Below, piece by piece: positions 1 to 35,916 of a DNA stretch of 35,916 nt. Every line of letters begins with the position of its first letter. Positions within the stretch are counted from its first letter, which is position 1. Below the pieces are notes generated by a model that saw only the letters and a list, made by a program, of their open reading frames with translations, did no database searches and was not told the DNA's origin. Both the position numbers and the translations under genes were made by a program. Origin of the DNA: a virus; the IMG/VR virus record IMGVR_UViG_3300013126_002067, positions 1 through 35,916 of that record. One strand, written 5' to 3'.

Positions 1-534
1 ACCTATAACTTGCAACTTATCTGCAAATAATTTACTAATAGTTTGATACTTAATAACATATTCACCATTTTGATTATCACTATCAAGTTTAAATACCCCC
101 AATTTTGTTAATTCATCAATAAAGGAATTGCACCATTTTTCAGATTTGTTTGATAAGTCAACCCAATCAAAGTTTTCAATATTAAGTTTATCCTCTAAAC
201 TCAACTCATCAACCCCCTCATTAACAAATTTACCAGAAAAAGGCAATTTCATATCACTACTAAATTTAGCAATATCTTTTATAGGCTTCTTTATAATATT
301 ACCACTCCTTGTTTTGTAGTAGATATTATGGTTGGGGGTTAGTAATGCATTGTATGTTTGGTTCTCAATCCTGTGCATTTTTCCCTTATAAGGTTCATTG
401 ATAACATTACTTGGTAAAACAGATGTCATTGTATTTGTTTCTAAATCATACTGAATGACTTCTGTATTGATATCAATATCCTTAAAGTTAACCCAGCCTT
501 TGGGTGTTAGTATTTCAGTACCCTCACCATGACA
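1..534 (-). other. NrdB intein 2, N-terminal part (runs off left edge)
   Basis: It begins at Cys446 of the NrdB frame, directly after extein FAE. Block A reads CHGEGTEILTPKGWVNFKDI and block B reads LLTPNHNIYY with the TxxH signature, so the N-terminal splicing domain is intact. The visible 178 residues end near ISKLFADKLQVIG, which resembles the linker around a LAGLIDADG endonuclease, but no clear LAGLIDADG motif is visible before the edge. The C-terminal splice block (His-Asn) lies outside the window, so the exact end and the +1 residue cannot be given. The alternative of a split intein cannot be excluded from this end alone. Confidence 0.85.
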
Positions 535-1869
535 TTCTGCAAAGGTCATACCAACATCACCAATTTCAGTTATTGGCATTCTTTTATAGAGATCAGCCCA
601 GAATGTTTTAACATTCACCTCAATTTGTGCAATTGCCAACATTGTCCTTTTAATAACCTCTCTTTCCTCATTTGATATCTTTGTTCTATAATCATCAATA
701 TCAGTTGTGAAATTGAATTCAGTATTATGTGTTACAAATCCATTACACACCCATGCAGGGTATTCTTTATTATCCACACTAACACAATAAACATAATCAT
801 CATAAAGATATTCTAAAGATAAAAATCTAGCTTCAATTATTGGATTAGATTTATTTGGATTTGTGATTTCCCTATGCACTTTACCCCTTGATTCAAATAA
901 GTTTGTAAATTCATTAATTAGCTTAACTGATTCATAATGTGTTACTTCAATTGTGTAGTTATCTTTAACATTATATAAATCACAACCACCTTTACCATCT
1001 GGCATTAATTGCTTAGAACCATTTTTTTTATAAACTGTTGATTTAATACCTAAATTAAGTAATAATAATTGTATTTCACATATAAAATCATAATTACTTT
1101 GTGATATTTTTATAGATTGATGTTTTTTACTCTGATAAACACACCCATCAGTAATATACAAACCTTTTAAATAACTTTTAATAGTTTCTTCAGTACCTCT
1201 CCAAACCAATTCAGGAACAACACCCTTAACAAATGTATATGGTATTCTTTTGGAAATCATTTTCCTACTTCTAACATTTTGGCTAGTTATATGCTCTGCA
1301 CCAAATGTTGGAACTTTACCTTTTAAGTCATAATGAGAATAAACTTTATTTAAGGCTAATTCTAATTCATCAATGAAATGATATTTATGACTCCAAACAT
1401 GCCAAGCATATCCATTCCCATGATTATGACCATCCCCTTGGTAGTGCCCTATTAGAAAAGCCAATTCAGGAAAATGTTCATTACCAAATAAACCTTTTTT
1501 TGTTTGTATTATTAATTTATCATCAACAACCAAATCTTTAACTTCTTTCCAACCATCTTTGGTTAATACCCTATGATCATTAGTCACATCATGTACATAA
1601 CCCTCTTTTGTTGTTAGTCTATATATACTTCTATGACCAGTCCTTATCATCTTTGATGATTTAACTTCTTTAACCCCATCAAATAAAATCAATTCTTTAT
1701 CCTGTTCATACAATTCTTTAACAGTAAACATACCTTCACTAGTCACTACACGTTGGTTATCTCCAACACAATGAAGCCAGTAAGCATGTCTAATTGCATC
1801 CTTATATGCTAATAAGGATGGATATTCATAAGGCAAAATATTCACCCTCTTTTCAAAAATGTTCTTCAT
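1..1869 (-). CDS. nrdB: Class I ribonucleotide reductase small subunit, two inteins, 3' end outside window
   Basis: The frame is open from ATG at 1869 to the left edge (623 codons), so the gene is partial. The extein pieces visible are residues 1-33 (ending AIRHAYWLH), 383-445 (starting TEFNFTTDIDDYR, containing AIAQIEVNVKTFW and ending DVGMTFAE), about 96 residues in all. Joined, they read as the N-terminal part of NrdB of the Bacteroidota type, the radical-bearing diiron subunit that makes deoxyribonucleotides with NrdA. The Glu of FAE at the second junction should be an iron ligand of the family. Two intein sequences, described separately, interrupt the gene. Phage NrdB would feed dNTPs to the replication genes just upstream (ssb, uvsX, helicase). 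The leader is A/T-rich with no Shine-Dalgarno. The family call is firm; the C-terminal part and NrdA are not in view. Confidence 0.9.
   Translation of the reverse strand, partial: MKNIFEKRVNILPYEYPSLLAYKDAIRHAYWLHCVGDNQRVVTSEGMFTVKELYEQDKELILFDGVKEVKSSKMIRTGHRSIYRLTTKEGYVHDVTNDHRVLTKDGWKEVKDLVVDDKLIIQTKKGLFGNEHFPELAFLIGHYQGDGHNHGNGYAWHVWSHKYHFIDELELALNKVYSHYDLKGKVPTFGAEHITSQNVRSRKMISKRIPYTFVKGVVPELVWRGTEETIKSYLKGLYITDGCVYQSKKHQSIKISQSNYDFICEIQLLLLNLGIKSTVYKKNGSKQLMPDGKGGCDLYNVKDNYTIEVTHYESVKLINEFTNLFESRGKVHREITNPNKSNPIIEARFLSLEYLYDDYVYCVSVDNKEYPAWVCNGFVTHNTEFNFTTDIDDYRTKISNEEREVIKRTMLAIAQIEVNVKTFWADLYKRMPITEIGDVGMTFAECHGEGTEILTPKGWVNFKDIDINTEVIQYDLETNTMTSVLPSNVINEPYKGKMHRIENQTYNALLTPNHNIYYKTRSGNIIKKPIKDIAKFSSDMKLPFSGKFVNEGVDELSLEDKLNIENFDWVDLSNKSEKWCNSFIDELTKLGVFKLDSDNQNGEYVIKYQTISKLFADKLQVIG
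724..1770 (-). other. NrdB intein 1 with LAGLIDADG endonuclease domain (349 aa)
   Basis: The intein runs from Cys34 to Asn382 of the NrdB frame; the +1 extein residue is Thr383. Block A is CVGDNQRVVTSEGMFTVKEL. Block B is VTNDHRVLT (TxxH). The C-terminal blocks are YVYCVSVDNKEYP and NGFVTHN followed by T. Two LAGLIDADG-type helices are visible in between: FLIGHYQGDGHN and LKGLYITDGCVY, so the insert should carry a homing endonuclease as well as the protein-splicing fold. Removing it rejoins WLH and TEFNF, which restores the uninterrupted NrdB sequence. All key splicing residues (Cys1, block B His, terminal His-Asn, Thr+1) are present. Confidence 0.92.
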
Positions 1870-1946
1870 ATATTTTTTTTTATTGGTTAAGATAAATATG
1901 AAACCAGAAAATAAAAGTATCCAATTTTGATTATAAAATCAATTTT

Positions 1947-3707
1947 TTATAAAAAATTATCATTGCTATTTTTCTTAACCAATAATTCTTTAATCCTTTC
2001 TTTCTTGCGCTCCACTTGTTGTTCTTCAAATCCTAAAAATGTTGCTGTTGTGTCTGTGTCAATTTCAAGCATTTCATTATCAAACTTGCAATTCTCAAAT
2101 ACAATGCCATCTTTACCAATCCTTGACTTGGTTATTGCAACTGTGGCCAAGTTCATCTCCTTCTGTTGCAAACTCTTTGCAATACTAATAATAACATGTC
2201 CAACCTGGGCTTTCTTAATTGAACCCCCCATCTGGTCATTTGTTACCACATTTGCAGAAATAGATGAGTTGTGTGTGTAAATGTCATTGGCATAAAACAT
2301 ATGGGTATCATCAACAGTAATGTCAATTGTATCCTCTTCACCTACCAATTCAATTGATTCAATTTCATCAAAAATATTATTCTTATCTTTAATAAAAAGC
2401 GTATTACCAACAGACAAACCACTATCAATGGATAAGAACCCCCCACCTAATGTTGGAAATTTGTGCTTTGCTGACACTTTTATTTCCTTTCCACTTTTTG
2501 TCTTAATTCTATAAACAGGCTGCTTCTCAATAGGAAATATATAACTAATTGCTTTATATCCTTTATGAGTTAGAATATTATCTCCAACAACAACATCCTT
2601 TATTTGAACCAATCCTTTATTCTCAATATCCACAATAGTATCTAAAGAAACACATCTATTTCCTTGCGTACCAAGCCATCCAGCAATATTCAACTCATGA
2701 CACATAGCCTCAAAATGACGAATAACTGATCCTTCATTTTTCCAATCATCACCACCTTGTCTATCTGGAACAACACAATCAATATAATCCAAAACAACCA
2801 AATCAAGTTTAATACCATCAGCAATCACTTTTCTAATCTGATTCTTTATCTGATTCATTGTTAATGTGTCAGATGGTAACTTCTTTAATATTAATTTATT
2901 TGTATGGGATTCTTTTATATTATTAACAGTTTCAAAAACAACATCTTTATGATTTGGCAATTCATCTGGTGATATCTTTGTCCATAGGGTTATATGCTTT
3001 CTCTGAATGATTTTTGGATTATCTTCAAAAAAGATATGCAACACATTATAATTATTATTGAATGCTGTGTTTGCAATTAAGGTCAATAGAGTTGATTTGC
3101 CAATACCTGGGCCAGCAAATACTATTCCTACCTCACCTTTTGCCAAACCCCCCTTTAAAAGGAAATCTATGCCCTTCACACCCATTGGTATTGGGTGTCT
3201 ATAATCCTCATCTAATACACCAACCAAATCATTAAAAACCTCAAAACCATTTGTCTCTTTAACACCAACTTGTAAAGCATATCTTAATAAAGTTTCAAGT
3301 TGATCATAAGATTCAAAATCTCCCTCATTAATTACCTTCTGTGCTTTTTCCAGAACAATCTTAACTTCTTCTTGTTTACAGAATTTTAATGCTTTCTCTT
3401 GAACTAATTCAACACCATCAAGGGGGGCATTACTAATATTTGTTATTGTATCAATAACAATCTTTAATGCCAATTCTTGGGAAATTTCAGACTTGGCAAT
3501 CATATTCAATGTCTCAAAGTTTGGGGCAGCATCATATTTCTTATGATATTCCTTAATCATCTGAATGATTAACTTAAAATACTTATTCTCAAAATAAGAT
3601 ATCTTAATGAAATCTAATATTGCTCTTGCAAACTCCTTATCCAATATAATTTGATTGATTAGTTGCAGTTGGAATGTTTGACCCAAGTAATCAAAATTCT
3701 TTGACAT
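1947..3707 (-). CDS. Replicative DNA helicase, DnaB/T4 gp41-like, with mini-intein
   Basis: The 586-residue frame comprises a 457-residue helicase plus a 129-residue intein. Residues 1-150 are a helical N-terminal domain. The RecA-fold motor starts near residue 175: Walker A AGPGIGKST at 198-206, Walker B LDLVVLDYIDCV at about 301-312, and a TQGNR motif at 347-351, where the intein interrupts. The exteins rejoin as TQGNR-SSISANVV. As a hexameric 5'-3' helicase it should unwind the fork and work with a phage primase not seen here. It sits in the replication block after ssb, uvsX and RNase H, as expected for T4-like gene sets. ATG at 3707 lies 10 bases beyond the stop of the preceding gene. Confidence 0.92.
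   Translation of the reverse strand: MSKNFDYLGQTFQLQLINQIILDKEFARAILDFIKISYFENKYFKLIIQMIKEYHKKYDAAPNFETLNMIAKSEISQELALKIVIDTITNISNAPLDGVELVQEKALKFCKQEEVKIVLEKAQKVINEGDFESYDQLETLLRYALQVGVKETNGFEVFNDLVGVLDEDYRHPIPMGVKGIDFLLKGGLAKGEVGIVFAGPGIGKSTLLTLIANTAFNNNYNVLHIFFEDNPKIIQRKHITLWTKISPDELPNHKDVVFETVNNIKESHTNKLILKKLPSDTLTMNQIKNQIRKVIADGIKLDLVVLDYIDCVVPDRQGGDDWKNEGSVIRHFEAMCHELNIAGWLGTQGNRCVSLDTIVDIENKGLVQIKDVVVGDNILTHKGYKAISYIFPIEKQPVYRIKTKSGKEIKVSAKHKFPTLGGGFLSIDSGLSVGNTLFIKDKNNIFDEIESIELVGEEDTIDITVDDTHMFYANDIYTHNSSISANVVTNDQMGGSIKKAQVGHVIISIAKSLQQKEMNLATVAITKSRIGKDGIVFENCKFDNEMLEIDTDTTATFLGFEEQQVERKKERIKELLVKKNSNDNFL
2268..2654 (-). other. Mini-intein in the replicative helicase (129 aa)
   Basis: The intein spans Cys352 to Asn480 of the helicase frame, with Ser481 as +1 residue. 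Block A is CVSLDTIVDIENKGLVQIKD. Block B is VSAKHKFPT, with the conserved His. The C-terminal blocks are DTIDITVDDTHMFYAND and IYTHN followed by SS. At 129 residues there is no room for an endonuclease domain, so this is a minimal splicing-only intein that has lost, or never had, a homing function. It interrupts the conserved TQGNR motif of the DnaB-like motor, so the enzyme should be inactive until spliced. Confidence 0.92.
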
Positions 3708-3716
3708 AAAAAAATA

Positions 3717-4175
3717 TTAGTGGTTAGACAATAAATTCTTCTCTAAATACTGGTGTGTTAAATTCTCACTTATTAGGATATTTGTTAATTCTTTTAAAGA
3801 ATCCTTAATGAAGTGTCTAATGTCAACAGTGTACCTAACTTTTGGTGGATATTGCTTTCCATCAAGAATTCTATGAGATACAATCTGATCTGCAATTTTA
3901 ACATAAATGTTAAATAATTCTGGCTCATCTGTTGATGAAGTTTCCATAATGGTTGGGTCATACAAAATGCTATCTTTGTTGTCAACAAGATAACCTATTG
4001 ATTTCATCTTTAAATACTTTTCAAGGTCATCAGAAAAGTATTTAACAAAATCATAAATTTCCAAAGAATCCTTTGCATTTGGATTAATGTTTTTAATGTT
4101 TAAAAATCTTTGAACAATAATGTTGTTGTTTAATGTTAATAAAAACTCCACCTTTGTTGTTTCGCTCTGTCTCAT
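3717..4175 (-). CDS. Hypothetical protein, 152 aa
   Basis: I do not recognise a family. The protein starts MRQSETTKVEFLLTLNNN, is mixed in charge with many Lys, Asp and Glu, and has no membrane segment, signal peptide, Cys cluster or nucleotide-binding motif. Its place between the RNase H/FEN nuclease gene (18-base gap) and the helicase gene (9-base gap) indicates co-transcription with replication genes. A role in replication, such as a helicase-loading or accessory factor, would be a guess from position alone. It is a real gene judging by its tight packing and its single long frame on the operon strand. Confidence 0.7.
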   Translation of the reverse strand: MRQSETTKVEFLLTLNNNIIVQRFLNIKNINPNAKDSLEIYDFVKYFSDDLEKYLKMKSIGYLVDNKDSILYDPTIMETSSTDEPELFNIYVKIADQIVSHRILDGKQYPPKVRYTVDIRHFIKDSLKELTNILISENLTHQYLEKNLLSNH

Positions 4176-4193
4176 AATTGTTTGTTTAATTTA

Positions 4194-5183
4194 TTAATTT
4201 TTTTTCTCTTTTCTACTTAATTTCATAAATGGTCTAACAAAATCAACCCAAGCATCTTCTCTCTTTGGTAAGAACTTAAAGAATCCATCATCCCTCATTA
4301 ATTTTAATAAGTTCTTATAACTTCTGTCAGTTGGGTCTAATTTTTCACTATAAATCTCCTGCACCATTTTCTTGCCTTCATCTGTTATAAGTGGATTTTT
4401 TAAATCAATTATTTTACCAGTTGTTTCAAAAAACTCATCCCCAACCAAACCAGATTTACTAACACCAGATATTATATTATTCAAAGTTTTACTCTTGGTT
4501 TGTTCATACATTAACTTTGCCTCACTTATAATTTCATTCAATGTATAATCCCTTTTTTCAAAATTTGGAAACAATGTTTTTAATTTCTTTTCTCCAAAAT
4601 TTGCTATGCCATATATATTATCTGATGTATCCCCAACTAAGACTTTATAAACATAGACATTATTATGGGGAATATCAATATCTTTAAAGTTTATTAAATC
4701 TCCATTCTTATAATAAACCTTAGAAACTGGTGAATATATTGTTACATTATTTTTAATTAATTGTGTTAAATCTTTATCACCAGAAAAAATAATCATATTC
4801 TCATCATTTGCCACTTGTGTGTAATTGGCAATTAAATCATCAGCCTCATTCTGATCCACCTGGCATTGTCTAACAAATATTTCTTCAAGATAATCCTTAA
4901 CTCTATCCCTCTGATATAAGTATGATTCATATTTGTGTTCATCCATAGAAATCCTACGGTTTTCCTTATACCTTGGGTATATGTTTTTTCTTACTAGTGA
5001 ATTTTCATTCCCATCCCAGAATACAACAACTTTATCATGATTATGTTTTTCAAGAAATAATCTTATTGTATTTAAAAAATGGAAAACCCCACCAATATGT
5101 TTTCCTTCAGAATAAAATTCACGGACACCATGAAAACCAATTGTAAATAAATTGTTTCCATCTATTAGTAGGGTTTTCTTCAT
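4194..5183 (-). CDS. 5'-3' exonuclease, T4 RNase H / FEN-like
   Basis: A flap/5' nuclease of about 329 residues that would remove RNA primers from lagging-strand fragments. Acidic metal-binding motifs appear in family order: LLIDGNN near the N-terminus, VVFWDGNE, then QNEADDLIANY, FSGDKDLTQL, and the helix-hairpin region VGDTSDNIYGI. The length is close to T4 RNase H (305 aa). ATG at 5183 is preferred: the longer frame would begin at a TTG at 5192, inside the uvsX coding end. With the ATG start the gene begins one base after the uvsX stop, so translational coupling is likely. It belongs to the replication run ssb-uvsX-rnh-hypothetical-helicase. Confidence 0.88.
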   Translation of the reverse strand: MKKTLLIDGNNLFTIGFHGVREFYSEGKHIGGVFHFLNTIRLFLEKHNHDKVVVFWDGNENSLVRKNIYPRYKENRRISMDEHKYESYLYQRDRVKDYLEEIFVRQCQVDQNEADDLIANYTQVANDENMIIFSGDKDLTQLIKNNVTIYSPVSKVYYKNGDLINFKDIDIPHNNVYVYKVLVGDTSDNIYGIANFGEKKLKTLFPNFEKRDYTLNEIISEAKLMYEQTKSKTLNNIISGVSKSGLVGDEFFETTGKIIDLKNPLITDEGKKMVQEIYSEKLDPTDRSYKNLLKLMRDDGFFKFLPKREDAWVDFVRPFMKLSRKEKKN

Positions 5184-5184
5184 G

Positions 5185-6189
5185 TTATTCAAAAATTATA
5201 GTTTCCTCTTCTTCTTTTTCAGAGAATGTAATATCTCCATCCCCAGATAAAATACCATTCCAGTATTGTGAATATTCTTTCTTATACTTTTCAATGGATT
5301 CTTTTGTATCAGGTAAATAACCTTGGGGAACAGCCAGTATCTTGCCATCCTTATATGCTATACCTGTTACATGGTTTTTCAATATGGATACTTTTGTTCT
5401 AATTGCATAGGAAACAGTTCTACCATTCTTTGTTGCTGTTATATGGTTAATACCAGCATTCTTCTGATTTCCAAATAAGAATATTAATGAAGATGCCAAC
5501 CATAATGCCTCACCACCTTTTGCCTTGATTGTTGGTTGCCCAAATGGTGAATCTGGCAATTCTACCCAAGGTTGGTTAATAACCACCATTGTGTTATAGT
5601 AAGGATAATCTTCCTTCTTTGATTTTGATATTCTTGAATGCAAGCCCATCCCAACCTTGTCTGCAAGAACTGCTGCATTGTGCATTTTGCCACCCTTACC
5701 ATCATAAGTCATTTTGCAAGGTATGGATCCAATACTATCAATCAAGAATAAAATTGAATATGGTAAATCACCTTTTTCTTGCTCATCAATAATTTCATTT
5801 ATAAAATCAGTCATTTGCTCAATATAATCAAATGAATCATTGAATATGAAATCGCCATCCCACTCACCATCTTCATTGAGTTCAGCATTCAACCCCAATT
5901 CAACAGCATGAGCCCAATTCCATTTCTTCTCTGTGATTATGAGTACAGGTAAATGACCCTTTCTTTGTGCATCAGCTGCTGCCAATATCATTGCTGTTGT
6001 TTTGCTTGTATTGGAATGTCCCAAGAACATATTAATACCACCCATTACTGGTCCAGGGACTCCACAAGCATTATAAAAAGCATCACCACATGAATAATAT
6101 TCTTCTGGTTTATATTTTGTTTTTGTTGAAAACTTATCCTTGATAGCATCAACCCCAGTCTTTGCTGCCTTTTTCTTTATTCCTGCCAT
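5185..6189 (-). CDS. uvsX: UvsX-like RecA recombinase
   Basis: A 334-residue RecA/UvsX-family strand-exchange ATPase. The ATP-binding loop is GHSNTSKT (residues 57-64), a variant Walker A in which the Gly before Lys is Ser; T4 UvsX also deviates at this position, so activity is not in doubt. ITEKKWNW holds the expected catalytic Glu region, ILFLIDSIGSI is Walker B, and VVINQPW followed by KAKGGEALWLASS matches the DNA-binding loop region and RecA-type GG signature. ATG at 6189 is chosen. An upstream in-frame TTG at 6255 would place the start inside the hairpin at 6212-6264. The gene ends one base before the RNase H start, and the terminator-like hairpin separates it from the ssb gene. Confidence 0.9.
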   Translation of the reverse strand: MAGIKKKAAKTGVDAIKDKFSTKTKYKPEEYYSCGDAFYNACGVPGPVMGGINMFLGHSNTSKTTAMILAAADAQRKGHLPVLIITEKKWNWAHAVELGLNAELNEDGEWDGDFIFNDSFDYIEQMTDFINEIIDEQEKGDLPYSILFLIDSIGSIPCKMTYDGKGGKMHNAAVLADKVGMGLHSRISKSKKEDYPYYNTMVVINQPWVELPDSPFGQPTIKAKGGEALWLASSLIFLFGNQKNAGINHITATKNGRTVSYAIRTKVSILKNHVTGIAYKDGKILAVPQGYLPDTKESIEKYKKEYSQYWNGILSGDGDITFSEKEEEETIIFE

Positions 6190-6211
6190 AAATTTTTTTT
6201 GATTTAAAAAG

Positions 6212-6264
6212 AGAGATTTTTTGCACAAAGTATTGTTTTGTGATACCTTTTGCAAAAAATCTCT
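6212..6264 (-). terminator. Hairpin between ssb and uvsX, terminator or attenuator
   Basis: Perfect 14-bp inverted repeat: AGAGATTTTTTGCA at 6212-6225 and its complement at 6251-6264, with a 25-base loop that can pair further (AAAGTAT against ATACCTTT). On the minus strand the stem is followed by CTTTTT. It lies 10 bases after the ssb stop and 22 bases before the uvsX start, so it probably lowers read-through from the abundantly needed SSB message into uvsX. Confidence 0.7.
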
Positions 6265-6274
6265 TTTAGGTTAA

Positions 6275-7132
6275 TTAAAATGGTAAATCATCATCACTAT
6301 ACTCCTCTTCAACAATAACACTTGTTTGCTGAATTGTTGGAGTTTTTGGAGCAACTGAACCCCCAAATGAAGTTTCCTCATTAGAACTATTTAAGTAAAC
6401 ATATTTACCCTGAGTATCATCCCATCTTGGGGATTCACCTCTTGAAATTGCTTCAAGATATTCTAATGGCTTTCTGCTATACACATCTTTCCATGTGGAT
6501 TCATCATTAATCCATTTCTTTGCAAGTTCTACATCTTGTGATAATGGAGCTGGGTCATCATACATAATGGTTGAAACACTTGTATATTCCTTTCCTTTTG
6601 GACTTTTTGATTTTGTTAAATCAATAATCAAATCTCTACCATTATCCATATCTGTAATATCGCCCTTGGTTCTCATTATTGGAATAATCTTGTCCAATAT
6701 TCCATCTTTCTTGTAGTTGTGTTTGAATCTCCAGTACTTTGGTCCATCTTGCTCATTGTCCCGGTCAATAACCTTAACAACATAAAACAATTTGGCTTTG
6801 TAGTCCTTTGCCAATTCATCATCATCTTTTCTCTTTGTAGCTTTTAGTGCATTGTAAACATCATTAAGTGGTGATGCTTCATTGTCATTACCTGCTGGGT
6901 CATAGATTTTTTGGTAAAAACCCCCAACTTGCAACTCATGAAACCAAGCCTCATTAAATACTGATGTCCCATCTGTTGTTGGTAAAATTCTAATTCTCCT
7001 TTGTCTAGAACTTTCTTTGTCATTTAACAATAATGTAAAATAACGCTTCATTCTGTCTTCCTGTGATAATTTTTTGGAATCTCCCTTTTGGTTTTTTTCA
7101 TACTGCGCCATTATGGCATCTAAATTTGACAT
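6275..7132 (-). CDS. Single-stranded DNA-binding protein, T4 gp32-like
   Basis: 285 residues, close to T4 gp32 (301 aa). The N-terminus is basic and polar (MAQYEKNQKGDSKKLSQ), and the central region has RRIRILPTTDG, KLFYVVKVIDRDNEQDG and YWRFKHNYKKDGILDKI, which fit the OB-fold core of gp32-type proteins. I see no His/Cys zinc cluster of the T4 type. The C-terminus is an acidic tail ending YSDDDLPF, which looks like the bacterial SSB tip (DDDIPF) that docks repair and replication partners. It heads the replication block, after a strong terminator at 7177-7205, and is followed by a hairpin before uvsX. Gene order, tail and length make the call good though the core is divergent. Confidence 0.85.
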   Translation of the reverse strand: MSNLDAIMAQYEKNQKGDSKKLSQEDRMKRYFTLLLNDKESSRQRRIRILPTTDGTSVFNEAWFHELQVGGFYQKIYDPAGNDNEASPLNDVYNALKATKRKDDDELAKDYKAKLFYVVKVIDRDNEQDGPKYWRFKHNYKKDGILDKIIPIMRTKGDITDMDNGRDLIIDLTKSKSPKGKEYTSVSTIMYDDPAPLSQDVELAKKWINDESTWKDVYSRKPLEYLEAISRGESPRWDDTQGKYVYLNSSNEETSFGGSVAPKTPTIQQTSVIVEEEYSDDDLPF

Positions 7133-7176
7133 ATTTATATAGTTTTTATTTACACAATTATAGATAACTAATTTGG

Positions 7177-7205
7177 AAAAAAAAAGGGGTATTTAACCCC
7201 TTTTT
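7177..7205 (-). terminator. Intrinsic terminator ending the tail-gene transcript
   Basis: Stem AAAAAGGGGT at 7181-7190 pairs with ACCCCTTTTT at 7196-7205 around a 5-base loop, followed on the minus strand by more T. It sits 21 bases after the stop of the 241-residue gene and before ssb, separating the structural block from the replication block. The stem is symmetric with T-rich ends on both strands, but no plus-strand gene needs it. Confidence 0.85.
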
Positions 7206-7225
7206 ATAAAAAAAATATCAATTAC

Positions 7226-7951
7226 TTAAAATCTACCATTATAATTTTGATTACTATCAAACTCATCCTCATCATCATCTGATGTATAGAATGTATCCTT
7301 TATTTCATTTGGATTAATATTTGTTATATCATCAGTTGTTAACACATACTCATTCTTTCCACTCTTTTCCATATCAACTTTCTTATCATCAAAGAATTGG
7401 GATAATTTCTGATTAAAAGGATAAGAATCATATGTTCTTAATTCAAGTTTTTCTTCAGGAGTTTTTTCTCTGTATTTTTCTACCTTTGAATCTATGGCAC
7501 TTAATTTGTCAAAAATGGTATCCATATTAGCCAACTTCTGTTCTAATTTATCAATTTGAGCAAATAAGTTATCAAAATACTGATTCTGCTTTGTTTCTAT
7601 GCTCTTTTGACTTGTAACCAAATCTGTGATATCCAATTCTTCTGAATTCTCATCATCTTCTTTACTCTCACCCTCATCATCAATTACTGTAACATCTTCA
7701 TCTGCTTCAACATCTATTGGTTGAGGGTTTGCAGCACTTAAAGGATCTTCACCACCACTCGGGGGGATTGGTGAAACTTCACCTGGGGGTGTCATAGGCG
7801 CATTTGGTAATCCACCTGGTGCTGGTGCTGGCGGTAAACCACCTAAATCTTCAGCAGGTAAAGCATCTTGTTCAAGTATATATTTATTTATACTATGATA
7901 TCTATTTATTTCATTTAATATTCTCTGATCTATTTTCATTTTATTAATCAT
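7226..7951 (-). CDS. Hypothetical acidic protein with Pro/Gly-rich and coiled-coil regions, 241 aa
   Basis: I do not recognise a family. Layout: residues 1-30 polar; about 31-75 rich in Pro, Gly and Ala (DLGGLPPAPAPGGLPNAP); about 76-110 strongly acidic; about 112-165 a predicted coiled coil (FAQIDKLEQKLANMDTIFDKL); then a C-terminal segment ending in an acidic run (SDDDEDEF). It overlaps the preceding 68-residue gene by 8 bases and ends the tail operon at a terminator. Position suggests a virion or assembly role, but nothing in the sequence proves one. Confidence 0.65.
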   Translation of the reverse strand: MINKMKIDQRILNEINRYHSINKYILEQDALPAEDLGGLPPAPAPGGLPNAPMTPPGEVSPIPPSGGEDPLSAANPQPIDVEADEDVTVIDDEGESKEDDENSEELDITDLVTSQKSIETKQNQYFDNLFAQIDKLEQKLANMDTIFDKLSAIDSKVEKYREKTPEEKLELRTYDSYPFNQKLSQFFDDKKVDMEKSGKNEYVLTTDDITNINPNEIKDTFYTSDDDEDEFDSNQNYNGRF

Positions 7952-8150
7952 TTAACAATTCTTTTATACCCCCATGAGTCTTAACCTTAACTTGTCTATT
8001 AACTGTTTTAGTTTCAGTTCTTTCAATTAAACCATCCTTTTCCTTAACAACATAACATTCACCTGTTATTAAATCACAAACTTCTTTTGTTCCATCATCA
8101 AATGCTTGTTCTTTTGTTGACTTTAAGTAATTATTTAAATTTTCAATCAT
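7944..8150 (-). CDS. Small hypothetical protein, 68 aa
   Basis: The protein begins MIENLNNYLKSTKEQAFDDG and has two Cys (EVCDLITGECYVV), with no membrane segment. Its stop overlaps the start of the next gene by 8 bases, which is typical of translational coupling, and it follows the giant hub-like gene by 52 bases. No family recognised. The overlap and operon position are the main reasons to accept it. Confidence 0.6.
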   Translation of the reverse strand: MIENLNNYLKSTKEQAFDDGTKEVCDLITGECYVVKEKDGLIERTETKTVNRQVKVKTHGGIKELLND

Positions 8151-8202
8151 ATAATTTTATTTTACATATAAATATATCAATAAATACAATTATTAAAATA
8201 AT

Positions 8203-11200
8203 TTATTCTATTTTTGGATATAAAATTAGTTTAGTATAATTAACCCACCAATAGTTAATTCCTAAAATTTGTATTGGTATTTTATTAATTGGACCTATAG
8301 TATCATTTTCATTTGGATTTTGATTTCCTTGACTAAAGTTTGGATTTGCTTTTATTTTATTTTCAATAACTGTATTAGTAATTGTGTTTCCAGATTCAGA
8401 AACAACTTGGAACCCAACAAATGGATTTTTGTTTGATTCTTCAGTTATCTCAATATCAATAGTTATTGTATATGTTTGTGCAGAAACAACTTTCAAATCA
8501 AAATTTGATACTTTTGGTGGATACCCAAAAGCATATAATTTTATTAAAGTATCTTCAATAACTTTATTTGTTTGATCTAAGTATAATAATTCTTTTGGAT
8601 TTGTTGTTTCAAAAAATAATTTTAAATTATATGTTGGGTTAATTTCATAAAGTGGTTCTTTTGGTGTCCTTTCTATTTTAATATTATTGTATGTATATTC
8701 ACAAGGTTTTGATAATTTAATTAAATCTATTGGGTCAATAAGTTCCTCTTTTTGCTTCTCTGTTAACTCTTCTTGAGATTTCAATCCTCTTAATGAAGTA
8801 AGTGCTTCTGCATATTTTTTGTTTAATTTAATAGTTCTATCATTTTGAATATCCCTTAGATTAGTTTTATACAACCAATCAATTAAATAAACTTGACCAA
8901 ATAATTCACCTTGGTCAACTATTCCAGAGAAACTTTCTATTGCACTTTGCATATATTGCAAATATGTATCAAAACTAGCAAATAAAGCAAAAGGTGTTTG
9001 TATGGTAGTATTATAATTATTTTGTGCACAATAATATAATTTTTTATCTGAATTAAATTGTATAACATTCCCCCTATTGTAAGTTAACCAAATGTTTCCA
9101 AAATTATAATGATTTGCTTTAAACATACCATTTTCAAAACTTGATAAATAAGAAATTAAATATATATTATCTGCAAATTTATCATCTTCAACTTTTGCTT
9201 TTATTGCAGCATAAACTTCTGTTGCTGAAGACATAATAATGTTTTCTTCTCCTTCTAACTCATATCCTTTATAATCTTCAAATAATTGGTCGCTACAAGC
9301 TGTTGAATTAACTTGGGTTGCACCTCCAGTTTGTGTATTATTTGTTGGTGTTGAACTTTCTGATGCATCATTTTTAATTGAACTGGAATAATTGCTTTCA
9401 ATTTTTGATAATAAATTTTCATTTATACTTGTTAAATATGAATCTGTACTAGGTGGCGAATATATGCTTTGTCTAACCCCTGTGAATACTGTTTCAAATG
9501 AACCTGGTGTTATATTATGTGAAACTTCTGTAATAAAATAGGGACCACCAAACATTGGCACATGTTCCAAATTATAATACATTGTTGGTTGTATTATTGC
9601 ATTTCCAAAACAAGTTATAGTTGATTTATAACTCAAATTCTTATATAAATTAAATAAGGATGCACTTTGTGTTGCAACAGACCTGCTAGATACTGAATTT
9701 CTCATAACTTCTTGTTGCACCAATGATTCTGCTGTTGCTGAACCATTATTCTGATCCACTTGTATTCCATAAAATATTGCTTGATTTCTAATACCAGCAT
9801 CAACCAAGAAACTCACACATTTGTTTGATTGTGACCAATCTTGTTTATTTGTTTGGTCTTCCAAGAATGGTATTTTTGATGGTTTTAAAATATCAATAGC
9901 ATCATCACCATATCTATAATCTTTAGGTCCGCTTGGGGTTGTTGAGCCTCTGCCAGCAAAAACACAAACCAATTTTGGTCCACTTTTTCTATAATCAACA
10001 TCAATATAATTTGCCCAAACATCATTTGCAATATTTGTTGCACTTGCAACAACATCATCCACATCATCACCAGGCGATAAAGCACCATAAAAATTAACAT
10101 ATGATGGCATAGGAAACACATTAAAATTATTGTTTACCAAAATTCCTGCTATAAAATTAAAGATAGGAGTTTTTAAATTACTCTTTGAATTTACAATTGT
10201 TTTTCTTAACTCAAATATATCTATATAATATAAATCTCCAATATTTCTCCCGCCTCTATCCAAGAACAAAACATCTTCAAATAATGTTCTAGTAGTATAA
10301 TCACTGCTTGATATCCATTTATCATTTATTGATTTAAATGATTCATACAAATCATATTTTGAAAATGTACCATCTACTGTTGATGATATATTGTTAAGTT
10401 CAACAACATCAATATTATTTATCTCTCTCTGTAATAATGTTAAAGTTTCATTTATATTATTCTCCAAAAAAGAATCCAATGAATCTTGATTCTTAACCAA
10501 CACATCAAGAAAATCTTGTTTTGTAAAGTTTGGATTTTTTAATTTTTGTGTTGCATATATTTTTATTGGTTTTGCCAATTCAATGACATTTGATTGTGAA
10601 AATTCAATATTATTAACTTTAAAGAAATCTGTTATATATGAACCAGCATCCTTATATTTTAATTGGTCTATTGTTGATAACCCAACATATAAATTTAAAG
10701 TTTCCCATTCTTTTGCTTTACTTGTTTGGGATTTTAATAATGAAACTCCATTTCCTGGTAGTGTGTTTGCAACATAATTGTTATATCTTTTAGGATTTTC
10801 TATCCTTGATGCTCCACCTAAATGATTAATTAATGAATTATATGTATATCTGTTATATTGAGTTGGGTTTCCAAATTTAAACAACACATCATAATTTAAA
10901 AAACTACCTATGAAATTTTTTATATTCTGTGTTTGATATGTTGCTGATTGTTTGTAAAATTCACTATTGCTCAAATCAAGATAATTTGATGGTATTTCCA
11001 TTAGATTTCTAAAAAGAAACTGGAAATTTTTATACGCTGCAACCGGCTGACCAAATTCCAAATCAATCAAATTAATGTTTTCACCAGAATCATCAATATC
11101 ATATATTGATTTACTAAACTTTAAAAATTCAGTTTCAAATAAATCTAAAGTATCATAATCAAATACTGAAAAAATATCCTCTATTGATGCATAACTTGTA

Positions 11201-14200
11201 TTACCAGAATATAATAATGAAAATGAATTAATATCTTTCTTGCTATTAAAATACTCGGTTGGAGATGGTTTTTTCAAATCATCAAATGTAAATGAATTAT
11301 ATACATCTTGCATTATAACACTCAAAGATCCATTATGCGCAATTTTTATCAAATTGTCTGTTGATGTATAGTTGGCATTATTTGTGTTAGAAAATGATTT
11401 ATTTGTTATTCTATTATTATTTGTGGATGGTAAAACATAATGTTTTGATGTTTTATTGAAATTAATATTATCACAATAATTCATAAATGTAACACTATCA
11501 TATATGTTTTGTGGAACAATTACAGAATAACCATTGAATGTTAATCCACTTTTTGAATATTCTAATGATTTGATAATCTTTAGACCCCTGTTTTCATTAA
11601 CATTCAATTCAGTATTTGTATAACCTGAAAATAAATCATAACCATTCAAAAAAGCATTAAAATCATTCAATAACTCTGGATAAAAACCCAAATTTACTTC
11701 ATTACCTTCAACTAATTTAAATGGCACATATCCATTTATCTGATATGTAAAATTGGAATCTTGGTTGTAATTACCTTTATAATCAAAATCTTTCCAAACC
11801 TCATTTAAAAAATCATTACCATTGGTCTTAATATAATTCTTATACCTATGCCAGATTGATCCATATTTCAATACCCAAGCATATGGTAATTTGTGTAAAG
11901 CCCCATACTTTATGAAGGTTGAAAAAACGTGCCCATTCTTATTATTAGACCCTACATTGCTAAAAAAATCAGTTAGTGGAGATAATGGTAAGGAGTTCAA
12001 AAAAAGATAAGCAGAAGCGATGTATGGATGTTTTTCACCATTTCTCCATTTTGTAACACCAACTTGAATTGCATTTGCAAAAATTGGGCTATTGATTATT
12101 GACATCACCTCATTTGTCCCATAATTGTCTTGATAAACTAAACCATACAAAAGTGGATTACTTGATGATTTAAATGGCCTATTTTCTAAAATCTGGTTAT
12201 ATGCCTTAAAATTGGTTATAATATTTCTACTTTGATTAAAAAATATTGTTTTACTAGTGTCAAATTTATTTGGAATACTATTGATTAAATTTTCATTCAC
12301 CCAAGTTGTGTTAGTAAATGGATATGTGAAATTTATATTATCAATGTCTTGTACTTTTGTAACAGCATCTCCTATTGCTTTTATTTGTGTTGAATTTAAA
12401 TTATTTGTAAAATTTTCTGTAAGACTAACAAACTCATTAATATCATATAATTTACTTGAATTGTCTAATTCATTTGTGATATAAATAGTATTTGAGAACC
12501 CATCTAAATACCTATTATAGTTTTCTGAAACGCCATTTGAAAAAGACCTTAACTGTATTCCATAATTGTCATAATTTAAACCACTTTGAGAAAGTAGTAT
12601 ATTTTTTAATTGTTGTATAAAAATAATTGAGTTTGTTGAAAGCGTATTCTGTATATTTTTAAATTCATTCTGTTTAATTAAGTTTCCTATTTCTTTATTT
12701 TTATTATACAATTGTGCTAATCCAGAATAATATGAGGATAATATAATTCTATCCCACAATTCATAAAAGAAACTAACATTTGTTGTTAATTGGTATGGAA
12801 CATTTAAAAATGGATATTCTATTGTGTTATATGTATATTTACTTTGTTCTGTAATATCTGGATTAACAAATTCATTAGGTTGGGGTGATTCCAATCTTTT
12901 AGCATAACCTTTCATAAACTCCTCCACAAATTCAACCTCTGGCCATTTATCATAGAAATATGCTTTTGTTGTATTAATTACTGTTGGATCACCTGGGTAT
13001 ATTAATTCATATTTATTTGCTTCTTTTTTATCATTTGTGTAAAATACTAAAGGCCAAGGAAATACTGTTTTTTCAGTATCAGTTTCAATATTGTTATTAT
13101 CATCCTTTGCTATATTCTGGTCTCCTAAAACTGTTTGAATTCTATCTTTATCATTTCTAACATTCCAAGCAGATGTATGCACATCTTCCATTAATCTAAG
13201 AAAACCTTCTGTTGTAGCTAATATTACTGCAACAATATTTTTAATAGTTGGTTTGAATCCAATACCTGTATCTTTTTTCTCAATTTTTAAAGCTAATTTT
13301 TGTGATAATATTTTTTCAATTTTGTTTAACTCACTAATGAATTTTGATTCCATTTTATTTCTTTCATCAATGAATTTTGATATTGTGAAAACATTAGTTG
13401 TTCTAGTTACACTAGATAATGTATATTCAAAAAATAAATCATTCTTTATTTTATCTCTACAATCATCAATTGTCATAGTATTTATCAAATCTAATGATAT
13501 TGATTTATTTCTTGACTTGTATGTTGCACACCAATCAATGCTTGGATTTTTTGCAACAAACATATCAAAATTAATATTATTAACAATTGTTGCTTCTCCA
13601 TTAATACCAAAAGTTGGATTTGAATTTAATTCAGCATTATGCTTATCTACTATATTTTTTAAATCACTCTCTATTAATAGTATTTTACCATCAGCAGCAT
13701 TTGTGATATATTCTTTTTTTATACCATAAAGAACATCATTTGTATTGTTTAATATTATAGGATTTGGGTCTAAGTATTTGTTAAACCAAGATGTTAAATT
13801 TCCCTTAATTTGATTAAAATAAGATGTTATAATTTTTTTATATAATTTACCATTAGTTAATTTCTGAACATCTACTTGGTTTAATGAATTCAAAACATTT
13901 TGCTCAAACATTTCCAATTTGTAAACCAATTCACTTAATGTTAGTTCAGGTAAATTTTGATCAATCAAACCTTTACTTTTATATTCCTTATATACTTCTA
14001 ATATTTTTTGATATCCAAGTTGGGTGTTTACTTCAAATACTGTTTTACTTCCATTTGATGCTTGAGTTTTGCCTGCTGTTTGATTAGATATGTTTCCAAT
14101 TTGAGATGATGTTAATCCATTTGGCGATTTTTGAGTTATTTCATATTTTTTTGAATACATATTTGGACATGCAATTAAATGCCCAATATTAATATCAGTT

Positions 14201-14892
14201 AACACATTATATTTATATCCCAAAAAATCCAAAGTAACATTATAATCTCCACTATTTGCATTATATGTGGCATTAAATTTATTTAAAACTAATTCGTATC
14301 TAACAGCCTTGCCATAATAACCTTTTATTGTTAAATAAAATGTTGGGTATGGTAAATTAAAAAAAGCAGAGTATGGTGATTCATTACCTAAACTAAATAA
14401 TGCTCTGCCTTGAACATCTTCCATTATAACTGTAACAATTGGTATGAATGATGAATTTGTTCTTATTGCTATACTCTTTATACCAAGTAGGGTATTATCT
14501 TGAATGTTTTTTGCTGTATTTAATATATATGGATTACCATTATTATCATCTACTTGAATAATTTTTTGATTAGCCCCTTCATTGTTCAAGCTATTCTTTC
14601 CAGTAATCTCATCATAATATGATGATGTGTAATAATTATCTTTAGTATTTGGTTTTAAAAAATTTAATGTTCCTAATAATACTGTCCTAATAGAATTACT
14701 TGGTGTGCCTCCAACTAAAAGTTTTGTTCTAGGTATTAATTTAGCTTCCAAATTAGCATATATAACAAAATTTTCAGGCATAACTGCCCTATCAATAATT
14801 TCACCAGTATTTGTTATAACTTTATTTGGATCTATATATATAACATTTGATTCATCATATATTACCCTAATATTACCTTGTTCATTTACCAT
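8203..14892 (-). CDS. Giant baseplate hub-like protein with lysozyme/glucosaminidase-like domain, 2229 aa
   Basis: The protein is Asn-, Ser- and Tyr-rich with no membrane segments. The N-terminal region (about 140-240) carries FSLGNESPYSAFFNLPYP and GYYGKAVRYELVLNKFNA, the style of phage baseplate proteins. Around residues 1755-1815, NLEHVPMFGGPYFITEVSHN followed by GSFETVFTGVRQ fits the hub fold shared by T4 gp27 and gpD proteins. About residues 1885-1990 resemble a glucosaminidase/lysozyme-like fold: SYLSSFENGMFKANHYNFGN, then FALFASFDTYLQYMQSAIES. A hub with a cell-wall-cutting module would parallel T4 gp27 plus gp5, which would open the host wall on injection. It overlaps the gp53-like gene by 11 bases. 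The structural role is firm; the enzymatic role is inferred from pattern. Confidence 0.75.
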   Translation of the reverse strand: MVNEQGNIRVIYDESNVIYIDPNKVITNTGEIIDRAVMPENFVIYANLEAKLIPRTKLLVGGTPSNSIRTVLLGTLNFLKPNTKDNYYTSSYYDEITGKNSLNNEGANQKIIQVDDNNGNPYILNTAKNIQDNTLLGIKSIAIRTNSSFIPIVTVIMEDVQGRALFSLGNESPYSAFFNLPYPTFYLTIKGYYGKAVRYELVLNKFNATYNANSGDYNVTLDFLGYKYNVLTDINIGHLIACPNMYSKKYEITQKSPNGLTSSQIGNISNQTAGKTQASNGSKTVFEVNTQLGYQKILEVYKEYKSKGLIDQNLPELTLSELVYKLEMFEQNVLNSLNQVDVQKLTNGKLYKKIITSYFNQIKGNLTSWFNKYLDPNPIILNNTNDVLYGIKKEYITNAADGKILLIESDLKNIVDKHNAELNSNPTFGINGEATIVNNINFDMFVAKNPSIDWCATYKSRNKSISLDLINTMTIDDCRDKIKNDLFFEYTLSSVTRTTNVFTISKFIDERNKMESKFISELNKIEKILSQKLALKIEKKDTGIGFKPTIKNIVAVILATTEGFLRLMEDVHTSAWNVRNDKDRIQTVLGDQNIAKDDNNNIETDTEKTVFPWPLVFYTNDKKEANKYELIYPGDPTVINTTKAYFYDKWPEVEFVEEFMKGYAKRLESPQPNEFVNPDITEQSKYTYNTIEYPFLNVPYQLTTNVSFFYELWDRIILSSYYSGLAQLYNKNKEIGNLIKQNEFKNIQNTLSTNSIIFIQQLKNILLSQSGLNYDNYGIQLRSFSNGVSENYNRYLDGFSNTIYITNELDNSSKLYDINEFVSLTENFTNNLNSTQIKAIGDAVTKVQDIDNINFTYPFTNTTWVNENLINSIPNKFDTSKTIFFNQSRNIITNFKAYNQILENRPFKSSSNPLLYGLVYQDNYGTNEVMSIINSPIFANAIQVGVTKWRNGEKHPYIASAYLFLNSLPLSPLTDFFSNVGSNNKNGHVFSTFIKYGALHKLPYAWVLKYGSIWHRYKNYIKTNGNDFLNEVWKDFDYKGNYNQDSNFTYQINGYVPFKLVEGNEVNLGFYPELLNDFNAFLNGYDLFSGYTNTELNVNENRGLKIIKSLEYSKSGLTFNGYSVIVPQNIYDSVTFMNYCDNINFNKTSKHYVLPSTNNNRITNKSFSNTNNANYTSTDNLIKIAHNGSLSVIMQDVYNSFTFDDLKKPSPTEYFNSKKDINSFSLLYSGNTSYASIEDIFSVFDYDTLDLFETEFLKFSKSIYDIDDSGENINLIDLEFGQPVAAYKNFQFLFRNLMEIPSNYLDLSNSEFYKQSATYQTQNIKNFIGSFLNYDVLFKFGNPTQYNRYTYNSLINHLGGASRIENPKRYNNYVANTLPGNGVSLLKSQTSKAKEWETLNLYVGLSTIDQLKYKDAGSYITDFFKVNNIEFSQSNVIELAKPIKIYATQKLKNPNFTKQDFLDVLVKNQDSLDSFLENNINETLTLLQREINNIDVVELNNISSTVDGTFSKYDLYESFKSINDKWISSSDYTTRTLFEDVLFLDRGGRNIGDLYYIDIFELRKTIVNSKSNLKTPIFNFIAGILVNNNFNVFPMPSYVNFYGALSPGDDVDDVVASATNIANDVWANYIDVDYRKSGPKLVCVFAGRGSTTPSGPKDYRYGDDAIDILKPSKIPFLEDQTNKQDWSQSNKCVSFLVDAGIRNQAIFYGIQVDQNNGSATAESLVQQEVMRNSVSSRSVATQSASLFNLYKNLSYKSTITCFGNAIIQPTMYYNLEHVPMFGGPYFITEVSHNITPGSFETVFTGVRQSIYSPPSTDSYLTSINENLLSKIESNYSSSIKNDASESSTPTNNTQTGGATQVNSTACSDQLFEDYKGYELEGEENIIMSSATEVYAAIKAKVEDDKFADNIYLISYLSSFENGMFKANHYNFGNIWLTYNRGNVIQFNSDKKLYYCAQNNYNTTIQTPFALFASFDTYLQYMQSAIESFSGIVDQGELFGQVYLIDWLYKTNLRDIQNDRTIKLNKKYAEALTSLRGLKSQEELTEKQKEELIDPIDLIKLSKPCEYTYNNIKIERTPKEPLYEINPTYNLKLFFETTNPKELLYLDQTNKVIEDTLIKLYAFGYPPKVSNFDLKVVSAQTYTITIDIEITEESNKNPFVGFQVVSESGNTITNTVIENKIKANPNFSQGNQNPNENDTIGPINKIPIQILGINYWWVNYTKLILYPKIE

Positions 14893-15205
14893 AATAGAAA
14901 AAATATGTATCTAACTCATTTTTATAATCTAATAAAGAAGTTTCTAAAGGATATGGTATTTTCAGCATAGCACCATCATATATGTTATTCTCTAACCCAG
15001 CAAATTCTGGATTTGCAGCTAATATAAGCCAACTAAAAAATGGTGTTTCATAATATTGTTGTGATATCTTATCTAATCTACTAACATTTTTTCTATAAAA
15101 AAAAACATTGTCTGTACTTTTAGATGGCAATTTTATAAATGGCACAACTTTTTGTTCACCATTTACAACAAATTGTGAATATCTATTATAATATTTTAAA
15201 TTCAT
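14882..15205 (-). CDS. Baseplate wedge protein, T4 gp53-like
   Basis: 107 residues with the gp53 / LysM-like signature: an N-terminal YYNRYSQF, then RKNVSRLDKISQQYYETPF, WLILAANPE and GAMLKIPYP. In the family this pattern (RLD, YY, W-I, AN, G-L-IP) forms the wedge subunit that links baseplate parts. It is shorter than T4 gp53 (196 aa). Its ATG overlaps the stop of the preceding baseplate gene (ATGA at 15202-15205), and its own stop overlaps the next start by 11 bases, so all three large baseplate genes are translationally coupled. Confidence 0.82.
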   Translation of the reverse strand: MNLKYYNRYSQFVVNGEQKVVPFIKLPSKSTDNVFFYRKNVSRLDKISQQYYETPFFSWLILAANPEFAGLENNIYDGAMLKIPYPLETSLLDYKNELDTYFFYYGK

Positions 15206-18200
15206 AATTTTAATTTATTTCTAGTTAGAATAAAATTATCTCTATTTATACTCCAAGTATTACTTTCTTTATCATATCCACCAGGATAAGCACCATTTAA
15301 ACTTTGGAAGACATATTTTGTATTGTTATCTGGTTGTGTGTTTTCTAAATAAGAAACTTTAAAATTGTCCTTATTTAGAGATATGTCAACTTTCAATGAA
15401 TTTATTGCTTTTTTTGAATTTTTATTAAAGTCTTCTAGTATTTCAGAATATTCTTTATTTTTATCTTTAAATCTACTTCTAACCTCATCAATATATTCAT
15501 CAAAAATTTTGGATAACGTATTATTACTTTGTGTTATGTTTGGTTTGTAAGATAAATTAGAAACAATTTTTATGCCATCTTTAAAAGATTCTTTTGAAGT
15601 ATTATTCATAACTGAATTATATAATAATAAATACATAAAACTATACTGCTCATCCCCACTTAAAATGTTTTTTGGGTTTTTTATTCTATTATTAGAATAA
15701 TATAAGATATTGTTTTTTATACTATCACTAACACCCTTTAAAACATTTTCAACTTGCAATTGATAATCATCTAATTCATAAGTGATGACATTTCCAAATT
15801 TATCAATAAACCCATCATAACCATCTTTTGAATTATATTTTGATATAACAACTAAAACTTTAGCTAAAACTTTTTGAAATTTTACTTGTATTGTAATTAA
15901 ATCATTTAACATAGCATCAATATCACTTATGAGTTGTAATATTATTCTATCTGTTTGTCTTTCATAATTTAATTTAAATTGTTCCTCTTCTTTTGTTTTT
16001 GATTTTTTAAATTCATTATTTATTTTTTTAATAAAATCATCATTACCATCTAATATATTTTTTTGATATTCTCTAATATGCTCAAAAAATTTATCTTTAT
16101 ATTTTAATGATGGAATGCCAAATAATTTAAATTCAGTATTTATATCTGTTGAGTAAACACCATTAGTATAATTAAGATAATCAAATAGAAAAAATAGTGA
16201 AGCACTGCCATTCTTCTCTGAAAAATTTTGTATTTTATTATTTAATGAATTAATGTACTCATTAGCAGAACTAACCAACTCAAGCATTAAATTATAATAA
16301 TCTAATGTTTTATTTGTTGTATCAATAACACCAATTGTATTGTAATTACTTGTAACAATATCATTTGTATTATTATTATCATCTTCAGATTTCTCCTTCT
16401 CTCTTATGAAATCTTCAATCTTTTTATCTATATCATCCAAACTACTATCTGTCTTTTCTGCTCTTGGGTCATAAACTTCAGTATTTGCATAATAATTAAA
16501 TGTTAAAGCATTTTGTAATTTATCAACAGCATTACTTAAACCGCTAGCGCCAACAAATTTAAATGATAACTGAATTTTTGCAATCATTGGTTGAAAACCA
16601 ATTCCTTCTGGGTTCATATCCCAATGAAGTGGATCATAACTAATTTGCAAATTTTCTGGTATAATTTTTGTATGAAAAAAATCACCTACCCTCAATATTA
16701 AAACAGGTGGTATTCCAAATGCTGTATTTTTTGCATCCCTAACTTCACCAACACCATCTTTCCTTATTGTTGGTATTGTATCACCTGGTCTTACACATTG
16801 TTGTAAAAATGTTAATCTACTATTCAATCCCTCTGGTGTTGTTGAATGAAAAACTGGGCTAAAGTATTTTATTTTTTCTTTTAAATTATTGTAAATAAAA
16901 GGGCTTGTTTCTTTTATAGTTTCAAAATAATCACATTCATTTAATAGTTTTTGTAAAACTTTCTTTGAGATATTATTTATTACTTTTTTTTGAGATTCAA
17001 TAAGTTTTACATTAGTTATTTGTTTATTTATTTTAACCTCTGCTTCAGTTGTTGTATTAGGTGGTGTAAATGGTATTGTTGGTGTTGTTGTTTTAGTGGC
17101 AACAATCTTATTTATTACTGACCTTCTACAAGCCATAGCATTTGCACTTTTTATACTATCCCCTTTAAAATCATTACATTTGCTAACATTAAAAGTATTA
17201 TTATTGATTGATGATTTAGCAGATACCGCAGTTTTTTCACCAACATTTGTTGTAATTATTGTAAAATTTTTTGCATTATTTATTCCCTTTTTTAAATAGT
17301 TTTCAATAACATTACTGCGTCGTTCACTTAAACTATTATTATAAGGCACAGTTCCTGGTTGTGATGCTGATGATTCAAGTGTTAAAATAACTTTATTGCC
17401 ATCACTTTCTTCAAGAAATTTTTTACAATCTGCTATAAAATTATTAAGTTGGACAAAGTTATCTTCAATATAATTGTCCATAAAAATATCATCATAACCT
17501 GTTTTACTTGTATATACATTAAACAAACTTAAATAGTCCTCACTATTTGATTTAGGCATATCATTATCAAAATAAAAAGAATACCCAACATACTTTTCAA
17601 AATCTGAAATAGTTTCAGTTATAGGATTATTAGTATCCTTTATATTAATTGGATCTGCTCCTGTGATAACAGTTCTTTTAATATATGATACTTGGTCAAC
17701 AATTGTTTTATCCTCTTTTACTGTTTTTTGTATTTCCTCAAGTTCAGATAATTTCATTGTGTTGTATATCTTTGCCAAATCATATATATCATAAGTCAAA
17801 CAGCCAGCAAAAAAAGATGCCAAAATTCCATTTATTGCTTCAGAATTACTTTCATTTGCCAATATCTTATTTGTTATAACATTTAAAACAGATGGGTGAT
17901 CAACAACAATTGTGAAATCAAGTGTACCTGTTCTTGATGTATTTTTATATGTATATACAGGCTCTGGTCTTCCTAAAAAATCATTTGTATTCCAATTTGC
18001 AACTGATGAATCTGTAACTTTTAAGTCATAAGGTGGAAACCACATAATTCTGCCACCATTTGACCCTTTCTCACACTCAGGTAAATCTAAATACATATCA
18101 CTAGTTCTCCATGCCAAATTTTCAATAGATAACATATATTTTTTAGCATCATTACCTAATCTTGGAGTTATACTTAAATCATATGTATTATTAATAACAG

Positions 18201-19896
18201 AACTTTTCATTCTCCTACCACTTGTGGTAATTCCATTTTTTTTCTGTAATCTCTCATAAGTCATATAAGGAGAATCTTTTGTAAATAATCTACAATATTC
18301 TTCAAATGAGCCATTTGTTAATGTTTCAGGGTTTTGATATTTATATGTTTTAACTTTTGAACCTTTTGTTATTTCTTTATAACCATCATTAAATACTTTA
18401 CTAACTTGGTCTATAGCATTACCAATATGTTTTAATCTTTTTGCTCCGTTTGGTTGAGAGTCAACTAATTTTTGAGTATCATCCAAAATAGAGCCCGGTT
18501 TAAATTTATAATTTGTGGATTCTGTTAAATCAAATGTTGTTTGTTTTGTGTTATTATCACCAAGAACTTTTCCATTCTGTCCAACATTTTTACCAGAATT
18601 TTCTTTATATTTTGGTGAAACCCAAGTTAATCCACCTTCAACACCACCACCATCATTATAATTAACACCATTCAATCCAGTGGGTGGATTGAAATCTTCA
18701 CCCTCATAAACTTTTGAAACTTCTGTTGGCCCATATACAATAGCCTTAAATGGCCTTCCAAATTGGTCCAAAGGTAAATCTGATTGTGGTGATGAGATAT
18801 CACTAATGTCTAAATTATCATTTCCAACATAATAATTACTTTTATCATTTGTGAATAAATCAAGAAATAAACCTAATACACCATTTTTATCATAGTTTGG
18901 TTTATACAAATTATAATTTATATTATTATGAAATGTTATCTTTTGACCCAAGCCCATATTATCATAGAATAATTGTGAACCTGTTTTTTTCTTTTGGAAT
19001 TTTGGACCAAGATTTCCCTTTTTTAAATTACCATTTAAACTAATTGATTCATCAAAATAACTTCCAATAATTGCAGGAAATGGTAATTCCCCTCCAATTA
19101 ATTCTAAAGAAACTTGTGATGCTGCAACAAGTATATTATTGGATGTTGTTATACTCCAATTTGGTTGTATTATTGGATTTCTACCAGTTATTAGGTTATA
19201 AATACCTAATGGGTTATCTAAATTATCTACTGTTGCTTTAAACCTATTATTTAAATTATATTTTTCTGTTAATCTACTTACTCTATTTTCAAAATATTCT
19301 TTTAATTTTTTTGCACCAATATTTGTAATATAAGAATCTGAAGATAATTTATTTTTTGTTTCATTATCATTGATTAAAATACCATATGGTGTGTATGTTT
19401 CTGGAACAAAACTATTCTTCCCCTCACCCCAATAATATAATATATCTCTCTTAATTTTTGGATCAAATTTAAATTTATCATCTTGTATAAACTCACTAGA
19501 ATCAATATAATTATTGGCAGTTACACCTAAATAGAAATTTTTAGTTATATTCTCATTTAGTTTTGGTAAACTTGATTTTAATAAAAAGGCTTTGCTGCTA
19601 CCATATTCACCATAATTTGTTTTAGTATTTGTTAATCTATTAGGGTTAATAACTTGTGAATATGTTCCACTATTTGTGCCATATTGATTTCTACGATATA
19701 AATCATTTGCAAATTTAGGTGTATCAATTAATTCATCAGGTGTGTCTTTAACACTTAAAATATTATCAAAAGGTGTTGCTTCATAGTAAAATGGAGGTGT
19801 ATTCTGAAAAGGTGATTTTTTGTAGGGGGTTAAGTTCTTAATAACTAAATCTGTTCTAAATCTTTCACTATTACCAAAATCTAAAGGACTTCTCAT
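15202..19896 (-). CDS. Large baseplate/tail structural protein with OmpA-like domain, 1564 aa
   Basis: The N-terminal third is Asn/Tyr/Lys-rich (MRSPLDFGNSERFRTDLVIK). About residues 590-660 hold a structured region (MWFPPYDLKVTDSSVANWN, then RTGTLDFTIVVDHPS). About residues 800-930 match the OmpA C-terminal peptidoglycan-binding fold: ILTLESSASQPG, then YNNSLSERRSNVIENYLKKG, VGEKTAV and ACRRSVINKIV. The usual Asp after the first strand is missing (SASQPG), while the LSERR Arg is kept. About residues 1070-1150 have LRVGDFFHTKIIPENLQISY, like a baseplate or tail-tube-initiator module. The C-terminal part is Lys/Asn-rich with likely coiled coil. It lies between the tape measure and gp53-like genes. 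A baseplate role is well supported by position; the exact T4 equivalent is not clear. Confidence 0.72.
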   Translation of the reverse strand: MRSPLDFGNSERFRTDLVIKNLTPYKKSPFQNTPPFYYEATPFDNILSVKDTPDELIDTPKFANDLYRRNQYGTNSGTYSQVINPNRLTNTKTNYGEYGSSKAFLLKSSLPKLNENITKNFYLGVTANNYIDSSEFIQDDKFKFDPKIKRDILYYWGEGKNSFVPETYTPYGILINDNETKNKLSSDSYITNIGAKKLKEYFENRVSRLTEKYNLNNRFKATVDNLDNPLGIYNLITGRNPIIQPNWSITTSNNILVAASQVSLELIGGELPFPAIIGSYFDESISLNGNLKKGNLGPKFQKKKTGSQLFYDNMGLGQKITFHNNINYNLYKPNYDKNGVLGLFLDLFTNDKSNYYVGNDNLDISDISSPQSDLPLDQFGRPFKAIVYGPTEVSKVYEGEDFNPPTGLNGVNYNDGGGVEGGLTWVSPKYKENSGKNVGQNGKVLGDNNTKQTTFDLTESTNYKFKPGSILDDTQKLVDSQPNGAKRLKHIGNAIDQVSKVFNDGYKEITKGSKVKTYKYQNPETLTNGSFEEYCRLFTKDSPYMTYERLQKKNGITTSGRRMKSSVINNTYDLSITPRLGNDAKKYMLSIENLAWRTSDMYLDLPECEKGSNGGRIMWFPPYDLKVTDSSVANWNTNDFLGRPEPVYTYKNTSRTGTLDFTIVVDHPSVLNVITNKILANESNSEAINGILASFFAGCLTYDIYDLAKIYNTMKLSELEEIQKTVKEDKTIVDQVSYIKRTVITGADPINIKDTNNPITETISDFEKYVGYSFYFDNDMPKSNSEDYLSLFNVYTSKTGYDDIFMDNYIEDNFVQLNNFIADCKKFLEESDGNKVILTLESSASQPGTVPYNNSLSERRSNVIENYLKKGINNAKNFTIITTNVGEKTAVSAKSSINNNTFNVSKCNDFKGDSIKSANAMACRRSVINKIVATKTTTPTIPFTPPNTTTEAEVKINKQITNVKLIESQKKVINNISKKVLQKLLNECDYFETIKETSPFIYNNLKEKIKYFSPVFHSTTPEGLNSRLTFLQQCVRPGDTIPTIRKDGVGEVRDAKNTAFGIPPVLILRVGDFFHTKIIPENLQISYDPLHWDMNPEGIGFQPMIAKIQLSFKFVGASGLSNAVDKLQNALTFNYYANTEVYDPRAEKTDSSLDDIDKKIEDFIREKEKSEDDNNNTNDIVTSNYNTIGVIDTTNKTLDYYNLMLELVSSANEYINSLNNKIQNFSEKNGSASLFFLFDYLNYTNGVYSTDINTEFKLFGIPSLKYKDKFFEHIREYQKNILDGNDDFIKKINNEFKKSKTKEEEQFKLNYERQTDRIILQLISDIDAMLNDLITIQVKFQKVLAKVLVVISKYNSKDGYDGFIDKFGNVITYELDDYQLQVENVLKGVSDSIKNNILYYSNNRIKNPKNILSGDEQYSFMYLLLYNSVMNNTSKESFKDGIKIVSNLSYKPNITQSNNTLSKIFDEYIDEVRSRFKDKNKEYSEILEDFNKNSKKAINSLKVDISLNKDNFKVSYLENTQPDNNTKYVFQSLNGAYPGGYDKESNTWSINRDNFILTRNKLKL

Positions 19897-19920
19897 TATT
19901 TTATTTATTTTTTTTATATA

Positions 19921-21759
19921 TTAACCAAACTGTGGTTCAGCTGCTATTTTGTATTGAGCACTTCTAATATTATTTGCTTCATTATATATAAGAGTATCTT
20001 GTATTGTTGTAGGAATTGAAGAAAATGAACTATCTTGGTTTTGTTTTGTAAATTTAATTTCTATATGTAATTTGTGATCTGTTTGTTTAGTTGCTAAACC
20101 TTGTAAAAATGTTCTAAAATCATCCCCAGACTTTACTGTTATAGGCACTACATTTGTTAAGTTTGTATTGCTTAAAGTTGATATATCTGTTTGATTTGCA
20201 CTTGATGTTCCTATAGAACTTAGTCCAAAACTGTTCATTGGTGTCAAACTAAGTGGGCTTCCCGACTCAGAATTTACAGAAGGTAATAAATCTCCAATGA
20301 CCTCCAACCCTGTTATTCCTTTCAATAGTTCGCCAATTTCAGTTCCAACTTTTTCCATAACACTTAAACCAACAGTAGTTAACTTTGTAAAACTCCCAGC
20401 AAAATCATTAACATCAAATTTTAAATTAGTTAAAGCACCTCTAATTGATTTTACAAAATCTTCATTTACTGCTCCATCAAGTGCTTTAACAAATTTATTT
20501 CTAATAAAATTTTCTTTATAATCTTCTTGAAATCTTAAAACCTCCGGAGAACCTGCTGCACCAAATACCATTCTATATTTCATTGCTGTGACACTATTAT
20601 TAATCATTTCAGTTATTGTCATTGTTTGTTTTGCAATATCAACCAACTCTTCTGGCTCTTGTTCTGATATTTCTTTTAACTTTTTAATTTGTGGTTCAGT
20701 TAATTCTGATACTTTTGTGGCAATCATATTTCCAGTCTGTTCATCCCTAAGATTTATAACATATTCTCCTTTTTTATCTAAATATGCCATATTTGCTATT
20801 AACATTTCATCATCTTCTGATAAATTAAATTTAAAATTAATTTGAGAAGCTCTTTCATTAAACTCCCTCATATTAATTGCTATTCTTTTCATCTTTTCAG
20901 CACCAATACCAATTTGGTCTCCCATTTCTTTCATCAACCCTATAGCTGATGGGTTTATTGAAATTCTGCCTGTTTCAGCATCTAAAGTAGTAAATTGTTC
21001 AGCAGCAGCAGCAATGCTCTTAATAAGACCATCTGGATCATTTAATGATTTATTCATTAACATAAATGGATCAGCCAAATCTCCTGTAAATACCCCTAAT
21101 CTTTGAAATGCCGCAGCAGCTTCAATTGCTCCTTCAACATTAAAAACTTTATCAGCAAATGATTGTATGTCTGACATATCAACTTTCAACATTGCTGCTG
21201 TTGCTGCCATTTTTGAAAAACCTAAAACACCTTCTTTAAAATTGAATCTATTTAATAAATCTGTATTATCAACAACACTTTTCATTATGGATTTTGCATC
21301 CATACCAATACTCTTTATATATCCTATAGATTTTTCAACATCATCACCTACACTAGCAATAGACATACCAACATTTGCAAAATTCCTTACAATAGTATTG
21401 TAGTCAGTACCTAAAAGTTTACCAAGTAAATATAAATCAGTATAAACTTCTTTATTAAAAACAACAACTCTACTAAGAGCCCTACCAGATTCTTCAATCA
21501 TTTTCAAAAGATTTTCAACATCCCCACCCACTAATCTTAAAACTGGTGTAATAGACGCAACTGTTGATTTAAATTCAACAGCTCTAGCATTACCAAGTAA
21601 AAAATTTTCTCTAATAATTGCTGATGTTTTTTCTAATGCATTCATTGCCCCTCCTAACTCAATCATCTCTTTTAGTTGTTGTGAAAGAACTTCATAGTCA
21701 ATACTAAATCCACGACTTATTTGATTATTCATTATATTACCTAAAGTTATTTTTACCAT
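19921..21759 (-). CDS. Tail tape-measure-like protein, 612 aa
   Basis: A long helical protein with no Cys-rich or catalytic motif: the first 470 residues are mostly amphipathic helix (EVLSQQLKEMIELGGAMNAL, ESGRALSRVVVFNKEVYTDL), with Ala-rich hydrophobic stretches such as KSIAAAAEQF. The length matches T4 gp29 (590 aa), the protein that sets tail length; about 1.5 angstrom per residue of helix gives a tail near 90-100 nm. It lies between the gp26-like gene and the baseplate genes, the same neighbourhood as in T4. ATG at 21759 is used; an in-frame ATG at 21732 is equally possible. A perfect 14-bp hairpin precedes the gene. Confidence 0.72.
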   Translation of the reverse strand: MVKITLGNIMNNQISRGFSIDYEVLSQQLKEMIELGGAMNALEKTSAIIRENFLLGNARAVEFKSTVASITPVLRLVGGDVENLLKMIEESGRALSRVVVFNKEVYTDLYLLGKLLGTDYNTIVRNFANVGMSIASVGDDVEKSIGYIKSIGMDAKSIMKSVVDNTDLLNRFNFKEGVLGFSKMAATAAMLKVDMSDIQSFADKVFNVEGAIEAAAAFQRLGVFTGDLADPFMLMNKSLNDPDGLIKSIAAAAEQFTTLDAETGRISINPSAIGLMKEMGDQIGIGAEKMKRIAINMREFNERASQINFKFNLSEDDEMLIANMAYLDKKGEYVINLRDEQTGNMIATKVSELTEPQIKKLKEISEQEPEELVDIAKQTMTITEMINNSVTAMKYRMVFGAAGSPEVLRFQEDYKENFIRNKFVKALDGAVNEDFVKSIRGALTNLKFDVNDFAGSFTKLTTVGLSVMEKVGTEIGELLKGITGLEVIGDLLPSVNSESGSPLSLTPMNSFGLSSIGTSSANQTDISTLSNTNLTNVVPITVKSGDDFRTFLQGLATKQTDHKLHIEIKFTKQNQDSSFSSIPTTIQDTLIYNEANNIRSAQYKIAAEPQFG

Positions 21760-21787
21760 ATTTTAATTTACATATATATATAAATAG

Positions 21788-21821
21788 AACAAGGGGTGAT
21801 TTTTTTTAATCACCCCTTGTT
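21788..21821 (-). terminator. Perfect 14-bp hairpin before the tape-measure gene
   Basis: AACAAGGGGTGATT at 21788-21801 and its exact complement at 21808-21821, with a 6-base loop. In the minus orientation the stem contains the stop codon of the upstream 61-residue frame (AAG GGG TGA). The minus-strand tract after the stem is only moderately T-rich (CTATTTATATA), so it may be an attenuator or an mRNA-stabilising end more than a full stop. Confidence 0.65.
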
Positions 21822-21995
21822 TTTATCATTATCTTCTATCCATTTATTTAAAAGGAATTTCCTTAAAAATATTGGCATAATAAGAAATTCAGAATAAGAT
21901 ACATTTAAATACTTTTTTAAGTAATAAAATTCTGTAGATTGTGCTACCCTATATTCCGAAGAAAGGGCGAAAAAAGTCAACCCCAAACCCAGCAT
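21810..21995 (-). CDS. Small overlapping frame after the gp26-like gene, possible chaperone extension, 61 aa
   Basis: The frame begins at ATG 21995 inside the last 47 bases of the gp26-like gene, in the +1 frame relative to it, and reads LSSEYRVAQSTEFYYLKKYL and FLRKFLLNKWIEDNDKNKG. It could be a separate small protein started by its own ATG. It could also be the downstream part of a frameshifted tail-assembly chaperone, because the overlap includes a run of six T in the minus orientation. T4-like phages carry a small gene (gp51 or gp28) near here, but I see no decisive similarity. The stop lies within the hairpin before the tape-measure gene. Confidence 0.6.
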   Translation of the reverse strand: MLGLGLTFFALSSEYRVAQSTEFYYLKKYLNVSYSEFLIMPIFLRKFLLNKWIEDNDKNKG

Positions 21996-22695
21996 AAACT
22001 GTGGTCATATCTCCTGATGGGGTCTTTACATTCTTTTTTAAATCAAGTTTAGGCTCATTCTCATTCAAAAATTTTCTAATATATTTAGAATCAGAAATTG
22101 GCATATTTTCAACATATTCTGCAATATCACCTTTTGTTTTATTACCATTTATTTCAATAATTTCTTTTATTAACCTCATTGTAACTCTAGGCGCTATCCT
22201 ATTTTTTGGATACATTTCAATAGCATCATTCATAGATATAATATCACCATATGTTAATGGTTTTAATTTTATAGTATCCCCACTCTTTGGTAATTTAATA
22301 GTATATGTCCCATCATCATCTGGATTTTGTCCTTTAATTATATTTAATTCAGATAAATCAATAGTTACATTAAAATAATTACCTGTTTTAGAATCTATTG
22401 TTTTTATTTCTAAATCCGGACCAAAAGATGTATTTCTTAAAAATATTAAAATTGCTTCAATATCTCCTTCAACCATATCTTCAGGTTTTATATCATATTC
22501 ATATAATTTATTCCTTAGTAGGGGAATAACAAAATTACTATTTCCAAGTAATAAATTTTCATCAGCAGCAGTTAAATACCCAACTTTTACAGATTTCTTT
22601 TTATTTTTATAGAAAATTCCTCCTGATGGCAGTTGAACTACATCATGTGGCAAGTTAAAATTTGCTTGCCCATATTCTTTAATATTTTCTTCCAT
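21949..22695 (-). CDS. T4 gp26-like baseplate/tail-assembly protein
   Basis: About 248 residues from ATG 22695 (MEENIKEYGQANFNLPHDVV). The pattern LPSGGIFYKNKKKSVKVGYL, then LTAADENLLLGN, EGDIEAILIFLRNTSFGP and IKLKPLTYGDIISMNDA matches the T4 gp26 family (baseplate hub assembly; such genes occupy the tail-assembly-chaperone position before the tape measure). A longer frame from ATG 22770 is rejected because that codon lies inside the terminator of the tail-tube gene and adds a very hydrophobic A/T-coded stretch. A TATAAATA box lies 9 bases upstream of the start. The 3' end overlaps the small 61-residue frame. Confidence 0.78.
   Translation of the reverse strand: MEENIKEYGQANFNLPHDVVQLPSGGIFYKNKKKSVKVGYLTAADENLLLGNSNFVIPLLRNKLYEYDIKPEDMVEGDIEAILIFLRNTSFGPDLEIKTIDSKTGNYFNVTIDLSELNIIKGQNPDDDGTYTIKLPKSGDTIKLKPLTYGDIISMNDAIEMYPKNRIAPRVTMRLIKEIIEINGNKTKGDIAEYVENMPISDSKYIRKFLNENEPKLDLKKNVKTPSGDMTTVYAGFGVDFFRPFFGI
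21970..21975 (-). promoter_or_regulatory. T6 run in the gp26-like/61-aa overlap, possible frameshift site
   Basis: In coding orientation the overlap reads GAC TTT TTT CGC in the gp26-like frame and ACT TTT TTC GCC in the small frame. A +1 or -2 slip on the six T would join the two frames into one longer protein. Tail-assembly chaperone genes before a tape measure commonly use programmed frameshifts, usually -1, and -2 is known in Mu. No stimulatory structure was identified by eye. Confidence 0.3.
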
Positions 22696-22756
22696 ATTTT
22701 TATTTATAATAATAAAATAATTAATTATAAAAGGAAATATATAATATATTCCTAAA

Positions 22757-22804
22757 ATAAAAAAACCCATATATCTATATTCTATTATATAGTTATATGG
22801 GTTT
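22757..22804 (-). terminator. Intrinsic terminator of the tail-tube gene
   Basis: AAACCCATATA at 22763-22773 pairs with TATATGGGTTT at 22794-22804, and the interior adds CTATAT/ATATAG, giving a long stem with a small loop. On the minus strand it is followed by TTTTATTTTA. It lies 20 bases after the tube stop and before the gp26-like start, as expected for a highly expressed tube gene. Confidence 0.85.
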
Positions 22805-22824
22805 ATAATTTTAATAGTAAAAAA

Positions 22825-23313
22825 TTAATAAACTAATATACATCTATCTGGTTGAATTGTTGCAGATATATCAACTAATGAATCTTGACTATAACCTAAT
22901 TGCCCAAAATCTACACTTGTTAGTAAACAACCTTGCAAAATCCATTTTTCAATAACAACACCAGTTGGATCAAGTAATTCTAAATCAATATCTTGCTTAT
23001 ATCCAGCAGCATATCCCATTCTACCAGTAACTGATTCAGCATGTAATCTAACCCATTCCATAAGAGCTTGAGCTGCTGATGGACCAATTGGATCTCTAAA
23101 TTTAACAGTTATTGCATTCCATTTAAATTGTCCTGCAACATATGTTGATGTGTTTAAAAACTTTATTTCAGTTGAAGTTATGTCTATTTTTGGTCTTGCA
23201 GCACTTTCAACAAACCATTCATTTATACCCATTGCATCTTTGAACCTTAGAATGAACCTATTTTGCCTTTTTGGTTCATATGGTAAAGGCATTTTCATTA
23301 ATAAATCAGCCAT
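22825..23313 (-). CDS. Tail tube protein, T4 gp19-like
   Basis: 162 residues, the same length class as T4 gp19 (163 aa). Family-like features are the N-terminal LPYEPKRQNRFILRF, VESAARPKIDITSTEIKFL, the WNAITVKFRDPIGPSAAQAL stretch, YAAGYKQDIDLELLDPTG and the C-terminal GYSQDSLVDISATIQPDRC. Hexameric rings of this protein form the inner tube through which DNA passes. Its own terminator (22763-22804) suggests separate, high expression. The neighbouring plus-strand endonuclease gene separates it from the sheath, although tube and sheath genes are adjacent in T4. The leader is A/T-only. Confidence 0.93.
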   Translation of the reverse strand: MADLLMKMPLPYEPKRQNRFILRFKDAMGINEWFVESAARPKIDITSTEIKFLNTSTYVAGQFKWNAITVKFRDPIGPSAAQALMEWVRLHAESVTGRMGYAAGYKQDIDLELLDPTGVVIEKWILQGCLLTSVDFGQLGYSQDSLVDISATIQPDRCILVY

Positions 23314-23409
23314 ATCTTATTTTTTTATTTTTTTTAATACTATTTATTGTTATATTTGTTGTAAGTCTGTTCTTACACATTTAATAAATATCAAGTAAAT
23401 ACAAAAAAT

Positions 23410-25020
23410 ATGGATTTAATTAATTTTTTTATAAAAGATAATAAAGGAGGTCATAAATCAAAAGAATCTTTTCTTAAAAAAAACTATAATGATTTATATT
23501 GTGAAATACTGAATTATACCTTGCATTTTGATTATATGCCACTAAATAATAGAATATGGCATTACATTTATAAAATAAAAGAAATACCAGTATGTAAAAA
23601 ATGTGGAGTTCAACTTAAATTCAAAAAATCCATTAATGAAGGGTATGGAATATATTGCTCATTACTTTGTACAAATTCTGATATTAATCACATTAATAAT
23701 GTCAAAATAACAAATAATAAAAAATATGGTGGAAATTCACCAATCCATTCTAATGATATAAAAAAAAAGATAATGGATACAAATATGACCAGATATGGAT
23801 ATTCAAATATGTTCCAAGATTTAGATAGAATTAGAGAAAGAACAATAGAGAAATATGGTGTTAACCATATATCAAAATTAAATGAAACAAAAGAAAAAAT
23901 AAAAGAAACAAACATCAAGAGATATGGTGTTAGCTCCCCAATCTTACTAAAAGAAAGTAGAAATAATAGAATAAAACAAGGTGCTATTAATTTTGAAAAA
24001 AAATATAATCATTTGACTATAATAAATCCATATGGTAAAATGGTTGAATTGGTTTGTGATATATGTAATAAAAAATACATAATTGATAGAAGTTTATTGT
24101 TATATAGGTCTAACAATAATATTAATACCTGTACAATTTGTAACCCTATTGGTGATTTATCATCAATCAAAGAAAATGATTTATGTCAATTTTTAACAAG
24201 CAATGGGATTGATTACATAAAAAATGATAGGAAAATATTAAAAGGAAAAGAAATTGATATTTATATCCCCAGCCATAATTTGGCCATTGAATTCAATGGG
24301 GTTTATTTTCATTCAAATTTGTTCAAAAAAAACAATTATCATTTAAATAAAACAAAAATTTGCAATTCTAATAATATTCAATTAATTCATATATTTGAAG
24401 ATGAATGGGATAATAAGATAGAAATTGTTAAAAGCATATTATTAAATAAATTAAATAAAGTTCAAAATAAAATTTATGCAAGAAAATGTGAACTAAAATT
24501 GGTTAAAACATCAGATAAAACAAAATTCTTAAATGAAAATCATATTCAAGGAACAGTTGGTAGTTCCATTAATCTTGGATTATATTATAATAATGAATTG
24601 GTTTCAATTATGACATTTGGAAAGAAAAGACTTGCTCTTGGAAATAAGAAATCAAATAATGGTGAATATGAACTTATTAGATTCTGTAATAAGTTAAATA
24701 CATCTGTAGTAGGGGGTGCATCAAAATTATTAAATCATTTTATTAAAACTTATAGCCCAGTTGAAATTTTAAGTTATGCTGATAAGAGATGGGGTAATGG
24801 TAATTTATATAGAAAATTAGGTTTTGTTGAGGTTAAATCAACAGTGCCAAATTATTTTTATGTTATTAACAAGAAAAGAAGAAATAGATTTGAATTTAGA
24901 AAAGATATTTTAGTTAAAGAAGGTTTTGATTCAAATAAAACAGAATTTGAAATAATGGAAGATAGAGGAATTCCAAGGATTTATGATTCTGGTAATTTTC
25001 TATTTAAATTATTTTTATAA
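23410..25020 (+). CDS. Vsr-like (EDxHD-type) homing endonuclease 1, 536 aa
   Basis: This is the only plus-strand gene. Residues about 55-95 have a CKKCGVQLKF...C...C zinc-finger pattern. Residues about 98-190 hold repeated DNA-binding modules built on KYGxxxxxxxxxxxKxKIxxTxIKRYG-like units. A second Cys pair motif, CDICNKKY with CTICNP, lies near 215-255. The nuclease core is KEIDIYIPSHNLAIEFNG (E281, D283, H289, E294) followed by YHLNKTKIC and LIHIFEDEW, as in the Vsr-fold EDxHD homing enzymes of phages (I-Bth0305I type). The C-terminal 180 residues (HIQGTVGSS, SYADKRWGNG, FRKDILVKEGF) are shared with endonuclease 2. Free-standing homing enzymes cut alleles lacking them and spread by repair. 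Its inverted orientation suggests a late arrival. Confidence 0.78.
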   Translation: MDLINFFIKDNKGGHKSKESFLKKNYNDLYCEILNYTLHFDYMPLNNRIWHYIYKIKEIPVCKKCGVQLKFKKSINEGYGIYCSLLCTNSDINHINNVKITNNKKYGGNSPIHSNDIKKKIMDTNMTRYGYSNMFQDLDRIRERTIEKYGVNHISKLNETKEKIKETNIKRYGVSSPILLKESRNNRIKQGAINFEKKYNHLTIINPYGKMVELVCDICNKKYIIDRSLLLYRSNNNINTCTICNPIGDLSSIKENDLCQFLTSNGIDYIKNDRKILKGKEIDIYIPSHNLAIEFNGVYFHSNLFKKNNYHLNKTKICNSNNIQLIHIFEDEWDNKIEIVKSILLNKLNKVQNKIYARKCELKLVKTSDKTKFLNENHIQGTVGSSINLGLYYNNELVSIMTFGKKRLALGNKKSNNGEYELIRFCNKLNTSVVGGASKLLNHFIKTYSPVEILSYADKRWGNGNLYRKLGFVEVKSTVPNYFYVINKKRRNRFEFRKDILVKEGFDSNKTEFEIMEDRGIPRIYDSGNFLFKLFL

Positions 25021-25116
25021 AAATATCATTTTTTTTAAAAAAACACTATTTACTTTTTTTTTGAGATGATTAAATTTTGTATTATTATATAACTATTATA
25101 TTAATATATAATATAA

Positions 25117-25932
25117 TTATTCTTGATTAATTTTTTCTTTATTTCCTTTACTAGTTGAATATATAGTTAAATAATCTTTTTTCAATTTATCTTTAATTGT
25201 TTCAATATTTTTAACATCATCATCTGAAAAACCTATTGAAAATTTCATTAAGTCTCCACTTTCTCCTTTAATTTCATTTTTAAATAAAAATGCTTCTTTT
25301 ATTTTATCAGACATATTTTCACAATAAATATAAAATTCATTTAATGCTTTAACTTTTTCTATTTCTGGATTTGCTGCACTACCACTAGAAAAAGTAACAG
25401 GATAAAATTTACATAAATTTAAATATTCATCAATAATATCATCTTCATTATTAGTAGGTAATAAATCTCTATACTTTTCAAGATTATATATTAATTTTTT
25501 TTCACTAATATCAAAAAAATCATTTTTTATATATTGTTTTACTGCTTCTTTTAATGTGTTAGGATTATGTCCTCTTGCTGTTATAATTGAAAAAATTGAC
25601 CCATTATTTATTGCTTCCTTGAAATCATTAAATGATGGACCTCTTTTTGCTATCATAACATCTGATAAAAATTGTTCATCACCTTCTTTTCTAAATTGTC
25701 TAAAAGGGTTTTCAGCATATCCAATTATATTAGTTCCTCTATATTTAAATGTGTTTTTACCAATTTCTGATCTATATTTTGCAAAGTCATGTGTGGACAT
25801 ACCTACTTCATCTTTTATATCATCTAATAATATAATTTCTGTTGGCATATATACAATATTATCATCCCAATCAAAAGCATAATACTTCATAGTTGGTGTC
25901 CATTTTTCATTATAATCTTCAATAATTAGCAT
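25117..25932 (-). CDS. HAD-superfamily hydrolase-like protein, 271 aa
   Basis: HAD motif I is FDWDDNIVYMP (two Asp separated by one residue, residues about 21-25), motif II is SIITARGHNP, and motif IV is IGFSDDDVKN with the acidic pair. These motifs bind Mg and make the phospho-Asp intermediate of phosphatases. Substrate is unknown. T4 encodes a HAD-fold 3'-phosphatase in PseT, but this protein has no kinase half. ATG at 25932 gives 14 extra residues ahead of the usual HAD start; ATG at 25890 (MKYYAFDWDD) is an equally good choice. It is convergent with endonuclease 1 and follows the lysozyme-like gene by 32 bases. Confidence 0.75.
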   Translation of the reverse strand: MLIIEDYNEKWTPTMKYYAFDWDDNIVYMPTEIILLDDIKDEVGMSTHDFAKYRSEIGKNTFKYRGTNIIGYAENPFRQFRKEGDEQFLSDVMIAKRGPSFNDFKEAINNGSIFSIITARGHNPNTLKEAVKQYIKNDFFDISEKKLIYNLEKYRDLLPTNNEDDIIDEYLNLCKFYPVTFSSGSAANPEIEKVKALNEFYIYCENMSDKIKEAFLFKNEIKGESGDLMKFSIGFSDDDVKNIETIKDKLKKDYLTIYSTSKGNKEKINQE

Positions 25933-25964
25933 ATTATTATTTTATATAATAAATATTCTAATAA

Positions 25965-26888
25965 TTAGAATTCTTCAACAATAATCTTTGGAAAGTTATT
26001 TGTTTTAAGTTTCCAAAACTCTGCCATAAATTTTGCTCTCAATTTATATTTTGGGTCAGTATGATATCCTGATTCATAAATACACTTGCATATACTCTCA
26101 TACAATTCCTTTTTTGGCAATTCATAATTTGCTTTTTTACATTCATAATACCTTCCAGAATTCAATACCTTTGCCCAGGCTTCAATACCTTCTTTTGTAG
26201 AATTTGCCTTTAAGAATTTTGCCCTTATTGTCTTTCTTTTTCCTTTTATAACTTCTTCTGTTTTATAGGTGGTGTGACCATATCCTTTGAATGACTTCAT
26301 ACCCCCAGCATTAGCATGTAATCTCCATAACTCACTCTCAACACCATTACTAGTGCCTTCAATTATGAAAAATGAATATAACATAGATATTGGAAAATCA
26401 GTCATTAAATGCAAGTTCATTAGCATACCTTCATATTGGTATGCCATCCACATTCTTCTCATTTCAAATAATGAACTACTGTTTAAATTTCTAAAACCAT
26501 TTATCTTCAAAAATTCTCTTAGTTCAGACTTATTTTTTTTTCTTATATTATAACCATATGCTCTACCATCATAGAAATCATCATTAACAATAGTCATCCC
26601 TTTAGACTCATCTTGTGTATTATTAGTTTCAATGATAGGTGTAGATTGTTCTATAGGTTTTTTAGGTTCATTTACAATATCTGAATCTTTTTGAATTGTT
26701 ATTGGCATTATTACTTTTTGCACATAAATTGTTTCAGTTCTTATTACTGGTGAAAAACTTTGCTTTATATTATTTAAATTGTTTGGGGTATTAATCATAC
26801 CTAAAAAAAAAGCAAAGAATAATCCAAATAAAATATATAATGCTATATTTGTTTTTTCAGATGTTTGTTTTTTTGATAATTGTTTCAT
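25965..26888 (-). CDS. Membrane-anchored glucosaminidase/lysozyme-like protein, 307 aa
   Basis: A short basic N-terminus is followed by one membrane segment at about residues 16-33 (LYILFGLFFAFFLGMI), then a Ser/Thr/Pro/Asn-rich linker to about residue 105, then a C-terminal domain. The latter has SMLYSFFIIEGTSNGVESEL, HANAGGMKSFKG, STKEGIEAWAKVL and CIYESGYHTDPKYKLRAKF, the order expected of a GH73-type glucosaminidase (catalytic Glu in IIEG, terminal GY-TDP-Y). It would cleave host peptidoglycan from the periplasmic side, either as endolysin with a signal anchor or as a virion-associated enzyme. Topology and fold are inferred; the active-site Glu is a reading of the motif. Confidence 0.72.
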   Translation of the reverse strand: MKQLSKKQTSEKTNIALYILFGLFFAFFLGMINTPNNLNNIKQSFSPVIRTETIYVQKVIMPITIQKDSDIVNEPKKPIEQSTPIIETNNTQDESKGMTIVNDDFYDGRAYGYNIRKKNKSELREFLKINGFRNLNSSSLFEMRRMWMAYQYEGMLMNLHLMTDFPISMLYSFFIIEGTSNGVESELWRLHANAGGMKSFKGYGHTTYKTEEVIKGKRKTIRAKFLKANSTKEGIEAWAKVLNSGRYYECKKANYELPKKELYESICKCIYESGYHTDPKYKLRAKFMAEFWKLKTNNFPKIIVEEF

Positions 26889-26954
26889 TTTTTTTTAAAA
26901 AAAATAAAAATTTATCAAATAAAAGTAAATGAATGTGTTGTACATCATAAAAGT

Positions 26955-26986
26955 AAAAACCCCCACCTAAAAAGATGGGGGTTTTT
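26955..26986 (-). terminator. Intrinsic terminator after the second sheath 3' end
   Basis: AAAAACCCCCA at 26955-26965 pairs with TGGGGGTTTTT at 26976-26986, followed on the minus strand by ACTTTTATG. It resembles the terminator behind the real sheath gene (28778-28815) in stem sequence and in spacing from the codons, consistent with duplication of sheath 3' end plus terminator. Confidence 0.85.
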
Positions 26987-27004
26987 TGTATGAAAAATCC
27001 AACA

Positions 27005-27031
27005 TTATATATCTTCAAATGAAGCACCAGT
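27005..27031 (-). pseudogene. Duplicate of the last codons of the tail sheath gene
   Basis: Directly after the endonuclease 2 stop (27035-27037) the minus strand reads ACT GGT GCT TCA TTT GAA GAT ATA TAA, that is TGASFEDI-stop. The tail sheath gene ends in the same eight residues and stop (28832-28858). The two 27-base stretches differ at three third-codon positions. The following bases and terminator are also alike. It is a gene scrap left by insertion of the endonuclease gene near the sheath 3' end, or carried in with it. Confidence 0.85.
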
Positions 27032-27034
27032 AGA

Positions 27035-28732
27035 TTAATTATTATTTTTATTTAATTTTAATTCAAACTTTAATGAACCACAATCCCATATTTTATCATA
27101 ACCATTTTCAAACATTATTTGTGATTCTGTTTTATTCTTATCAAAACCTTCTTTAATTAACACATTCTTTCTAAATTGATATCTATGTAATCTATTTTGA
27201 TAATTTTTCTTATAAACATACCAATAGTTTGGGGGAGTTTTTGAAACAAAATCAAAATTGTTTTTCTTATAAATATTGTTATCAATATCAATACCTGACC
27301 ATCTTATATCAGCATATGATATAATTCTACTTGGGTTATATTTTTTAATAAAAAACTTCAAACATTTCCCAAAACCCCCAATAACGGATGTCTTAATTAT
27401 GGAGCAGGATCTATATAACTCATAAGAATTTTTATCCTTGTCCATTCTTGGTTTTCCAAATGTTGAAACAAAAACCAATTTATCATCATAATATAATCCA
27501 ATTTTTATTTTTGATGATATGTTTCCTTGGATATGATTTTTGTTTAAAAAATTTGAAACATCTTCATTTGATATATCCCTAACCTCTGTCTTTCTTCCTA
27601 TTATAACCATTGGAGATTTCCCAATTGATGCCATAATCTTTGATTCAACAATTTCTGGATTATGAATAATTTCATCTTCAAAAATGTGAATTAATTTTAT
27701 GTTTTTATTTTTGCATAAATTTGTTTTATTTATATGATAACCTTTTAATTTTCCTCCACCATATTCTGAATGATAATAATTACCATTTAATTCAAATGCT
27801 ATATTATGTTGGGGTAAAAAATAATCTAATTCAAATGGTTTAATTATTGTTCTATTGTTTTTAACAAACTCAATATTATATTTATTCATTATTTCTTCAA
27901 AAAAAACATTTAAACTATTATTATTTACAATTGGGTTACAAACTGGACATTTTATAACATAACTTCTAAAATATTGTGTGTGCTCAAATATACTATTACA
28001 TTTTGAACATTTTAGTTTTGCAACCCCTTTTGTAGCAATTTCATCATTTAATAAAATTAAACCTAAATTATTCATTCTATTCCTAATATTTTCTAATCGT
28101 ATTTTACCTTGTTTTTCCTTATAATGATTAGATTGTTGATATGTTTGTGTCCCATATTTTTCTAAAATATGAGCCTTCATATTATCTTTTGTTTTTTGTA
28201 ATTTAAATGAACTATCAACCCCATATCTATCCATCATTGTCTTTTTCACTTTATCTTTAAATTCATCTAACCTTAAATGAAATCCTCCATACTTTTCATT
28301 CAAAGTAGTATTAAATTTATCCCTATTATTATAATTTTCATCACCATACTTTTCAAATTTTGTTTTATTTCTCTTAGCAACAATTTCATCTTTATTCAAT
28401 TCAATAGTTGCTTTCATTGATGAAATTATCCTATTCTTTTCATTTTCATTTTTCATATAATGGTCAAATCCATATCTTTCAATTGAAGTTTGTTTTATTT
28501 TATTTTTAACAGATTCAAGTTGAAAATTATGCTCAACCCCATACTTTTCCACCATTGCTTTTTTAGCTAAATCAAGTCTATTCTGTTTATTAACATCTAT
28601 TAATCCCCATTCTTTTCTACATTCATCTGAACATAATTTATTAGGTAGTATTTTTCTAACTTCAAATTCATTACCACAATGAACACAATTTCTTTTTTCC
28701 CAATACTTTGGATTTTTTTCTTTTTTTTCCAT
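27035..28732 (-). CDS. Vsr-like (EDxHD-type) homing endonuclease 2, 565 aa
   Basis: A relative of endonuclease 1 in the same layout. Residues about 16-40 have CVHCGNEFEVRK with CSDEC. Residues about 55-205 carry repeated modules of the type EKYGVEHNFQLESVKNKIKQ. A further CSKC...CPVCNP finger follows, then the nuclease core ELDYFLPQHNIAFELNGNYY, YHINKTNLC and LIHIFEDEI at about 300-350. The C-terminal domain has HIQGNISSKI, TSVIGGFGKCL, SYADIRW and FRKNVLIKEGF. It is inserted between sheath and lysozyme-like genes and followed within 3 bases by a copy of the sheath's final codons, so the sheath 3' end is its likely homing target. No function beyond DNA cleavage is implied. Confidence 0.8.
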   Translation of the reverse strand: MEKKEKNPKYWEKRNCVHCGNEFEVRKILPNKLCSDECRKEWGLIDVNKQNRLDLAKKAMVEKYGVEHNFQLESVKNKIKQTSIERYGFDHYMKNENEKNRIISSMKATIELNKDEIVAKRNKTKFEKYGDENYNNRDKFNTTLNEKYGGFHLRLDEFKDKVKKTMMDRYGVDSSFKLQKTKDNMKAHILEKYGTQTYQQSNHYKEKQGKIRLENIRNRMNNLGLILLNDEIATKGVAKLKCSKCNSIFEHTQYFRSYVIKCPVCNPIVNNNSLNVFFEEIMNKYNIEFVKNNRTIIKPFELDYFLPQHNIAFELNGNYYHSEYGGGKLKGYHINKTNLCKNKNIKLIHIFEDEIIHNPEIVESKIMASIGKSPMVIIGRKTEVRDISNEDVSNFLNKNHIQGNISSKIKIGLYYDDKLVFVSTFGKPRMDKDKNSYELYRSCSIIKTSVIGGFGKCLKFFIKKYNPSRIISYADIRWSGIDIDNNIYKKNNFDFVSKTPPNYWYVYKKNYQNRLHRYQFRKNVLIKEGFDKNKTESQIMFENGYDKIWDCGSLKFELKLNKNNN

Positions 28733-28771
28733 CTACTAGTTCTTTTGAATATAAATATACTAAAATAAATC

Positions 28772-28815
28772 AAAAAACAAAACCCCCAAATCTAATTAAA
28801 GAAATGGGGGTTTTG
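28772..28815 (-). terminator. Intrinsic terminator of the tail sheath gene
   Basis: CAAAACCCCCA at 28778-28788 pairs with TGGGGGTTTTG at 28805-28815 across a 16-base loop; the minus strand then runs into six T. It lies 16 bases after the sheath stop and has a diverged copy at 26955-26986. Confidence 0.85.
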
Positions 28816-28831
28816 TTGTAAATATCCATCA

Positions 28832-31800
28832 TTAAATATCTTCAAATGATGCGCCAGTGGGTGTTATGACAAATTCTAAAGAAATAAATTCAAGTGACCT
28901 TGTAGGTTTAATATAAATTTTACCACTCATTGTATTTCTATCTATATCCTCTGGGTCAGATGAAACTGTAACACGGAAATCAGTAAGACCACGATCTCTT
29001 CTAATGCCATCTAGGATTGGATTTACTGTATCCAAAAACTGTTGGCGGACTATCTGGTCATTTTGTTCAAAAAGTAGCCTCACAGCGACCGCAGAGATTA
29101 ATTTACGTGCTTGCAATAATAACCTACGAACATTAATTCTATTCAATGCTGATTCTCTAACTTGTAATGTCTTATTTCCCCAGATTACAGTATTCACATC
29201 AGAGAATGTTGCAATTGGATTGATTCTTCCTTGATATAATGTATCCCTATCATCTTGGGTTAACTTTAATCTTGCTTTAACTGAATTTACCAATCCTCTA
29301 TTATACCCTGCTGATGCAAACCAAGGGAATGCTATGTTATCAGTTAGTGCCAAGTTTCTGCAAACTTCTGCTGTTGGCGGAATATAAACTTGTGTATTAT
29401 TCACTTGGTCTCTAACCAAAATCCAAGGATAATATGTTGCTGTATAATTTGAATCTATATTTGTTTCCTCTAATGATACAATTGATTCTTGTGGATATAT
29501 TACATTATTAACATCTGTTGTTAATAAGTTTGCATCAGGTGTTGTAACAATATAAATTGCATCTGCTCTATCTGATTCAACCATATCAATGGCATTCTCA
29601 ACCAAGTTGCTATTATTCACATAATCTATGCCTGGAGTGACAAATACATTTATATTTGTTGATTCTGGATTCTGGAATGTTAAAATTCCTTTAAGATAAG
29701 CATAATAGTCTGTTGTTGCAAAATCAATTGTGCCATCACCTTCTGTTATTTCCTTAAATGTTCCTTGACCAGTTGCAGCAGCATATTTTCCAGAAACAGA
29801 TAATGCTCCTCTCATATAATCTGTTCCACCAATCTGATAAGAATCCCCATTTGTTCTTTTTTCAGAATATGCATCCCATCCATCAAAACCACCTTCAAAA
29901 AGCATTGTGAACTTTCTTGAATATAAATAATAATAAGGATTTGAATTGCTTTCAGGTTCAGCATTGAAACTTCCTGCACCAACTTGAAATGCTGTTTGCC
30001 CACTTGTTGTATAAGCATTTGCAATGGTAACAACGGTTGCACCTGAATCCATATGGAATCCTTTTGTAACCACATTCCATTCTGTCCCATCAGCAATAAT
30101 GCTACTTGGATTTTGCTTTCCTTTATATATCAATAATGAATTATCATATCCTTGACTTGTTGAAAATCCAAGATATGTTCTTTTCACATTATCTGCTGAT
30201 ACCACATTGGATGAAGCAAATGGTTCATTATAAACCTCTTCATTATTGAAATAATATTTTGTCTTATATAATACGGTAGGGGATAATTTTGTTCCGTACT
30301 TTCTGTGGGGATAACCCATAAATCCGCAAGGTATTGCATCATAGGGGAATTCATCGCCCATTTCAAGCATAATGTATTTTGAAATTAGATTATATTTGCC
30401 ATCACTTGTTCCAATCTTCTTTCCAATAAATGAATTCTGCGTTTCATCCAATGTGCAATTTGTGTATTTTTCAATAACAACTGGTGCTGTATCTGAATCA
30501 TAAAAACTTCTAACCAATACATCAAATGTTCTATTCTTGAATGACATATTCACAATTGAAACCTTAACTTCTGTGTTGGCATTATTTCCATCAGATATTG
30601 AAATGAATTTGAATAAGTTATACACCTTATTTCCTCTCAATTCTGAAACAACAAATGGTGTCTTTGGTGATTGATATTTTTCAAGATACCAACCAATTGA
30701 AGTGCCATCTCCATTCCTTGCAGAATTTAAAAATTGCATGCTTGTTTTTAATCCTCTAATATAACCAAGTTTATATGCTTGGTTTAATAAAGTTGGATAA
30801 TGCTCTTCAACAAAGATTGGAACATCATTTCTATCTTTTCCAAAATTATCAGTTCCCAATACATTTGTTATATAGTTTGAATTTGTTGGTTTTAATGATA
30901 CATTGAATGTGAAATTTGAACTGGCTGTTGTATTTCCACTTACCACAAAATTTGCAAATGGATCACCACTCATTGTTGGGCTATTTGCTCCATCAATTGT
31001 TAGAGTATTACCTGTCAATGAATATATTTGACCATGATTAGTGGATGAATAACTTGTAATACCTCTTGACCTAATGGTTGCAACAACCATATCACTATAA
31101 CCTGTATAAGCTGTTCCAGAGAACACATAAGTATTTCCTGTAACTGTTCCTGTAAATGCACCAGCAACTTGATTCCAAGCAGATGTTCTATAATAGAAAG
31201 AAAATCCATTATAAACATTTCCTGAATCATTTGTGAATGTTGCATAATTCCAAACATCATTTTCATCAACTGGTTTACCATTTGAATCCAATGAAACTGT
31301 TGTATCAAAATAATTATATTCTGTTAAACCTGATTGGGTTGAACCTGTTATTGAATTATAAACTGATACCGGAACTGAACCATATGTTGATGTCTGCCCT
31401 GTCAATGTATTTGAACCAGCCACATCATTTGCAAATGCTTTCAAATCATCATAGAAAGTTGATACTGCACCTGTGCTATTTGTATAAGTGTCAGATGAGA
31501 ATGTTGTAAGAGTCATTCCATTTGGATAAGTCCCAGAAATTGCAAATGTTCCTGTTGTTCCTGTTGTTCCTGTGAATGAAATAGAAATTGATGAACCTAA
31601 ACCAGTTGTTCCAGTTAAACCAATGGTTGAATTATTAACATTTGCAATGGTTGTTATCGACCATGATGGACCAGCATCATAACCAGATAATCCCAAAATC
31701 CTTGTAACATACATTTGGTTTGATTGTTGCAAATATGATTTTGCAATATATGCGGATTCATATTTTGGGATTTGCGTGTTGATATACTTTTCTGGTGATG

Positions 31801-31981
31801 TTCCACCAAAAAAAGTTTGAAATTCATCATAACTTGTGATAAAGATGGGCTCAAAGGCTGGTCCTTTGATTGTCTCACCTACCATACCTAACGTTGTTAC
31901 ACCAATACTCTGTGAAACAAAACTTAAATCTGTTTCAGATGTATATACGCCAGGTGATACGAATACTTTTTGATTTGCCAT
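28832..31981 (-). CDS. Tail sheath protein, T4 gp18-like, 1049 aa
   Basis: The N-terminus is classic for sheath proteins: VFVSPGVYTSETDLSFV, then GETIKGPAFEPIFITSYDEF, FGGTSPEKY and AYIAKSYLQQSNQMYVTRIL. The C-terminal part has IWGNKTLQVRESALNRINVR, LFEQNDQIVRQQFLDTVNPI and FRVTVSSDPEDIDRNTMSGK, the conserved sheath core that contracts. At 1049 residues it is far longer than T4 gp18 (659 aa); the excess lies mainly in residues about 110-380, a Ser/Thr/Gly/Asn-rich stretch with runs such as GTTGTTGTF that probably forms extra surface domains. A dedicated terminator follows. It lies next to the DGR cassette. Confidence 0.93.
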   Translation of the reverse strand: MANQKVFVSPGVYTSETDLSFVSQSIGVTTLGMVGETIKGPAFEPIFITSYDEFQTFFGGTSPEKYINTQIPKYESAYIAKSYLQQSNQMYVTRILGLSGYDAGPSWSITTIANVNNSTIGLTGTTGLGSSISISFTGTTGTTGTFAISGTYPNGMTLTTFSSDTYTNSTGAVSTFYDDLKAFANDVAGSNTLTGQTSTYGSVPVSVYNSITGSTQSGLTEYNYFDTTVSLDSNGKPVDENDVWNYATFTNDSGNVYNGFSFYYRTSAWNQVAGAFTGTVTGNTYVFSGTAYTGYSDMVVATIRSRGITSYSSTNHGQIYSLTGNTLTIDGANSPTMSGDPFANFVVSGNTTASSNFTFNVSLKPTNSNYITNVLGTDNFGKDRNDVPIFVEEHYPTLLNQAYKLGYIRGLKTSMQFLNSARNGDGTSIGWYLEKYQSPKTPFVVSELRGNKVYNLFKFISISDGNNANTEVKVSIVNMSFKNRTFDVLVRSFYDSDTAPVVIEKYTNCTLDETQNSFIGKKIGTSDGKYNLISKYIMLEMGDEFPYDAIPCGFMGYPHRKYGTKLSPTVLYKTKYYFNNEEVYNEPFASSNVVSADNVKRTYLGFSTSQGYDNSLLIYKGKQNPSSIIADGTEWNVVTKGFHMDSGATVVTIANAYTTSGQTAFQVGAGSFNAEPESNSNPYYYLYSRKFTMLFEGGFDGWDAYSEKRTNGDSYQIGGTDYMRGALSVSGKYAAATGQGTFKEITEGDGTIDFATTDYYAYLKGILTFQNPESTNINVFVTPGIDYVNNSNLVENAIDMVESDRADAIYIVTTPDANLLTTDVNNVIYPQESIVSLEETNIDSNYTATYYPWILVRDQVNNTQVYIPPTAEVCRNLALTDNIAFPWFASAGYNRGLVNSVKARLKLTQDDRDTLYQGRINPIATFSDVNTVIWGNKTLQVRESALNRINVRRLLLQARKLISAVAVRLLFEQNDQIVRQQFLDTVNPILDGIRRDRGLTDFRVTVSSDPEDIDRNTMSGKIYIKPTRSLEFISLEFVITPTGASFEDI

Positions 31982-32024
31982 TATTTTTTATTATTTATTC
32001 ATATAAATATCTAAAAAATAATCA

Positions 32025-32041
32025 AAAGGTATTATTCCTTT
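32025..32041 (-). terminator. Weak hairpin at the end of the second lectin-like gene
   Basis: AAAGG at 32025-32029 pairs with CCTTT at 32037-32041, with a T-rich minus-strand tract after it (GATTATTTTTT). The 5-bp stem overlaps the stop codon region at 32032. It is weak and may be only a partial stop before the sheath gene. Confidence 0.35.
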
Positions 32042-32595
32042 ATTAATCTAATGGGAAAACCATCTTTTTTCCACATGCCACCTTTGCCAAATTCATGTCC
32101 AAAAAATAAAAATACATATCTGCATAAATTTTCATCAATGGATTCTTGTGTGAAATACGGTGATAATAAATCTAATGCAAAATTTCCATCCATATGTCTA
32201 AACCCAGTTGGCTTTGCATTAAACCCAAATTCATCTGTTCCACCAACATTAATGGTTGTTTCAACACCTTCCATATTTTGGGTTGTTGCTGTCCATCCAT
32301 TAATTGATTTTAATTTATGCCCAGCAACATCATTGCCATTGGCAAGATTAATTAATATATTCCAATCATTATCTGTTGGAACTCTCCAACCAATTGGTGC
32401 AACATTTCTACCATCTGTGATAACCCAATAATTATAAAGATAATCATTGTTTTCATTGATGCAATATGCTGGTGATGTTAACTCATTCCATTCATTAATG
32501 TTGGGCACAAATGGAATATCATCACCATTCCTAAATTTTGTTATTGTTGCATTTTCTGTGGACCATATTTGAGATCCGATTTGAATTTCATTCAT
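32032..32595 (-). CDS. Fib_succ_major / C-type-lectin-fold protein without variable repeat, 187 aa
   Basis: It shares the domain plan of the DGR target: IQIGSQIWSTENATITKFRN, AYCINENND, APIGWRVPTDNDWNILINL, HKLKSINGW, and a C-terminal DGFPIRLIKE that parallels YGFSVRCLRN of the target. No stretch resembling the TR is present, so it should not be diversified by this DGR. Its ATG overlaps the RT stop codon (ATGA, 32592-32595), so translation is coupled to RT. Likely roles are a companion or alternative receptor-binding or decorating protein of the tail. Lectin-fold assignment is good; function is inferred from neighbours. Confidence 0.78.
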   Translation of the reverse strand: MNEIQIGSQIWSTENATITKFRNGDDIPFVPNINEWNELTSPAYCINENNDYLYNYWVITDGRNVAPIGWRVPTDNDWNILINLANGNDVAGHKLKSINGWTATTQNMEGVETTINVGGTDEFGFNAKPTGFRHMDGNFALDLLSPYFTQESIDENLCRYVFLFFGHEFGKGGMWKKDGFPIRLIKE

Positions 32596-33749
32596 AATTT
32601 TTTATTTAAGATTATTTTGTAATTATAAATATTAGATATATAATTTAACTTATTATCTATTAAAGTAATCATTTTTTTTCTTAATTTAAATGTTTTATAT
32701 GCTCTAAATAATCCTAAATATGAATTTATTGAAGATACAATCTTTTTCAAATCATTTTTATTAGGTTCATTATTTAATATATAGTTTACTTGTCTTATTT
32801 TTTCATAAAAATTACCTTTTGTTGAATTTTTAATGTAAATTCTATTTGGTTTAATATAAGAACCTAAAAAGGTAACTCCTTTATTATAGTGTTGTAGAAA
32901 TATTTTTTTTGGATGGATATTTAATAGTAAATTTGTTTCCAAAAAAACTTTAATTTTTTGTATTAATGATATTAAATAATTTTTATCATTATTAATTATT
33001 ATGAAATCATCAACATATCTACCATAGTATTTAATATTCATTTTTTCTAAAACCCATTTATCAAATAGATTCATATAGAAATTTGCAAAAACTTGACTAG
33101 TTAGATTACCTATAGGTAATCCAAATCCTGGTAACATACCAAATAAAGATTTTGTTTTTGGCAATGACACCCATTCAGATTTTTTTCCTTTTATTATACA
33201 ATTTTTAATAGGGTTGTTATATACTATTTTTTTAATCAAAAAAAACATTAATTCTTTATCTGATTCAAAATAATTATCTGTAATATACAAATGTAACATT
33301 CTATATAGAATGTCTCTATTTATATGCATAAAAAACCCTTCAACATCTAACTTCAATATAAAACAATCAGTTGTATAATTTTTAGAACATTCTTTTATAT
33401 ATGAGTATATGTTTTTAACACCATAATGAGCACCTTTATTTTTTCTACAAGCATAACTATCATTTATAAATGTCTTTTCAAAAAGCAAGTTCATTTTTAT
33501 TATAAAAAAATGATGGATTATTCTATCCCTAAAATCAGCAGCAAATATTTCCCTTTTTACAGGTTTGTTAACAATAAAAGCAATACTTCTTTTAGGTTCA
33601 TATGAACCATCCAACAACTCATCCCTTAATTTAAATAAATTACTTTCATAATTCATTTCAAATTTTAAAGCATTAGTTGTGTTTCTTTTGTTTTTTCTAC
33701 ATTCATAATATGCTAAAAATAAATCTTTTGTTAATTTTTCATTTTGCAT
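32592..33749 (-). CDS. DGR reverse transcriptase, 385 aa
   Basis: A group-II-intron/DGR-type reverse transcriptase. Motif A is FILKLDVEGFFMHIN (Asp135), the motif 4 region is GFGLPIGNLTSQVFANFYMN (DGR-like IGNxTSQ at 213-219), and the catalytic box is GRYVDDFIIIN (YVDD at 245-248), followed by the KIFLQHYNKGVTFLGSYI thumb-side region. There is no maturase, RNase H or endonuclease domain, and the length (385 aa) fits DGR enzymes. With Avd it should copy the TR RNA into cDNA with errors at template adenines and send it to VR. ATG at 33749 directly follows a hairpin and T tract at 33752-33781; it ends by overlapping the second lectin gene. Confidence 0.95.
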   Translation of the reverse strand: MQNEKLTKDLFLAYYECRKNKRNTTNALKFEMNYESNLFKLRDELLDGSYEPKRSIAFIVNKPVKREIFAADFRDRIIHHFFIIKMNLLFEKTFINDSYACRKNKGAHYGVKNIYSYIKECSKNYTTDCFILKLDVEGFFMHINRDILYRMLHLYITDNYFESDKELMFFLIKKIVYNNPIKNCIIKGKKSEWVSLPKTKSLFGMLPGFGLPIGNLTSQVFANFYMNLFDKWVLEKMNIKYYGRYVDDFIIINNDKNYLISLIQKIKVFLETNLLLNIHPKKIFLQHYNKGVTFLGSYIKPNRIYIKNSTKGNFYEKIRQVNYILNNEPNKNDLKKIVSSINSYLGLFRAYKTFKLRKKMITLIDNKLNYISNIYNYKIILNKKL

Positions 33750-33751
33750 AC

Positions 33752-33781
33752 AAAAAAACCTCTATGTTTTTGACATAGAGG
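33752..33781 (-). terminator. Hairpin with T tract between TR and RT start
   Basis: CCTCTATGT (33759-33767) pairs with ACATAGAGG (33773-33781), 9 bp with a 5-base loop, and the minus strand then has seven T (33752-33758). It lies 10 bases beyond the TR 3' end and ends 2 bases before the RT start codon. As a terminator it would set the 3' end of the TR RNA and limit RT expression; it could also be a structural part of the DGR RNA. Confidence 0.75.
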
Positions 33782-33791
33782 AAACTTTTTA

Positions 33792-33960
33792 AATTTCTGA
33801 GACACCTAACCGAAAAACCGTTCAGAGAACTATTTGTATTCTGATTGAAAGTAGAGTTATTGTAATTCAAGTTCCAGTTGGATCCAGAGGACGTAGTCCA
33901 AAAGTTCCCGTTGTTACTGAAATTGTTCCAACTACCATCCGTATTACGGTTCCCGGGGGG
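33792..33960 (-). repeat. DGR template repeat (TR), 169 bp
   Basis: It aligns without gaps to 34470-34638 (offset 678 bases) with 16 mismatches, all at positions where TR has T on the plus strand, that is A in coding orientation. By hand count, about 50 of its 169 bases are such adenines. Many lie in Asn codons (AAC/AAT) of the frame matching the target, so mutation gives varied side chains. The 30 coding-3'-terminal bases (33792-33821) are identical in both copies, as expected for the initiation-of-homing end. A C8 tract (C6 in VR) marks the other boundary. Confidence 0.97.
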
Positions 33961-33974
33961 GGTAAAAAACAACT

Positions 33975-34075
33975 ACTTAAAACTTTGCTTCCAAGAAAGC
34001 GAGTTGTCAAATTTAAAATGTTCTCTTGTTTTTACCTTAATAAAAAACAACTCTAACATACAAAGTTTTTTAAGT
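33975..34075 (-). repeat. Nested inverted repeats in the spacer upstream of TR
   Basis: The outer arms ACTTAAAACTTTG (33975-33987) and CAAAGTTTTTTAAGT (34061-34075) pair with a 2-base bulge. The inner arms GAGTTGT (34001-34007) and ACAACTC (34047-34053) pair perfectly, and TTGTTTTTA/TAAAAAACAA lies inside. In the minus-strand RNA this would put a compact fold just 5' of TR, overlapping the avd stop codon. Confidence 0.6.
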
Positions 34076-34441
34076 GTTTGGTTTTGGTTTAGATAGAAAA
34101 TTACTCCAACCAGTTATTTGTTTTGAAATATTTTCTATTTTTTCATTTATTTCAATAAAATTATTAACACTTATTTGTTTTAAGTCTTTTAATAACCTTA
34201 CAATAATTCTAATTTTTTCAATTTTTTTTCTACATTTTTTTAAATATTTTAATTTATTATCACTATTAATTGCTATTGCAACACAACTCAACATATTTAT
34301 TATGTTATTTTTTAAATTTTCACCAATGGTGTATTTATATTCCTTATTTAAATTTTTAGAAACATTAAATATTATTAAACTGAGTGAATATACACTTTTA
34401 TATAAAGGTAAGTTTATTTCCATATGCAAACAATAATCCAT
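34070..34441 (-). CDS. avd: Avd, DGR accessory variability protein
   Basis: 123 residues of nearly uninterrupted helix, the size of the Bordetella phage Avd (128 aa), with a four-helix pattern: NLPLYKSVYSLSLIIFNVSK, LKNNIINMLSCVAIAINSD, KYLKKCRKKIEKIRIIVRLL, and FIEINEKIENISKQITGWSN. Basic residues are plentiful (Lys/Arg-rich third helix), fitting a pentameric barrel that binds nucleic acid and the reverse transcriptase. It lies 26 bases after the target stop and directly before the TR, the canonical target-avd-TR-RT order. The family call rests on position, size and helix pattern. Confidence 0.88.
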   Translation of the reverse strand: MDYCLHMEINLPLYKSVYSLSLIIFNVSKNLNKEYKYTIGENLKNNIINMLSCVAIAINSDNKLKYLKKCRKKIEKIRIIVRLLKDLKQISVNNFIEINEKIENISKQITGWSNFLSKPKPNT

Positions 34442-34467
34442 AACAGAAGAAAGTCAAGCATCAATAT

Positions 34468-35292
34468 TCAATTTCTGAGACACCTAACCGAAAAACCGTA
34501 CAGAGAACTATTTGTATTCTGATCGAAAGTAGAGGTACCGTAATTCAAGAACCAGTCGGATCCAGAGGACGTAGTCCAAAAGAACCCGTAGTTACTGAAA
34601 TTGGCCCAACTACCACCCGTACCACGGTTCCCGGGGGGTAATCCATTGAACCCTGATGAATTTGTCCCATTTCCACTAGACCATAATGTTGTTGATTTCA
34701 TTTGTGTTCCAGCATTCCCTGGACTAAGACCACCAAGATAAGTGTTTAATGTTTCAAATTCAACATTTGTTGGCACATGATAACCACTTGGGCATAGATT
34801 ATTATTTGCTGCACCCCCAACTGTGCTACCAGTAACAGCAAATTGGTTATAAACCAATCCATATGTTGCAGTATTAGCTGTTGTTCCATTAACCAATGCC
34901 CAATATTTATTTGATGCGGTTGCTGCTGCCCAAGTTGCATTGTTAACTTCTGATGCATTGCTTAATGGTGTGCCATCTTGAAACGTTTTTGTTTTCAAGT
35001 TTTCTGACATCCATATTTGATCACCAATCTTTATTATTTTATATCTATTACCATCCCCATCTGGCGGGGTTTGTTGATTGATAATACAAGTTTTTGAATA
35101 CCCTGTAAAGTTAAATGAGAATACACCATATTCAAGAGTTTCAGGTGAGCCTGTATATGAATACGGAATTGTTTGTGTTCCAAGATTTGTTTGTGTTGCA
35201 TCTGTGTATGTTACAGTATTACCTGTGGGATGGTAAAGGGTAACATTAGCATTTTCACCGGAATAATTTGAACTATTAATTTCTAATGGCAT
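34468..35292 (-). CDS. DGR target: variable lectin-fold protein (Fib_succ_major), 274 aa
   Basis: Residues 1-75 form a beta-rich N-terminal domain (NVTLYHPTGNTVTYTD, YGVFSFNFTGYSKTC). Residues about 80-274 are a Fib_succ_major C-type-lectin/FGE-like fold: YKIIKIGDQIWMSENLKTKT, YGLVYNQFAV, LCPSGYHVPTNVEFETLNTY, LGGLSPGNAGTQMKSTTLW, then GFNGLPPGNRG and the C-terminal YGFSVRCLRN. The VR covers the last 56 codons and the stop. Compared with the TR frame 11 residues differ, 10 Asn to Gly, Ala, Tyr, Phe, Asp or Thr and one Asp to Gly. It should display a randomised binding surface, likely for host attachment given its location among tail genes. Confidence 0.93.
   Translation of the reverse strand: MPLEINSSNYSGENANVTLYHPTGNTVTYTDATQTNLGTQTIPYSYTGSPETLEYGVFSFNFTGYSKTCIINQQTPPDGDGNRYKIIKIGDQIWMSENLKTKTFQDGTPLSNASEVNNATWAAATASNKYWALVNGTTANTATYGLVYNQFAVTGSTVGGAANNNLCPSGYHVPTNVEFETLNTYLGGLSPGNAGTQMKSTTLWSSGNGTNSSGFNGLPPGNRGTGGSWANFSNYGFFWTTSSGSDWFLNYGTSTFDQNTNSSLYGFSVRCLRN
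34470..34638 (-). repeat. DGR variable repeat (VR), 169 bp
   Basis: This is the copy of the TR inside the 3' end of the target gene, reaching the stop codon (TGA, 34468-34470). Changed positions relative to TR (add 678): TR 33822, 33846, 33857, 33860, 33861, 33872, 33873, 33879, 33905, 33906, 33912, 33926, 33927, 33938, 33944, 33945. Every one is A in the template in coding orientation. Confidence 0.97.
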
Positions 35293-35304
35293 ATATACAT
35301 ATTT

Positions 35305-35916
35305 TTATTTTATGGTTATCCACAAATCACAATTTGATAAATATAAATCACATGGATAAACAATTATTAAATCACAATTTGGTGCGGGCGTTTTACTTGG
35401 TGTTATTGTATTGGTAGGGGTTATAGTTTGTGTTGGTGTTTCAGTTGGTGTGATTGTGTTGGTTGGGGTTATGGTAGGAGTTGGTGTTTCTGTTGGTGTG
35501 ATTGTGTTGGTTGGTGTTATGGTGTTTGTTGGTGTATTGGTTGGTGTTATTGTTCTTGTTGGTGTTATGGTTGGGGTTGGTGTTTCTGTTGGTGTTATGG
35601 TGTTTGTTGGTGTAACTGTATTTGTAGGTGTAACTGTATTTGTAGGTGTAACTGTATTTGTAGGTGTATTGGTTGGTGTCAAAGTGTTTGTAGGTGTAAC
35701 TGTATTTGTTGCAGTGTTTGTAGGAGTTATTGTATTGGTAGGGGTTATAGTTTGAGTTGGTGTTTCTGTTGGTGTTATTGTGTTGGTTGGGGTTATAGTT
35801 TGAGTTGGTGTTTCTGTTGGTGTTATTGTGTTGGTTGGGGTTATTGTGTTGGTAGGGGTTATTGTGTTGGTAGGGGTTATTGTGTTGGTTGGGGTTATTG
35901 TGTTGGTAGGGGTTTC
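35305..35916 (-). CDS. Thr/Pro-repeat protein, C-terminal part (5' end beyond window)
   Basis: The frame is open from the right edge to a stop at 35305, at least 203 codons. Most of it is a tandem series of [18 protein letters not shown] and TPTQTI units, ending in a non-repetitive tail [20 protein letters not shown] that has three Cys. The Thr/Pro units suggest a rigid, extended and possibly glycosylated stalk; the Cys tail could anchor or pair. It is 12 bases from the DGR target start, so it may be the stem on which the lectin-fold protein sits. The start codon lies outside the window. Function is not established. Confidence 0.8.
35390..35916 (-). repeat. Tandem short repeats coding for Thr/Pro units
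   Basis: About 18-base and 12-base units rich in ACACC and CCAACA in coding orientation are repeated to the window edge with slight drift. They encode the Thr/Pro repeats of the gene above. Copy number could change by slippage or recombination. Confidence 0.85.

Follow-up and report, generated by a model that had tools for sequence, protein, structure and literature searches.

In Bordetella phage BPP-1, the diversity-generating retroelement (DGR) is arranged in the order target, avd, TR, RT. The TR-brt spacer adopts a folded structure, recruits bRT-Avd and provides the priming for cDNA synthesis (PMC12875486), and a hairpin behind VR is required for efficient homing (PMC3240598). Surveys of viral DGRs have found that tail proteins are frequent among the targets (PMC8144416), and phage DGRs that diversify FISUMP-type proteins have already been published (PMC8143477). 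Among the latter are the Bacteroides uniformis phages Bacuni F1, F2 and F4, which combine a DUF1566/Fib_succ_major target with the order target-avd-TR-RT and include phages whose otherwise almost identical genomes diverge mostly within VR (PMC8143477).

The DGR described here lies in a 35,916-nt window, i.e., the whole stretch of DNA that was analysed and to which all coordinates refer; L-numbers denote the related contigs and loci compared (Table 1). It is a well-preserved new example of a kind already known. With BPP-1 it shares the order of its parts and A-biased changes (18 of 22 in BPP-1, aligned here), but the RTs are only 27% identical in the aligned part, and BPP-1 has a 144-nt TR-brt spacer, no terminator behind TR and the VR hairpin needed for homing. 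Bacuni resembles the window in target family, order and a divergence of close relatives that lies mostly in VR, with RTs that are 39–42% identical, but Bacuni phages are siphophages with two targets, a hairpin behind VR and no terminator behind TR. The chromosomal DGRs of Bacteroidota and Flavobacteriales (L062–L070 and others) have RTs that share 53–59% identity with that of the window and are placed in the same region of the RT tree, the avd-TR-RT order and a terminator-like hairpin behind TR. In contrast to the window, most of their targets end in a VRAVRAF-type motif instead of FISUMP, and several have a small hairpin behind VR.

Table 1. Coordinates of the DGR cassette and of the neighbouring genes in the window.
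Feature	Position	Strand	Remarks
End of PTxT-repeat stalk protein, runs off the window	35305..35916	-	619 aa in L002
Target gene, 274 aa	34468..35292	-	PF09603 (Fib_succ_major/FISUMP) 1.3e-33
VR	34470..34638	-	169 bp; differs from TR at 16 positions, each a template A
avd, 123 aa	34070..34441	-	bAvd 6.8e-14; phrog_3206 9e-16
avd-TR spacer, non-coding	33961..34069	-	89–99% identity among relatives
TR	33792..33960	-	169-bp alignment with VR; no difference from the L002 TR over the full 169 bp
Invariant 3' tail of TR (IMH-like)	33792..33819, VR copy 34470–34497	-	A's unchanged in four TR/VR pairs
Terminator-like hairpin CCTCTATGT-CAAAA-ACATAGAGG + T7, between TR and RT	33752..33781	-	
DGR RT, 385 aa	32592..33749	-	IGNLTSQ, YVDD
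Second FISUMP protein, 187 aa, without VR	32032..32595	-	PF09603 4.4e-24
Tail sheath (gp18-type), 1049 aa	28832..31981	-	phrog_23 1.3e-58

The proposal of a T4-like phage in the first-pass annotation is borne out by a DnaB/gp41-type helicase, UvsX, a gp32-type ssDNA-binding protein, sheath and tail tube; the window does not extend to capsid or terminase. The relatives of the sheath include T4-like phages, and among cultured phages Microcystis phage Mel-JY01, which also encodes a FISUMP gene, ranks first. The relatives of the RT, the FISUMP family and the small number of SD sites point to a Bacteroidota host, and the DGR was probably acquired from a Bacteroidota DGR. Rfam and tRNA searches returned no match in the window. 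Two large minus-strand ORFs contain intein-like insertions: in ORF 1947–3707 the insertion lies in a DnaB-type helicase, and ORF 1–1869 partly matches thymidylate synthase as well as terminase/helicase families that bear insertions. Genes at 23410–25020 (plus strand) and 27035–28732 (minus strand) match DUF7487 and resemble mobile endonuclease genes; the latter is located between the sheath and a glucosaminidase gene, and its presence there varies among relatives.

The first-pass annotation had described a complete DGR beside the tail sheath. The families of RT, Avd and target, the A-only mismatches between TR and VR, and the minus-strand order and coordinates of target, avd, TR and RT were all confirmed. 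The sheath is indeed nearby but not directly adjacent, as the second FISUMP gene intervenes. This gene, the hairpin behind TR and the replacement of the cassette in sister phages had been overlooked.

Profile searches identify the RT (RVT_1, 5.5e-14; phrog_1423, 1.2e-87), and its motifs IGNLTSQ and YVDD fit the IGxxxSQ and YxDD pattern of DGR-type RTs. Compared with solved structures, its profile matches 8ub7 best (3.7e-30), from the series of the BPP-1 RT-Avd-RNA complex; the next match is at 6e-8, and group II and retron RTs are far behind. In the RT tree, the protein sits among RTs from loci with A-biased TR/VR pairs. In sequence identity, it is nearest (59%) to RTs of chromosomal Flavobacteriales/Bacteroidota DGRs. 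The Avd assignment includes a match to the family named 'Avd protein of DGR' (phrog_3206); the protein scores 50 of 80 bits, under the NCBIfam equivalog cut-off, and has no match in the PDB profile search. Comparison of avd with L003 and L004 gives a dN of 0.02 and a dS of 0.21–0.26, and dN/dS is about 0.13 for the RT and about 0.08 for avd. At the sequence level, both genes are intact and evolve under purifying selection.

The target consists of an N-terminal module of ~70 residues, followed by a FISUMP domain that contains VR at its end and presumably adopts a C-type-lectin-like fold. The PDB profile search found no sequence relative of the target, and structure predictions for the target and the second FISUMP protein reached a pLDDT of 32 and 36, respectively. 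The N-terminal module matches the stalk N-termini of L028 and L021 (hhalign, 97.1%) but reaches only 33% with the window's own stalk type. Its relationship to stalk proteins of the lineage supports, without proving, a role as virion adhesin.

The start of the second FISUMP gene overlaps the RT stop codon. The gene occurs in 16 viral loci, regardless of whether a DGR is present, and is therefore considered a constant flanking gene outside the DGR. In DGR-less relatives, the protein shows 69–92% identity and is best conserved at its C-terminus, the counterpart of the target's variable part. A function as second DGR target was rejected on account of this conservation, the absence of a TR repeat inside the gene and its occurrence without a DGR. 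In L024 (7001–7561), the gene looks recombinant, with an L003-like N-terminal and a window-like C-terminal part.

Realignment and a mismatch tally, which the first-pass annotation had named as the check that could refute it, again give a gapless alignment of TR and VR in which every mismatch falls on A in the coding strand of TR. The earlier estimate of about 50 A and a chance probability of about 10^-9 can be replaced by a count of exactly 50 and a hypergeometric p of 4.8e-10. The changes comprise 8 A>G, 6 A>T and 2 A>C, nine at the first and seven at the second codon position and none at the third, and recomputation reproduces the alteration of ten Asn codons and one Asp codon to G, A, Y, F, D or T. 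VR occupies the 3' end of the target gene, up to its stop codon; a repeat search extends the 3' boundary by 3 nt to 172 nt, at the cost of a single non-A mismatch at the stop codon. In four pairs, VR matches the last 28 nt of TR without change, and a mismatch follows just beyond the boundary; the invariant A's in this tail look as expected for an IMH boundary. At the other end, the avd-TR spacer terminates in a C run immediately before TR; the length of this run (33961–33962 region) differs among the window, L002, L003 and L004 in an otherwise AT-rich genome.

The DGR is also carried by L002 (99.25% DNA identity), L003 (RT 87%), L004 (86%) and, in part, by L005, while L019 and L022 contain the end of a related RT gene. 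A search for further DGR-positive members of the lineage, using avd and the exact TR-tail pattern, retrieved the same contigs only. Mismatches are at template A in 20/20 cases in L004, where the edge of the contig cuts 3 nt off VR, in 22/24 in L003 and in 21/25 in L002. As an internal control, TR-TR differences between phages of the lineage show no A bias (3/18 at A, p = 0.95). The window and L004 together have 36 differences, every one of them at A, a pattern indicative of recent retrohoming from the TR they now carry.

L002 differs from the window in a more complex manner. The two TRs are identical, but the VRs are only 84% identical, with about half a dozen further differences over 8.3 kb. 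A patch of ~85 bp that starts some 60 bp upstream of VR, outside the region covered by TR, differs as well. The L002 VR shows four non-A changes and a 3-nt insertion relative to its own TR, indicating that the change in L002 is not plain retrohoming. The simplest reading is that, in addition to retrohoming, recombination probably brought in VR and patch from another phage, although a chimeric assembly may also account for the difference.

The variable site begins with the PTxT-repeat stalk gene. Relatives with 88–93% identical sheaths that are devoid of the DGR (L017/L018, L023–L025, L027, L028 and L030, with L018 on a 270-kb contig) share with the window their upstream genes and the first 70 residues of the stalk protein. 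In place of target-avd-TR-RT, they mostly contain long PTxT stalks with glycine-rich, repeat-type or other C-terminal domains and small accessory genes; the constant FISUMP gene and, behind it, the sheath come next. The site is nearly empty in L030, where an 82-aa stub precedes the constant FISUMP gene. No DGR RT was found on the contigs of these DGR-less sisters. L021 encodes two tandem FISUMP targets, the first of which is A-biased in comparison with the window TR (27/42, p = 5e-8); an RT elsewhere on this 37-kb contig or on the 270-kb relative was sought and not found, and these records may be fragments. The L021 region (139–13098) encodes several PTxT-stalk proteins in addition to the two FISUMP targets, but its constant FISUMP gene is not followed by a sheath: the same genes occur here in another context. 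Gene-order comparison identifies the DGR as one allele at a site where adhesins are swapped.

Ten nt past TR and just ahead of RT, the window contains a hairpin with a perfect 9-bp stem and T7, the only terminator-like site of this type in the window (0 expected), in a TR-RT spacer of about 42 nt. It is identical in L003 and L004, and the post-TR fold of the lineage has z-scores of -2.9 to -4.0. Hairpins with unrelated stems directly behind TR recur in most related Bacteroidota DGRs (L062–L066, L068, L070, L072, L076–L080, L083 and L087; z about -3.6 to -7.5), but folding detects none in L069 and L081. By strict terminator criteria, 13/29 TR-bearing loci qualify, against 0.006 expected per search window; the resulting p of about 1e-21, or 3e-16 with near-copies collapsed, is rough, since the loci are related. 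These criteria miss L066/L077, L068 and L099 (a larger version of L078), in which folding finds a strong stem, and they identify no post-TR terminator in BPP-1, Bacuni F1/F2, Haboob, BS-TP1, Magia and others. In the RT tree, the window falls inside a Bacteroidota DGR group that holds nearly all hairpin positives; the tree does not resolve the inner order of this group, and the hairpin label needs several changes on it. A hairpin or cruciform 4–34 bp behind VR is common in phage DGRs but not universal, and the window lineage shows no strong hairpin at this position (z = -1.1 to -1.7). Among the related loci with a post-TR hairpin, only L078 reaches z -3 or lower in the 60 nt behind VR. L064 and L068, Bacteroidota DGRs with TRs of 128–185 nt, likewise have no hairpin behind VR; the L064 target, with 962 aa, ends in a FISUMP-like motif.

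The chances are about even that the DGR of the window belongs to a Bacteroidota DGR subclass with a discrete template RNA and an intrinsic terminator directly behind TR, in which RT-Avd recruitment and cDNA priming would have to proceed without the long spacer of BPP-1, and that this element has also lost the hairpin behind VR. The TR RNA of the window would then end at the hairpin, about 40 nt beyond TR. Another possibility is that the hairpin, as a short version of the structured BPP-1 spacer, serves RT-Avd recruitment and cDNA priming instead of termination. It occupies the same position as that spacer, for which folding, bRT-Avd recruitment and priming have been described (PMC12875486), and its structure is kept while its sequence is not. 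However, T-runs follow most stems, as in intrinsic terminators, making this a doubtful alternative, and the terminator and recruitment roles are compatible with each other. Still less likely, the hairpin is a leader attenuator of RT expression, acting by SD occlusion or termination and unrelated to the TR RNA. It ends ~10 nt ahead of the RT start and covers AGAGG, but SD sites are missing from nearly all other genes in the window, and SD occlusion was rejected as its main role. In several related DGRs, the RT match begins 84–207 nt behind TR and the hairpin is still directly behind TR; as this also holds for L078, where the RT begins 785 nt from TR, the hairpin appears to be tied to TR and not to an RT leader.

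For the locus as a whole, the best explanation is a complete DGR that, with high probability, diversifies the C-terminal face of a FISUMP protein, most likely a receptor-binding protein of a T4-like Bacteroidota phage; enzyme activity, adhesion role and host are what we infer. This reading draws on the A-only mismatches of the window and the A bias of its relatives, the RT, Avd and target families, purifying selection, the identical TR with a changed VR in L002, module exchange in DGR-less sisters, the post-TR hairpin and the order shared with Bacuni. The missing hairpin behind VR and an L002 VR that is not cleanly derived from its own TR speak against it. Both could be accommodated by a fossil DGR, whose mismatch pattern was made earlier and whose present VR changes stem from recombination between phages instead of active retrohoming; the altered upstream patch and the two FISUMP targets of L021 on a contig without RT would fit as well. 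However, the intact and selectively constrained RT and avd, and the restriction of all differences in the window and L004 to A, render a fossil improbable.

In the favoured reading of a complete DGR, the TR RNA would start upstream of TR and stop at the hairpin behind it. RT and Avd would copy this RNA into a cDNA mutated at template A, and the cDNA would replace VR as far as the invariant 3' tail. With the cassette located in an adhesin-exchange site, a phage may carry either a fixed or a self-mutating adhesin. The open-access literature searched, with subscription papers mostly outside its scope, contains no description of terminators or TR hairpins in DGRs, which is weak evidence that the post-TR terminator is an undescribed detail. 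In the same literature, the step that concerns the 3' end of the template RNA is described in detail only for BPP-1, and the recurring post-TR terminator constitutes a concrete prediction for this end in Bacteroidota DGRs. The occurrence of one lineage with and without a DGR at one locus, between the same sheath and stalk neighbours, makes it possible to ask what a phage gains from a self-mutating as opposed to a fixed adhesin.
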